This document shows positions 1-53,092 of a DNA stretch of 53,092 nucleotides, one piece after another; the first letter of the stretch is position 1, and each line of letters opens with the position of its first letter. The notes beneath the pieces are model-generated. The model made no database searches. It saw only the letters and a list, made by a program, of their open reading frames with translations, and was not told where the DNA came from. The DNA is from a virus: IMG/VR virus record IMGVR_UViG_3300033149_001838, positions 1 to 53,092 of that record. One strand, given 5' to 3'. A program made the translations under genes and the position numbers.

Positions 1-243
1 AATCTTTAGTATGTCACTATCTAAGAATCTAATATCATGATCTAAAAATAACCAATATCTTTTACTTGTATTTTTAAACTTTTCACATAATTTATTGAAG
101 TTCTTATTTATGGGAAGATCATCATATTGTAATATGAACATGATATCAGGTAGATACTTCTTGGCAGATAATAATAAATCAGGATAATAAGCATCAGTGT
201 GTGTAAACGTACCCATTACTAGATTTTTTTCTAATATATTCAT
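1..243 (-). CDS. Glycosyltransferase-like protein, N-terminal part (runs off the left edge)
   Basis: The first 81 codons of a leftward gene are present; the rest lies outside the window. The ATG overlaps the stop of the upstream HNH endonuclease as ATGA, so translation is probably coupled. The readable protein has alternating hydrophobic strands and, near residue 70, LFLDHDIRFLD, which resembles the DxD metal and sugar-nucleotide site of GT-A fold glycosyltransferases. That would fit the other sugar genes in this operon. The only visible ribosome site is a weak GAGAG inside the last codons of the upstream endonuclease. The family assignment rests on this short motif and is tentative. Confidence 0.5.
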   Translation of the reverse strand, partial: MNILEKNLVMGTFTHTDAYYPDLLLSAKKYLPDIMFILQYDDLPINKNFNKLCEKFKNTSKRYWLFLDHDIRFLDSDILKI

Positions 244-1658
244 AATTTTTCTCTCAACTCTGAAAGTTTACAGCCATTCTGAGTATGTACTTTCTTGTGG
301 CACTTATCGCATAAAGTCACACCGTTATCAATATCAAGGGACTGAACAGGATCACAAACAATAGGATCAATGTGATGAGCTACTAAGTTATCAGTAGACC
401 CACATATCTGACAAGTATAGTTGTCTCTTGACTTAACTAAATTAGCCCACTCTTTTTGGTGGGGTCTCTTGTAATCTTTGAAGCCTTTGGGATATTTATT
501 CTGCCTATAAACGGGACAGGCTTGCTTACATTTATCTGAACAATAGAATCTATATCCACCATTGGAATTGATAGCATTTCGTCTATTCATAACATCAGAT
601 CTTTTGGGTCTGAACCATTTCTGACAGTTGGAACATCTTACTTGGAGGTAATCTTGATTGTCGGGATCTTTTCTAGTCTCTTCCACAGGCTCCAACTGAT
701 GAGCATAAGTGTCATAGAGAGGTATATTTAGTTTTGAGACTCCACCTTTCCATGTATGAATAGTGCAAATTCTACACCTATGTCCAGATTTAAAGTTTGT
801 AAATGATGTTTTATATCTATGCCCAAATGTGCATTCCAAAAGTAACTTTGTGTTACTATTTTTATGTTCTATTTCATCAGATAAAAGTTTATAGCCATAA
901 CTCTCTATATATTTTTTGGCTCTCAGAAAGTCCTGTTTTTGTCTAATCTCTTTTTTACATATTGGGCATTTTTTATCACTTCTACGAAAACTAGCAAAAT
1001 TCAATTCAAATATGTGATTGTGCTTGCATTTTAGAGTAATCTTGTCATTTTTATGAATTTCACTTTTATTCAACACCTCAAAACCAAATGAATTTATATA
1101 TTTAACAATGTGATCATATGACTTTAACCTTCTACTGCATTCTGGACATTTGTATCCTCTTCTAAGTTCACTAGTAGTTAAAGTAAAAATATGGTTTTTT
1201 GAGCAGCATATAGTATATTTATTTTTATGCTTTGAAATTAATTTATATCCTAATTCTTGTATAATTATTTCAATGCTTATTGGAGGACAGATAGGACATC
1301 TGTTTCCTCTTTTAAAACTATGCAAACTCTGATAAAATTCATGATCATTTTTACATTGTATTAATAACTTGTCATGTGCTCCAGTATATTCTGTAGAAAT
1401 AAGTTGGTAGCCTTTAGATTCTATATATTCTTTTACTTCTTCATATACTAATAACTTACGTTCTCTTGCTAGTTTATTATTACAAATTGCACATCTGCGC
1501 CCCAAACTGAATTTATTATAATTTATTGCTATCTTATGTCCATTTGGGCATGTCAGGACTAACTTCTGTTTATTATCTTTATAACTTCTACTTAATAATT
1601 TATAACCCTCTTTCTCAATTACAGACTTTACATAATCATAAGTGAGTTTTCTGGGTAT
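240..1658 (-). CDS. HNH homing endonuclease with five zinc-ribbon repeats
   Basis: A free-standing homing endonuclease that would cut DNA at alleles lacking it. From the N-terminus it has five repeats of about 55-60 residues (a helix with GYxLLS, then CxxGH, then CPxC; the third is degenerate), a SWKGG-like linker, a Cys-rich segment (CSNCQKWF, YCSDKCKQAC) and a C-terminal HNH nuclease (CxxC, AHHIDP, DNGVTLC, CHKKVH). Sister copies in this window have only three repeats. The start is unusual: the position matching the ATG of the sister genes is ATA (1658-1656), seven bases after a perfect AGGAGG. The only upstream in-frame ATG (1712) lies inside a leader hairpin without a ribosome site. I favour initiation at ATA, or a damaged start codon. 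The 3' end overlaps the next gene. Confidence 0.8.
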   Translation of the reverse strand: MPRKLTYDYVKSVIEKEGYKLLSRSYKDNKQKLVLTCPNGHKIAINYNKFSLGRRCAICNNKLARERKLLVYEEVKEYIESKGYQLISTEYTGAHDKLLIQCKNDHEFYQSLHSFKRGNRCPICPPISIEIIIQELGYKLISKHKNKYTICCSKNHIFTLTTSELRRGYKCPECSRRLKSYDHIVKYINSFGFEVLNKSEIHKNDKITLKCKHNHIFELNFASFRRSDKKCPICKKEIRQKQDFLRAKKYIESYGYKLLSDEIEHKNSNTKLLLECTFGHRYKTSFTNFKSGHRCRICTIHTWKGGVSKLNIPLYDTYAHQLEPVEETRKDPDNQDYLQVRCSNCQKWFRPKRSDVMNRRNAINSNGGYRFYCSDKCKQACPVYRQNKYPKGFKDYKRPHQKEWANLVKSRDNYTCQICGSTDNLVAHHIDPIVCDPVQSLDIDNGVTLCDKCHKKVHTQNGCKLSELREKL

Positions 1659-1665
1659 AGTATTA

Positions 1666-1738
1666 CCTCCTGCATAAGATATTTGGGGCTGAAGGTGATG
1701 CAGCACCTTCATTCAGAGATGATCAGTCTCTTACCCCA
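1666..1738 (-). promoter_or_regulatory. Structured leader RNA, copy A: three-way junction with loop-to-Shine-Dalgarno pseudoknot
   Basis: On the minus strand an outer stem (UGGGG with CCCCA, ends 1738 and 1684) encloses hairpin 1 (AGAGA-CUGAUCA-UCUCU) and hairpin 2 (GAAGGUG-CUGCAU-CACCUUC). The hairpin 2 loop CUGCAU (1703-1698) is complementary to AUGCAG (1675-1670), which overlaps the AGGAGG at 1671-1666. All three stems differ in sequence from the other copies yet keep pairing. Role inferred: translational control of the endonuclease. Confidence 0.8.
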
Positions 1739-1749
1739 CAATTTAGTAT

Positions 1750-1778
1750 ATTATACCATACTTTGGCTAAAATGTCAA
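1750..1778 (-). promoter_or_regulatory. Consensus sigma70 promoter for the HNH gene
   Basis: On the minus strand TTGACA (1778-1773), 17 bp, TATAAT (1755-1750), a perfect consensus. The AT-rich stretch upstream looks like an UP element. A 47-bp stretch (1767-1813) is identical to that of the promoter at 36.9 kb (36916-36962). Transcription should start near 1743, just before the structured leader. Confidence 0.85.
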
Positions 1779-1870
1779 GTAAAAAATGATATTAATTGAA
1801 AATAATTTAACTAGACTTCTAGCAAGATGAGACAGACATTTACAAATTAAAAATCTCTAATAATATCAGG

Positions 1871-3136
1871 CTAATACCTCCACGGGCTGGGATCTGTACA
1901 CACAAGAAACTTGTACAGATATGGTGAATTTCCACTGCCATCACTCTTTAAAATTATTCTCACAATATAGTCAACTCCTGGATTATCTATCACAAGTGTA
2001 GCTTGTCGTCTATCTATATTAGTGCCGATTGTATCATAGACTGTCTGATAACTGTTGCCATTATCAAAACTGACCTCCATCCTAACATAACCATATCCAC
2101 CATTTGTACTATCTTCAAGACTAGCAAATCCTACCATATACTGCGGATCATCATCTTTGAGACTATAAGCTCCTGATGCTGGAGTCCCAGAAACTGTAAG
2201 CGTATCAGATGTATTACTTTCTACATTAAATGTATTAGATGCACTATCTATTAGGGTTAAGTTCTTACACTCATCTGTGAACCAACTTTTGCTACTATCT
2301 GTCAGAAAATTCAGTCCAACATTCGTGCTCGTCCCGGTTTCTACAGTAGTTATATTCTCATAAGTCTTAGACACAAAGCCAAACTCCTTATCTGGAGTAT
2401 CATCTTCACCATTATCTAATTTACTTTGATAAACCCTGGCCTGATTAGGTGAGGGATCAGGAGAAGCTCTTTTACTCTCGTCGTCTAGAGCATCCCATAT
2501 AGCAAATTGTGCCCATGAAATCTGTTGAAAGTTCATTTTCATAAGCTCAAGTTCTATGGCTTTATGGTCTGCATAGTTACTAACAAAGGGATTATCACTA
2601 TTTGATCTCAATTCAAATGTTATGTCACCACTGGAATCTTTGCCCCTGATACCATATATATCACTATCTAGTTCACCAATCAGGATTCTCTCCTGACTGT
2701 TAACAACCATCTGTATTTTGGGTGCTGATGCAAACTCATCTGAGATAGTTAATATCCCTGTCATGATTTCATCTGCCAGTAAGAGAGTAGACGGCCTGAA
2801 CTCATAAATTTGAACTGGACTTGAATCTTCTACATATAATCTAACTACTTTGGCTAAGACAGGACTGGGGAAAACTGCCAAAACTCTGTTGTTTGAATCA
2901 GGAGTAGCTTCCCAATAATCAGATCTAGCAGTATTTTCAGTAGTCTTAGCCGTCAGTTTAAGCCCCGTACCTAAACCATGGTCAGAGCTAGATACTCCAG
3001 CATAGTATGACCATTCGGAACCTACTGGACTATTACTCGTAGCCACATAAAACTTAGCCGTAGTAGAAATCCATAAGATCACTTTCTCAAATTGATATGT
3101 GGTAGGATATTCGTACTGCACAAAAGCCCAACTCAT
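1871..3136 (-). CDS. Tail fibre or tail tip accessory protein
   Basis: A 421-residue protein directly after the J-like tail tip gene, where siphoviruses place receptor-binding fibres. It is rich in Ser, Thr, Asn and Asp and predicted mostly beta. The N-terminal ~120 residues, with a WxxT-type start and a strand reading VVRLYVEDSSPVQIYEF, look like a jelly-roll (discoidin or carbohydrate-binding) domain. Later segments (YVRMEVSFDNGNSYQTVYDTI) resemble beta-sandwich modules found in such fibres. A ribosome site (AGGAGAG) precedes ATG. The role is inferred mainly from position and composition. Confidence 0.6.
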   Translation of the reverse strand: MSWAFVQYEYPTTYQFEKVILWISTTAKFYVATSNSPVGSEWSYYAGVSSSDHGLGTGLKLTAKTTENTARSDYWEATPDSNNRVLAVFPSPVLAKVVRLYVEDSSPVQIYEFRPSTLLLADEIMTGILTISDEFASAPKIQMVVNSQERILIGELDSDIYGIRGKDSSGDITFELRSNSDNPFVSNYADHKAIELELMKMNFQQISWAQFAIWDALDDESKRASPDPSPNQARVYQSKLDNGEDDTPDKEFGFVSKTYENITTVETGTSTNVGLNFLTDSSKSWFTDECKNLTLIDSASNTFNVESNTSDTLTVSGTPASGAYSLKDDDPQYMVGFASLEDSTNGGYGYVRMEVSFDNGNSYQTVYDTIGTNIDRRQATLVIDNPGVDYIVRIILKSDGSGNSPYLYKFLVCTDPSPWRY

Positions 3137-3151
3137 TTAAATAACTCTCCT

Positions 3152-6100
3152 TTAGCCAAAAATCAGTCCTCCACTATCCTTTATTCCATCATGTAGACTG
3201 GTAGGATCACCCGAAGTTTCTCCATTACTGGTTGCTACCAATCTAAATAGGTTTTTTTGTTCAGCAGATACCGTAACGTCTGTTTCAATATAGGGACTCT
3301 CGTTATTATACCAATCCACATCCTTAACTCGGAATAGTATTTGGGGATGTAGGCCATGATTATCCACATCACTTTCTGATAACATATATGTAAACTCATT
3401 GCTATCTAAGTTTGAGTAACTAGACCAATCACTCATAGAAAACTCTGCAAATGCTGCCCATAACTTTCTATCAAAATAATCAAAAAGCCCTGATGGTACT
3501 TCAAAGACTATTTCCAGAGTGTAGGTTTCTCCTCGTATTAAATTAGTATCTAATAGGATTGCTACTCTGTGAGAATTGGAATGGTCAAATTCAACCTGTC
3601 TTTCACTTGTGTTAATGGTAACACCAGTGATAGGGTATACAGCAGCTTCAAATTCTTCATCTGTCCAGGTGGTCCAGGAGCATAGTTGAACTTCTCCATG
3701 TAAGAGGGATACATTTAGAATCTTGGTATCTCTAAACTTGTTATTAGGATCTATCGAATCAGCAGCAATATATATTCTATTGTATTCTGCATCAGCTTCC
3801 CATGTTATGGAGTGTGTTCTAAACAATGATACAGGGTTATCATCAACCCCTCGTATAATCTCCTTCATATCCTCTTGGATTAGCATATAAGAATATTTAT
3901 AATATTTATGGTCTGATTCTCCACTTGCGTCCCAGTAAAATCTGGCTCCACCGAGTAGAGTATCACCGTTTATATTTTGTAATCTATCTGGGGATAAATT
4001 TTCGGCCCTAAACGGGGTGGTACCAGAAGATTCCCTTTCGCCATTGATAACAGTATGTACTATAAAGTAAACAGTATTATACGGATTACCTTCTCTAGAT
4101 GTACCAGCCAAATCCGATAGCATGTCATTCACTGAATAACTATAATAAGCATCTGTAGTCATCACATCTCTCAATATATTAGCAGTATCAGTAGGATCAG
4201 TATGATAGATTTCTACTCTATAGCCTTTTATAAAAACATCACCTGAAGGCTCAAAATCATCCATTGTTACTGGATTCCACTCTAATGTGACAGTTGTATC
4301 ATCAAAATAGTGTTCTCCCTCTGGATCTGCATTTCTTAATCTCAGTTCACTAGGATTTGGCACATAAATTGGTTGGCTAAGGAGAACTTCAACTGTTACT
4401 GGTTCCCCATACCAACCATCAATACAATAACATGAGAATCTGAACGTGTAATATTCATCCCATTCTAGAGTAGGATCAGTATGTGTTATGGGATTTCCTG
4501 GTGGTGAGATATTCTCTAAACTAACCCACCCAGTTATATCATTAGTAGTAATAGATCTTGACACAGAAATCCAGGATACTGGCAGATAATACTCACCAAC
4601 TGGGACCTCAGCATTTATAACCCAACCTTTACGATTTCCTTGCAATTGAACTATATTAATATTGGTTGGTTTTGGTACGGTAGGTCTATAAGGGGGAGGT
4701 ATAGGATCATCAATAATTATAGTTGATGCCTCAGTGTAAACGTCTGTTTGGTGTTCCACCCCAACTACTGATATTTCATCATCATCCGTACGTTCAACAG
4801 CGGTTAATCTAATAGGTTTAACATAGGTATTTAGTTCTCCTAATGTGAATACAGCATCAGTAGCAGGATCATTGTCAGGCCATGACAATAATGGTACAGT
4901 AGTAACTTCATCATTCTGTGACCATCCTGAAGAATCAATAGTGGCAGTCACAAATTCATTAGAATCAGTCTGGTATTTCATTAAATAGGTGGCGGTTGTA
5001 CTGGGTACTGTATAGGCTGAATCTATTTCTATATTTGGATCGCTATAGCTTAGAACCCTTCCCCCATGTCCCCAGCCTGGTAACTGATGCTGAAAATTAA
5101 TTATATCTCCAGCAGTAGCATGTAGAGCATCCAGCCCACATTTAAATTCCACTACTTGGGTACAATTGGTAGCTCTATTAAGATTGTATATAGCCTCTCT
5201 TCTAGCCCGATGAAAATTAGTTATACCTTTTAAACCAATAGTTATTTCATTAAGTTTGGGTATAGTGTTTGAGCTAGTCTTGGCAATTACATTTCTAAGT
5301 TCATAATCCCGTTCCGCATCTGCATAATTCGCAATAACTTTATACGGGACGTTAGATATGGGGGTAAAAGTCTCTTTGAAGCTACCTTTAATGATATTTC
5401 CCATCGTTAGAGTATGGACAGGAGTTTCATCTTTGTCTATTATAAAATTGAACTTTCCATCAAACCATACAGGCCAACACCTAAAAGCATTGCACATTTC
5501 CATTAGAGCTGTTAGGGCTGATTGCTCTCCTTCTAGTACTCCATTATATGTGTGATAATGTTGTCTAGAAGTCTCAACTGCGATACTTACCTGTGTTATG
5601 TTGCCTGAAAAAAATGGCCCTGTCGGATTACTTGTAACCATTATACGAATAGAATTTATATTAGAATACTGCCAATTATCAACAGAAAAGGTTACAGTTT
5701 CCTCACTATCCTTCATAAGAGCTTCAGTAGAGTATAGATGATAAGTCTGGCCATTTGGGGAACATGCTGCTACCTCCAAAAAGATGTTACTTTGGGTCAT
5801 TTCAGAATAATCTATACTAAATGTATATTTATCTCCCAACACAAACTTGTAGTAAGTTCCTAAACGAAATGTATATGTCCATGTAGTTCCATCAAATATA
5901 ACATGTCTCTCAGAAGTAGATAAGTCAGTGTGATCTCCTGTTTCTATACGACTCACAAATGTATCATCCGTACCATTAATCCACCAATCACAGAGGTCTT
6001 TGGTATATGGCTGCCAAACCCTATGACATTCTTTTATAGCCTCTATAATACCAGCATCATACAGATCTGATTCAGATATATAGTCACCTAGACCATATCT

Positions 6101-8062
6101 TGTGGAGATAAGAACATCTCTGACACAGAGCATGGCATTGTCCGAATAGGCCGTTGTATACGTAGACTCATCCCAAGCTGTTACAGCATTTCCGTCTGCA
6201 TCTTCCCATTGGCTACTAGTGTCATTCCAAAATACATCCTCAAAAGCAGTATCATCAAAGCCTGATGGCACTTCTATTTTCTGTCCTCTCAGAAGGGTCA
6301 CTACATTAGGAATACCGCCAGATAACTGTCCAGTGGCTTTTATTCTTAGACCTAACAGAGCTGTATTAGGATAAATATATTTTCCCTGATTTACTTCCGT
6401 AACAGACTTTAATATCAGGTCATTTGCTACAGTTGGAGCGTCCGTGGCTGGGTCTCTACGACTTATTCTTATATCATATACATTCCTACCAGTTTCTCCC
6501 CCTAGATCTGGGTTATTAAAATCTATTGTAGCCGTGGTCCATGTACCAGTTCTTTGATTATCCCGTATCACCCAATACTCAGTTGGCGATTGTTCAGCAT
6601 ACAGATAAACAGATGCACCTATTAATTTAAATATAGCATCATCGGTGTATACCTCCAGAGATACCAGATAATCTCTTACAATTATATCGTCTATATGTGT
6701 GGTATACTGGATCAAGTCAAAATCGTACTGTATGCGTCCCTCTACTTCTCCACTATAAAGTATATCTCCCTCAGTAGTATCACCTTCATAAACTTCATAG
6801 TCATACCTTATTCTCCAATAAGTCTGATAAGGCCAGGGTTGATCGGTTTCTTTCGTAACATTGGTTATTTTTAATGTATAACTAGAGGGTATTCTGTCTA
6901 TCCAAGTAGTATATCCATCTTCAAATCTAGGTACACTCCCCTGTTTTAACAATTTTACAGAATTACTATTATCCTCTTCAAATACAGCAGTGTACAAGTT
7001 TTGTGGCTGAATCTCAGTGTAATAATCATCATCTTGTGTAGTTTCTTTATACTCTATTTTATAGTACACTGATTCATCTATAAACTCACCATCTTTATAT
7101 TTATATAGTGCTGGTGATTTTATTTGTAACTTAACCATATCAACAGGCTTAGAAGTAGTATATATTACTTCCTCATTATCATCTTTAGTACCTATAGCAC
7201 TTCCAACATCAAACTGCATTTTTTCACTGTCAAAATAAGGTATTCTATTTTGAGCAAATGGATAGTATTCATTCCTGGTATCCTCGGTATCACCAATATC
7301 ATTTGTTCCAGTGCGATACCACCAAGTTACCTCCTGAAAATTATGTAATGGTTGATCGTTTATCTCAATGGCAGGATTTTTATAATCCTCACTAGTCTTA
7401 TCAGATGTACTACACACAGACGTATGGTCATTCTCTTGAACTATACCATCTATCTCTCCTTCACAAAGAGCCAGTAATAAATATAAATAGTTATCCTTAC
7501 TGTTCTCAGTCTCAGTAAATACTGATATGACATTGCCCCCAACTTTATGAGTACCATATACAACTGGTATGGGAGAATTATATTTAGCGGTAGATTTTAT
7601 GCCTGTCCAATTATAAGTATTAGTTTCTCTTCCTCCTGCGGTAAGTTTAGGCAGATCGGGTTGGAGTAGCAGTTGCATAGCACCACCCAGTGCCATAGAG
7701 GCCCCAACCATAATCACGCCTTTCCACATAGCTGCTGTAAGACCTAGTGTTTGAGGAGCCATTATACCTATGGCAATGAGTGCTACTCCTAGAAGAAGTT
7801 GTATAAAACCACCCCTACCACCAGCTATTTCGGGAGTTATGACTATTTCGTCCTGATCTTTAACCAGACATGTACCCCAAGAATCAACAGGTAACTCTTC
7901 CCCATTAAGATACACAACTACCTTATGTTTCATAACAAGGTCATATATCTCATCATCTTGTTGTCTAGCATATTCTGCTGCACAATGTACGAAATGTGGA
8001 TTATCTACATACACAAATTCCGTATCTTCATCCAACAGGTTTCTATACGTAACTAATGCCAA
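3152..8062 (-). CDS. Tail tip protein, fused lambda gpI-like and gpJ-like (central fibre, host specificity)
   Basis: A 1636-residue tail tip protein. Residues ~1-80 resemble the ubiquitin-like part of lambda gpI (VVYLNGEELP, then an acidic VITPEIAGG end). A glycine-rich hydrophobic region (~85-135, GGFIQLLLGVALIAIGIMAP and GASMALGGAMQLLL) also matches gpI. The gpJ core begins near ~150 with PIPVVYGTHKVGGNVISVF and continues with LLALCEGEIDGI. The middle carries a DLCDWWINGTDDT insertion-like region, and the C-terminal half holds several fibronectin-like repeats (LEWDEYYTFRF, VTLEWNPVTMDD). In lambda I and J are separate genes, so this is a natural fusion. It forms the tail tip and contacts the receptor. 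It lies between the gpK-like peptidase and the fibre gene. Confidence 0.85.
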   Translation of the reverse strand: MALVTYRNLLDEDTEFVYVDNPHFVHCAAEYARQQDDEIYDLVMKHKVVVYLNGEELPVDSWGTCLVKDQDEIVITPEIAGGRGGFIQLLLGVALIAIGIMAPQTLGLTAAMWKGVIMVGASMALGGAMQLLLQPDLPKLTAGGRETNTYNWTGIKSTAKYNSPIPVVYGTHKVGGNVISVFTETENSKDNYLYLLLALCEGEIDGIVQENDHTSVCSTSDKTSEDYKNPAIEINDQPLHNFQEVTWWYRTGTNDIGDTEDTRNEYYPFAQNRIPYFDSEKMQFDVGSAIGTKDDNEEVIYTTSKPVDMVKLQIKSPALYKYKDGEFIDESVYYKIEYKETTQDDDYYTEIQPQNLYTAVFEEDNSNSVKLLKQGSVPRFEDGYTTWIDRIPSSYTLKITNVTKETDQPWPYQTYWRIRYDYEVYEGDTTEGDILYSGEVEGRIQYDFDLIQYTTHIDDIIVRDYLVSLEVYTDDAIFKLIGASVYLYAEQSPTEYWVIRDNQRTGTWTTATIDFNNPDLGGETGRNVYDIRISRRDPATDAPTVANDLILKSVTEVNQGKYIYPNTALLGLRIKATGQLSGGIPNVVTLLRGQKIEVPSGFDDTAFEDVFWNDTSSQWEDADGNAVTAWDESTYTTAYSDNAMLCVRDVLISTRYGLGDYISESDLYDAGIIEAIKECHRVWQPYTKDLCDWWINGTDDTFVSRIETGDHTDLSTSERHVIFDGTTWTYTFRLGTYYKFVLGDKYTFSIDYSEMTQSNIFLEVAACSPNGQTYHLYSTEALMKDSEETVTFSVDNWQYSNINSIRIMVTSNPTGPFFSGNITQVSIAVETSRQHYHTYNGVLEGEQSALTALMEMCNAFRCWPVWFDGKFNFIIDKDETPVHTLTMGNIIKGSFKETFTPISNVPYKVIANYADAERDYELRNVIAKTSSNTIPKLNEITIGLKGITNFHRARREAIYNLNRATNCTQVVEFKCGLDALHATAGDIINFQHQLPGWGHGGRVLSYSDPNIEIDSAYTVPSTTATYLMKYQTDSNEFVTATIDSSGWSQNDEVTTVPLLSWPDNDPATDAVFTLGELNTYVKPIRLTAVERTDDDEISVVGVEHQTDVYTEASTIIIDDPIPPPYRPTVPKPTNINIVQLQGNRKGWVINAEVPVGEYYLPVSWISVSRSITTNDITGWVSLENISPPGNPITHTDPTLEWDEYYTFRFSCYCIDGWYGEPVTVEVLLSQPIYVPNPSELRLRNADPEGEHYFDDTTVTLEWNPVTMDDFEPSGDVFIKGYRVEIYHTDPTDTANILRDVMTTDAYYSYSVNDMLSDLAGTSREGNPYNTVYFIVHTVINGERESSGTTPFRAENLSPDRLQNINGDTLLGGARFYWDASGESDHKYYKYSYMLIQEDMKEIIRGVDDNPVSLFRTHSITWEADAEYNRIYIAADSIDPNNKFRDTKILNVSLLHGEVQLCSWTTWTDEEFEAAVYPITGVTINTSERQVEFDHSNSHRVAILLDTNLIRGETYTLEIVFEVPSGLFDYFDRKLWAAFAEFSMSDWSSYSNLDSNEFTYMLSESDVDNHGLHPQILFRVKDVDWYNNESPYIETDVTVSAEQKNLFRLVATSNGETSGDPTSLHDGIKDSGGLIFG

Positions 8063-8064
8063 TG

Positions 8065-8478
8065 TTATACAACTCCTTTATATCTCACAGCAGCATACAA
8101 TCTTTCTTCAAATGGAGTTCCATTCAACCGTTCTACCCTAGAGGTACTTCTCTCTTCTACATGAATAAATTTATTATTGCCAATATACATTCCAATGTGA
8201 TCGGCAATCTTACTCCCATTATATCTAGTAAATATTAAGCCATCATATACTTTATAGGGCGCATCAACTCTGTACCACAAAGTGTCTATATTATTTGTTA
8301 TTTGCTTACCTTTTTCTTTATACCAAGTCTTACTATCATAACCAATATGATTCAACTTGGGTAGTTCTATACCCAATTCTTCTTTATATATTAAATATAC
8401 CAGGCCAAAGCAGTCTGTACCGTTTTTTGTTACTCCACTTTTCATATATGGTATATCTATGTATTTAGCAAAATTCAT
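8065..8478 (-). CDS. NlpC/P60 cell-wall endopeptidase, lambda gpK-like
   Basis: A 137-residue cysteine peptidase of the NlpC/P60 fold. The nucleophile cysteine is in NGTDCFGLVYLIY (~residue 22), the catalytic histidine in ADHIGMYIGN (~95), and a third polar residue in KFIHVEE (~107). Family members cut peptidoglycan peptides and help the tail cross the wall. Lambda gpK has an extra N-terminal JAMM domain that is absent here. Neighbours are gpL-like upstream and gpI/J-like downstream with almost no spacing, matching lambda order M-L-K-I-J. Confidence 0.88.
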   Translation of the reverse strand: MNFAKYIDIPYMKSGVTKNGTDCFGLVYLIYKEELGIELPKLNHIGYDSKTWYKEKGKQITNNIDTLWYRVDAPYKVYDGLIFTRYNGSKIADHIGMYIGNNKFIHVEERSTSRVERLNGTPFEERLYAAVRYKGVV

Positions 8479-8480
8479 AA

Positions 8481-9185
8481 CTACCTCGAAATATAGATTC
8501 CAGACCTTGTTATAGACAAAAATCCACCATACCTACTAGCATTATTTCTGGTTCTACAATTTTCTATACTTAAATCACAAGTAGGGTATAGTGTATAGCT
8601 AGTAGCAGAAACACCACATTCAGTGGAATTATACTCCCATTGACATTCATGACTGAATGTTCTTCTAGGCAATCTGGCTCTTTTAATGTCGAATTTGGAT
8701 TTACAACTAAATGTAATAGCCTGCTCAGTAGATTGGGCTGAGTCTACGTAGAACTTTTCTTTGATATAGGCATTCTTATCTGGAGTTGATCCTATAAATT
8801 TGTAGTTATCACTATCAGACGGTAAATATCTAGCAAATGTAGTTATAGCATAGATATCCCTGCCCCTGAGATACTCTTGAGAATGCAATATAGGCTCTAG
8901 TGTCCTATCTATGTTTGGTATGGATAGTGAAATACCAGTTATTTCTCCCTCTATATTAGACTTAATTACATCTCCTTGAATAGGAATACCAGTATATACG
9001 GTTGTAGCTGAAGTAACATTGCCACTGGAGTCTAATTGATATCCCACAATATCATGATTCCAATCTGCATAATACTGATAATCTACACCAGACTGAGACG
9101 CATTAATTACATACAGATGAATAGCATCTAAACCTTCAGTTTCTGTCTGTAACTCTGATATTGAGGCATTTAAATCATAAGACAT
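8481..9185 (-). CDS. Minor tail protein, lambda gpL-like (four-cysteine C-terminus)
   Basis: A 234-residue tail tip protein. The C-terminal ~60 residues carry the signature seen in lambda gpL and DUF2163-type proteins: spaced cysteines (SHECQWEYNSTECG, then YPTCDLSIENC) followed by RxxNASRYGGFLS. In lambda gpL the cysteines bind an iron-sulfur cluster; this is inferred here by motif. It links the tail tube end to the tip. The gene lies between the gpM-like and gpK-like genes. Confidence 0.75.
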   Translation of the reverse strand: MSYDLNASISELQTETEGLDAIHLYVINASQSGVDYQYYADWNHDIVGYQLDSSGNVTSATTVYTGIPIQGDVIKSNIEGEITGISLSIPNIDRTLEPILHSQEYLRGRDIYAITTFARYLPSDSDNYKFIGSTPDKNAYIKEKFYVDSAQSTEQAITFSCKSKFDIKRARLPRRTFSHECQWEYNSTECGVSATSYTLYPTCDLSIENCRTRNNASRYGGFLSITRSGIYISR

Positions 9186-9194
9186 AAGAACTCC

Positions 9195-9866
9195 TTATAG
9201 GCTAGGGTATTTACTGGTAAATGTAATAGTTCCAGACCTCATAAAACCACCATCATTTGTCAAATCTATATCTTGAGGTATATAGGGTCCTTTTTTAAAG
9301 CTATTTAATGGATTAGGAGAACAGTAGACTTCATAAACTGGATATATCTTAGCATAACTATTAGCATCAGATAGAGACAAATCACCATAGGATGTATTAA
9401 ATATAATAAACGAATTAGTAGTTATACTATCATAAGATCCAAATTGGAAGCCATAGTTACTAGCATATACAAACGCATATACTTTTGAATTCACCCAATA
9501 CCGTGTATCTGGTATATAGACTTTCCAATCACTACCGGATAATGTGATAGATGTTGGTGTTATACCCCTAGATAAATCCACCACATAGAAAGAATATAAG
9601 CCATTCTCAGCAATATAGTTAACAAAATGCTCTATCTGGTTATATTCCCTAGCAAATATATTATTGTAATCATATGTTATTGAAAGATATGGATTGGCCT
9701 TTTTTCTGGTAGATATAGTTTGCTGCTCAAATACAGATGTTAGTATATTGGGGACATCTCTTGACATAACCCCATTATTAGGTTCAAAATATGAGTATGA
9801 TATACTACCTATAATACCATCATTAGACCCAGGTGATACAGTCCCTATTGGAAATAAGTTAGCCAT
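9195..9866 (-). CDS. Minor tail protein, gpM-like by position
   Basis: A 223-residue beta-rich protein directly downstream of the tape measure, where lambda has gpM. The C-terminal strand FMRSGTITFTSKYPSL is typical of distal tail or tip adaptor proteins. No catalytic motif is seen. Assignment as the first tip protein at the tail end is from gene order, not from residue signatures. Confidence 0.6.
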   Translation of the reverse strand: MANLFPIGTVSPGSNDGIIGSISYSYFEPNNGVMSRDVPNILTSVFEQQTISTRKKANPYLSITYDYNNIFAREYNQIEHFVNYIAENGLYSFYVVDLSRGITPTSITLSGSDWKVYIPDTRYWVNSKVYAFVYASNYGFQFGSYDSITTNSFIIFNTSYGDLSLSDANSYAKIYPVYEVYCSPNPLNSFKKGPYIPQDIDLTNDGGFMRSGTITFTSKYPSL

Positions 9867-9878
9867 TAAATCAACTCC

Positions 9879-12800
9879 TTATACTCTCAATGCCCTATAT
9901 ATTGGACCACGTTTCATTAGATCTGCACCTATATGATTTATAACAACTTTTTCCCCGGATTTACCTGTCATAGCGGTAGCAATATCCTCTTGAGTCACAA
10001 CATTAACTATGTTTATAGGCTGTCCACTTTCCCGCACATATCCAGACACATTGTTTTTGTCTATATTCTCAGAAGGAATGACCAATTCTCTACCGGAAGC
10101 ATTATCCCCCAGTATAGCCATGGTATCTCTACTAGTTAGACCTCCTGAGCTGAATCTGTGGAATGCCCTAATGGGAGAAATTACACCTCCGTGTTTATTA
10201 CTCCATGAGGACGGAAACATATCTGGGTCAAATCCACTAGGACCAACTCCCCCCTTTGTAGGCAATAAATCCAACAGTCCCATAACCACTTTCATAGCTA
10301 TCCACTTATTTATAGTATCCTGAATAGACTTTGCCAAACTCAGGAAGAATTCCTTAAATACTTCCCCCAAGTTTTTAATAGGGTTACGAAGATCATTTAT
10401 CTCACCTTTTAAGCGATTCATTTCGTCCGCTATTCTAGCAGCTTCCTCAGCTTGCCCGTCGGCTATAGCATTTTGGTAGTCTATTTCTAACTGATTTAGT
10501 TCATCCTGCAACTGGTTAGCTTCTTCCCTCTGTTCTTCAAACCCTCTGGTTATTTTATTAAGAATGTCAGTAATACCACTAACCATTTCGCTTTCAATCA
10601 AATCTACAAAGCTATCCCTCCACTCTGAGAGTTTCTTTTTAATACTGCTAGCTATTTTGTAGGTCCATTCCATTCGCTTCTTATACTCATCCGCATGTCG
10701 AACTAACTCCATCTCTGTTTGGGTTAATTCGTTGGTAAGTCTTAACAGCTCTTCCCCGCTTAATTTTGCTCCTTCAGAGAGTCTATTTTCTTCTAGTATA
10801 AGAAGTATAGCTTCTTTTCTTTTCTCTAATTTTTTCTTTTCTAGATTGAGAATTTCAACGTGTTTTTCTGGATGAAATAATTCCAGGGCTTCTTGTTGTG
10901 TACTCAACTCTACTATTTTTTGCTGTGCAGCTACATTTATTTTATTAATCTTTTGTTCTAATTTACTTTTATTTATGATAGCATTATACTTGTCATTTAT
11001 GGCGGCTAGTTTCTCTAGGTATGCATCTGTTATCTCAACAACTCCACCATAGTCTTTTCTTAATCTCCGAATTGCAACTGCTCTATCAGCATCAGCTTTC
11101 TTTTGTCGTGTGACATAAACATCTTGACCTTTAATAGCCTCAGTTTCTAGTTTCAAAGCCTCTATATCTAGCTTAATTCTCTCACGTGTTGCGCCTATTA
11201 TCTTATTTATTCTCTTATCCCGTTCACTTTCGATTTTGCCTTTTCTAGGCTTCCATTCCTCTTTTGCAAGAGCGTCCTTAAAGTAGCGATTGGCTTGTAT
11301 TATTTCCTTTTGTACCCTGCTAGTGGTCTCTCCAAAACTCTCAGTATCAGCTTGCGTTTTACGGAGCCATTTGTTATATTGAACAATCCAACTATCTTTT
11401 GCAATTTTCTTCTTCTCTAACTTAGATATTATTTTGTCAAAAATAGCTGTAACACGAGCATCAGTAAACTTTTTCCGGTATTCCTCCACTAATGGGCTTT
11501 TTTCACCAAACCAACCCATTAAAAAACCCTTCTGTTTAGTTGTTACTTCCAAATCTGTTTTTGCTAATTCCTTTGCGAGTTCTTGTATGGTACTATAAGC
11601 CAGATCAAAGTCTTCTTTCATGGCTTTTCGTAGTATCTCTTTATGCTCTGGTCTCATTTCTAGATATTCTCTTAATGCTTTATTCTTAGGGACCATCAAT
11701 CCTTTTTCTAGCACTTCGCTCATGATATTTGCAGCATCCGCAGCATCTAAATATGCCCTTTTGTATTTCTTTAGACTATCCAATTCCTCTTTATCTTTTT
11801 TAGTCTTGGTATTTATATTATCAACCATTTCTTTGAAAGTAGTTCTTCCATACTTATTGTAGGCAGCAGCTAAATCCTCAAACTGATTAACTAACTCGTC
11901 TGTAGTCTTTGTACCAACACCTACAAACTTTATATAGTCATACATAAAAGCCACGATCTCAGTTCTTATTTTAACTAACTCTAGGTCAAATTCCGCCTTC
12001 TTCACTCTCAGACTCTTTAGAGCGTCTGTTTGTATCTTCAGCTGATTCTTCCAATTATTTAGATTTTGTAGAGATCTACCACCAAACCCTGGTATTGTAA
12101 CATTTTCTTTGTCCACCCTTCTTTGATAAATATTAATCATATTCTTAGCTTTACTCACAGTAGATTTTCTGAATTCTACATCTCTTTCTGCTTCCTCTTT
12201 ATCTAAAAGTACATTTCTCAATTTCCGCTCTAAAAGTTTTTTCTTTTGCTCCAAAGTTTCTTCTTTCAGTAAACGTATACCTTCTCTTCTCTCCTTATTA
12301 AGTTCTTTATGTTTTTCAGTAATCTCTTCTAGTTCTTTACCTTCTAAATGCATAGCCAATAAGATCTGATCTTTTGCTATTACTCGTTCAGCCTCTATAT
12401 TTTTTCCCTCTCTGATAGCTTTTACATATTTTTCAAAAGTCTTCTCAGATTTCTTCAATACAGCTTCTTGTTCATTTAACTTTTGTGTAGTTCTATCTAA
12501 AGCCTCTTCCATTGAGGCTAATCCCTCTTTAGCATTTGCTATATAATCAATCAACCACACTATAATAGCCACAACACCGAACATACCCAACTTGAGTTTT
12601 GTGATCTTAGATAGCACAACAAACAAACCGGTAAGAATATGTTTCGTGGCTTTAAATGCTTCCTTTATTTTTAATAACTTAGCTATCATAGAACCAGCAA
12701 ATATTATACCTACTGTTGTACCTATACCCACAAGTAGTTCCAGTATCTTCTTGAGTGGAGGAGCTAAATCACTAGCTCCATCCACAAATTCTGTCATGTA

Positions 12801-15800
12801 GTCTATCATTTTCTTTAAAATTGGTGCATATCTGCTATATATCTTTTCTAAAACTATTACAGTGGTATTACCCAATTTTGTCAACTTAGATTGTAGAGTA
12901 TCCATCTGAACTGCTGCCATATCAGCCGCAGTTCCGAGACTCCCTAAAGAATCGGAGAAACCACGCAACTCACTCGCTCGACCAATAAGTGCAGCTATAG
13001 CAGCAGCTGCCCTACGGTCTAACCCTCTGAAAGCATTAGTTGCATCAAATCCCGCAACTTTAAGTTGTTCTAATATGTCTATAACATTCCTACCACTAGA
13101 CATATCTATATCTTGCAGAGTAATTCCTACTTTATGAAGCTCCTTCTCAAATCGTTTTGATGGTTTAACAAGTTCTCCCAATAGAGACCTTAATCCAGTA
13201 CCAACTTTACTCATCTTGATACCCTGATTAGCCATCATACCGATCATACCAGCAGTATCTGCCAAGGATATATTCAATTGTGGAGCTACACCAGTCAAAT
13301 ACTGTAATGCAGTACCCAAGCCCTTAATTTGGACTTTAGATCTATTAACCGTACTAGCTAACACATCTACAATATGTTCAGTATCATCAGACTCCTCTCT
13401 CCAAGCCTTCATAACGGTGGTTACGAGATCCGCAGAAGTAGTCATGTCTGTCATAGTAGCAGTAGCCAAGGTAGCCACATCTTGGATAGCATTAGTAACT
13501 TCTGCTGCTGAAAGACCTGCCTGACCTAACTTAACCATACCATCAGCTATGGTAGTTATATCAATATTTAACGATTTAGCAACCTTTTCTAATGCCCCAG
13601 ACATGACTAACATCTCACCACTAGTAGCCATAGTAACTGCTTGGAGATTAGCCATTGCCTGTTCTAGCTCTTTAACTTTACGGAATCCTTCAGTTATTCC
13701 ACGATATAAGGCCCAAAATCCCCTCAACTGGATAAACCATCCTGCTCTAGCTCTAAACCAGGATGCGCTTAAAAATCCTGTTTTACCCTCCCGTTCCTTA
13801 AGTTTTGTCCTGAACCTATCAACTTCCTTAGTTGCTTTTTTGAGGTCAAAACTCTTATCTCTAATTAATTTATTGTGGATTTTCTCCAGTCTATTTATAG
13901 CCTCTTTAGTTATTATACCCCTCTTCATTTCAGCTCTTAATCTTCTGCTCTCTACTCTAAGTTTTTTATAGTTCTCTACTCTTTTTTCCTTCTTTTCGGC
14001 AGCAATTGCTTTAGCAGTAGCAACTCTAGCTTTAAGATCTTTTTTAAGAGTTAACTGGTTAAGAGCCAGAAGCTGATTTTGAACCTTTTGTAGCTCGTTT
14101 GCTTTTTGTCTTACATTATTACCAGCTTTTATATCATTTATGAGAGCTGCCTCTTGTATTCGGAGTTCCTTGACCAAATTAGCTTTTCTTCTCTGCGCCT
14201 GTACATAACTTTCCGCCAGTCTCAGTCTTTCCTGCAATACTGCACGATCTTCTGAAGTCTTCTTAGGTATTTCATATTTAAGTCTAGTTCGTCTTACAGC
14301 CTCTTCAGTTAGGGCTTTTTCTAGTCTAATACCCTCCCTAGAATAGGTCATACCAAGTTTCTTATACTCTTGATATACTTTAATTAACTCTACCCTTTTC
14401 TGTTCAGCATCAATATTAGCTCTTATATCTGCATTGAGCTTCCTCTCTTTTAAATGTAACTCGTTTAGTATATCCGCCCTACGACCTAAAGCCTGATCAT
14501 GTTGACCCGCTACTTTTAACTGGGCTTTAAAAAACTCCCTATCTAATTGGGTTCTGGGCTGCCTCCTAAGACCCTGAATCATGATCTTTTCTCTCTCAGC
14601 AGCTAACTCCTTTGCAAACTTAGCACCTTTCTTATTAAGTGCTACTTGAATCTCTTCTAATCTATTAAGATTAGCAATAGTAACCGACCCTTTTTGCATG
14701 ACTTCGACTAGTTTTCTTCTCTCAGTCGTTAACTTTCTCAGTTTCTCAACCCGTCTCTCCCTATCTTCTTGTTTAGCATCCTCTATGAGACCATGCATAA
14801 CGTCAGCTTGTTCTCTAGCTACACCAGTACCTCTCTTCATGAGTTCAGTTTGAACCCTACGAAGTTGAACTGCTTTTGCAGCTACATCATTACCTAATGC
14901 TATATCTGCACGCAGGCGTGCCTGTTCTTTTCTTAGTCTATCAGTCTCAACACTAAGTCTACGTTTGGCCTGACTCAGACTTTTTAGTCTTTCCAATTCT
15001 AATTGGTACTTAGTCTTCTCTGCTCCGGTTTTAGGTCCATATTGAACATCCAAACCTGTTGCCAGTAATTTCTTTCGCTCAGTAGCTAATTTCCTAGCAC
15101 CCTGTATCTCTAAATTTTGAATCTGAAGCCGAGTTCTATCAATCTTATTCGCCTGTGCTACGGTCATATTCTTCTTATCATACTCTTTAAGGAGCATTCT
15201 AAGTTGGGCTTTTAAGTCTTTAACTAGTCTGGTCTTACGCTCATTTATCTCATTATCTAATTTTTCTAACCGTATAACATTAGAAGTTGATACGTTACCT
15301 TTAGCAATTATATCGGCTAATTTGGATCTTTCTTTATTTAATCTTTTTAAATTAGTAGCAGAACGCTCAAGATTTTCTTCTTTAGCCGCCATAACAAGTT
15401 GCTTCATAGCTCCAGCATCTTTTAAAACAACCTCCTGACCTCTCTCTCTAAGCTGGTTTTGGACTTTAAGCAACCTGGCAGAATTTTCCTTTACAGAATT
15501 ACCAGCTTCTATGTCTTTAATAAGAGCCTTTTCAGCTAATCTTAATTCACGTACCTGCTTAGTAAGACGAGCTTCTGCCTCAGCAGCACTTGCAGCTACT
15601 TTAGCCCTTTCCTCATACTGTCGTTGTAATTTAGGACTCTCATCTTCTGATTTTACTCTGGCTCCCTCTCTGGCTCTTAACCTGTCTATCAACTCAAAAC
15701 TCTTCTTTATTTGATCACCAAATTGCCTATAGCGCTCTCTGAATTGTTTAAGCCCAGTGTCAAACATTTTATTGAAAACTTCAAGTCTTCTTTTAACCTC

Positions 15801-16334
15801 CTCTACACTAAGTCCCTTCGCCAGATCATCAGCAAAACCTTTTAAAGCCTTCCTTTGTTCCTCTCTTAAAGATGTAAGTTCATCAATTCTTTCTTTTATT
15901 GCTTTAACATCATTCTTACCCATAAAAGCTGTGCCTTCTTCAGTCAGTGCTACAGAAGATCTACCAGCAGCTACACGTTCAAATTGTCCTATCACATTCC
16001 CCAATAGATTCTTTGGAGCGGTACTGAGTTCTCTAAAATCCGCTATAAGTTTAGTAACTATTTCTCTTACTCTCTGTTCAGCTTTGTTAAGGCCCTCAAC
16101 ACCGACTTCTGAAGAACTTACCCAGGCTTTAAAAACATCATCAACATTTTCTCTAGCAGCATTTAAAAACTTGGTTGTTTTTTTAAATGGATCTCCTTTA
16201 ACAATACCTTCTATTCCAATATTGTTTACTTTTCTCTCAAATTCTTTTATGCTGGCGGTCATATTACGGATGCCTTCCTCAACCTTGGAAATATCCACCC
16301 CAAAAGTTACATTAATTCCGCCTATAGTAGCCAA
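9879..16334 (-). CDS. Tail tape measure protein
   Basis: At 2151 residues this is the largest protein here and sets tail length. After a short start (MATIGGINVTFGVDISKVEEG) come about 800 residues of charged coiled coil built from diverged repeats (for example VRELRLAEKALIKDIEAGN, DRLRKEQARLRADIALGN, VKELRIQEAALINDIKAGN). Around residue 870 the TP901-type core begins (GFWALYRGITEGFRKVKELE, then ANLQAVTMATSGEM). Membrane-like helices follow near ~1130-1210 (IFAGSMIAKLLKI, VVAIIVWLIDYIA), then more coiled coil, and a C-terminus with ELVIPSENI typical of tape measures. By the usual ~0.15 nm per residue the tail would be about 320 nm. It follows the gpG/gpGT chaperone genes, as in lambda. Confidence 0.93.
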   Translation of the reverse strand: MATIGGINVTFGVDISKVEEGIRNMTASIKEFERKVNNIGIEGIVKGDPFKKTTKFLNAARENVDDVFKAWVSSSEVGVEGLNKAEQRVREIVTKLIADFRELSTAPKNLLGNVIGQFERVAAGRSSVALTEEGTAFMGKNDVKAIKERIDELTSLREEQRKALKGFADDLAKGLSVEEVKRRLEVFNKMFDTGLKQFRERYRQFGDQIKKSFELIDRLRAREGARVKSEDESPKLQRQYEERAKVAASAAEAEARLTKQVRELRLAEKALIKDIEAGNSVKENSARLLKVQNQLRERGQEVVLKDAGAMKQLVMAAKEENLERSATNLKRLNKERSKLADIIAKGNVSTSNVIRLEKLDNEINERKTRLVKDLKAQLRMLLKEYDKKNMTVAQANKIDRTRLQIQNLEIQGARKLATERKKLLATGLDVQYGPKTGAEKTKYQLELERLKSLSQAKRRLSVETDRLRKEQARLRADIALGNDVAAKAVQLRRVQTELMKRGTGVAREQADVMHGLIEDAKQEDRERRVEKLRKLTTERRKLVEVMQKGSVTIANLNRLEEIQVALNKKGAKFAKELAAEREKIMIQGLRRQPRTQLDREFFKAQLKVAGQHDQALGRRADILNELHLKERKLNADIRANIDAEQKRVELIKVYQEYKKLGMTYSREGIRLEKALTEEAVRRTRLKYEIPKKTSEDRAVLQERLRLAESYVQAQRRKANLVKELRIQEAALINDIKAGNNVRQKANELQKVQNQLLALNQLTLKKDLKARVATAKAIAAEKKEKRVENYKKLRVESRRLRAEMKRGIITKEAINRLEKIHNKLIRDKSFDLKKATKEVDRFRTKLKEREGKTGFLSASWFRARAGWFIQLRGFWALYRGITEGFRKVKELEQAMANLQAVTMATSGEMLVMSGALEKVAKSLNIDITTIADGMVKLGQAGLSAAEVTNAIQDVATLATATMTDMTTSADLVTTVMKAWREESDDTEHIVDVLASTVNRSKVQIKGLGTALQYLTGVAPQLNISLADTAGMIGMMANQGIKMSKVGTGLRSLLGELVKPSKRFEKELHKVGITLQDIDMSSGRNVIDILEQLKVAGFDATNAFRGLDRRAAAAIAALIGRASELRGFSDSLGSLGTAADMAAVQMDTLQSKLTKLGNTTVIVLEKIYSRYAPILKKMIDYMTEFVDGASDLAPPLKKILELLVGIGTTVGIIFAGSMIAKLLKIKEAFKATKHILTGLFVVLSKITKLKLGMFGVVAIIVWLIDYIANAKEGLASMEEALDRTTQKLNEQEAVLKKSEKTFEKYVKAIREGKNIEAERVIAKDQILLAMHLEGKELEEITEKHKELNKERREGIRLLKEETLEQKKKLLERKLRNVLLDKEEAERDVEFRKSTVSKAKNMINIYQRRVDKENVTIPGFGGRSLQNLNNWKNQLKIQTDALKSLRVKKAEFDLELVKIRTEIVAFMYDYIKFVGVGTKTTDELVNQFEDLAAAYNKYGRTTFKEMVDNINTKTKKDKEELDSLKKYKRAYLDAADAANIMSEVLEKGLMVPKNKALREYLEMRPEHKEILRKAMKEDFDLAYSTIQELAKELAKTDLEVTTKQKGFLMGWFGEKSPLVEEYRKKFTDARVTAIFDKIISKLEKKKIAKDSWIVQYNKWLRKTQADTESFGETTSRVQKEIIQANRYFKDALAKEEWKPRKGKIESERDKRINKIIGATRERIKLDIEALKLETEAIKGQDVYVTRQKKADADRAVAIRRLRKDYGGVVEITDAYLEKLAAINDKYNAIINKSKLEQKINKINVAAQQKIVELSTQQEALELFHPEKHVEILNLEKKKLEKRKEAILLILEENRLSEGAKLSGEELLRLTNELTQTEMELVRHADEYKKRMEWTYKIASSIKKKLSEWRDSFVDLIESEMVSGITDILNKITRGFEEQREEANQLQDELNQLEIDYQNAIADGQAEEAARIADEMNRLKGEINDLRNPIKNLGEVFKEFFLSLAKSIQDTINKWIAMKVVMGLLDLLPTKGGVGPSGFDPDMFPSSWSNKHGGVISPIRAFHRFSSGGLTSRDTMAILGDNASGRELVIPSENIDKNNVSGYVRESGQPINIVNVVTQEDIATAMTGKSGEKVVINHIGADLMKRGPIYRALRV

Positions 16335-16336
16335 TA

Positions 16337-17133
16337 TTAGTCAACTCCTTTTTTAGTATCATTAACAGGAATTCCAAACCCCAACAATGTTTTTTCTACT
16401 TCTATGGGATTATTTTTAATCCTTTGTTTTCTCTGTAATTTGTTCCAGTCTAAATTATTAATAAACCTGGTCCACACCTGTTGTTTTCTCCTAGCCCCCT
16501 GTCTGTCCTCGGCAGGAGTAGCATAAGCAACAGCATTAGTCATTATTATTGCAGACATCCTAGAATCTTCCATCTTTTGCTTACATGCCTTTTCAAAAAA
16601 TAGATATATTTGGTCTATTGTGTAATTATAGAGAAGATCCTGAAGGGATGTCCCGATATGATTATTTAGAAGTGTGTAAAAAAGATCACCTATCTCTATC
16701 TTGGCAGTCTTTTGTCGTACTTTTACGTATCCTGGTCTTGTGGATTCTCCTCCACCCTCTCCGCTAGAGTGGAGGTTACTACGTTTTTTATGGTTTCAGA
16801 GTTCTGCTTATAGATTGTCAAAGCTATCTTTACACCATCAGAAATAGGAAGTGCTTTAATTTCCTTTTCATCCACCTCAAGTGTCATAGCTATAACCTTT
16901 AATAACTCATCACTACATATGGTAAAAAGTCTAGCTATTGTAGTATAAGATATAATAGACTGTTCCCCAGAAAACATCTTATCAAGACCTTTTTCTTCTA
17001 TCTTATCCAATACAGACTGTAACAATTCAGAAATATCAAATAGCTTACCAAATGACCACGGTTTAACTACAAATTTTCCTATTCTAACATCTGGGAGTAG
17101 GATTTCATCCTCTGTCTTTTTCTTTTTAGTCAT
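16337..17133 (-). CDS. Tail assembly chaperone frameshift product, lambda gpGT-like
   Basis: A 265-residue fusion made by a programmed -1 frameshift. Translation starts with gpG (17133), reads to the slippery heptamer A-AAA-AAC (16789-16783) in the correct phase, slips back one base and continues in a fully open -1 frame to 16337. The extension contains DLFYTLLNNHIGTSLQDLL, TIDQIYLFFEKA and MSAIIMTNAVAYAT, the conserved end of siphovirus GT proteins. The reading frame after the slip has no independent ribosome site, which supports the frameshift. Such chaperones hold the tape measure and recruit tail tube protein. It sits immediately upstream of the tape measure. Confidence 0.85.
16723..17133 (-). 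CDS. Tail assembly chaperone, lambda gpG-like (unshifted product)
   Basis: A 136-residue helical protein that begins KKKKTEDEILLPDVRIGKFVVKPWSFGKL, with a short beta start followed by an all-helical body, as in tail assembly chaperones. It is the major product; ribosomes that slip at 16789-16783 make the longer gpGT-like protein. Stop codon is TAA at 16725-16723. It lies between the tail terminator-like gene and the tape measure. The tail tube gene, usually just upstream, is not here. Confidence 0.8.
   Translation of the reverse strand: MTKKKKTEDEILLPDVRIGKFVVKPWSFGKLFDISELLQSVLDKIEEKGLDKMFSGEQSIISYTTIARLFTICSDELLKVIAMTLEVDEKEIKALPISDGVKIALTIYKQNSETIKNVVTSTLAERVEENPQDQDT
16783..16789 (-). 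other. Slippery heptamer for -1 ribosomal frameshift
   Basis: On the minus strand the heptamer reads A-AAA-AAC with zero-frame codons AAA and AAC, the canonical X-XXY-YYZ arrangement. It is followed by 57 zero-frame bases before the TAA stop. The -1 frame is open from here to 16337. Confidence 0.85.
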
Positions 17134-17135
17134 AA

Positions 17136-17549
17136 TTACCTCACGTGTTTTACATTATAATTAGACACACTTATAGTATGTTGTCCACCTTCAAATGAAC
17201 CAATTAAGAGAGGCGCAGAATTATTACAGGTTATTTGACCGTTACCATTTAACTGATTCATATGCAATTCGTTTATAAGAGCCTGTTGAATAGTCAGTGC
17301 TCCTTGACGTGTAACTGAGTTTACTCTGACCTGTATACTAGGCTCCTGTCTGTACCTATCAGACAACGGAGGACCTCCCCCATATGGAATCAAAGTAACG
17401 GTTGTAATATCTTTACCTGCTGGTTCTATACCGATGAACAGATTAGTCCCAAATTCTAGAGTAGTACCTAAAGCTGTACAGATAGCATTAGTGGCAGTAA
17501 GATCCTCTAGATAAGACGCAACGGTATTACAAATTGTAGTAGTCATCAT
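17136..17549 (-). CDS. Tail terminator-like protein
   Basis: A 137-residue protein at the position of lambda gpU, just upstream of the gpG-like chaperone. It has an N-terminal helix (ICNTVASYLEDL) and strands with QVRVNSVTRQGALTIQQALINELH, a pattern common in tail terminator and head-tail completion proteins that form a ring. Start has two methionines; the first was kept. It overlaps the next gene upstream by four bases. Function inferred from order and pattern. Confidence 0.6.
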   Translation of the reverse strand: MMTTTICNTVASYLEDLTATNAICTALGTTLEFGTNLFIGIEPAGKDITTVTLIPYGGGPPLSDRYRQEPSIQVRVNSVTRQGALTIQQALINELHMNQLNGNGQITCNNSAPLLIGSFEGGQHTISVSNYNVKHVR

Positions 17550-18322
17550 TTATCACCACTTGTTTCTCTTATTGCTTTATGAGCAGCAGATGATACCAAA
17601 TAGTTAACTCGTTTATTAAATAACATGTCGTCCTCAAATTCTTCTTTTGTTCTAAAGACAGATGGTTTCAGTTTAGCAATGTTGACTGAGAATCTATCTT
17701 TACCACGCTTGGTAATATTCATACTATTAGCTATAATATTACCTAATGCTCCTGTAGATATATGTTTACGTAACCAGGCTATGTATATTCTTTGTTTGGC
17801 TTGAAAAGCACTTTCAAGATATTTAGGGCCAGTTCCTGGAAATCTAGCGTGAGGAGATCCCGATGAACCATAGGGTAACAATTCCTCATGAGTCCATAGA
17901 GCAATGTCTTCTCCCAACTCATTTTCACGCTTATACATCACCATTCCAGAAACTTTTCTGATTCTTTTAGCTCTATTTAACCTACCTCTCAGTTTAGACA
18001 AATCTACATCAACACCACCGTCTCTTCTACCTCTACCCACTACAATGGCATATCCACTTTTACCTGCCCATCCAAAAAATACGTTGGCTAAACCACTCTC
18101 CCTTAATTTACCTCCCCAAGGTAGGGGTTCTCCCTGAGCTGTACTTTGTAGAGGTACCATAGGCTGAGTATTAGTTAAGATATCAGCCATTATCATACCC
18201 ATCATCTTAACAGCTTTATTCGTAATTAATTCCCCAGTAAGTTTTAAATTATTAACAGTTTCACTTACTCCTTCCAATCTTACTCCACTGTTACCTCTGG
18301 ATCTTTGAGGAGACTGCTGCAT
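17546..18322 (-). CDS. Neck or tail completion protein, HK97 gp10-like
   Basis: A 258-residue basic protein between the head-closure-like gene and the tail terminator. It contains VRLEGVSETVNNLKLTGELITNKAVKMM, like the N-terminal helix region of HK97 gp10 family proteins, followed by PMVPLQSTAQG and LRESGLA. Such proteins join head and tail. It is longer than the usual 130-170 residues, with an Arg/Lys-rich middle and C-terminal extension. Confidence in the exact neck role is moderate. Confidence 0.6.
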   Translation of the reverse strand: MQQSPQRSRGNSGVRLEGVSETVNNLKLTGELITNKAVKMMGMIMADILTNTQPMVPLQSTAQGEPLPWGGKLRESGLANVFFGWAGKSGYAIVVGRGRRDGGVDVDLSKLRGRLNRAKRIRKVSGMVMYKRENELGEDIALWTHEELLPYGSSGSPHARFPGTGPKYLESAFQAKQRIYIAWLRKHISTGALGNIIANSMNITKRGKDRFSVNIAKLKPSVFRTKEEFEDDMLFNKRVNYLVSSAAHKAIRETSGDK

Positions 18323-18323
18323 G

Positions 18324-18638
18324 TTATACTAGGTATAGCTTTGTGTGGTCCCAATTACCAGCTATACCATACCTCTTTTCTGTTCCTATGACCACATAGG
18401 TTTCATTATTATATACAACTTCATAATTAATTCTGACTGTATAATCAGGAGTAAGCCACACTTCTACTCTGTATTGTTTTTCTTCATTATTCTTGTCCAA
18501 AATCAAACCAATCTTTTCTTGCCACCTACAAGGAACAGAGCTGTACATAACTGAAGCCACTGAATCTCCATATCCATTGTCTACAGTAGAAGATATACTT
18601 GTGATAGTCTGGTTAACCAATCCAGATACCAGGCTCAT
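18324..18638 (-). CDS. Head closure-like protein
   Basis: A 104-residue beta-barrel-like protein (SVPCRWQEK, YRVEVWLTPDYTVRINYEVVYNNETYVVIG) with the layout of small head-tail joining proteins of the SPP1 gp16 type: an N-terminal region, then strands with DxxVxxxGxxYxV. It lies in the connector cluster between the adaptor and the gp10-like protein. It overlaps the gene upstream by four bases. Confidence 0.55.
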   Translation of the reverse strand: MSLVSGLVNQTITSISSTVDNGYGDSVASVMYSSVPCRWQEKIGLILDKNNEEKQYRVEVWLTPDYTVRINYEVVYNNETYVVIGTEKRYGIAGNWDHTKLYLV

Positions 18639-18826
18639 TTCTTCTTACGCCTCATTTTTCTAAGAGTAGCAGCTAAATTAGCTCTTCTTCTTGTAGTAGG
18701 ATTCTTACTTCTTTTCCCTTCTGCTATACAAGCCGAAGTAACACCTTTATACCCCTGCTTCTTGCACCAATTAGTAAATGCTCCAGGTTTTTTCACAGCA
18801 GATTGTATCCATTTCTTTTTAGCCAC
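18635..18826 (-). CDS. Small very basic protein with a KKWIQ...KKPGA motif
   Basis: A 63-residue protein, over a third Lys and Arg, with KKWIQSAVKKPGAF near the N-terminus and a basic RRRANLAATLRKM tail. From memory, this N-terminal motif occurs in many small proteins of phages and large DNA viruses; it has no established enzymatic role. It could bind DNA or be packaged. Two cysteines (WCKKQGYKGVTSAC) may pair or bind metal. Flanked by connector genes with tight spacing. Confidence 0.65.
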   Translation of the reverse strand: MAKKKWIQSAVKKPGAFTNWCKKQGYKGVTSACIAEGKRSKNPTTRRRANLAATLRKMRRKKK

Positions 18827-18828
18827 CT

Positions 18829-19152
18829 TTATCCCCCCTCAAGTTTGGCTCTAGCTTCTTCTTTTAAGACTTTCAACTTGGACTTATTTCGTTTATTCTT
18901 ATTATTTTTCTTTCTAATTTTCTTGCTTTTAAATTGTTTAGCCCATCTTTTATTAGGCTCCTCATTTCCTATCTTTCTTGTTACACACCATCTTATGTTC
19001 TTTATTTTTCTTACAGCCTCAGTCCCATTCTTGAACCTTATTATCATTTTGTTATTCTTAGTAAATCCTAATAATTCAACTTTAGTCCAGCCCCTTGTAT
19101 TAGTCTTTATTTCAATGAATCTTTTTCGTTTTCTGTACCTTTTTCTTTTCAT
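18829..19152 (-). CDS. Lysine-rich small protein, unknown function
   Basis: A 107-residue protein with basic ends (MKRKRYRKRKRF and a Lys/Asn/Arg-rich C-terminus) and a short beta core (RGWTKVELLGFTKNNKMIIRFKNGTE) resembling an SH3-like or Tudor-like fold. Together with its neighbours at 18635 and 19149 it forms a run of three very basic small proteins in the connector region. Nucleic acid binding is plausible but only inferred. Confidence 0.6.
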   Translation of the reverse strand: MKRKRYRKRKRFIEIKTNTRGWTKVELLGFTKNNKMIIRFKNGTEAVRKIKNIRWCVTRKIGNEEPNKRWAKQFKSKKIRKKNNKNKRNKSKLKVLKEEARAKLEGG

Positions 19153-19292
19153 CTCATCCTCTTACGTTTATAGTTCTTATTAGTTGATACATGAAATGTG
19201 GGATAATGCCCATATTTACGCACCCATTTTCTGTATAATTGAGGTAAATTTATTTTGAAATACAGCTCTTGTTTCTTAGATTTAAATGGCAT
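19149..19292 (-). CDS. Small basic protein, 47 residues
   Basis: A short ORF: ATG at 19292, stop TGA at 19151-19149, which overlaps the ATG of the next gene as ATGA. A GAGGG ribosome-site-like sequence lies about 10 bases upstream. The protein (MPFKSKKQELYFKINLPQ, then WVRKYGHYPTF) is basic and aromatic. It fills the gap between the adaptor gene and the Lys-rich protein, and the tight overlap argues it is real. I do not recognise it. Confidence 0.6.
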   Translation of the reverse strand: MPFKSKKQELYFKINLPQLYRKWVRKYGHYPTFHVSTNKNYKRKRMR

Positions 19293-19297
19293 ATCTA

Positions 19298-20020
19298 TCA
19301 CGCCCTCGCAGATGACATTGATCTTTCTATGAACCTACTGAGAAGTTTTTTAGCTACAGGAGAAATTGTTATCTTAGACGTGTTGGCGGAACTTAATGTT
19401 ACATCAACATCACCTATTTTAACTCTTGTACTCCCAACGCTCTTATAAGACTGTATAGTATCTAAATTAGGGTTATCTAGTAGAAACAAAGTCTGTTCAC
19501 ATTGGGCATCTTTAATTTCTGAGTACAGTGGAGCAAATACAGTAAACTTAGTACTGGTAGTAAGAGATGCTGTAAATGCATTCTCCATATGGACTATTCC
19601 AGTTCTGTTAGAGGAAGCAATAGTCTCAACTAAATGATCATCTGTTAAATGACAGGACCCGTATTGCCAATAATTATCAGGTATTTCTCCGTAGGTGTCA
19701 GATTTTAAATTGGCATTATAGAACGTGATTGAGTCAATTAAGGTAGCAGTACTTTCACCTTGGGCTGTAGCACAATTACCAGTAACAACTTCATGACTAT
19801 CTCTGGGAAATTGCATAGTTTGAGCATCATAGTATTTATCTCCTACAAAATTAAATGCATCTATGTCTCTAGCGGCAGTCTTGAGAGCTACTTCCTTAGC
19901 TGAGGTAGCAATATTATCCCAGTTATCTGTATTAGTCCTCCCAGAGAAATAGGTATTAGCCTCAACTACACTAACATATGAGTCTGCTGTAAAATCCCCC
20001 AGTTTTGCATTTATTGCCAT
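19298..20020 (-). CDS. Head-tail connector or adaptor protein (gp6-like)
   Basis: A 240-residue protein that begins with SYVSVVEANTYFSGR, the start of many phage head-tail adaptors (helix with sYvsl.eAd.Yf), then KEVALKTAARDIDAF and MQFPRDS. About 100 residues of beta-rich sequence are inserted before the C-terminal helical part (PVAKKLLSRFIERS), making it longer than typical. It heads the connector cluster after the sugar island and would sit on the portal. Confidence 0.65.
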   Translation of the reverse strand: MAINAKLGDFTADSYVSVVEANTYFSGRTNTDNWDNIATSAKEVALKTAARDIDAFNFVGDKYYDAQTMQFPRDSHEVVTGNCATAQGESTATLIDSITFYNANLKSDTYGEIPDNYWQYGSCHLTDDHLVETIASSNRTGIVHMENAFTASLTTSTKFTVFAPLYSEIKDAQCEQTLFLLDNPNLDTIQSYKSVGSTRVKIGDVDVTLSSANTSKITISPVAKKLLSRFIERSMSSARA

Positions 20021-20030
20021 TATATCACCC

Positions 20031-20552
20031 CTATATTTTACGAAAATACTCTGTTTGAGAGAATCCCTCCCATTCTTCAGGTCTACTAATACCTATCATA
20101 TAGTCTATAAGAGACAACTTCTTGTGATAATCTATATCTGACATCGCAAATGACTCAGTGTAATTCTCAACTCCATATTCATAAATCTTAATATCCGGTA
20201 CAGTTAGATTATGAAATAGGGATCTAAGTAGATCAGACTTCTGAAAATAGATTCTTCCAATACCTCCCACTACAATTTGTATTTGCAATTGTGCAGACAA
20301 TTTACTGATATTTATATATTCATCATACATCAAATTCTGTAACTTTTTGATACCCAATACTTTACCTATTTTGAATAAATCGTATCGTCTTTGAGCTAAA
20401 ATAGCATCCTCACATAGTTTATTATAGTCTAGAATTGTGGAAACATCTCTTTGGATTATGGTAATAATAAAGTTGCAGGGATCTTGTAGAATTCTACCTG
20501 TTGTATACTTTATCCACGAATAGGTATCTATTGACAACACTAAATTTTTCAT
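20031..20552 (-). CDS. Unknown protein at the end of the sugar island
   Basis: A 173-residue protein with no firm family. The stretch AQRRYDLFKIGKVLGIKKLQNLMYDEYIN and the C-terminal DYHKKLSLIDYM are reminiscent of PIG-L/LmbE deacetylases (R..E..aa..LGi..v..L), but the HPDDE metal site of that family is absent. If related, it would be inactive. It overlaps the glycosyltransferase upstream by four bases, so it belongs to the same transcription unit. Confidence 0.45.
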   Translation of the reverse strand: MKNLVLSIDTYSWIKYTTGRILQDPCNFIITIIQRDVSTILDYNKLCEDAILAQRRYDLFKIGKVLGIKKLQNLMYDEYINISKLSAQLQIQIVVGGIGRIYFQKSDLLRSLFHNLTVPDIKIYEYGVENYTESFAMSDIDYHKKLSLIDYMIGISRPEEWEGFSQTEYFRKI

Positions 20553-21238
20553 ATTAACCTCTTATACCTGTCTAATAGAATATAGTCTTGTTTCAGTTGT
20601 TCAAACCGATCTATAGTAGGAAAGAAACCGTTACCAGCATAATGAATAATGAATGCGTCAAATCTGGATTTATTGCTCCATGACTCCTCAAACATACTCA
20701 TAAAATTCCACCGTATATCCAATTCATGAATGTCGAATTTATGAACAGCAATCATCATTCTTAAATATACGTCATCCTGTCCAAAATCTAACCACAGGTC
20801 TTGACCTTCAGTGTACTTAAAAACATCTTTATGTAATTTAGAAAATACACAAACTCCAGTATTTATATACCCCTCTTTGATGCCTACATTTACAAATTTC
20901 TTTTGAATGTCTTTTAACAAACTACGTCTGTGAAACTTTCTACTACCTTTGTCCTCAAATATACTTCCGATCTTGGACTCTGGAACTGTCTCAAAGATAT
21001 CTGGACAGGATCTCAAGATCAGAACGTCTGAGTCTATTACTGCTATTCTATCATAGTTATTAAATAGATTATATAATTTTAAAATTCTGTAGTGTGGATG
21101 AATATTGCCTGACTCTGATATAATCTGAAAATCAGCTTTACATTTAATAGCATATCTCTTTAAAATTGGGTGTGTAATACTGCATAATTGGGATATTTTG
21201 TCATCTGCTCTTGTTACTATCAATCTTTTCTCGGGCAT
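20549..21238 (-). CDS. Glycosyltransferase, GT8-like
   Basis: A 229-residue GT-A fold enzyme. Near residue 60-75 it has YDRIAVIDSDVLILRSCPDIFE, the DxD metal site of GT8-type retaining transferases. Later come INTGVCVFSKLH, typical of the family's N-x-G segment, and FDAFIIHYAGNGFF with the conserved H-x-G-like end. It would transfer a sugar from a nucleotide sugar in the cytoplasm; the acceptor is unknown. Located between a radical SAM gene and the unknown 173-residue protein. Confidence 0.75.
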   Translation of the reverse strand: MPEKRLIVTRADDKISQLCSITHPILKRYAIKCKADFQIISESGNIHPHYRILKLYNLFNNYDRIAVIDSDVLILRSCPDIFETVPESKIGSIFEDKGSRKFHRRSLLKDIQKKFVNVGIKEGYINTGVCVFSKLHKDVFKYTEGQDLWLDFGQDDVYLRMMIAVHKFDIHELDIRWNFMSMFEESWSNKSRFDAFIIHYAGNGFFPTIDRFEQLKQDYILLDRYKRLI

Positions 21239-21243
21239 AAATC

Positions 21244-22449
21244 TTACCTCTTGTGTGCTACCAAAATATCTTCAAACTCTTCATTGAATTTAGACTGAAT
21301 ATCTTTTAGTTCTTGATTACTAAAATTATCTGTATACCAAATATTGTTACTATATTCATCCATAGTGCTAAAATCAGTACCCTCAAATTCATCTTTCCAG
21401 AACTTACTTCCAGGATATGGACATAGAATTGTCATACCAAACACATCTGGTTCTATATCATAAATTAGTTTTCTGGTCTCTTCTATTGTTTGATAAGTTT
21501 CATCCGGCATACCTAAAAGAAAAAATGCTCGTCTTTGTATGCCAATTTCTTTAGCCCACCTAAATACAGATTTTATCCTAGGTATTGTTACACCCTTATG
21601 CATACTATTTAGTATCTTCTGAGATCCACTTTCTACACCGAAATTAAGCTGGGCACATCCAGACTCTTTTATCAAACCCAAAATATTTCTATCTAAATAT
21701 GCTATATGAGCCATAGCCTCATAAGGTATAGTATTATTTCTTTTTATCTTTGCATTACAGAACTCTCTAACTGCTGACCTGGGATATGCCCAAGTGGGAT
21801 CTACAAACTTAAATTTATCTATGTGATATTCTTTATCTACATATTCTATTTCATCTAGTACAATAGCAGGATTCTTAATTCTAACATAATTATTGGACAT
21901 CAATCTTTCACTACAAAAAGAGCAACTATTGGCACAGCCTCTTCTGGATTGAAAACTAGCTATTCGTTCACCACAAATACTCTCACACTTATCCAACATC
22001 AAATCTTGTCTAATTAGTTCCCTATTAGCTTTAACCATATGCAAAATAGGAGTAGCAAATAAATATCTGTGGTCATCGCCGGTTAGTATCTTAGAAAAAG
22101 CTACTTCACCTTCACCAGCAACCACATAGTCAAATACTTCTGAGATAGAGAATGGAGTGGCTGTAGGATGCCATCCTCCAATTACTGTTTTTATAGCTTT
22201 ATTCCTATTTTTTAATTCAGTTGCAATTCTCTCACATTCTGGATAAGTTGGAGTGGTACATGTAAAAGCTACAATATCATTGTCTAATAGATTCTCTATA
22301 GTTAGATTCTCTAGATTATAATTGTATACCGAAGTTTGCACATTAGAATATTTATTGTTATAATATTCTATAATATTTCCAATACCTATAGGTTCCCATA
22401 TATTTTTGTACTTAGGTACCACAAATGCAACTCTCATATTATGCCTCAT
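21244..22449 (-). CDS. B12-binding-type radical SAM protein
   Basis: A 401-residue enzyme. Residues ~1-130 form a Rossmann-like cobalamin-binding type domain (MRVAFVVPKYKNIWEPIGIG, IKTVIGGWHPTATP). The radical SAM core follows with GCANSCSFCSERL, whose C-x3-C-x2-C binds the 4Fe-4S cluster (~residue 170). INFGVESGSQ and RAFFLLGMPDE are standard strands of the class. Class members methylate or rearrange unactivated carbons, often on sugars or lipids. The substrate here is unknown; the surrounding aminotransferase and glycosyltransferases suggest a glycan intermediate. It overlaps the DegT-like gene upstream. Confidence 0.85.
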   Translation of the reverse strand: MRHNMRVAFVVPKYKNIWEPIGIGNIIEYYNNKYSNVQTSVYNYNLENLTIENLLDNDIVAFTCTTPTYPECERIATELKNRNKAIKTVIGGWHPTATPFSISEVFDYVVAGEGEVAFSKILTGDDHRYLFATPILHMVKANRELIRQDLMLDKCESICGERIASFQSRRGCANSCSFCSERLMSNNYVRIKNPAIVLDEIEYVDKEYHIDKFKFVDPTWAYPRSAVREFCNAKIKRNNTIPYEAMAHIAYLDRNILGLIKESGCAQLNFGVESGSQKILNSMHKGVTIPRIKSVFRWAKEIGIQRRAFFLLGMPDETYQTIEETRKLIYDIEPDVFGMTILCPYPGSKFWKDEFEGTDFSTMDEYSNNIWYTDNFSNQELKDIQSKFNEEFEDILVAHKR

Positions 22450-23389
22450 TTATGACACTAGCAATGAAAGGAACTTTATCTAACATTCTCTCATATGTTG
22501 GAAGTGCTATAATTCTATTAGCTATATTATCAGTTATAGATAGCCCGTTAATTAGGGGTTCATAATATGACTTAACTTCTACGTTATTCTTAATAAAAGA
22601 TTTAACAATTTTATCTTTTTTATGTTTATTTTCCAATAAAATACAATATGTGCTAACACTATTTCTAGTCTTCTGCTCTGTGAATGGTATCTTGATTAAT
22701 TTTCTATACTTTTTAATTATTTCATTTTTTATTTTTGTCCTTTTGTGCAACGTATCTAAAGATAAAAAGAACAAGTATGCACTAACTTCCAGCATTTTAG
22801 CACTTAGTTTTATTATTTCATGAGCAGCTTCATATATTTTATAATTAGATGTAAGAATAACTCCCCCCTGACCACAAATCACGGGTTTTGTAAATGAGAA
22901 ACTCACAACCTCTACCATTCCTCTTTGTCCCAGGTCTTTTATCTCAAATCCATGTGCAGCATCATATATTACTGGAACATCTGTTTTAACATAAGATCTG
23001 TGACCAAATATATCAACTGGCATAACCACATCAAAATCTTCTTGTGCGGTAGACAAGTCTATACACCACGTTTTCTCATCTATATCACAAAATACTGGGG
23101 TATTACCTGAACATAGAATGGCATGTAGTGTACTAGGCCATGTAAATGCGGGTAGTGCTATCTTTTTATTTTTAATCCCAGAACCAATTAGGGCTGCAAT
23201 CAAGCCCTGGGTGGCACTTGAACACGCAATGGCATAATTTACATTACATTTTTGTTCCATATAAGTTTCAAAATCATCTACATAATCACCATCACAAAAC
23301 CATCCAGACTCTATAATATTTTTTATTTTATCTACATCTAACTGAGTCAATACTATGTCTGGTTTAACAAACTGAATATAGGATTTCAT
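22439..23389 (-). CDS. DegT/DnrJ/EryC1-type PLP aminotransferase (sugar aminotransferase)
   Basis: A 316-residue protein of the sugar aminotransferase family. Visible are SGWFCDGDYVDDFE, the SSATQGLIAAL phosphate-binding turn, LPAFTWPSTLHAI, the PLP aspartate in YDAAHGF (~142), and the Schiff-base lysine in VVSFSFTKPVICGQGG (~166). It is shorter than the usual ~370 residues, mainly in the C-terminal domain, but all visible catalytic positions are kept. It would aminate a nucleotide keto-sugar. No dehydratase partner is in the window, so the keto-sugar must come from the host or from genes outside. Confidence 0.85.
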   Translation of the reverse strand: MKSYIQFVKPDIVLTQLDVDKIKNIIESGWFCDGDYVDDFETYMEQKCNVNYAIACSSATQGLIAALIGSGIKNKKIALPAFTWPSTLHAILCSGNTPVFCDIDEKTWCIDLSTAQEDFDVVMPVDIFGHRSYVKTDVPVIYDAAHGFEIKDLGQRGMVEVVSFSFTKPVICGQGGVILTSNYKIYEAAHEIIKLSAKMLEVSAYLFFLSLDTLHKRTKIKNEIIKKYRKLIKIPFTEQKTRNSVSTYCILLENKHKKDKIVKSFIKNNVEVKSYYEPLINGLSITDNIANRIIALPTYERMLDKVPFIASVINEA

Positions 23390-23422
23390 TAGTCCCTCTT
23401 AAAAATTCAAAATTGGTAAAAG

Positions 23423-24496
23423 TTATCCATCAGCTCTGTATTGGTTAACCCACTTCATTGTTGGTTTTATGATTCCAATAACTTTGTTATTTATAAGCCT
23501 ATCTGCCATTGTCTCTTCAGGATGTCCACCTATAAAAGAAGCTGCTGTTTTAATACCAATACTATTAGTCCACTTAAAGAAATCTATTATCTGTTCTGTG
23601 GTTATACCTTTATTATATACATCTAGCATATGCTGACTACAATTTTCAACCCCAACATATAAGCCTATACATCCAGCTTTGTACATTAAATTCAAAGTAT
23701 GTTCATCAACAGTATCTACCCTAGTCTCACAGGCCCACTTCAGATTAACATTGTTATCTATAAATAATCTGCATATATCTATTGTCCGTTTATTGTTACA
23801 GGTAAAATTATCTTCTCTGAAATAAATACCTTGAGCACCTAAAGACTTAATGTACAATGCATCATCTAACACTTTTTCTGGGGAATAGTAAGTATATTTT
23901 CTCTGCCATATTTTCTTTACACTGCAAAAAGAGCAATTAAAAGGACATCCTCTACTAGAGTTCATTACTATCACTGGAGAAATATTTTTATCAAATGGAA
24001 AGTCCCATACATAATTAGATTTATTAAAAAACAACTCATAGGGATATCTAGGAAGATTATCTAGCTCTTCATTATTTAATCTGGGTGTAGTTATTATTTT
24101 ATCAGATATTTTGCCTCTTACTAAATCATAAATAATATGTTCAGCTTCTCCCCTAACTACCCGTACATTAGAGGGAAAACTCTCAGGGTACAAATAAGCA
24201 TGAGGGCCACCAACTGCAATTATTCTGGACTTAAGTCTTGACAATACCGAATATATGTCTTCTGAACATACACTTGTACAATATAGGCCAACAAAGTCAT
24301 AATCAGCAAAATCATCTTTGTCCCAATAGGTCTCTCCGCAGTATCTGTCATATAACTCACCATTAATGCCTTTTTCTCTTAAAACAGAGTATAATATTCC
24401 TAAACCAGTAGGACTTCTACGTTCATCTGTTGCAAATCTATGATTTCCAACCAATCCATCAGGATTAGGTTTAGCAGTCATCAATGCTATCTTCAT
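23423..24496 (-). CDS. B12-binding-type radical SAM protein, second
   Basis: A 357-residue protein with an N-terminal Rossmann-like domain (ALMTAKPNPDGLVGN, IIAVGGPHAYLYPE) and a radical SAM core with SRGCPFNCSFCSVKK (C-x3-C-x2-C, ~residue 190), LYVGVENCSQ and AASFIGGHPEET. It differs clearly from the other radical SAM enzyme, so it is not a recent duplicate. It ends early after VNQYRADG, lacking much of the usual C-terminal domain. It follows the acyltransferase-methyltransferase fusion gene. Confidence 0.82.
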   Translation of the reverse strand: MKIALMTAKPNPDGLVGNHRFATDERRSPTGLGILYSVLREKGINGELYDRYCGETYWDKDDFADYDFVGLYCTSVCSEDIYSVLSRLKSRIIAVGGPHAYLYPESFPSNVRVVRGEAEHIIYDLVRGKISDKIITTPRLNNEELDNLPRYPYELFFNKSNYVWDFPFDKNISPVIVMNSSRGCPFNCSFCSVKKIWQRKYTYYSPEKVLDDALYIKSLGAQGIYFREDNFTCNNKRTIDICRLFIDNNVNLKWACETRVDTVDEHTLNLMYKAGCIGLYVGVENCSQHMLDVYNKGITTEQIIDFFKWTNSIGIKTAASFIGGHPEETMADRLINNKVIGIIKPTMKWVNQYRADG

Positions 24497-24507
24497 AGTT
24501 AAAATTC

Positions 24508-25518
24508 CTATTTACTGGCTCTAAAGCAATTATTCTCAATAATTACATTGTTGAAATCTTTTAGTATATGTCTTAATTCGGTTTCTGTGTATTCATAGAT
24601 ATGAGCATACGTACTAGGCTCTGATATCGTGGTAGTTCTAATAGGAGTAGACCCAATCAAAAGTCCTCCCTGTTTTAAGACTCTATGTATCTCAGATATA
24701 GTTTTACTTAATTGCAAGGGTAGAAGATGTTCCAGTACCTCAAAACATATTACCTTATCAAAGGAGGCTGAATCAAGACTCATGTTAGAACAAGGCATGT
24801 GATACCCTTCTATAGTATATCTATCTCTTAATTCTTTGACAGCCTCTTCAGAATAGTCTATCCCTATTATTTTCTTGCATCCGCTTTTAAGAGCACTAGT
24901 AACAAACCCATCTCCACAACCCACGTCTAGCACAACATCAGTCTCTGTTATATATTTTATAGCATAATTAATCCTATTATTTATATAATCATAAAAATGC
25001 TCAGGTGTCTCAGATACTGAACATCGTTCTGCTGTACTGAAGTTCCAGTTGTCAGTTCTACTTTTCAGTATCCTTGCCGGATTACCAACTACTACCTTAG
25101 CCATTGGAAACGACTTAGTTACTACAGCCCCTGCACCAACAACAGTTCCTTTGCCAAGTGTGACATTATCAAGTATAACACTTCCAGCTCCTAACCAATT
25201 ATCCCCCATTAATGTAATACCTTTTCCAACATTCTCTTGTTGAGATATTGGGGTATCAAAAGAAGCATAAGAATGATTTTGAGCATATATCCCACAATGT
25301 GGAGCTATAATACACCAATCACCTATCTCTACATCTCCTTTACCATGTATGACAGTATAATGATTAATGATAACATTGTTACCTATTATTATATTACCTG
25401 TCTCTGGTCTGAGTACAACCCCAGGTTTAATGTGGGTATTGTCACCAATAACTATATTGCCTAACTGTTCACTGATTATAGCATCTTCTGCTACTGTAGA
25501 ATAATTTCCAACTTTCAT
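24508..25518 (-). CDS. Fusion of hexapeptide-repeat acyltransferase and SAM methyltransferase
   Basis: A 336-residue two-domain enzyme. Residues ~1-165 are a left-handed beta-helix of hexapeptide repeats (IVIGDNTHIKPGVVL, IIIGNNVIINHYTVI, VGAGAVVTKSFP, VVVGNPARI), with a likely catalytic histidine in AQNHSY. Residues ~190-336 are a class I methyltransferase: VVLDVGCGDGFVTSAL (SAM site), IIGIDYSEEAVKEL, DKVICFEVLEHLLP. It would acetylate (or otherwise acylate) and methylate, probably a sugar or sugar-bearing acceptor. The start codon directly follows the GT2 gene, sharing the same operon. Confidence 0.85.
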   Translation of the reverse strand: MKVGNYSTVAEDAIISEQLGNIVIGDNTHIKPGVVLRPETGNIIIGNNVIINHYTVIHGKGDVEIGDWCIIAPHCGIYAQNHSYASFDTPISQQENVGKGITLMGDNWLGAGSVILDNVTLGKGTVVGAGAVVTKSFPMAKVVVGNPARILKSRTDNWNFSTAERCSVSETPEHFYDYINNRINYAIKYITETDVVLDVGCGDGFVTSALKSGCKKIIGIDYSEEAVKELRDRYTIEGYHMPCSNMSLDSASFDKVICFEVLEHLLPLQLSKTISEIHRVLKQGGLLIGSTPIRTTTISEPSTYAHIYEYTETELRHILKDFNNVIIENNCFRASK

Positions 25519-26228
25519 TAGTTCCTCATCTTATACTTTGAAAGTGAGTGAAAATAGTTAGCATTATCTATTTGCTCTTGTTTGTCTACTTTATATATAT
25601 TAAGAGGATTTGAGTCATTATATATGTACAGCACTTTGTCTACAAACCGTTGTTTATCATAAGGAGTCATTTCCAAGATTGGCAACATTACAGCTCTATC
25701 ATAAGCACTCATGGCCCAATTCCCATTCGGGAGAATAAAATCAGTTTTATCAATATTGTTCCATAAGAAGCCTTTAAACGTCTGTAAATGAACCGCTCTC
25801 CACTCATAATTTCTATAATCTATACCCTCTGGATATGCCTTACCCTCAATAATTCCAGAGTTCTGCCATATAAAACTACCATATGTCATCCAACAATTTG
25901 TGTGTCTATATAACTCTTCTATATAACTGATAACGCCGGATGAAGCTAATCTATCGTCCATATCTACTATTATCACTATGTCATCATCGGATGGTTTTAA
26001 ATAATGAGCTGCATTGTATAACCAACCTCTACGCTTGTCCGTTCTAATACCAACATGATACCTTTTGATAACTCCAAAAGTACCATCTGTGCTACAGTCG
26101 TCTACTAGAATATGCTCAATATCTGACTGAACAGATTCCTGGTTCGTTATACTTAATATACAACTTTTGACAAACTCTTTACAGTTGTAACCAGCACTAT
26201 AAACTATAAATTTCACTATTGTCCCCAT
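25518..26228 (-). CDS. Glycosyltransferase family 2
   Basis: A 236-residue GT2 enzyme: VKFIVYSAGYNCKEFVKSC at the N-terminus, HILVDDCSTDGT (~40-50), IVIIVDMDDRLASSGVI with the DxD-type metal site (~90), and GNWAMSAYDRAVMLP later in the acceptor region. It inverts configuration while transferring a sugar from a UDP- or other nucleotide sugar. It overlaps the CgeB-like gene upstream and the fusion gene downstream, so the three are co-translated. Confidence 0.85.
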   Translation of the reverse strand: MGTIVKFIVYSAGYNCKEFVKSCILSITNQESVQSDIEHILVDDCSTDGTFGVIKRYHVGIRTDKRRGWLYNAAHYLKPSDDDIVIIVDMDDRLASSGVISYIEELYRHTNCWMTYGSFIWQNSGIIEGKAYPEGIDYRNYEWRAVHLQTFKGFLWNNIDKTDFILPNGNWAMSAYDRAVMLPILEMTPYDKQRFVDKVLYIYNDSNPLNIYKVDKQEQIDNANYFHSLSKYKMRN

Positions 26229-27166
26229 ATACGAGGAACTTCTGTTCCATTATATAAACTGTACAATATATTGTACAATTCTTCTATTCTCTTTGAGTCT
26301 GTGTGTCTCTTAGTTACTTGGACTAGAGCATTAGCGACAACTTCATTTGTTTTATCCCTATCTAAGAGAATAGATCTTGCTACATCTATGATATCAGAAC
26401 AATCATCTTTATATTCAAAATAACACTGGTCTTTGCCCCAAAACAATTCTTTTTCTTCCATCTTATTAGTCAAAAGAGCAGTACCACATAGTGGAATCTC
26501 AAATGTCTTTGCAAGTGGTGTATGTAGTATCCCACCAGCACAGGACAAACATCCAACATACTGCTGGAGATACTCCTTATATCTATCCCAAATCCCACCA
26601 TATTCCAGGGCCAACAGATCAGCCTCTTTAAGAATACTTATAGCTTTACGTCTGATATCATAATAAACTTGTTCTATACTATCACTACCAGCAAACCCAA
26701 TTCTGCTAATTCGTGGGCCGTCTACTTTAGTAAACTCAGCTTCGTTAGCGGAAAACGGAAGCCAGACAGATTGAAATGAGAATTTGTCAGGATAAAAATG
26801 TCTACGAATTATCACTGAGAAATTCATATCTCTGTACCAATTTAGTACTTTGTGATCCTGTGGCTCATTTCCATCATAATGATCTTCTTCTATAATAGCT
26901 GACGGAATGTCAATAGAAGAAAAGTCAAAAGGAAGCCAATCATAACAACCAGGTTTATAGAACAACAGTAGAATAACATCAGGCTGTAGTTCAGTAATAA
27001 CATCTTTCATTGTAATACTTGGATTGTATGAGAGAGGAGAAAGATTACTCTTCTCTCCAGGACCATAAATGACCAAGTTAGAGTAACTCTCTAGTTTAAG
27101 TACAAAATACAATCTGGTTCTACTATCTTTGGCCAAATACCTATCATAAAGGAGCAGTATCTTCAT
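26216..27166 (-). CDS. Glycosyltransferase, GT-B fold (CgeB-like)
   Basis: A 316-residue GT-B-like enzyme. The N-terminal half (MKILLLYDRYLAKDS, QPDVILLLFYKPG, IPSAIIEEDHYDG) is a Rossmann domain; the C-terminal half has RIGFAGSDSIEQVYYDIRR, GILHTPLAKTFEIPLCGTALLT, a glycosyltransferase 1-type nucleotide-binding segment, and RHTDSKRIEELY. The organisation matches CgeB or spore-maturation type glycosyltransferases. Paired with the next upstream gene, which has the same architecture. Confidence 0.72.
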   Translation of the reverse strand: MKILLLYDRYLAKDSRTRLYFVLKLESYSNLVIYGPGEKSNLSPLSYNPSITMKDVITELQPDVILLLFYKPGCYDWLPFDFSSIDIPSAIIEEDHYDGNEPQDHKVLNWYRDMNFSVIIRRHFYPDKFSFQSVWLPFSANEAEFTKVDGPRISRIGFAGSDSIEQVYYDIRRKAISILKEADLLALEYGGIWDRYKEYLQQYVGCLSCAGGILHTPLAKTFEIPLCGTALLTNKMEEKELFWGKDQCYFEYKDDCSDIIDVARSILLDRDKTNEVVANALVQVTKRHTDSKRIEELYNILYSLYNGTEVPRIWGQ

Positions 27167-28078
27167 CTATTTACCTATTAATTTTAACATACTATTAACA
27201 GTATGATCCCACGTATAGTTTTTTAGAATCTTTTCCCTACCAAATATAGCTATATTTGCTATATCTTCGTCAGATAGTCCCTGTACTTTATCCATCATTT
27301 CGTCTATACTTTCAAACAATACAACTTCTTTACCATCCTCAACATATTTGTGCATAGTCCTGGTTGGATCATAATGTATTGTGCATACCCCACAGGACAT
27401 ACATCTGAATAATCTGTCTGAACAATAATCAGGAATAGTACTGAAAGTATTTATACTCAACATCATCTTTGAACTGGCACAAACTTGAGCAAATGCTTTA
27501 TTGACAACTTCTCCTCCATAACCGTTACCATAGGCTTTGACATCGTACCCAGCACTTTGCAGCTCTATTATAAATTTGTCTCTCTCTGCTGTCTTAGTCC
27601 CTATAAATGAAATATCAGCTTTAAAATCAGGTATAGCTGTAACTGGTTTAAAAATATCATGATCAATACCTTCAAAAATGCGATAGCAATTCTCAACCCC
27701 ATTTTCAACCATCCAATCAACTACACCACCACCAGTGCATGCTACAAAATTCGCATTTTTAGCTAAGTCTGCTGCACCACATAATTTAGCAGTTTCTATG
27801 GGGTCCATGAACCAATATAGGGTAGTCGTAAAGTCCCCACATCTTTTTATAACATTAGGATTTATGCCATTAGTTTTGCAAAATAACACAATCTTTGGAG
27901 AATATTTAACAATAGTTTTAAACAGCAACTGTTCAAATTGATCCATTCCATATTTACCAATTATGGTTCTATAATTAATTGGAATAACAGAATACCCAAA
28001 CTTAGTAAATGACTTAGCTATTGAAATATTGGTAGACCCCTTTACATCTAATACACCTACTACTATTATTGTTTTCAT
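27167..28078 (-). CDS. Glycosyltransferase, GT-B fold (CgeB-like), second
   Basis: A 303-residue GT-B enzyme related in layout to its downstream neighbour. Visible are TTTLYWFMDPIETAKLC (N-domain), DISFIGTKTAERDKFI (start of C-domain), MLSINTFSTIPDYCSDRLFRCMSCGVCTIHY, the conserved nucleotide-binding turn with R/E, and the C-terminal NYTWDHTVNSML typical of CgeB-type enzymes. Possibly an old duplication with the 26216 gene. It acts on an unknown acceptor. Confidence 0.75.
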   Translation of the reverse strand: MKTIIVVGVLDVKGSTNISIAKSFTKFGYSVIPINYRTIIGKYGMDQFEQLLFKTIVKYSPKIVLFCKTNGINPNVIKRCGDFTTTLYWFMDPIETAKLCGAADLAKNANFVACTGGGVVDWMVENGVENCYRIFEGIDHDIFKPVTAIPDFKADISFIGTKTAERDKFIIELQSAGYDVKAYGNGYGGEVVNKAFAQVCASSKMMLSINTFSTIPDYCSDRLFRCMSCGVCTIHYDPTRTMHKYVEDGKEVVLFESIDEMMDKVQGLSDEDIANIAIFGREKILKNYTWDHTVNSMLKLIGK

Positions 28079-28080
28079 AT

Positions 28081-29049
28081 CTATTCCATCGTTTCATTTA
28101 TTAATTGATTTAAAATAGCTACATCTTTTTCAATAACATCATTAAGATTATTGAAGTATCCTGCATCATCTAAACTCTGAATAAACATAGTCACATCAGC
28201 TATAATTAACTCAGCAGATATAGCTCTATAATCCCCAGGTACTTTTCTGAAAGTTGTTGGTACATTAAGTCTATTTTCTGTTTCACAATGTCTCTCCTTT
28301 TCATGCCCAATAATATAAGAGGGACATCCAGATAAAAGAGATACGTGAGTTCCACCAGACTGACTACTTATACTACATACTGAACTATTCAGATACTGGA
28401 TAACTTTGTCTGTTTTATCCTCTTTGTTATATTTAATTAAATTAACTACATTCTTATCTTCGTAGTCTTCCAGACATGCACCATTAGGAGTACCAGCCAA
28501 TACAACTAGAAAAGTCTTTTTTAACTGATCAACTACTTCTCTCCATACTGATACAGGCACATTTCTTTGAGAAGCCCTTTCTCTACGTCTAGGCAAAATG
28601 GTTATAATAGGTCTATCACTATGAATAAGCTCAGTAGTATACTTACAAAATAATTGTAACTTTTTATCAATAGAATAATTACACCCTCTTGGAGGCCATA
28701 TCTCTATTGCTTTATCTATATTATAAAATTGCCTAAAATAGTCTATCAAATTAGTATACACATCTGGAGGAGTTAGACCACCAGGAGGACCCCCAGACAC
28801 AGGTGCTTCAAAGCAGTCTCTCTCTAAGTTTAATTGGTGAAACCACTCAGGTAGACCTATTGTGATATGGATAAAATCTTGCACAAATACATGTTTATCA
28901 AGATCAGTCATTAGAAGGAATTTATGATCTGGATATTTTTTCTTCTTTAAGAATCTGAGCCGTGCTTGCCATCTTTGAAGAAACCACCCAAATTCCCCGA
29001 TAAAAAAACTGACAACAGCAGGCTCATCAATGTATATATTGTTTTCCAT
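28081..29049 (-). CDS. Glycosyltransferase-like protein (GT-B, possibly GT9-related)
   Basis: A 322-residue protein. The C-terminal half reads PIITILPRRRERASQRNVPV, FLVVLAGTPNG, VNLIKYNKEDKTDKVIQYLN and CSISSQSGGTHVSLLSGCPSYIIG, as expected of the donor-binding domain of GT9 or other GT-B enzymes. The N-terminal domain (SFFIGEFGWFLQRWQARLRF) is unfamiliar. It is the first sugar gene after the signal-peptide fibre, beginning about 55 bases from it. Confidence 0.6.
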   Translation of the reverse strand: MENNIYIDEPAVVSFFIGEFGWFLQRWQARLRFLKKKKYPDHKFLLMTDLDKHVFVQDFIHITIGLPEWFHQLNLERDCFEAPVSGGPPGGLTPPDVYTNLIDYFRQFYNIDKAIEIWPPRGCNYSIDKKLQLFCKYTTELIHSDRPIITILPRRRERASQRNVPVSVWREVVDQLKKTFLVVLAGTPNGACLEDYEDKNVVNLIKYNKEDKTDKVIQYLNSSVCSISSQSGGTHVSLLSGCPSYIIGHEKERHCETENRLNVPTTFRKVPGDYRAISAELIIADVTMFIQSLDDAGYFNNLNDVIEKDVAILNQLINETME

Positions 29050-29104
29050 CTATTCCCTTGTATTTACACAATGTCTTAAAAGTTATTATCTGCACTCACG
29101 TTAT

Positions 29105-30358
29105 CTAATATCCTCCTGTTAAGGGGGAGCGTTTCCATACACCACTCGCTGTACATATGTAGATATAACTAGCATCCCAGGCAATTTCCCCAGTCGTGCA
29201 AGCATCTGAAGATCCTGGAGACTGGGATGTGGCTACAATGATGGAGTCCGAAGATGTTTTTATAGTACCATTAACGTCAAGTTCGTAACCAGGATCGGTT
29301 GTTGCAATACCGATGTTGCCTGCACTGTCTACATAAACACCACTTGTTCCACCCTCTCCCACTAATTGTCCAGTTCCCAAATCAATATTCGCCCCACTCA
29401 TGACGAGATCACCCGTCATCGTGTCACCATCTATGTTGACATAAGTATTATTAAATATCTCTGTGTTCACTGGTATCTGCCAGTGAGAAGCTGAATCACC
29501 TTCATAGTACAACGTAACACTAGGAGCATTTCCTCCACCGGACACATTGGCGTGAATTTTACCAACGACATAGCTATCACTCGCTATATCGTGGTCAGCC
29601 GACAACGTTAGTGGAATAATATACGAGCTCTTTCCACTCGTTATCTCGTTACTGACAACGGAAGTTCCGATCACAACCTCTGAATCATCATTTTTTCTCT
29701 CGACGAGTTTCCAATATAATCTCAGTATCTTTGTACCCGAAGTTTTCTCAGCATAGATCCGCCAATTGTATACCCCAAGTAGCAACTTATCCGGCTCATT
29801 AGTGTTAGGAGCGATCCAGCCTTGGATATAGTCATCATCTGACAAACTTGTTCCGCTGACACTTTGTTCCCCACCGCCCGGAGCAGAAGAGGCACATAGC
29901 TTGTAGTCTGACTCTCCAGAAGCAGTGTTAAGCATGTAATACCTTGCTCCCAGTGCTGTAACTGCCTCATCTACATATTTTTTGTCCGTCAAGTGATATA
30001 AGCCAGTTATACTTCTACTACTATCATACGCCACAACTCCACTGCCATCGTCTGACAGAGCCGAGTCTTCAAGCCCACTTGATCCCATTCTTGGGATACT
30101 ATTCTCAGTGATAGGAGTACCACTAGTAGTAATTATAGCACTATCCCCCCAATAGAGAGTCCCACTACTATTGTACAATCTATTTGTAGTACTAGACGGA
30201 GTGTAGTCACTTATAGGTATTGCTCCTATCTCACCGTCTGGTGTTAAAAGTAATTCTAGAGCCTTTATGGCTTTAGTAGAAAAAACATTTGAGCTGTAAG
30301 CATAAGTACTAGTTATACTTAAAACAGTACAGATTAGGATGAAAAACAGCTTTTTCAT
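29105..30358 (-). CDS. Fibre-like surface protein with an N-terminal signal peptide
   Basis: A 417-residue protein that starts with a textbook signal peptide: MKKLFFILICTVLSIT, then STYAYSS with likely cleavage after AYA. The mature part is beta-rich, with tail-fibre pieces YVDEAVTALGARYYM, VNIDGDTMTGDLVMSGANI and GNIGIATTDPGYELDVNGT, found in many phage fibres and in bacterial surface proteins. No transmembrane anchor is seen. Phage structural proteins normally lack signal peptides, so export to the envelope is likely. A GAGGTG ribosome site supports the start. Its coding DNA is visibly richer in G and C than the neighbouring sugar genes, suggesting separate acquisition. Confidence 0.75.
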   Translation of the reverse strand: MKKLFFILICTVLSITSTYAYSSNVFSTKAIKALELLLTPDGEIGAIPISDYTPSSTTNRLYNSSGTLYWGDSAIITTSGTPITENSIPRMGSSGLEDSALSDDGSGVVAYDSSRSITGLYHLTDKKYVDEAVTALGARYYMLNTASGESDYKLCASSAPGGGEQSVSGTSLSDDDYIQGWIAPNTNEPDKLLLGVYNWRIYAEKTSGTKILRLYWKLVERKNDDSEVVIGTSVVSNEITSGKSSYIIPLTLSADHDIASDSYVVGKIHANVSGGGNAPSVTLYYEGDSASHWQIPVNTEIFNNTYVNIDGDTMTGDLVMSGANIDLGTGQLVGEGGTSGVYVDSAGNIGIATTDPGYELDVNGTIKTSSDSIIVATSQSPGSSDACTTGEIAWDASYIYICTASGVWKRSPLTGGY

Positions 30359-30372
30359 ACAGCTACACCTCT

Positions 30373-30750
30373 TTATTTATATTCTGTTACACAAACACCA
30401 GCATAAAATATATTTGGAGTGGCAGAATTATTAACCTTAACTCCCACTCTTATCTCTTTAAACACTTCTGTAACATTAACCAACTGATCAATAGTATCAG
30501 CAGTTGTGATAGAGTTTGAATACACTTCGGCCCACCGGTCCATTGGGTCAAATCGACCTTCAACTCTGAGATACAATGTAGTTGCAGATAGGGTAGCAGC
30601 ACAGTACTGGACAAGTACGGAATCTGATTTACATGTTACAACTCCTGCTTCAGAATCTGTATCACCATCACTGTTGTATATATAATTAGACGTGGCAGTT
30701 ATATCAGTTCCATTAAAGAACCATCTGCCGGACTGGGATTGTACACTCAC
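30373..30750 (-). CDS. Small beta-rich protein, putative surface or decoration protein
   Basis: A 125-residue protein, mainly beta, with GRWFFNGTDITATSNYIY and ATTLYLRVEGRFDPMDRW, the look of a virion surface or fibre-head protein. The start is GTG, nine bases after AAGGAG. It lies 14 bases before the signal-peptide fibre and could form part of the same structure. No family recognised. Confidence 0.55.
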   Translation of the reverse strand: MSVQSQSGRWFFNGTDITATSNYIYNSDGDTDSEAGVVTCKSDSVLVQYCAATLSATTLYLRVEGRFDPMDRWAEVYSNSITTADTIDQLVNVTEVFKEIRVGVKVNNSATPNIFYAGVCVTEYK

Positions 30751-30870
30751 GAGGAATCACTCCTTTATTATTTAGATATCTTCCACATCAGCATCAGCAT
30801 CAGATTTAGCAGCAGGAATTCAGCAAGTATGGAAAAGTGATTTTTATAGAAAAGAATTTTGGAAGGAAAT
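30751..30870 (-). other. Intergenic stretch with a remnant of a C-terminal coding tail
   Basis: No gene. On the minus strand an in-frame piece reads IPAAK-SDADADVEDI-stop and is preceded by a TGA, with a GCTGAT triplet repeat inside. Acidic tails like this end many phage proteins, so this may be what remains of a deleted gene. The ribosome site for the next gene is at its end. Confidence 0.3.
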
Positions 30871-31407
30871 TTATTTTTGTTTTCTTAGTATCCACTCCTT
30901 TGGTCTAGTAGCAGTGGCCTGTTTCACAGTTTCAACTACAAAATTATACTTAGTTACTAGTATTTCTGCTATATTAAGGTCTTTAATCTTTAATGAATCA
31001 AACTTACTTTTACGCTCAGCTTCCCTTTCAGCAGTAACTATCACAGCTTTCTGCTGTAAATTTATCGGAAGTGGATCTCCTCTTTTATAGCTCTTGATTA
31101 ATGCTCTCAACTCACCTTCTTTCATACCTACATCTTCCAGAAATTGATGTAATGTAACTATCTCTTTTTTGGGTTTAAATATCTCTTTACTCTGTTCCTT
31201 TTTAGTTATTGTAGTTTTGGGTTTAGCTGTAAGAACCTTCTCTTTTATTTTACCCAGTTTAACCTGTTCCTCTATAAACTCTAGATACTCCTGCGGAACT
31301 TTGTATTCTTTAGTATATTCAATCCAACTCATACTATGAGATTTAACATGGTTTAAGAGGCTTTTATAAGGTTTCTTACATATTTCACAAACTATGGTAT
31401 TGGTCAT
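30871..31407 (-). CDS. ROS/MucR-type zinc finger protein
   Basis: A 178-residue protein with an N-terminal zinc finger CEICKKPYKSLLNHVKSHSMSWIEYTKEY, where C-x2-C-x9-H-x3-H matches the ROS/MucR finger and is followed by the typical SxxEYxxxY helix. The middle is Lys-rich and disordered; the C-terminal ~90 residues are helical (FLEDVGMKEGELRALIKSYK). Family members bind DNA. Here it sits between capsid and fibre genes, so a regulator or packaged DNA-binding protein is possible. Confidence 0.65.
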   Translation of the reverse strand: MTNTIVCEICKKPYKSLLNHVKSHSMSWIEYTKEYKVPQEYLEFIEEQVKLGKIKEKVLTAKPKTTITKKEQSKEIFKPKKEIVTLHQFLEDVGMKEGELRALIKSYKRGDPLPINLQQKAVIVTAEREAERKSKFDSLKIKDLNIAEILVTKYNFVVETVKQATATRPKEWILRKQK

Positions 31408-31754
31408 TATTTAACTCCCCATTTCTTAAATTGATCCATCAATGGTTTATTAGTGTCTATATACAGGTCTTTGTAATCATCCTCATTACCATATGCTGAG
31501 TTAATATCATTTCTATAATTTTTTAAAGCTTCGGAAGATTTAGCAAACGTGCCATACAGGTCATCCCCATGTTGCCATTTAAAGGCCCTTTGCATGTCCT
31601 TGGACGTAGTAGGAACTACATCCCTAGGAAGTCTAGGAATAGCATCTCCAGAGATAACAGCACCGGTCTCCAAATCACGATCTGGATAATAGTCATCCTC
31701 TGGTTTTATATCCTGTCTGTCAATACTACTCTTTGTTCTTGTACTTAGACCCAC
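31407..31754 (-). CDS. Unknown acidic protein, 115 residues
   Basis: A 115-residue hydrophilic protein (DIKPEDDYYPDRDLETG, NEDDYKDLYIDTNKPLMDQFKKWG) with no recognisable domain. It overlaps the zinc-ribbon gene upstream by 29 bases and abuts the ROS-type gene downstream. Probably disordered in part. Confidence 0.55.
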   Translation of the reverse strand: MGLSTRTKSSIDRQDIKPEDDYYPDRDLETGAVISGDAIPRLPRDVVPTTSKDMQRAFKWQHGDDLYGTFAKSSEALKNYRNDINSAYGNEDDYKDLYIDTNKPLMDQFKKWGVK

Positions 31755-31965
31755 GTTTCTTCATCTCCCTAGCTTTATTTAGCTGTGAGCAAGTAGGACA
31801 TGTCTGTGTTTCAAGCCTATCATACTCCCTCAACTTACGCCACTCTGTAAGACCTTCTCTACCACATTGATCACAGACATAAATTACCCTGGCTGCTAAA
31901 TACCCTTTCTTACCTAGAAATTCTAATGGTATTTCAGCACCACGAATATAAGCTTTAGTAATCAT
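31726..31965 (-). CDS. Small zinc-ribbon protein related to the N-terminus of the nearby EDxHD endonuclease
   Basis: A 79-residue protein with CDQCG and CPTC (C-x2-C ... C-x2-C) for one zinc. Its first 55 residues match the N-terminus of the endonuclease encoded at 32317-33864: both start MI-x-KA, then G-x-EI, then IY-x-CD-x-CG-x-E, T-x-W, R-x-E-x-Q-x-C-x2-C. So either the nuclease captured this domain or this gene is a nuclease fragment. The tail is basic. Confidence 0.65.
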   Translation of the reverse strand: MITKAYIRGAEIPLEFLGKKGYLAARVIYVCDQCGREGLTEWRKLREYDRLETQTCPTCSQLNKAREMKKRGSKYKNKE

Positions 31966-31983
31966 TTTATCCTACTCCGAATA

Positions 31984-32310
31984 TTACAGTAAATTAGTAG
32001 CAACAGAAGAACTAGTATACACCCAACAAGTTCCTCCTTCATTGAGATACAATGATCCAGGAAGACTGGCTGCGGTAACTAGAGCAGTAGCAGCAGCAAC
32101 TACACTTGCAGAATTCTCTGTTACACCACCACTAAAGATATATCTATCCCCTACTTTAGTATAGTTAGTTGCCCTAACCGTAGTACCATTAACAGTTGTA
32201 CCGGTAACCGTAGTACCAGTAACAGTTGTACACTCAATAGAATCAAAGTTACTAATAGTTTCAGTACCCTCTTTTCCTTTTAAATTACTAGCATAATGAC
32301 TATCACCCAT
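31984..32310 (-). CDS. Small Thr/Val-repeat protein, probable virion surface protein
   Basis: A 108-residue protein. Residues ~28-45 are a short tandem repeat of TTVTG/TTVNG/TTVRA units, reflecting a 15-base DNA repeat near 32175-32235, followed by KVGDRYIFSGG and a beta-like C-terminus. Such repeats with a KVG-x-RYIFSGG end occur in phage fibres and decoration proteins. It follows the EDxHD endonuclease and is the first gene after the capsid block. Confidence 0.5.
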   Translation of the reverse strand: MGDSHYASNLKGKEGTETISNFDSIECTTVTGTTVTGTTVNGTTVRATNYTKVGDRYIFSGGVTENSASVVAAATALVTAASLPGSLYLNEGGTCWVYTSSSVATNLL

Positions 32311-32316
32311 TTAGAC

Positions 32317-33864
32317 TCACCCCTTTAAATTATTATTGGTAACATTCCACACCCAAACTGTGTTACCACAATCAAATATTCTTGTAAAATTGTTGTCATA
32401 CATATTTTGTACTTCAGTTTTGTCGGCATCAAAAAATTCCAATTTCTTCTTTAAAACAGACTTACGAAAATTATATCGGTGTAATCTATTATTATCCACA
32501 ATATACCAATAATTAGGATTACTATTATGAGACTTTCTAAAACCTAACTTGGTATAGAATGCATCTCCCGACCATCTTCTATCAGAATAAGTTATAATGT
32601 TATCTGGCCTCCAATTTCTAACAAAGTACATAAATAACTTAGAAGCAATACCAGGAATAATATAATCTGAGTGAGAGACAAATCTATTTAACTCCCACTC
32701 ATGCTTACTCTTACGGCTCAAATTGGGTTTACCAAAAGTCATTACGGATACTAACTTATCCTCATAGAAGGCTCCTAATTTTATACTTGCAGAATCTTTA
32801 CCTTGTATGTGATGTTGATCTAAGAATTCATTTTTAATTTTAGCAGGAATCTCACAGATCTTACATTTTCTAGCATGGATTCTTTCGGCATCAGATATAC
32901 CTAATTTATAAAATAATCTGGATAAAACTATGGAACTCTTATTATACCATTCATCTTCAAAGATGGTAATTAAGTTATATCCTGCTTTGTTGCACTGTTC
33001 CAATTTATCCAAATGATAATATTTATTCTTCCCTTGAGCTTCACTATGCCAGAATAAGCCACAATACTCTATTGCTGTCTTCTTAGAGGGAATAACTATG
33101 TCAAGTTCTAACGGCCCAATTAATTCTCTGTCACCTGATATAGCATCTGGGAAATGTTCCTGTATTATGCCAAATATTTCTAATTCAGCTCTAGATTTGT
33201 GATGAGAACAATAGGGACATCTGTGTCCCTGCTGAAATGAATTCCATTTAATTTGATACTCATGTCCATTTTCACATTCCACCAATAGTTTAGTTTTGTT
33301 ATTTTTATATTCTGTAGAAATAAGTTTAGTATTACTTTCTTTAAACGCAGCTAATATGGTTTCCAATGTCTGTCTCTTATTAATAGCATTTTCTTTATAA
33401 CTACATAAAAGACACCTACTACCTCTCTGCCAGCTAGACCACGTAATGTAATACTTATGTCCATTAGGACATATGAAGTCTAGTTTCTGCATCCTATGTT
33501 TATACTCTGTAGTTAAAAGAGTATAACCTTCATCTGAAAAAGACTTCTTAATTAAATCAAGATTAAGTCTGGTTTTCTTCTGTGTATCAGATTTATGGTG
33601 CTTATCGGCTAACTCTTTAACTTTCATAGGATTATCAGCACCATATTTTTTAACACAAGTAGCCTTACGCTTCTCTATAACATTATCCCGTTTAATAGTA
33701 CATTTTCTACAATATTGTTTTTCTATCCTGTTCTTACGTTTAAGAGCATACCAGGAAGTTTGCTGTTCACTCCCACAATCATCACACTTATAGATAATCC
33801 TTACATTCCCAACTAAATTATCAATTGCAATCTCTTTCCCGTTCTTAAAAGCTTTTACTATCAT
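32317..33864 (-). CDS. EDxHD (Vsr-like) homing endonuclease with zinc-ribbon repeats
   Basis: A 515-residue free-standing homing endonuclease. Residues ~1-60 are a zinc ribbon (CDDCG, CRKC), ~104-158 and ~163-222 two repeats of the same GH/CPxC zinc module found in the HNH enzymes, and ~225-310 the nuclease: GPLELDIVIPSKKTAIEYCG, LFWHSE, YYHLDKLEQC, IFEDEW. The E-x-D ... E-Y ... H ... D pattern is that of the I-Bth0305I/EDxHD group. The C-terminal part (~320-515) resembles an acetyltransferase-like or DNA-binding extension and is not assigned. I choose ATG 33864: it follows AGGAGG, lies after the leader RNA and aligns with the small paralogue at 31965. The longer ORF from 33969 would read through the RNA. 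Confidence 0.85.
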   Translation of the reverse strand: MIVKAFKNGKEIAIDNLVGNVRIIYKCDDCGSEQQTSWYALKRKNRIEKQYCRKCTIKRDNVIEKRKATCVKKYGADNPMKVKELADKHHKSDTQKKTRLNLDLIKKSFSDEGYTLLTTEYKHRMQKLDFICPNGHKYYITWSSWQRGSRCLLCSYKENAINKRQTLETILAAFKESNTKLISTEYKNNKTKLLVECENGHEYQIKWNSFQQGHRCPYCSHHKSRAELEIFGIIQEHFPDAISGDRELIGPLELDIVIPSKKTAIEYCGLFWHSEAQGKNKYYHLDKLEQCNKAGYNLITIFEDEWYNKSSIVLSRLFYKLGISDAERIHARKCKICEIPAKIKNEFLDQHHIQGKDSASIKLGAFYEDKLVSVMTFGKPNLSRKSKHEWELNRFVSHSDYIIPGIASKLFMYFVRNWRPDNIITYSDRRWSGDAFYTKLGFRKSHNSNPNYWYIVDNNRLHRYNFRKSVLKKKLEFFDADKTEVQNMYDNNFTRIFDCGNTVWVWNVTNNNLKG

Positions 33865-33873
33865 GGTCTTTAC

Positions 33874-33943
33874 CCTCCTATCAGGATTAAGTGGTGGGGG
33901 TGGATAGGCACCCCCTACAGAGTTGGCCGAACTCTTACCACTT
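33874..33943 (-). promoter_or_regulatory. Structured leader RNA, copy C: three-way junction with pseudoknot
   Basis: Minus strand: outer stem AAGUGGU with ACCACUU (ends 33943 and 33889), hairpin 1 AGAGU-UCGGCCA-ACUCU, hairpin 2 GGGGGUG-CCUAUC-CACCCCC. The loop CCUAUC (33908-33903) pairs with GAUAGG (33882-33877), overlapping AGGAGG at 33879-33874. Relative to copies B and D one loop base change is matched by a change in its partner. It precedes a nuclease of a different family. Confidence 0.82.
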
Positions 33944-33957
33944 TCATTTATGCCTAT

Positions 33958-33986
33958 ATTATACCACAAATAGACCTAAATGTCAA
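33958..33986 (-). promoter_or_regulatory. Consensus sigma70 promoter for the EDxHD endonuclease gene
   Basis: TTGACA (33986-33981), 17 bp, TATAAT (33963-33958) on the minus strand. The 50 bp at 33977-34026 are identical to 50953-51002 in front of the 50.9-kb gene, so this is a dispersed repeat as well as a promoter. Confidence 0.85.
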
Positions 33987-34038
33987 GTAAAAAATGATGT
34001 TAACTAAAAATATTCCTAAATAATTTAACTAGACTTTT

Positions 34039-34086
34039 GGCAAGGAGAAACAGAAGAAAAAATAACTAACTCTATTCCTCCTTGCC
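34039..34086 (-). terminator. Probable terminator between capsid gene and endonuclease promoter
   Basis: On the minus strand GGCAAGGAG (34086-34078) pairs with CTCCTTGCC (34047-34039) over a 30-base loop, followed by AAAAGTCTAGTTAAATT. A related hairpin stands at the same place before the promoter at 36.9 kb. The long loop and weak U-tract make termination likely but not certain. Confidence 0.5.
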
Positions 34087-34116
34087 TATTGGTTAATTGT
34101 TAAATATAACAATAGC

Positions 34117-35079
34117 TTACGAAGAAGCTATGTTACAAGCATACCAGTAACGCCAGTTAACTACCGCTCCACCGAACCGTGTGAAAATAGATGAAAAGTA
34201 GTCTTTACTGGTCTCGTCCTGCCAAAAATCCAACTCAATATCCATTCGATCAGTAGCCATAAGGCCCATCTTACGAACTCCCAAGAACCAACTGTCCGTA
34301 TCAGTCAGGTAATGCCATTGCACCGGAGTGACAATGGATCTCAACACATTAACATCATTATCCTGACTTCCGGGAATCAGCGCACTGTTGAGAATAGTAT
34401 CAGCAGTGAACCTCAATGCCGGAGGAATCAAGAGAGTATCGGGAGTTATAGCAATCTTCTCCCCTCTCTCATCCCTGTTATTAGTAGTGGTAAACGTAGT
34501 ATAGGTAGTCTGGAGATTAGCCGCAGACAGTGCCCTACTAGATGTATAATTAGCATACGTGTTACCAACCTTATCTGGATGAGCCGTACTAAAGAACGGC
34601 TGCCCGTCATAGATCTTATTTCCTGACGGGTCGGTCACAACTTCAGTTATGGTGTTGTTAAACACAGCATGACCAGCAATCATAGCTCCCTGGTTGAAAA
34701 ACTTAGCATAGAACTTTTCCTTAGTTATAGGAAGCATCCTACCCCAAGTACCAACGGTAGACTGGAGCATATTGCCCACTTTCTGAGCATCTGAAACAGT
34801 CTCATAACTCATACGAACGATCCTACCAAATGACCTATTCTTACAAACTATCGTATAGGACTCAATGGGGGTGTCCGGCTGCATATCTTCCCCTTCAGGT
34901 TTTTCCAGCAATTCCCCAAGACCAATAGCCGAACTGAATTGTTCATAAGCCGCATCTGAAGGAACTATCTCGAATATATCCTCGTATACGGGAGGAATCT
35001 CAGGATAAGCCTCCCAGAAGTACGAATACATGTCTTTTTTCATCGCTTCGGTAAACTGCGATCTCATTACACCTGCCAT
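34117..35079 (-). CDS. Major capsid protein, Mu gpT-like
   Basis: A 320-residue capsid subunit. Features of the Mu gpT group: a helical N-terminus (FTEAMKKDMYSYFWEAYPEIPPVYEDIFE), RSFGRIVRMSYETVSDAQKVGNML, HAVFNN, GQPFFSTAHPDKVGNTYANYTS, the DTLLIPPALRFTADTILNS strand and GLMATDRMDIELDFWQDE. These build the HK97 fold. The decoration protein gene is 16 bases upstream, as usual. The DNA here is richer in G and C than the region average, as expected for a strongly expressed gene. Confidence 0.9.
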   Translation of the reverse strand: MAGVMRSQFTEAMKKDMYSYFWEAYPEIPPVYEDIFEIVPSDAAYEQFSSAIGLGELLEKPEGEDMQPDTPIESYTIVCKNRSFGRIVRMSYETVSDAQKVGNMLQSTVGTWGRMLPITKEKFYAKFFNQGAMIAGHAVFNNTITEVVTDPSGNKIYDGQPFFSTAHPDKVGNTYANYTSSRALSAANLQTTYTTFTTTNNRDERGEKIAITPDTLLIPPALRFTADTILNSALIPGSQDNDVNVLRSIVTPVQWHYLTDTDSWFLGVRKMGLMATDRMDIELDFWQDETSKDYFSSIFTRFGGAVVNWRYWYACNIASS

Positions 35080-35095
35080 ATGTTCTCACCTCCCC

Positions 35096-35563
35096 TTATA
35101 CATTCTGCCAATAAGACGGTTTCACCTTAACAAGCACCGTATCATTGGTATCATCATAGTCAACAACAGTAAGCATCTCAGTAGATGCAGTGTTTCCTAT
35201 GTCAGCTTTCTGCACTCCAGAGTCGACAACAACAGCCGCTCCTTTGCCAACGGATGTAGCTGTCAGAGACGTATCCTTACAGGGAAGCTCAAACACACCA
35301 TTAGCTAGGTCATAAATTACAAAGACCTTATCTGCTTTGGCTGTAGAACTGGAAGCCCAATAGGACTGCCCAGAATCATCTTTGGGGGTTACAGCCCACC
35401 CCATTATCGTAGTAGCTGAGTTGCAATCTGCCAGAGTAACTGCACCAGCAGAGTCCATGTATACAAATTTTCCTCCTCTACGATAAAAGGTCTGACTTGC
35501 AGCAACTGGGTACTCTCGGCCCTTGCCAGACCCTTCTCTCATGCCGTATCGAATTTCGGCCAT
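35096..35563 (-). CDS. Capsid decoration protein
   Basis: A 155-residue beta-rich protein immediately upstream of the capsid gene. It has GKGREYPVAASQTFYRRGGKFVYMD, TIMGWAVTPKD, KVFVIYDLANGVFELP and a C-terminal DTNDTVLVKVKPSYWQ, like DUF2190-type or other decoration proteins that cap the capsid surface. It has its own leader of 195 bases with a likely promoter. Confidence 0.75.
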   Translation of the reverse strand: MAEIRYGMREGSGKGREYPVAASQTFYRRGGKFVYMDSAGAVTLADCNSATTIMGWAVTPKDDSGQSYWASSSTAKADKVFVIYDLANGVFELPCKDTSLTATSVGKGAAVVVDSGVQKADIGNTASTEMLTVVDYDDTNDTVLVKVKPSYWQNV

Positions 35564-35758
35564 ATTTATTCACCTTCCTTTACTGAGCATTATAGCTCTT
35601 AGTATATTTTTGGGCAAGACCATCCAGTCTACCACTTTCTTCAACAGTTTCGATACCTTACATTGGTGCCCTATTAATTTCAGGTATCAGGTTAACTCAT
35701 CCGAGCAAATAATCTGCTGTATAAATGTATTAAGAATACACTTGTATAGAAGATTATT
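35564..35758 (-). other. Leader of the capsid operon
   Basis: A 195-base gene-free stretch between an HNH endonuclease and the decoration gene. It carries a likely promoter near 35590-35617 and a ribosome site (AAGGAAGGTG). The end of the endonuclease gene at 35759-35785 contains a CCCTGCCAAAAGTCTAG piece that also occurs next to the other cassette promoters. Confidence 0.5.
35589..35617 (-). promoter_or_regulatory. Probable sigma70 promoter for decoration and capsid genes
   Basis: Minus strand TTGCCC (35617-35612), 17 bp, TATAAT (35594-35589). The start of transcription would be ~20 bases before the ATG of the decoration gene, leaving a short leader with AAGGAAGG. The -35 matches consensus at four of six positions. 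Confidence 0.55.
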
Positions 35759-36808
35759 CTAGACTTTTGGCAGGGTGGAACAACCCCTGTGAATTTTTTT
35801 GTGACATTTATTGCATAAAGTTATGCCGTTATCAATATCAAGAGATTGTACAGGATCACAAATAACTGGCTCAATATGATGAGCTGTTAAATTATTCTTA
35901 CTACCACAGATCTGGCAGGTATAATTATCTCTAGATTTAACCAGGTCTGCCCATTCTTTCTGGTGAGGGCGAGAATACTCTTTGAAACCTTTGGGGTATT
36001 TAACCTGACCATAAACAGGGCAAGCTTGTTTACAAGAATCTGAACAGTAGAATCTATGTCCACCATGTTTATTTATAGCTATAATTCTACTAACTACATT
36101 TGATTTCTTTGGTGTAAACCACTTATCACAATTAGAGCATTTAACTTCTAGATAACCTTCTTCAGTTTTTCTAGTCTCCTCTACAGGATATAATTTATCA
36201 GCATAGGTGTCATATAATGGGATATTTAGTTTAGACACGCCACCCTTCCATGAGGGATGTTTATCTTCTTTTAATACTGAACAAATTGGGCATCTTTGCC
36301 CCTGCTGGAAATTATTCCACCTGATAAAGTGAACATGCCCATTTGGGCATAATAGTTTCAACTTAGTCTTCTGGCTATTAACATAATCTGATAGCAGTTT
36401 GTATCCTTGTGATTCTACATATTGTTTAACTTTCTCATATGTTATTTTATTACCAGCACAGTAGGGACATCTAGTACCAGCTACAAAACAGTCAAACCTA
36501 ACTGACCAATTATGCCCTTCACTACATTGCAGTTTTAGCTTAACTCTACTCTCATAACTTCCAGATAGCAACTTATACCCATTATACTCAATCACAGATT
36601 TTACATCTTCATAAGTATATTTTATTTTTCCAGCACAATAAGGGCATCTTTTACCTTGCTGAAAATTTCTCCACCTTGCAAAATAAACATGTCCTTTGCT
36701 ACAACATAAATGCAATTTTGTATTTGCATTTATATACTCTTTGGATAATAACTGATACCCTTCTTTTTCGATTATAGACTTGACATATTCATAGGTAAAT
36801 TTTCTCAT
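35759..36808 (-). CDS. HNH homing endonuclease with three zinc-ribbon repeats
   Basis: A 349-residue protein: three ~58-residue repeats (FTYEYVKSIIEKEGYQLLS..., CSKGHVYF..., RCPYCAG), the SWKGGVSKLNIPLYDTYA linker, a CSNCDKWF and YCSDSCKQAC segment and a C-terminal HNH nuclease (CQICG, AHHIEPVI, DNGITLCNKCHKKIH). The last residues (RGCSTLPKV) differ from the KLxELR end of its sisters: the 3' end appears to be replaced by the CCCTGCCAAAAG sequence. It has its own promoter and the structured leader, and inserts between the tail-tube-like and decoration genes. Confidence 0.88.
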   Translation of the reverse strand: MRKFTYEYVKSIIEKEGYQLLSKEYINANTKLHLCCSKGHVYFARWRNFQQGKRCPYCAGKIKYTYEDVKSVIEYNGYKLLSGSYESRVKLKLQCSEGHNWSVRFDCFVAGTRCPYCAGNKITYEKVKQYVESQGYKLLSDYVNSQKTKLKLLCPNGHVHFIRWNNFQQGQRCPICSVLKEDKHPSWKGGVSKLNIPLYDTYADKLYPVEETRKTEEGYLEVKCSNCDKWFTPKKSNVVSRIIAINKHGGHRFYCSDSCKQACPVYGQVKYPKGFKEYSRPHQKEWADLVKSRDNYTCQICGSKNNLTAHHIEPVICDPVQSLDIDNGITLCNKCHKKIHRGCSTLPKV

Positions 36809-36814
36809 AATATT

Positions 36815-36884
36815 CCTCCTACTAGGATTAAGTGGTGGGGGTGAGTAGGCACCCCCTACGAAGTTAGCTAGACTTCTACCACTT
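36815..36884 (-). promoter_or_regulatory. Structured leader RNA, copy B: three-way junction with pseudoknot
   Basis: Minus strand: outer stem AAGUGGU with ACCACUU (36884-36878, 36836-36830), hairpin 1 GAAGU-CUAGCUA-ACUUC, hairpin 2 GGGGGUG-CCUACU-CACCCCC. Loop CCUACU (36849-36844) is complementary to AGUAGG (36823-36818), overlapping AGGAGG (36820-36815). ATG follows at 36808. The leader is about 85 bases from the expected transcription start. Confidence 0.85.
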
Positions 36885-36898
36885 TAGTTTATGTCTAT

Positions 36899-36927
36899 AT
36901 TATAACATATTTTGACTAAAATGTCAA
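36899..36927 (-). promoter_or_regulatory. Consensus sigma70 promoter for the HNH gene
   Basis: Minus strand TTGACA (36927-36922), 17 bp, TATAAT (36904-36899). The upstream AT-rich sequence is shared with the promoter at 1750-1778. Confidence 0.85.
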
Positions 36928-36964
36928 GTAAAAAATGATATTAATTGAAAATAATTTAACTAAA

Positions 36965-37004
36965 CTCCTGGCGGGGTGAAACACATGTTCTACCCTGCCA
37001 GAAG
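36965..37004 (-). terminator. Probable terminator upstream of the endonuclease cassette
   Basis: On the minus strand CUUCUGGCAGGGU (37004-36992) pairs with ACCCCGCCAGGAG (36977-36965), 12 of 13 positions, followed by UUUAGUUAAAUUAUUUU. It lies after the tail-tube-like gene and before the cassette promoter, so it would separate the two transcripts. The sequence CCGCCAGGAG is a variant of the CCTTGCCAAAAG found at the other cassettes. Confidence 0.6.
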
Positions 37005-37097
37005 TTCAAGTTATACTAAATTATTTTCTGACACAAAAAATGTTATTCTTTTATGTCAAAAATGTTAAAATTACACCGATGTAACTACTTAATATCA

Positions 37098-37658
37098 TTA
37101 ATGATAACTCAGGTCAAGACGTCCAAGAGGTGCATCTAACCATGTGGCGTTAGATCCGTCACTTGACTGGTACTGAAGGACCTCAAGTATCATATTCCCC
37201 TGCCACCAGTCTTCAATATTTAGTGCAAGTCCACCATCAGGTCTAATCGTGCACTTCGGAATGAGATACTGCATATCTCTACCAATATTAGTATGTACAT
37301 ACACAATAGCAGATCCATCATCGGTAGTATCCTGCATGACTTTAAGGACACTTCCAGTATTAGATGCCAAGAAGTATTTCTTCAGGTTATTAACGTTCAT
37401 CTCATCAAATGTGAAGGACATAGTGAGAGAAACAGTATTTTCAACAGTTTTATCTTTAATACGTTTACCGTCAGCCGAAACCCAATGATCGACATAGGTA
37501 ATGTCAGGCGTAAACTCCCCAGCAACTATATTGCCCAGGCTGTTATTATCATTACGGAACTCTAAGGGAGAAGCATCAAGAGACGCATTCCCAACAGTAC
37601 TGTTCCAATAAAGATCAATCCCAGAGATTGTGTAGTTGCCTGTATCAACAGTAGCCAT
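37098..37658 (-). CDS. Major tail tube-like protein
   Basis: A 186-residue protein. It starts ATVDTGNYTISGIDLYWN, has LGNIVAGEFTPDITYVDHW and a KRIKDKTVENTVSLTMSFTFDEMNVNNLKKYF strand-helix, the pattern of siphovirus and myovirus tail tube subunits, with a beta C-terminus. In lambda-type phages this gene lies just before gpG; here it is about 20 kb upstream, between the scaffold block and the decoration protein. Alternative: another head or neck structural protein. Confidence 0.55.
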   Translation of the reverse strand: MATVDTGNYTISGIDLYWNSTVGNASLDASPLEFRNDNNSLGNIVAGEFTPDITYVDHWVSADGKRIKDKTVENTVSLTMSFTFDEMNVNNLKKYFLASNTGSVLKVMQDTTDDGSAIVYVHTNIGRDMQYLIPKCTIRPDGGLALNIEDWWQGNMILEVLQYQSSDGSNATWLDAPLGRLDLSYH

Positions 37659-37672
37659 TCAAATCAACTCCT

Positions 37673-38566
37673 TTAATGTGAATTAATAATCCACTTATAC
37701 TTATATATTTCAATAGGACATTTGCCTATATATTCAAAAAATGTAGATAAAGAAGAATACGGTATATTAATCGTAAACCCTTTGTATTTTTTTGCTTTTA
37801 TTCCTATAGAGATAAATTTGCTGACTAGAAAATCAACATCACCCTCCGTAAAAGAATTAGTAGCAAATGTTATAGTAGGATTCTCCTTTTTATCTTTTCT
37901 TCTATTGAGACTTCCATCTCCTAGATACCACTGTCGTACCAATACAGGAGACAGTGACAGCGTTTTGGGCACCAATTTCTTTTTATTGACGTAGAATAAG
38001 TCATAAATCTCTTTTAACTCAGGATAAGTCCTAGTAGCAAAATGATAGACCGTAGCATTACCAGTCTTTTGCACATAAATCGGCTTCCCGATAGCTTTGA
38101 TATTATATCTCTTAAAAGTATCTATCAACCAATAAAGATATTCTATATGTTTATTGCCATGCTGATAGAGTGCTGTAAATTTACTGTTACTGACTAACGT
38201 ACCGTCACCTAACAGTTCTCCATATATAAAATCCCTTATATATGAATCTAAATAACAGGTATTTCTAGTTGACAGAAAGACCTGCTCGTCTTTGTCTCTA
38301 ATCGGAATATTGTATTTATATAGCCAAGTACAGATTGTACTTCTTGCTACTGATAGAGATAGTGCTATTTCTCCAGCACTTAATTTCTCAGTTACATACT
38401 TATTTTCCAACCACTCTTTATCAGTATATTTTGGAATTTTCTTGATCTTATGTCTATATAAATAAGATATCAATGCAGCTTTAGATATACCTAATAATTT
38501 TGCTACATCTTCTCTAGATTTATTATTACAGATATACTCTTGATAAATTAGTGTATCTCTATCCAT
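37673..38566 (-). CDS. LAGLIDADG homing endonuclease with two helix-turn-helix segments
   Basis: A 297-residue protein. N-terminal residues ~15-85 contain two helix-turn-helix units (REDVAKLLGISKAALISYLYRH and SAGEIALSLSVARSTICTWLYKYNI). The nuclease part carries both motifs: FIYGELLGDGTL (~115) and VRQWYLGDGSLN (~205), so a single chain forms the active site. It starts inside the last codons of the glycosyltransferase gene (8-base overlap), so it is translationally coupled. It has no promoter or leader RNA of its own, unlike the neighbouring HNH genes. Confidence 0.88.
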   Translation of the reverse strand: MDRDTLIYQEYICNNKSREDVAKLLGISKAALISYLYRHKIKKIPKYTDKEWLENKYVTEKLSAGEIALSLSVARSTICTWLYKYNIPIRDKDEQVFLSTRNTCYLDSYIRDFIYGELLGDGTLVSNSKFTALYQHGNKHIEYLYWLIDTFKRYNIKAIGKPIYVQKTGNATVYHFATRTYPELKEIYDLFYVNKKKLVPKTLSLSPVLVRQWYLGDGSLNRRKDKKENPTITFATNSFTEGDVDFLVSKFISIGIKAKKYKGFTINIPYSSLSTFFEYIGKCPIEIYKYKWIINSH

Positions 38567-39743
38567 TATAGAGCAATTTATCTATATCGTTATTCCCATA
38601 CTCAAATACTGATAGCTTATAGATATCTTCTGGTATTTCTTTTCTATTTACTTTTAGTAACTGAGCAAACAGATTTTCAATTTTCCAGATGTAGTTCTCC
38701 ATTACCAGTTCTTTTCGCTTCTTCTTAATCGACTTCATGATATCAAGATAAGCATCTTGCAAATGACTAGTATCACCTATCCCACTGATATCATCAAAGG
38801 TGAATCCAATGTTATGTTTGTCTACGTATTTCTCAGTTTCGGGACACCAACAAGCCAGAGAAGGCAGTCCAGCCATTAAGTATTCAAACATTTTATTGGT
38901 TAGTGTCAAATTCACTTGAGCTTGTTTTCCGTCTTTGTTGTTAAAAACTACAATGCCATATTTGTATTTAGTTAGTGCTGGCATTAGATCATCATAATCT
39001 GTGGGGGGATATACAACAGCCCCCATATTCTGAAAGGTCTCATATGCTGATAAATTGCCACAATACATATGAACTTCGTTACCCATCTCAATAATCTTTT
39101 TTAGTATATCATGAATATCCCTATAAGGAAACAAAGTGTTTAGCTGTACCTCATTAGGAGGATTAGCTCCACCTTCGTACACCAAGTTCTGCCTATTTGG
39201 TATTAAATTTTTGTCATACTCAACAATATCTTTATTACAGTAAGAATACAACTGTATAGTAGGAACAGATATCCTCAAAATTTTATTTACGTACTTCTGA
39301 ATGGGCTCAGAGACATAGATTAGACCATCAGCAGCATTTAGCATTTCTAACTCATCGGGAGGACTGAATCCTCTCCTAATTATTTCTAGGTCATGGCAGT
39401 CTACCAGAAGTCTAACTTTATCCTGCATGTCCATAGCATTTATAACTTCTCTAATCCACGCAGCAGGTTGGTGGGGCTCATTATCCCAGGTGATAGCCCT
39501 AACACCTAATTTGATATAATTAGCAACTGCATTTTGCAACTGCTGTTTACTCTGCCAGATTGTATAGGTCTCATACTCGTTAGTCCCATAAGCTACTTTA
39601 GACCCCATTCCATGAATCTCATAGCCTATTTTTCTTAATGCTCTAGTTTTTTTAATGCATCTAATACAATGGTGTGCTGCCACTTCTAGCAACTTCACAG
39701 GATTCCCCTTCTCATCCAAGATTGGTTTATTGTAGTCAGTCAT
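38559..39743 (-). CDS. Glycosyltransferase, GT-B fold
   Basis: A 394-residue GT-B enzyme with MLNAADGLIYVSEPIQKYV, QNLVYEGGANPPNEVQ, EVHMYCGN, YGIVVFNNKDGKQAQVNLTLTNKMFEYLMAGLPSLAC (nucleotide-sugar-binding segment with E) and YIWKIENLFAQL. The first ~30 residues contain AAHHCIRCIKKTRAL. It sits between a HNH endonuclease, whose last codons supply its ribosome site, and a LAGLIDADG gene. It could glycosylate a virion protein, as it is embedded in head genes. Confidence 0.75.
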   Translation of the reverse strand: MTDYNKPILDEKGNPVKLLEVAAHHCIRCIKKTRALRKIGYEIHGMGSKVAYGTNEYETYTIWQSKQQLQNAVANYIKLGVRAITWDNEPHQPAAWIREVINAMDMQDKVRLLVDCHDLEIIRRGFSPPDELEMLNAADGLIYVSEPIQKYVNKILRISVPTIQLYSYCNKDIVEYDKNLIPNRQNLVYEGGANPPNEVQLNTLFPYRDIHDILKKIIEMGNEVHMYCGNLSAYETFQNMGAVVYPPTDYDDLMPALTKYKYGIVVFNNKDGKQAQVNLTLTNKMFEYLMAGLPSLACWCPETEKYVDKHNIGFTFDDISGIGDTSHLQDAYLDIMKSIKKKRKELVMENYIWKIENLFAQLLKVNRKEIPEDIYKLSVFEYGNNDIDKLLYNG

Positions 39744-40796
39744 TTATAAATTCCTCAGTTCTGTAAGTTTACAACCTGTTTGATTATGCACTTTTTTATG
39801 GCATTTACTGCAAAGAGTTACACCATTATCAATGTCAGCACTCATAATGGGCTCACAAACCACGGGATCAATATGATGTGCTACTAAGTTATCCTTACTA
39901 CCACATATCTGACAGGTATAGTTGTCTCTAGCTTTGACTATATTAGCCCACTCAGTCTGATGAGGTCTTTTTGTATTAAACCCTTTAGGATATTTACTTC
40001 GATTATAAATACTACAACTACGTTTACATTCAGTAGAACAATAAAACCTACTACCACCACCATTATTAATCGCCATATACCTTGCACTAACAGCCCGTTT
40101 TGTAGGAATAAACCATTTCTGACAATTAGAGCATCTAACTTGTAAATATCCTTCTTTTGTTTCTCTAGTCTCTTCTATAGGTTCTAACAATGAGGCATGA
40201 ACAGAATATACACTTTTTCTAACCTCTATACCTAAAACCTCAGCATTCATTACAACATCCCTACATTTATAACATCTACTACCGCTACTAAAAATATCCC
40301 AGGTAGTCTCTAGAATATGTCCTCTGGTACATCTAACTATCAGCTTATTCTTTGCAGATACATATGTTTCGGAGAGCAATGTATAGTTCTGAGATTCAAT
40401 ATAAGCTCTAACATAGTCTATGTCAAGTTGGGATTTACCTACACAGAAGGGACACCTAAATCCATGCTTAAAGTTATCCCAAGTTACTTTATAAACATGC
40501 CCCTTGTCACATTGGATTTTTAATTTATCATAACGTGCATTATGATACACATCTGACAAACAAGTATACCCAAAAGAACTCACGTATTGTTTTACATCAG
40601 ATATAGTTTTATACCTACCAGCACAATAGGGACAGCGTTTGCCCGTCTTGAAATTTCCAAACTTAACCTCATATTCATGCCCCTGTGAACACCTAACTAA
40701 TAGCTTGGTTCCGTTATTAACATATTCTTTACTTAATAACTTGTATCCTTGAGACTCTATATAGTTTTTTACATAATCATAAGTTAGTTTCTTCAT
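39744..40796 (-). CDS. HNH homing endonuclease with three zinc-ribbon repeats, leaderless copy
   Basis: A 350-residue protein with three zinc-ribbon repeats (GYKLLSKEYVNNGTKL..., RCPYCAG), a linker that lacks the SWKGG piece of its sisters, the CSNCQKWF and YCSTECKRSC segment and an HNH nuclease (CQICG, AHHIDPVV, DNGVTLCSKCHKKVH). Upstream there is no promoter, no three-way-junction RNA and no Shine-Dalgarno: the sequence shared with copy B begins only at AATATTATG. Its expression probably depends on readthrough. The C-terminal KLTELRNL codons carry TGAGGA, the ribosome site for the glycosyltransferase that begins right after. Confidence 0.85.
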   Translation of the reverse strand: MKKLTYDYVKNYIESQGYKLLSKEYVNNGTKLLVRCSQGHEYEVKFGNFKTGKRCPYCAGRYKTISDVKQYVSSFGYTCLSDVYHNARYDKLKIQCDKGHVYKVTWDNFKHGFRCPFCVGKSQLDIDYVRAYIESQNYTLLSETYVSAKNKLIVRCTRGHILETTWDIFSSGSRCYKCRDVVMNAEVLGIEVRKSVYSVHASLLEPIEETRETKEGYLQVRCSNCQKWFIPTKRAVSARYMAINNGGGSRFYCSTECKRSCSIYNRSKYPKGFNTKRPHQTEWANIVKARDNYTCQICGSKDNLVAHHIDPVVCEPIMSADIDNGVTLCSKCHKKVHNQTGCKLTELRNL

Positions 40797-40815
40797 AATA
40801 TTTTCAATACTGCCA

Positions 40816-40956
40816 CTAACTTTCTTTTGATTTTTTAAGTTCTTCTAGCTCCTCCATTAAGAGTCTAATTTGTACCCTCATATTAGCAATAGCCATCAGT
40901 TGTTCGCCTATAATTTTCTCTATCTCTTTAGTCATATATTCCTGTTCTTTATTCAT
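40816..40956 (-). CDS. Small helical protein, 46 residues
   Basis: ATG at 40956 follows an AGGAGA ribosome site; stop TAG at 40818. The peptide (MNKEQEYMTKEIEKIIGEQ, then ANMRVQIRLLMEELEELKK) is a single amphipathic helix or coiled coil, and follows the scaffold gene by 9 bases. It might assist capsid assembly. I do not recognise a family. Confidence 0.65.
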   Translation of the reverse strand: MNKEQEYMTKEIEKIIGEQLMAIANMRVQIRLLMEELEELKKSKES

Positions 40957-40965
40957 ACTAATCTC

Positions 40966-41859
40966 CTATGCAGATCGCTTTTCTTTTATAGCCGCCATCT
41001 TCTTATCTCTGACACGCTTGGTCTCAATAAGATCTTCAACAGAAAGCCTCTTCATCTCTGCCTCATGAATAAGCTTAGGATCTTTCGGGTCATAGTCATC
41101 ACCACTATGTGTTTTACTAGAGCTAGTAGACAACTCGGACTGTTTTGTACCTGTACCCTCTGTATTAACAGATGCTTCTACCAGATTTTCATTCTCTTCT
41201 GCTGATAAGAACTCACTTACATATTCATCAACCGTCTTTTCATCAACAAGTTTGCCCTTATCATTATATTTGAGATACACAAACTTATCTAGATCTGCAT
41301 CATAGGTGAAATCACCTCTTAATAATCTGACTATCTGATTTGTATTAAGTGCTTTATTTTTTATAGCTACTCTAGCAATCTCATTTTCCAGTTTAGCTTC
41401 ACGAAGAGAACTAATATGTTGCTCTTTCTTCTGAAGTTCACTTTCTTTTTCCTCCAGTTTACTGGAAAGACTCTGAGTCTCCTGTTCCATCTTATGCTTA
41501 AGTCTATTAAATTCCTTCTCATACTCAATTTGCTTTCTCTCCCACTCAGAGGCATTCTTGAGTTTCTCCTCTTCCTCTTTCTGCTGCATTTCTTCCCTAA
41601 AAGACCGAAGTTCTTTCAACTCCTCCATCATAGTTTCAACATCGGCTTTATCAGGAATACCCTTCAACTGTTCCTTAAACTGATTTAGTTCTTCTTTAAG
41701 CTTACGCTTATCTTTCTTAACAGTATCACGCTGCGAAATAACTTTTTTGAGTTCATTCCTTAGAAATTCAGCCTCTTCTTCTGGATCTTTACCATCTTTC
41801 TGAATCTCGTCTCCATTCTCAGTAGAATCCTCTACTATTTTTCCTTCTTTATCTTTCAT
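40966..41859 (-). CDS. Capsid scaffolding protein
   Basis: A 297-residue, highly charged coiled-coil protein: acidic N-terminus (DEIQKDGKDPEEEAEFL), a ~130-residue central coiled coil (~30-160), a folded part (LLRGDFTYDADLDKFVYL) and a basic C-terminus (RVRDKKMAAIKEKR) expected to bind capsid subunits. Position between portal and capsid genes fits phage minor structural gp20-type scaffolds. No protease domain is seen. Confidence 0.8.
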   Translation of the reverse strand: MKDKEGKIVEDSTENGDEIQKDGKDPEEEAEFLRNELKKVISQRDTVKKDKRKLKEELNQFKEQLKGIPDKADVETMMEELKELRSFREEMQQKEEEEKLKNASEWERKQIEYEKEFNRLKHKMEQETQSLSSKLEEKESELQKKEQHISSLREAKLENEIARVAIKNKALNTNQIVRLLRGDFTYDADLDKFVYLKYNDKGKLVDEKTVDEYVSEFLSAEENENLVEASVNTEGTGTKQSELSTSSSKTHSGDDYDPKDPKLIHEAEMKRLSVEDLIETKRVRDKKMAAIKEKRSA

Positions 41860-41879
41860 ATCTATTATCCTCCGATAAC

Positions 41880-42677
41880 TTATTTAAAAAAAGTGTTGTA
41901 GGTTATGCTTGAATCAAGCAATTCAACAGCTATATTCCTCATTTCTCCATTCAAATCATCTAAACTAAACTTCTGTTTACGTTGTGAAAATGGATTAACA
42001 CTATAAATATTACTAAAGGGATCTGGAGAGGCATTAACTTTTGCCCCTAAATATAATTTAATATTACTGATATTTTCATTGAATCCCTCTAGACCTAAAA
42101 ATGTAAATAACTCACTGTATACATCTATATTGTCTATTTCGCTAAATTTAAGTACTCTCCATTTGTCCTCTTCAATATTATCAATTAAGTTAGTATAAAT
42201 ATAATCATTCTTAACAACCCAATACCATATACTTTTCACAGCGGGGGGTAATCTTTTCCAGAATTTATTGATAGGGTCCTTTGCTGAGGGAGTTAAAGGA
42301 TTAGATAGAGCATGATGTCTATTAGTAGCATAAAATCCTCTAGCCAAAGCACTCATTACAAATTCTATTGGATCTCTTACACTAAAAATATAGTTAGGTT
42401 TAAAATAATTATTAATATCTTTATGTTTTGGTAGAAAAAAGAGATGATTAGAACTTTCACCATATATTAGATCTGTTTCATTTACAGCTTTTAATAGTAT
42501 GGAAAAAATAGTGAAATAAAACTCACAATCTATATTATACAATATCTCACTCATATTAGCATAAGATACATCAGATTTTTGGAACACACATTTTGAATTA
42601 GTAGCCTCATTAAAAACTTTAGACATCAACTGTGTACCACATCTACCAGTTCCAATACAAAAATAGGGTTCTTTCAT
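41880..42677 (-). CDS. Sulfotransferase-like protein
   Basis: A 265-residue protein with CIGTGRCGTQLMSKVF at the N-terminus, the 5'-phosphosulfate-binding loop (GxxRCGT) of PAPS-dependent sulfotransferases, and IFSVRDPIEFVMSALARGF (~100-118), the 3'-phosphate binding RDP...S motif. The acceptor-binding region is unassigned. It would transfer sulfate from PAPS to a sugar, lipid or protein. It sits between a methyltransferase and the scaffold gene, an unusual neighbourhood. Confidence 0.75.
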   Translation of the reverse strand: MKEPYFCIGTGRCGTQLMSKVFNEATNSKCVFQKSDVSYANMSEILYNIDCEFYFTIFSILLKAVNETDLIYGESSNHLFFLPKHKDINNYFKPNYIFSVRDPIEFVMSALARGFYATNRHHALSNPLTPSAKDPINKFWKRLPPAVKSIWYWVVKNDYIYTNLIDNIEEDKWRVLKFSEIDNIDVYSELFTFLGLEGFNENISNIKLYLGAKVNASPDPFSNIYSVNPFSQRKQKFSLDDLNGEMRNIAVELLDSSITYNTFFK

Positions 42678-42681
42678 TCAC

Positions 42682-43302
42682 TTACCTCGGATTTCGTACT
42701 AGGAAATTAATAGTAGAGAGTTCAATAGTATAAAAAAATGTAAAAAATAATCTTGATATTTCCTCCTTAGTATAAATACGGAAATGATAATCATTGGTAG
42801 CTGTTGTAATACACTTTTGACGATCCTCTTCAGATGATGCTATATAAGTTGTGCCAACAAGTACACCAGTAGATGTTAAAACTCTAGAAATTTCACTAAT
42901 AACTTTGTACCCATCCTCCAGAGTAAAATGCTCTATAACTTCCATCAAAAGAACCACATCAACTGAGTTGTCCTCAAACTCTAGCTGCCTACAATCCATA
43001 CACTTAAAAACAACATTTTCTTTTGGATTATTATCATTACAAAACTTTATAACTTCTTTACTATTATCAATACCATAAACTCTATCTGCTTTATCACTAA
43101 CAATATTCACTCCCCAACCTAGCCCAGAACCTACATCTAAAACTGTTTTACCATCACATAGAGATAATACATTAAGGTACCTACTTAACATTACCCTGAA
43201 ATAACCAGATTTTTGAAAAATAGGATTATTAGGAGCATCTCGTTCACCAACTAAATTACTAGCTACAGCGACTTTATAAGACTCATCAGATAAACCTAAC
43301 AT
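42682..43302 (-). CDS. SAM-dependent methyltransferase, class I
   Basis: A 206-residue enzyme: VLDVGSGLGWGVNIV (SAM-binding loop, ~53), VYGIDNSKEVIKFC (acidic loop), CMDCRQLEFEDNSVDVVLLMEVIEHF, and VLTSTGVLVGTTY. Methyltransferases with this MEVIEH motif modify sugars, lipids or small molecules as well as proteins. The first ~40 residues (SNLVGERDAPNNPIFQ) are like those in sugar-chain enzymes of glycosyltransferase clusters. Starts one base after the portal stop. Confidence 0.8.
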   Translation of the reverse strand: MLGLSDESYKVAVASNLVGERDAPNNPIFQKSGYFRVMLSRYLNVLSLCDGKTVLDVGSGLGWGVNIVSDKADRVYGIDNSKEVIKFCNDNNPKENVVFKCMDCRQLEFEDNSVDVVLLMEVIEHFTLEDGYKVISEISRVLTSTGVLVGTTYIASSEEDRQKCITTATNDYHFRIYTKEEISRLFFTFFYTIELSTINFLVRNPR

Positions 43303-43303
43303 A

Positions 43304-44836
43304 CTATTCTACCGTTCTATGAGAAGATTGTTCCTTCTCATTATCCATAGTTGTTTTGTACACATTTTTTTCTAGGTTACTATTAGGATTACCCTCACCT
43401 TCATCAAAATACTTTTTGTCTATTTTATTTAAAGGCTCCACAATTCCATCACTGTTGTCAATCTCAGTTTCAATCTCAGATCTAATGTTCTGTGGAGTGG
43501 TCGGAATCATCTTACGCACAATATTTTTCTGTAGAGTCTTATTCAAGAGAGGACTAAAATTTCTTTCCATCACAGTCATATAGTTATTCAATTCATCCTC
43601 TAAAGCTAAAATATCAAAACTAGAAGGATACTTAACTTCTTCTAGGGTCTCCGGGTCTTTATTTAGTTGCAATAATGCTAATCTAGACAAATCATTCTCA
43701 AATTTTTCATAACTTGCACTTTTATTGCTCAATGCCGCATTTACACTGGTAAATGACATCTGAGATTGCCTTCCAGACCTAGAACTGTACAAATCAGACG
43801 TTCCACCAGTTAGGTTAGCGAGCCTGAAACATTCTTTGACTAGATCCTGCACCAACTTCCATACTGTATGTATTATCTCAGAATCCGGGGATATGTACTG
43901 AGGTGGATGAGAACTCTCAGAATCAAATGTCCATACCGAGGAAGTTCCTAATTGTATCAAAGGATTACTGCCACTTTCAGCGGCCTCACTTAAACTGCCA
44001 TTATCGGGAACTACCAACTGAGAAAATGCTTGCCTGGCTATACTCTCAGAGATCAGTGAACAGAAATTCATAATCTCTCTATTAACATAAACAATATCCT
44101 TTATCAGGGACTCCCCTACTTTATTATCACCATAATTACTGCCATGATACATTGTGGCTATGGGAACTATACCAAGAGCATTCTTACCCTTAGCTGGTCT
44201 TCCATCATCAAATTGTACTAACTGCCCATCTTCATCCTGGATTTCCCAACTATCTGTAGTAATAAGCTTGTAATGAGTCTCTACCTCTCTGTCTTTTGTA
44301 GGGTCTAAATCTCTATAATACGTAGACTCAATAATAACCCACCTGAAATTACCTTCAGAATCCAGAGACCAATCTACTAATTGAGTGGGAAAAATAAGAC
44401 TTGCATAAGGATAAAGATTTAATTTTTTAGCAACTGCTTTAGATAGCCTCTTTTTGGGGGATGGCGGAACATCTACCATAGCGTGAATGACACCAAAGAC
44501 AGAGGCAAAATATCCTGCACGCTTTACAAAATCAGAGATATTTGTACCTCTATTATCTGCATTCAGGCGAAATCTTGCCAAATCAGAAGTGGGTGCTCTT
44601 TCTATATTAGACTTAAATATGTAGTTATTTAGAATAGAGGGTAGGAGGTCGCACAAGTTGAGAAAATAGGCACGACTTAATCTATCAGAAAAATCAGTGC
44701 TATCTTCCAATCTATGGGAAAATAAATTATCATCAGTGATAAAATCATCCCCACCTTTGGCAGCATCCTGATACAACTCCCATAAATTAACATTATCATC
44801 ATATAATGGATGTGACCTATCACTCAGTTTTGCCAT
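43304..44836 (-). CDS. Portal protein
   Basis: A 510-residue protein following terminase. It contains FSDRLSRAYFLNLCDLLPSILNNYIF, GVIHAMVDVPPSP, a NYGDNKVGESLIKDIVYVNREIMN helix region and the membrane-like clip SESIARQAFSQLVVP, and helix LVQDLVKECFRLANLTGG, as seen in DUF4055-type siphovirus portals. Twelve copies form the DNA channel. The ATG lies within the end of the HNH endonuclease gene (17-base overlap), and its ribosome site is made of the endonuclease's final codons. Confidence 0.85.
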   Translation of the reverse strand: MAKLSDRSHPLYDDNVNLWELYQDAAKGGDDFITDDNLFSHRLEDSTDFSDRLSRAYFLNLCDLLPSILNNYIFKSNIERAPTSDLARFRLNADNRGTNISDFVKRAGYFASVFGVIHAMVDVPPSPKKRLSKAVAKKLNLYPYASLIFPTQLVDWSLDSEGNFRWVIIESTYYRDLDPTKDREVETHYKLITTDSWEIQDEDGQLVQFDDGRPAKGKNALGIVPIATMYHGSNYGDNKVGESLIKDIVYVNREIMNFCSLISESIARQAFSQLVVPDNGSLSEAAESGSNPLIQLGTSSVWTFDSESSHPPQYISPDSEIIHTVWKLVQDLVKECFRLANLTGGTSDLYSSRSGRQSQMSFTSVNAALSNKSASYEKFENDLSRLALLQLNKDPETLEEVKYPSSFDILALEDELNNYMTVMERNFSPLLNKTLQKNIVRKMIPTTPQNIRSEIETEIDNSDGIVEPLNKIDKKYFDEGEGNPNSNLEKNVYKTTMDNEKEQSSHRTVE

Positions 44837-45920
44837 TCATTTCAACTCCTATTTTCCTCAAATCACTATACCTACACCCATCCTCAGAATGTACTCTTTT
44901 ATGACAATTACTACATAAAGTTATGCCATTATCAATATCAAGGGATTGTACAGGATCACATATAACAGGCTCAATATGGTGAGCTGTTAAATTATTCTTA
45001 CTACCACAGATCTGGCAGGTATGGTTATCTCTAGCTTTGACTATATTAGCCCACTCAGTCTGATGAGGTCTAGACTGATTGGGGTTCATCCCTTTGGGGT
45101 ACTTGACCTGCCCGTATACAGGACAGGCTTGTTTACATTTATCTGAACAGTAGAATCTATGCCCACCATGTGAATTTATAGCTTTAATTCTGTTACAAAC
45201 CATATCTATAGTAGGCACGAGCCATTTTTGGCAGTTACTGCATCTAACTTCTAGGTAGCCTTCTCTAGTCTTTCTAGTTTCTTCTACAGGGTGTAATCTA
45301 TCAGCATAGGTGTCGTATAGGGGAATATTTTTATTCCTAACTCCTCCCTTCCATGAGGGATGATTAGATCCAGATTTGGCACACACCGGACATCTACGTC
45401 CTTGCTGAAAGACATTAAATTTAACTCCATACTCATGTCCTTTTGGGCACTGGACTTCGAGTTTTGTATGGTTGTTCTTGTACTTCTTACTGATTAGTCG
45501 ATATCCCTGAGATTTTATATACTCCTTTACCTCAGAATAAGTTTTTCTAGCACAACCAGCACAGTGAGAACATCTAACCCCATGTCTGAAATCGCTCCAA
45601 CGAACATTATAAATATGTCCAGAAGGACATAATAATTTCAATTTAGTAGCATTGTTAATATAAGAATTAGATATTAATTGATAGCCTTGAGAATTTATAT
45701 AATCCTTAATAGTATCATAAGGCACTCTTTGTGACTGCCTCAGACAGTATGAACATCTTGTACCATAATTAAAGTTCCCAAATGTTACATACCACTTATG
45801 CCCTTCTGGACACAATAATTTTAGTTTAGTGCCCATATTAATATAAGAATTGGATAATAATTTATAACCCTCTTTCTCAATTACAGATTTAACATATTCA
45901 TAGCTCAGTCTTTTAGACAT
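44820..45920 (-). CDS. HNH homing endonuclease with three zinc-ribbon repeats
   Basis: A 366-residue protein, close sister of those at 35759 and 39744, with three repeats (EKEGYKLLS, CPEGHKWYVTF, RCSYC), SWKGGVRNKNIPLYDTYA, CSNCQKWL, YCSDKCKQAC and HNH (CQICG, AHHIEPVI, DNGITLCSNCHKRVH). I choose ATG 45920 rather than the GTG at 45929, because it stands at the same distance from the leader RNA and the GGGGG ribosome site as in the other copies. It interrupts the terminase-portal gene pair and extends over the portal start. Confidence 0.87.
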   Translation of the reverse strand: MSKRLSYEYVKSVIEKEGYKLLSNSYINMGTKLKLLCPEGHKWYVTFGNFNYGTRCSYCLRQSQRVPYDTIKDYINSQGYQLISNSYINNATKLKLLCPSGHIYNVRWSDFRHGVRCSHCAGCARKTYSEVKEYIKSQGYRLISKKYKNNHTKLEVQCPKGHEYGVKFNVFQQGRRCPVCAKSGSNHPSWKGGVRNKNIPLYDTYADRLHPVEETRKTREGYLEVRCSNCQKWLVPTIDMVCNRIKAINSHGGHRFYCSDKCKQACPVYGQVKYPKGMNPNQSRPHQTEWANIVKARDNHTCQICGSKNNLTAHHIEPVICDPVQSLDIDNGITLCSNCHKRVHSEDGCRYSDLRKIGVEMNGKTE

Positions 45921-45926
45921 AGTATT

Positions 45927-45998
45927 CACCCCCTACTGGGATTAAGTGGTGGGGGTGAGTAGGCACCCCCTACGAAGATGATCAGTCTTCTACCACTA
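45927..45998 (-). promoter_or_regulatory. Structured leader RNA, copy D: three-way junction with pseudoknot, no promoter
   Basis: Minus strand: outer stem AGUGGU with ACCACU (45997-45992, 45950-45945), hairpin 1 GAAGA-CUGAUCA-UCUUC, hairpin 2 GGGGGUG-CCUACU-CACCCCC. Loop CCUACU (45963-45958) pairs with AGUAGG (45937-45932), overlapping the GGGGG ribosome site. Compared with copy B hairpin 1 shows a U-A to A-U switch. No TTGACA/TATAAT pair precedes it, so this copy depends on transcripts from terminase. Confidence 0.8.
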
Positions 45999-46032
45999 AA
46001 TTTTTTGAGTATCTGTCTCACCTTGCCAAAGA

Positions 46033-47811
46033 TCAATAATTAGGTTTGGTTAATAACTTAAACTGTTTGCGGGTACAAATTCTGATTGCCATCTCTAAAG
46101 CATCAGGGGCGTCATCGAAGCCGCTGGACATCTCACCAGAATAAGTTGTTATTTGCTCAAATGATAGGGCATATTTAGCGTCATGCCTTAATTTACTGCT
46201 ATCAAATATAATAGTACCATCTGCACAAAGGGGATAAAGCCCCTGAATTCTCAATAATTTATCACTGTAGTTTTTTATGTCTTTAAGTTTGAGATATATT
46301 CCCAACTCCCTGCTTTTTTGTCTGAGAACATCTGCGAACACTACCTGGAAGGCATTGGTCTCTATGCCAAATAAATTGTAATTATAAATAGAATTAAGCT
46401 TGAAAATATCTTCAATCTGCTTATCAGTAGACCTACGTTCAATATCCATATCTACAACTAGTAATAAACCAGTTTTGTGGTCTCTAGCTATAGTTATGAT
46501 ACAGGAATAATCTGCTGTTTTCCTCTTCCCTAACGATGGGTCCAATGCTCCAAAATATTTTGTTTGTTTTGAGTTTAAGATTTTTATAATATTTGGGTCC
46601 TGGGAAAAATCTGTTATGGTCATTATTTCCCTAGGTAAGACTAATTTGGCGGGGTCTAAAGGCTGATTCATCTTCTCTGATATAAACCCCGACGGGTTGC
46701 TAGCCCTATAAATCATTAGATTATAATATGGATCACCTTCAGGCCAGAGAACTTTAACCCCTTCCAGCATTTTCTCTTTGTTTTTTTCAAAAAATAATTT
46801 AGCAGTCTGTTCTCTATTTTCATCAAATCTATTTTTATATAACCTCTCCCATTCTTTCCAAAGTCCCTCATTAACAGAAAAACTCTCCACAGCAGAAAAT
46901 ACTTTAGAAGACCAATCGGGAAATTCCTCTGGATTAATAAGAGCATTAAGTAATGAATGAGGCCCTAGAATAGTTCCAACTATTAAAAAATCTGTAGACC
47001 CACTAGGATCACCAGCATACATGAGATCTTTAGCAAACCATTCATTTCTGATAAATTCTCTCTGAGACTTAGATCTTACCATCTCAGAACTTTCTAAATC
47101 ATCACCAATAATTAAATCAGGTCTATCAGTCCCAAATTTTCTACTTCTAATCCTAGAACCAGTTCCAAGAGCATATATTTTTATATTATTCTTCGTTATT
47201 ATTTCGTCTGATCTCCAAGTATTACCTTTACCTGCAATATGAGGAAAATCCTGTAATAGTTTCTCATTGAATTCCAACTCACGCTTTACATCTGACAAAA
47301 AGTCTTCAGCTTGACTAGTAGTATCTGATATCATAACAATATATTTCTTTTTTTCATAACAAACACACCATATTGGAAGTATATTGGACACAATTGACGA
47401 TTTTGCATTACCCCTCGGAGCTGCAATAGCTCTCCTAATGCCTTTTCTTCTTTTTCTCTTGAATCTTTCTGATAGAAAATTGTATAGATATATATGAAGT
47501 GAACTCGATGGAAGGCTTAGATAGTGAGGAAAGTACCGAATAGCAAACAGGTACATGTCATTTTCACATAGAGCTATTAGGGCAGCACGTTCCGCATCTG
47601 TTAATTCTCTCTCTTTCTCTACAGTCTCTCTATTTCGCTTGTCTGATATATATCCTATAGGATTAGATCTTCTGACTATTTCATATTTATACTTACTCCA
47701 AAATGCATCCTCAGATATTTCCTCGCTTAACTCTGACTCTAACTGTTCAATCTCTTTCTCATTCAGATATTCTTTCAGATATGTCGGAACGTGCTTGGAG
47801 TTTTCTTTCAT
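46033..47811 (-). CDS. Terminase large subunit
   Basis: A 592-residue packaging motor. N-terminal ATPase: IAAPRGNAKSSIVSN (Walker A-like, ~130-140), YIVMISDTTSQAED, RPDLIIGDDLES (Walker B, ~235). C-terminal nuclease: FGALDPSLGKRKTADYSC (~415), LLLVVDMDIERRS, and DDAPDALEMA near the end, giving the RNase H-like acidic triad. It follows the small subunit with a 53-base overlap. The ATG follows AAGGAAAC. It cuts and packages concatemeric DNA into the prohead through the portal. Confidence 0.93.
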   Translation of the reverse strand: MKENSKHVPTYLKEYLNEKEIEQLESELSEEISEDAFWSKYKYEIVRRSNPIGYISDKRNRETVEKERELTDAERAALIALCENDMYLFAIRYFPHYLSLPSSSLHIYLYNFLSERFKRKRRKGIRRAIAAPRGNAKSSIVSNILPIWCVCYEKKKYIVMISDTTSQAEDFLSDVKRELEFNEKLLQDFPHIAGKGNTWRSDEIITKNNIKIYALGTGSRIRSRKFGTDRPDLIIGDDLESSEMVRSKSQREFIRNEWFAKDLMYAGDPSGSTDFLIVGTILGPHSLLNALINPEEFPDWSSKVFSAVESFSVNEGLWKEWERLYKNRFDENREQTAKLFFEKNKEKMLEGVKVLWPEGDPYYNLMIYRASNPSGFISEKMNQPLDPAKLVLPREIMTITDFSQDPNIIKILNSKQTKYFGALDPSLGKRKTADYSCIITIARDHKTGLLLVVDMDIERRSTDKQIEDIFKLNSIYNYNLFGIETNAFQVVFADVLRQKSRELGIYLKLKDIKNYSDKLLRIQGLYPLCADGTIIFDSSKLRHDAKYALSFEQITTYSGEMSSGFDDAPDALEMAIRICTRKQFKLLTKPNY

Positions 47812-48310
47812 GGGTTTCCTTCAACATTTTAGCTATAACTTCACCAGCTTCTATATCTATGGTGTCAGCCACGGGGGGACCATAGTTCTGATTAATTTGA
47901 ACCAGATTAGCAACCTTCAAATTGTCTAATCCATACAATTTCATTTTTGACTCTACTATATCTTTCCATAATGCAAGGAATGCCCGGATGGTCCGATACT
48001 CCAGCTTACTACTATTTCTTAGTAGAAGATACATTTCCTTTGCATAATGTGAAATTTCGTCTAATTCTAAATATAATTCACCCCTCTTTTCACCTATCTC
48101 TACACTTGTTAAGTCTGCCTTAACTAGGTTTCTAAGATACTGTCTGCCCTCTTTCACTGACGCTACGGATATTCCCAGTTCCTGTGCTATCTCTCCTGTA
48201 GTCTTTCCCTCTATAAGTCGCTCTTTTATTCTCGCTAATTCTGAAAATCTCTTTCTTAACTTGAGATTTTTTGCCTTGACGACAGACACTTTTTCTTTCT
48301 TCTTAGCCAC
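47759..48310 (-). CDS. Terminase small subunit
   Basis: A 183-residue protein with an N-terminal helix-turn-helix (RLIEGKTTGEIAQELGISVASVKEGRQYLR, ~32-60), followed by helical oligomerisation segments. This layout and the position directly before the large subunit fit the DNA-recognising small terminase. The start is GTG. The leader upstream forms a strong three-way fold that holds the ribosome-site region in its outer stem. Confidence 0.75.
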   Translation of the reverse strand: MAKKKEKVSVVKAKNLKLRKRFSELARIKERLIEGKTTGEIAQELGISVASVKEGRQYLRNLVKADLTSVEIGEKRGELYLELDEISHYAKEMYLLLRNSSKLEYRTIRAFLALWKDIVESKMKLYGLDNLKVANLVQINQNYGPPVADTIDIEAGEVIAKMLKETHERKLQARSDISERISE

Positions 48311-48328
48311 TGTATAGTTACCTTTCCT

Positions 48329-48395
48329 CCCACCAAAAATAGGAGCAGCCTATTTTAGATACACTACTCCCTTATATATAGGGAGTTTTGGTGGG
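48329..48395 (-). promoter_or_regulatory. Folded leader of the terminase operon (three-way junction)
   Basis: Minus strand: outer stem CCCACCAAA (48395-48387) with UUUGGUGGG (48337-48329), hairpin ACUCCCU-AUAUAUA-AGGGAGU and hairpin AUAGG-CUGCU-CCUAU. The GGGAGG downstream of the stem overlaps its end, so the fold could hide the ribosome site of the GTG start. It resembles the endonuclease leaders in layout, with a 7-base self-complementary loop, but lacks their loop to Shine-Dalgarno pairing, so it may be a separate element. Confidence 0.55.
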
Positions 48396-48401
48396 GGTAA
48401 A

Positions 48402-48833
48402 CTAAAAAAAATTTAACATTTTTAAAAATTTTTTTAATTTTATCCGACAATATAGTAATTGTTCCTTAACACTTTCTCTGGCCAAGTCTAACTTTTCAGC
48501 AATTCTCTGCTGGGTAAGTCTTTTTCTACCTATTCCCACTCTTAGTCTCATAACTTCTTTCTGTTTCTCAGTTAGTTTTATTTTATTATATAAATTCTCC
48601 AGATCAGACGCAGTTACATCTAATCCTGAACTCCAGACATCTCTAGAGTTAATCAAGTCCGCAAAAGAGAATAAAGTCCTATTAGCTATATATTCTAATT
48701 TATCCACAGGAAATGAAATCTCTTCTTGATGTACATGGTCCTGATCTACATACTCTCTAACCTGGTCACACAGTTCTGTGCAAGAATTTCTTTTAGGACA
48801 ATTATTGCATATCACTCCATCCACCCCCTCCAA
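48402..48833 (-). CDS. Sigma-70 region 4-like regulatory protein
   Basis: A 143-residue protein. N-terminal cysteines CNNCPKRNSCTELC could bind metal. The C-terminal ~70 residues form a sigma region 4-like helix-turn-helix: LTEKQKEVMRLRVGIGRKRLTQQRIAEKLDLARESVKEQLLYCRIKLKKFL. Region 2 is absent, so it may be an anti-sigma-like or late-gene transcription activator. It is placed just ahead of the terminase operon, which suggests control of late genes. Confidence 0.65.
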   Translation of the reverse strand: MEGVDGVICNNCPKRNSCTELCDQVREYVDQDHVHQEEISFPVDKLEYIANRTLFSFADLINSRDVWSSGLDVTASDLENLYNKIKLTEKQKEVMRLRVGIGRKRLTQQRIAEKLDLARESVKEQLLYCRIKLKKFLKMLNFF

Positions 48834-49432
48834 TCATTGTCACGCAGCACCTGATAGAGGCCATTACTAAATGTCAACAAAGTAGTTTCTGGTAAGTCTT
48901 CACATAGGTAACTTAAATTAAAACTGTGTATAACAGCACTCATAAGAGACAGAACTAAATGCAACTGAATATATTTAATATCAGATTTATTTCTACCTCT
49001 GTGATTCCCCAATAGAATAGTACAGGTAGCATTATTACATCTAGATGCTGTAGTACAGTCATCCATTTCATATGGATATTTAACTTTATAGATTATACCA
49101 CCAACTTTGACCTTCCCAGGTATTTTATTAGTTTGCAGCATTAGATTATTGTCAAACAGTACACTAAACCATGCCATCGTCAGACTCTGTATCAAGTCCT
49201 CTGACATTACATTACCACAGAAGATTGCATCTATACCATGAAGACTTTCATGCAATAAAGTCTCTATAACTTTACTATTTGGTCTAATATCTCCTCCGTC
49301 TTCTTCAGATAGTCTTATTAGTAGCCTACTCTGGTCTATCAGTCCTACATATTCACTGTCACTGCCCAATCCCAGGTCTGGGTATTTAATTTTATATACG
49401 AACGGGCAAATTTTAATTCTTTTTGGTATCAT
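48812..49432 (-). CDS. Metallopeptidase-like protein with a duplicated, half-inactive domain
   Basis: A 206-residue protein made of two tandem halves. The first (~1-98) has YKIKYPDLG, then ETLLHESLHGIDAIF, an HExxH zinc motif, and FSVLFDNNL. The second (~105-206) repeats the frame YKVKYPYEM and YQVLRDND, but the motif has become SAVIHSFNLSY, lacking HExxH. This is a gene-internal duplication with one dead copy. Function is unknown; small HExxH proteins of phages are often thought to act in host interaction or virion processing. Confidence 0.65.
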   Translation of the reverse strand: MIPKRIKICPFVYKIKYPDLGLGSDSEYVGLIDQSRLLIRLSEEDGGDIRPNSKVIETLLHESLHGIDAIFCGNVMSEDLIQSLTMAWFSVLFDNNLMLQTNKIPGKVKVGGIIYKVKYPYEMDDCTTASRCNNATCTILLGNHRGRNKSDIKYIQLHLVLSLMSAVIHSFNLSYLCEDLPETTLLTFSNGLYQVLRDNDWRGWME

Positions 49433-49724
49433 AAACTTCTCCTAAATTAGTTATAGCAATTGGTCCAATCTCTGCATGTCCATCAGACTCAAGACTATCA
49501 TAGACAACGAGAGGTATTACTTTACCAGTATTAATTCTAGCCTCTACAACTCTACGTGTATTTTTTTCTGAGCATTCAAAAACCAAATTAATATTGCTAT
49601 TTTGCTTAATCTCTGTAGAAAGATACTCCCAGCCGGTCTTAGAGTTTTTACAGCATAGCTTATTATTATATAACAAACTTATAAAGTTCTTTTTGTTAGC
49701 ATATACCCATGCTCCTATTTTCAT
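49413..49724 (-). CDS. Unknown protein, 103 residues
   Basis: A 103-residue protein with strands WVYANKKNFISLLYNNKLCC, INLVFECSEKNTRRVVEAR and VIPLVVYDSLESDGHAEIGPIAIT. No family recognised. It overlaps the HExxH gene by 20 bases. A hairpin (AGTATGTC/GACATACT at 49746-49772) lies just ahead of its ribosome site. Confidence 0.55.
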   Translation of the reverse strand: MKIGAWVYANKKNFISLLYNNKLCCKNSKTGWEYLSTEIKQNSNINLVFECSEKNTRRVVEARINTGKVIPLVVYDSLESDGHAEIGPIAITNLGEVYDTKKN

Positions 49725-49745
49725 AGTAAATGTCCTTTCCTACCC

Positions 49746-49772
49746 AGTATGTCTGGAAAATACTGACATACT
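49746..49772 (-). repeat. Hairpin ahead of the 49.7-kb gene
   Basis: Perfect 8-bp inverted repeat AGTATGTC (49746-49753) and GACATACT (49765-49772) with an 11-base loop, in the 59-base gap between the membrane protein and the next gene. No U-tract follows, so it is not a typical terminator. Confidence 0.5.
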
Positions 49773-49783
49773 ATGTTGATATT

Positions 49784-49948
49784 TTAAGTATTACAAAATA
49801 TAATAACCACAAAGAAAAGCAAAAAAGCACCAAGATTAAACCATTTCTCCCAAGGTTTTGCATCTTCTGCATCTATTAAGCGGTCTATCCAGCTTCTTTT
49901 GGGATACTCCCACTGTCCCCAGCCTATACAGTGCTTCTTCATTTTCAT
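49784..49948 (-). CDS. Small single-membrane-span protein, 54 residues
   Basis: ATG at 49948 follows a strong AAAGGAGG; stop TAA at 49786. The ATG overlaps the stop of the upstream gene as ATGA. The peptide has a soluble N-terminus (WGQWEYPKRSWIDRLIDAED) and one hydrophobic helix WFNLGAFLLFFVVIIFC near the end. It could be a holin- or spanin-like component, or a membrane accessory of the upstream protein; only the topology is visible. Confidence 0.7.
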   Translation of the reverse strand: MKMKKHCIGWGQWEYPKRSWIDRLIDAEDAKPWEKWFNLGAFLLFFVVIIFCNT

Positions 49949-50901
49949 CTGAAAATCCTCCTTTTAAATTTAAACCACCAATGATCTTTATACCTGTCTA
50001 TTTTCTCATTTACCTTTTTTAATTTTTTAAAATAATCATCACTTAATAAATTAATATGTTTAAGATCCCCAATAGAATATTTACTCCAACTCTCATTAGG
50101 ATACTTTCTCCAATAACAATTTCTGGACATTCTCATCTGAGGATAAAGCCAGTAACCATCTGAAAAGACACTCTTGCCTACTTTTTTAAGCCACTTAATA
50201 GACTCTTTCTCACTATGTTGCTCAACCCATTGACCACAAATGACTTTTGTATTTTTAGACTTTCTTATGGCAAACCAGATTTTCAAAAAATTATATTTAT
50301 AATACGTAAGTCCATTTACCCAGTATTTAAAAGATCTAAGTGCATTCTCTTCGGGATAAGTATACTGACCTAGCATTTGTTTATATACCGGATCTAGTTT
50401 CTTATTAATGTTATAATATAATATGGCCCTTTGTTCATTGTTAGATAATTTCTTACAAGACTTGCAGTTGCATTTAATTTTGTCATAGTCTCTAAAATAA
50501 GCCACTCTGTTATTAGACTCTAAGTTATAATCTTCAAAGTCTATAAAGATCCCGTTGCATAGATTTTTTCTGTATAATTTAACTGGATATTCCAGAACCC
50601 AGTCTATATAATTTTTATCTAACGGACAAGGAGTTTCTCTATAATATCTATTATTATAGTATAATGCCTTCCCTGGATTAGGATACCAAGGATTATACCA
50701 AGTGGGCATTAATATAACTTTAGTCTTACTGCCCTTAAAGTGCCTTAATATATCTACTATCTCTTGATAAGTCCCAAACTCAGTCTTCTGCCTCATATCA
50801 GGTCTGGGATTGTACATAGCTACTATTAGAGTGTCTATACCGGATTCTATTGCTCTGAGTATATATCCATAATCAGGCCACAAAATATACAATGCTTTCA
50901 T
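49945..50901 (-). CDS. TIM-barrel-like protein, possibly a glycoside hydrolase
   Basis: A 318-residue protein. It reads like the strands of a TIM barrel: YILWPDYGYILRAIESGIDTLIVAMYNP, TKVILMPTWYN, LCNGIFIDFEDYN and VICGQWVEQHS. The GIFIDFEDYN segment at the end of a strand looks like the acidic site of sugar hydrolases. A CNCKSCKKL zinc-like pair occurs in the middle and the C-terminus is basic. It has its own promoter, a repeat of those at the endonucleases, and ends ATGA with a membrane protein. A function in attacking cell-surface sugar is possible. Confidence 0.5.
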   Translation of the reverse strand: MKALYILWPDYGYILRAIESGIDTLIVAMYNPRPDMRQKTEFGTYQEIVDILRHFKGSKTKVILMPTWYNPWYPNPGKALYYNNRYYRETPCPLDKNYIDWVLEYPVKLYRKNLCNGIFIDFEDYNLESNNRVAYFRDYDKIKCNCKSCKKLSNNEQRAILYYNINKKLDPVYKQMLGQYTYPEENALRSFKYWVNGLTYYKYNFLKIWFAIRKSKNTKVICGQWVEQHSEKESIKWLKKVGKSVFSDGYWLYPQMRMSRNCYWRKYPNESWSKYSIGDLKHINLLSDDYFKKLKKVNEKIDRYKDHWWFKFKRRIFR

Positions 50902-50933
50902 AACTATTCTCCTTTCACTTTAAATATACCTAT

Positions 50934-50962
50934 ATTATACCATATTTTCACATAAATGTCAA
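50934..50962 (-). promoter_or_regulatory. Consensus sigma70 promoter, dispersed copy
   Basis: Minus strand TTGACA (50962-50957), 17 bp, TATAAT (50939-50934). The 50 bp at 50953-51002 are identical to 33977-34026. Unlike the endonuclease copies, only a short leader (~26 bases) follows. It drives the leftmost-reading gene of the window's late operon from the control region. Confidence 0.85.
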
Positions 50963-51408
50963 GTAAAAAATGATGTTAACTAAAAATATTCCTAAATAAT
51001 TTTTGACCTCCTGAAAATCACTCTATATCGCTCTAAATGGCCCAATTTGATTTCTGAGACCGGAAAATACCACATGTAGTAATTTCAATGAGTTAGCTTA
51101 GATTAATAAAAATCTGCCCCAGTACATTTTTAAAAATTAAGTTGCTTTGGGAATAGAGAATAATAGAGTATTTTAAAGAGAATGGGCGTAATTTGACGTG
51201 AATCGAAGAGAATGGGGGTAGATAGGGAGCTTAGGGGAAGTTCTATGTATAGTTTGTTAAGAAGAGTCTAATAGACCAATAGAAAAAAGGTTCAAAATTA
51301 GAAAAAATTCTGTGGGGGGTCTGACTGTAAAGAGACATGCTTTGCGAAGCAATTCCCCTTTTTCTTATGGCACAATTCTCAATGGGAAAGGTGCAATTTT
51401 CGTGCCAC

Positions 51409-51535
51409 CTACCACATTGTGGTACAACCCTAACCAGGATCACTCACTACCACCCTGTAGCACCTTTCATGCTACATCGTGGTACAGCCCTAACTAAGAT
51501 CATCCACTACCACAATGTGACACAAACTATACCAC
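51409..51535. repeat. Two 60-bp direct repeats rich in GTGGTA/TACCAC
   Basis: GTGGTACA-x-CCCTAAC recurs with an exact 60-base period (51419 and 51479), followed in both by GATCA and ACTACCAC. The hexamer GTGGTA or its complement TACCAC appears about six times in 180 bases, forming inverted arms in each unit. It looks like protein-binding iterons. Confidence 0.65.
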
Positions 51536-51550
51536 ATAGCAAAATAATCC

Positions 51551-51586
51551 TTGACAAGGCCGATCACTCTTGATAAGGTGGTATCA
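51551..51586 (+). promoter_or_regulatory. Possible rightward promoter with overlapping operator-like palindrome
   Basis: TTGACA (51551-51556), 17 bp, TAAGGT as a weak -10 (51574-51579). TGATA-AGGTGG-TATCA (51571-51586) is an inverted repeat across the -10, as a repressor site would be. It lies ahead of the plus-strand genes and faces away from the leftward promoter at 50.9 kb. Confidence 0.35.
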
Positions 51587-51665
51587 TCGAAAAAGGGGAT
51601 TCATCCCCACAGCGGCCCTCGCCGCAAAAAGATTCTTTCTTTTCATAGCTGGAAATTTCCAGTCA

Positions 51666-51697
51666 GCAAGAAAAAATAGGCGTCCATTTTTTCTTGC
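51666..51697. repeat. Perfect 12-bp inverted repeat
   Basis: GCAAGAAAAAAT and ATTTTTTCTTGC (51666-51677, 51686-51697) enclose 8 bases. A smaller palindrome CTGGAAATTTCCAG (51649-51662) lies just before. AT-rich arms make a strong hairpin but a poor typical terminator. Confidence 0.6.
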
Positions 51698-51731
51698 AAT
51701 ATGTAACACATGGGCGCAAAGGAGAAAAGCA

Positions 51732-52109
51732 ATGGAGAAAAAAGAAGAAAAGGAAAAAACCGTATTAGAAATTCGACAGGATCAGGCTAAAAATCTTCGA
51801 AGCAAGGTCAGCACAGCAATTCTGGCGGGTAGAGTAGTTCCGCCAGAGTTACTTGCCCAACTGAAAAGAGCAGAAGAGTTGCTCGCTGAAGTAAAACTTC
51901 CCGAAACGGTCAAGGCAAAGGATGCTATTGTGACCGCATTTACAGAATTCATGCAGGACCCGAACGATAAGGAGAAGTTGAGACAGTCAGCACTTGACTT
52001 TCTCTTTCGGGATGCTGGAGAATCCCGAACGGTCGTACTCACAACCGTATCCGGTCAAGGTAGGACTTTCAGCTTAAAGATTAGCTGGACAAAGCCCGAC
52101 AAAGTATAG
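51732..52109 (+). CDS. Unknown plus-strand protein, 125 residues
   Basis: ATG at 51732 follows AAAGGAGA. The open frame extends further upstream (51570), but that part lies over the hairpins, is unlike coding sequence and has no ribosome site, so the shorter start is chosen. The protein is charged and helical (MEKKEEKEKTVLEIRQDQAK, LLAQLKRAEELLAEVKLPE) with a beta end (RTVVLTTVSGQGRTFSLKISW). Base use differs from the leftward genes. Function unknown. A strong stem-loop follows. Confidence 0.65.
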   Translation: MEKKEEKEKTVLEIRQDQAKNLRSKVSTAILAGRVVPPELLAQLKRAEELLAEVKLPETVKAKDAIVTAFTEFMQDPNDKEKLRQSALDFLFRDAGESRTVVLTTVSGQGRTFSLKISWTKPDKV

Positions 52110-52116
52110 TCCAGCC

Positions 52117-52156
52117 GCTACATGCCCCACAAAGAGTATCCTGTGGGGCATGTAGC
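52117..52156 (+). terminator. Strong stem-loop terminator or attenuator
   Basis: A perfect 15-bp stem: GCTACATGCCCCACA (52117-52131) with TGTGGGGCATGTAGC (52142-52156), loop of 10 bases, followed by ATTTTG. It sits 8 bases after the stop of the 125-residue gene. Confidence 0.65.
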
Positions 52157-52176
52157 ATTTTGGGAGGGATAGAAAA

Positions 52177-52317
52177 ATGGATCTAAATAAGTTAATTGAA
52201 AAAGCAGATAGAATAGACAAGTTTAAAGTAGAACTTGTCTTAACAAGCTATGAAAACGGTATCTTAACAAGGGATGGAGTAGTGCGGTATCTCAAAAGTA
52301 TCATCAAGGGGAATTGA
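52177..52317 (+). CDS. Small plus-strand protein, 46 residues
   Basis: ATG at 52177 follows GGGAGGG; stop TGA ends at 52317. It reads MDLNKLIEKADRIDKFKVE, then a short strand and a helix (DGVVRYLKSIIKGN). It is probably real, given a good ribosome site and normal composition. Function unknown; possibly a small DNA-binding or regulatory protein. Confidence 0.6.
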   Translation: MDLNKLIEKADRIDKFKVELVLTSYENGILTRDGVVRYLKSIIKGN

Positions 52318-52318
52318 C

Positions 52319-52507
52319 ATGAGAATTTATGGCAGTAAAATCAGCCCCTTTAGGCATGAAAGCCCTACGCCTAAAAGGGCATATTCAAATTTCCTATCAA
52401 AAGAGGAAAGGCTAATTTCCTCTTTTGACAAGAGGGAAAAGGCCAATAATAAACCCACCAAACGTTTGGTTTACACTACTGAGAATAGTTCCTGGATATG
52501 GGAATAA
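52319..52507 (+). CDS. Possible small protein of 62 residues overlapping hairpins
   Basis: An ORF beginning ATG one base after the previous stop, with AAGGGG nearby. The peptide (MRIYGSKISPFRHESPTPK, then ERLISSFDKREK) shows no domain. Two strong hairpins and a 14-bp palindrome lie inside it, and the codons simply follow their arms. It may be noncoding RNA rather than a gene. Confidence 0.35.
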   Translation: MRIYGSKISPFRHESPTPKRAYSNFLSKEERLISSFDKREKANNKPTKRLVYTTENSSWIWE

Positions 52508-52603
52508 TTTCCATATCCTATAGGACCCGCTCGTTTGAGCCTATTCCCCTACAGGGAAAAGGCTTGAACGGGCAGGAAAGTAACCCCATACATCCGGCCG
52601 GAT
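52344..52603. repeat. Dense run of hairpins and palindromes
   Basis: In 260 bases: GCCCCTTTAGGC (52344-52355) with GCCTAAAAGGGC (52369-52380); TCAAAAGAGGAAA (52397-52409) with TTTCCTCTTTTGA (52416-52428); palindrome ACCAAACGTTTGGT (52457-52470); GGATATGG (52494-52501) with CCATATCC (52511-52518); a ~17-bp imperfect stem 52532-52548 with 52554-52570; palindrome ATCCGGCCGGAT (52592-52603). No coding explanation is seen. Confidence 0.7.
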
Positions 52604-52727
52604 ATTCCCTTTACCATATCTCAATTTTAAATTTTCTACCCACCAGTATTTTTATTTTATCTTGCCCTATTATTTTTATTATAGAGGTTTCTCATAGTCG
52701 TGAATCCTGCATAATGGGAATAATAAT

Positions 52728-53092
52728 ATGAACTTATTCGAGATCAGAGACATTATAAAGTTTATAATAGACACTCAGGGGTATGAAACTGAGAATATCC
52801 CTGATCCCTTCCTGAATATCTATTATAACCCTGACATTAATACAAAGGGCAGTTATCAATATTGGACTAATACAATTAAGTTATATATTAAGAATAAAAA
52901 TATTCCAGTATTTGACATATTTTTAACCTTATGTCATGAATTAGTGCATTCGTGGCAACCTGATGTAGATAATTATATCTCTTATCAAGAAAGCCCTGAT
53001 AAGTATTATAGTCAACCCTGTGAGAGAGAAGCTTATTTAATAGAACTATTTATAGAAAAGTCTATTAGAAATCTTGCTATAGACAGAGACAT
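52728..53092 (+). CDS. HExxH metallopeptidase-like protein, cut by the right edge
   Basis: ATG at 52728 opens a frame to the end of the window (121 codons). It contains IFLTLCHELVHSWQP, the HExxH zinc-binding helix, and then SQPCEREAYLIEL, where the glutamate of EREAY fits as third zinc ligand. The layout matches SprT-like or IrrE/ImmA-like small peptidases. A weak GGGAA ribosome site precedes it. It is the second HExxH protein in the window but differs from the one at 48812. Confidence 0.75.
   Translation, partial: MNLFEIRDIIKFIIDTQGYETENIPDPFLNIYYNPDINTKGSYQYWTNTIKLYIKNKNIPVFDIFLTLCHELVHSWQPDVDNYISYQESPDKYYSQPCEREAYLIELFIEKSIRNLAIDRD

Follow-up and report, generated by a model that had tools for sequence, protein, structure and literature searches.

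Four leaders on the minus strand of a 53,092-nt virus sequence (IMG/VR record IMGVR_UViG_3300033149_001838, analysed at full length and called the window here) precede homing endonuclease genes, and the question is what kind of RNA they form and what this RNA does to the genes behind it. An earlier note on this DNA had described in each leader an outer stem, two hairpins and a hairpin loop complementary to the ribosome site. Sequence inspection and RNAfold confirmed the four leaders, with the outer stem (P1) and the two hairpins (HP1 and P2) in place. Unconstrained minimum free energy (MFE) folds contained all three elements in 4/4 window copies, together with one more hairpin (P3); in all four folds, the ribosome-site strand forms the P3 loop. 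The features concerned are the following.

36899..36927, minus strand: promoter A, TTGACA-17-TATAAT (12/12) with TG before the -10 element, about 14 nt 5′ of P1
36814..36884, minus strand: leader A (MFE fold and covariation); P1, 36878-36884/36830-36836; HP1, 36872-36876/36860-36864, loop 36865-36871 (C-UAGCUA); P2, 36850-36856/36837-36843, loop 36844-36849 (CCUACU); P3, 36824-36827/36814-36817, loop 36818-36823 (AGUAGG)
35759..36808, minus strand: HNH nuclease open reading frame (ORF) downstream of leader A, 349 aa, with CapR/DUF4379 zinc modules (PF01844, PF21817)
33958..33986, minus strand: promoter B, TTGACA-17-TATAAT
33872..33943, minus strand: leader B (MFE fold); HP1 loop, 33925-33929 (GGCC core); P2 loop, 33903-33908 (CCUAUC); P3, 33883-33887/33872-33876, loop 33877-33882 (GAUAGG)
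32317..33864, minus strand: homing endonuclease ORF of a different fold after leader B, 515 aa (phrog_559/phrog_3339)
1664..1738, minus strand: leader C (MFE fold); HP1 loop, 1720-1726 (C-UGAUCA); P2 loop, 1698-1703 (CUGCAU); P3, 1676-1681/1664-1669, loop 1670-1675 (AUGCAG)
240..1658, minus strand: HNH ORF of copy C
45928..45997, minus strand: leader D (MFE fold); HP1 loop, 45979-45985 (C-UGAUCA); P2 loop, 45958-45963 (CCUACU); P3 5′ strand, 45938-45942, and P3-loop strand, 45932-45937 (AGUAGG)
44820..45920, minus strand: HNH nuclease ORF downstream of leader D

The C-terminal part of the 515-aa protein reads like an EDxHD/Vsr-type domain, a fold assigned from its motifs. In copies A-C, sigma-70-like promoters lie 5′ of the whole leader, that of C being read directly from the sequence; a phage late promoter of some other consensus may exist as well.

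The folding energies of the window leaders are only modestly unusual (z of -1.75 to -2.4), so that the evidence for the structure is covariation and not stability. In a table of 18 three-way-junction leaders, 99.5% of the cells are paired and double changes occur in 19/21 pairs, which bears out the proposal that the outer stem and both hairpins covary. The table scored 0.849 against 0.202 when shuffled; cutting and aligning its rows by structure biases it towards the structure, yet slid controls scored at most 0.17. L272, gapped by MAFFT, was excluded from the table. RNAalifold recovered the junction unaided on a MAFFT alignment. An earlier MAFFT alignment, in which L196 and L214 were misplaced, was dropped, and a first protein alignment was too diverse for scanning. 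With filters off, a covariance model trained on ten leaders, the four window copies among them, recovered those four in the window at 74-83 bits, and all its other hits there scored at most 12.6 bits. P1, HP1, P2, and the kissing pairs described below are supported by covariation, and P3 by folding and recurrence.

The window-type junction, in which P1 encloses HP1 and P2, is also found in L002, L042, L196, L214, L242, L243, L250, L251, L253, L272, L273, L275, and L289; L241 keeps the junction, with a shifted and degenerate kissing strand. In another subfamily (L188 and L206, for example), HP1 lies 5′ of an extended P2 and not inside the junction. A common ancestry of the window type, this second subfamily, and the leaders of replication genes is a candidate relationship. 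The P2 consensus GGGUG/CACCC was partly imposed by the search patterns.

In the window, the proposed loop-to-ribosome-site pairs match base for base: A and D have CCUACU:AGUAGG, B has CCUAUC:GAUAGG, and C has CUGCAU:AUGCAG. The pairing with the Shine-Dalgarno (SD) sequence thus stood, but its description needed correction: the partners are both hairpin loops, that of P2 kissing that of P3, with the first AGG of AGGAGG in the kissing helix and the second in the P3 stem. Examples of P3 are UUCCCU[GUUAAGG]AGGGAA (L015), AUCU[UGAUAGG]AGAU (L251), and AUCUU[AUGCAG]GAGGU (window C), with the loop in brackets. The SD strand forms the P3 loop in most copies, and its bases are paired in the predicted structure, through the P3 stem of the MFE folds and the covarying kissing helix.

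Since the search patterns fix just the CCU and AGG of the contact, leaving four loop bases free in 7-nt sites, the remaining bases test it. They pair exactly in 33 of 35 distinct viral 7-nt sites (0.14 expected; swap control, mean 2.1, maximum 8) and in 9/9 6-nt sites (0.14 expected). Among bacterial genomes (GTDB), only 2/10 pattern matches pair, and the strict pattern is therefore rare outside virus contigs. When the scan was anchored on P3 and P2 was left unspecified, a hairpin with an exactly complementary loop lay upstream at 10 of 94 distinct sites, against a mean of 0.25 and a maximum of 2 after loop swapping. A descriptor that left all stem and loop bases open, but asked for a start codon and for an SD-like motif, gave 145 raw matches against 16 in reversed sequence, an excess partly due to the selection of the loci by pattern. 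It also uncovered more copies, of unrelated loop sequence, on those contigs. In later material, with some copies supplied by a model blind to the kissing, it gave 45 sites against 8 raw control matches. By the criterion of the earlier note, homologues that break the match would have refuted the contact; instead it changes on both sides with the pairing kept. In L002, identified purely through the similarity of its protein to HNH protein A (43% identity), the same leader is present, and its contact differs in sequence and is fully complementary (CCUUAAU:AUUAAGG).

We consider it likely that these RNAs are a cis-acting class of phage 5′ leaders that sequester the SD and act as a brake on the translation of nuclease and replication genes, a reading based on the position of the fold over the SD and its exclusion of anti-SD pairing. 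P2 is a strong hairpin, and its loop of 6-7 nt (CCUnnnn in most cases) kisses the 6-7-nt P3 loop, nnnnAGG; the P3 stem pairs the second half of AGGAGG with an upstream CCU-type strand, which leaves neither half of the SD free. In the window subfamily, P1 and HP1 complete a three-way junction in which P2 is held beside P3. The folded state would be OFF, ribosomes or another factor would compete for the folded leader, and the presumed purpose is a low dosage of proteins that cut DNA or initiate replication. The brake may be partial, as SD:anti-SD pairing in the window copies is predicted at -10 to -14 kcal/mol, against a weaker -7 to -8 kcal/mol for the kissing helix taken by itself as a free duplex and -1 to -5 kcal/mol for P3 alone.

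An activating role is also known for pseudoknots that lie 5′ of an SD, as in IncI-type repZ. In the IncI/IncB plasmids, a loop likewise pairs upstream of the start, before a replication initiator, and the antisense-controlled repZ pseudoknot activates. If the kissing contact presented the start site to ribosomes in this manner, the replication initiators among the target genes would parallel RepZ. However, the SD itself is consumed in the contact here, and its other half lies in the P3 stem, which should make 30S binding and the fold mutually exclusive; we regard activation as unlikely.

The earlier note had also suggested a switch responding to a ligand, a protein, or temperature, and nothing was found that points there: the leaders analysed show no sign of such a sensor. 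Riboswitches do combine a three-way junction with an SD-sequestering pseudoknot, and the upkeep of P1, HP1, and P2 by covariation would suit a junction whose binding of a small molecule, or of a protein from phage or host, stabilises or opens the kissing loop. Yet no conserved unpaired positions resembling a ligand pocket are evident in the leader alignment or in later copies; the loops and junction strands are variable, one HP1 loop can replace another, the geometry of P1 is not the same in the subfamilies, and the target genes have no common metabolite logic. Pseudoknot leaders that bury the SD are known from riboswitches of the SAM-II and preQ1-II type, which resemble the window RNA in pairing a hairpin loop to the SD region, whereas here the SD strand is itself a hairpin loop, giving a kissing complex, and there is no Rfam match. 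A switch of this kind is, in our judgement, rather improbable.

The preferred reading, a translational brake, would apply to more than the homing endonucleases of unrelated folds that the RNA was first said to serve, a claim that was right but too narrow. Pattern scans of IMG/VR yielded many further leaders; in all, the P2-P3 kissing core occurs in more than 60 distinct elements 5′ of HNH, GIY-YIG, EndoVII, and EDxHD-like nucleases and in about 10 5′ of phage replication initiators or primases. Among 49 nuclease-type downstream proteins, PHROGs and Pfam gave matches to endonuclease VII and to HNH and GIY-YIG homing endonucleases, and the replicative targets (L048, L059, L090, L185, L190, L192, L197, L201, and L210; L123 is a close relative of L090) matched an initiator, O-like, DnaD-like, helicase (helicase-loader-like), or primase protein. 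L206, a 14.5-kb contig, carries at least five copies, each 5′ of a different nuclease-like gene. A search of named phages with the leader sequence gave no match except a partial one of 29 query bases (H90), and thus no isolate that carries the RNA.

The RNA is modular and is no property of one protein family, since it stands before diverse genes and is missing from most relatives of the window HNH protein (it lies directly upstream in a handful of 80 protein-fetched loci) and from a fifth HNH paralogue in the window (39744-40796). The suggestion that it travels with the cassette was only partly upheld. Copies A-C share an 88-nt promoter block, but leader D lacks it, has no consensus promoter, and directly follows the terminase gene, and the same block occurs once without the RNA (50931-51018).

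The HP1 loop has a property of its own. An exact 6-nt palindrome was found in 20 of 25 junction-type leaders, of seven kinds (UAAUUA, UGAUCA, UAGCUA, CUGCAG, UUAUAA, UCAUGA, and UCUAGA), although the 25 loops were delimited by hand, are related within phages, and in part are common to related copies. Palindromes occur in 2.5-6.5% of random 7-9-nt hairpin loops of the same records (binomial P, 7e-20), and within-loop shuffles gave a mean of 2.6 and a maximum of 8. This junction-subfamily test superseded a first one on all leaders (18/66 against 5.1 when shuffled). The loop geometry is mostly 1-6-0 or 2-6-1, and all four pair types are seen at palindrome positions 2-5. Positions 3 and 4 are adjacent and could not pair within one molecule. 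Three of the window copies (A, C, and D) have a palindromic HP1 loop, and the loop of B has a GGCC core. A U-turn/YUNR reading of the loop was dropped, chance being too likely an explanation.

The covarying palindrome suggests that the leaders may form homodimers. The HP1 palindromes of two mRNA copies would pair and alter, most simply tighten, the sequestration of the SD; expression would then depend on message concentration, and dimerisation would add to the brake and not replace it. The range of palindromes, with an inner pair that only two molecules can form, fits this, as does the 2-6-1 geometry, which is that of the 9-nt loop of the HIV-1 DIS. On the other hand, dimerisation cannot be general, as HP1 caps elsewhere are GNRA-like (GAAA, GUAA) or otherwise non-palindromic (CUUAGCG, GUUGCU), and five junction leaders lack an exact palindrome (window B, L288, L308, L210, and L333). 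The AU-rich palindromes would also kiss weakly, at -5 kcal/mol as a free duplex in A, C, and D. We hold a dimerising leader to be a plausible but tentative addition, somewhat short of an even chance. A more specific form, in which the palindromic loop of each nuclease message pairs with its own kind alone and dimerised leaders tighten the P2-P3 kissing over the SD so that more message gives less translation, would be a self-counting device and is more doubtful. Separate palindromes for separate genes would be expected of separate counters, and different genes do go with different palindromes within the window, G006, G008, and G021; G020 is contrary, with one palindrome in all three of its junction leaders.

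The same palindrome could instead act in DNA, as an operator for a protein, for example in nuclease autorepression, with the RNA fold secondary. HP1 is a near-dyad, TTGTAGCTACAA in L044, L047, L056, and L060 is a perfect DNA palindrome, and autorepression is known for I-TevI. But the palindrome keeps a fixed spot in an RNA loop with unequal flanks, the stems covary as RNA, the same palindromes precede unrelated proteins, and P2-P3 would be left unexplained, which together make an operator very improbable.

How far, then, is the proposed braking leader new? In T4-like phages, sequestration of the ribosome-binding site (RBS) of homing endonucleases by RNA structure is established, examples being I-TevI/II/III, segB, and Aeh1 mobE, although for most free-standing T4 homing endonucleases translational control is "not obvious" and experimentally unaddressed (PMC2988022). 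The likeness to the window RNA is a structured leader that hides the RBS of a phage homing endonuclease gene. The T4-family structures are simpler stems, and I-TevI is relieved by a late promoter that omits part of the structure from the transcript, whereas the window RNA, a conserved multi-hairpin kissing-loop RNA, has its sigma-70-like promoter 5′ of the whole structure (A-C) and is found again with different nuclease folds and with replication genes. The question of whether an RNA family already covers it was put to Rfam 15, which gave no match at the copies tested. There was none in the window at gathering; relaxing E to 5 over 33800-37000 brought up weak chance matches and nothing more; and 28 loci with further copies had a tRNA, a group I intron, and a permuted tmRNA elsewhere and none at the leaders. 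A search of the open literature, which did not extend to subscription journals and preprints, found no description. The RNA is thus a new class within a known theme, SD-sequestering control of homing endonucleases, and leader dimerisation, if shown, would set it further apart. Kissing dimers of the DIS palindrome have been reviewed (PMC7357161). The likeness to HIV-1 DIS is a 6-nt self-complementary sequence in an apical loop (PMC7357161), whereas here the RNA is a phage mRNA leader, the palindromes are many and mostly AU-rich, and the dimer is putative.

If this account is true, the leaders would constitute a class of cis-regulatory RNA that had not been curated before, that recurs in uncultivated phages, and that marks phage replication initiators as well as nucleases of a number of unrelated folds. 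It would offer a concrete and testable explanation of what restrains invasive DNA-cutting genes once they have landed in new sites, and a dimerising HP1 loop would be a rare case in the bacterial world of mRNA-mRNA self-recognition in translation control.

Finally, the earlier note was silent on the palindromic HP1 loop, on the P3 hairpin, and on the start of copy C. At the position homologous to the ATG of the other copies, copy C has ATA (1656-1658), and its HNH ORF is in frame with an ATG that stands at 1712, at the base of P2.

In copy C, one of the four minus-strand kissing-loop leaders, ATA (1656-1658) occupies the position of ATG in the other copies, and the leader and pseudoknot are both intact. 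The ATA may serve as a rare start, the in-frame ATG at 1712 may be used, or the gene may be dying. Two further ORFs in the window are as follows:

39744-40796, fifth HNH/CapR paralogue, 53% identical to copy A
49945-50901, ORF downstream of a leaderless promoter block

The fifth paralogue, immediately preceded by an upstream ORF, carries neither a leader nor a clear SD. The 88-nt promoter block found upstream of leaders A-C is present a fourth time at 50931-51018, where the RNA is absent; searches of Pfam and PHROG with the ORF that follows gave zero matches.

A perfect 12-nt palindrome, TTGTAGCTACAA, lies 5′ of P2, the hairpin whose loop kisses the SD-containing loop, in four different contigs (L044, L047, L056, and L060), which carry genes of the HNH or GIY-YIG type. 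The three-way junction leader at L241 40-170 has the HP1-loop palindrome UCUAGA, and its kissing strand, the SD-side partner, has moved to a position 5′ of the SD and pairs partly through G-U. It is possible that this leader is an intermediate or a decaying copy.

Other RNAs were also detected in the records searched for leaders. One phage record (L214), which also carries several kissing-loop leaders, has ten group I intron matches within about 7.5 kb (2531-9999), and a virus contig (L062, 7171-7414) encodes a permuted tmRNA (RF04321, 77 bits).
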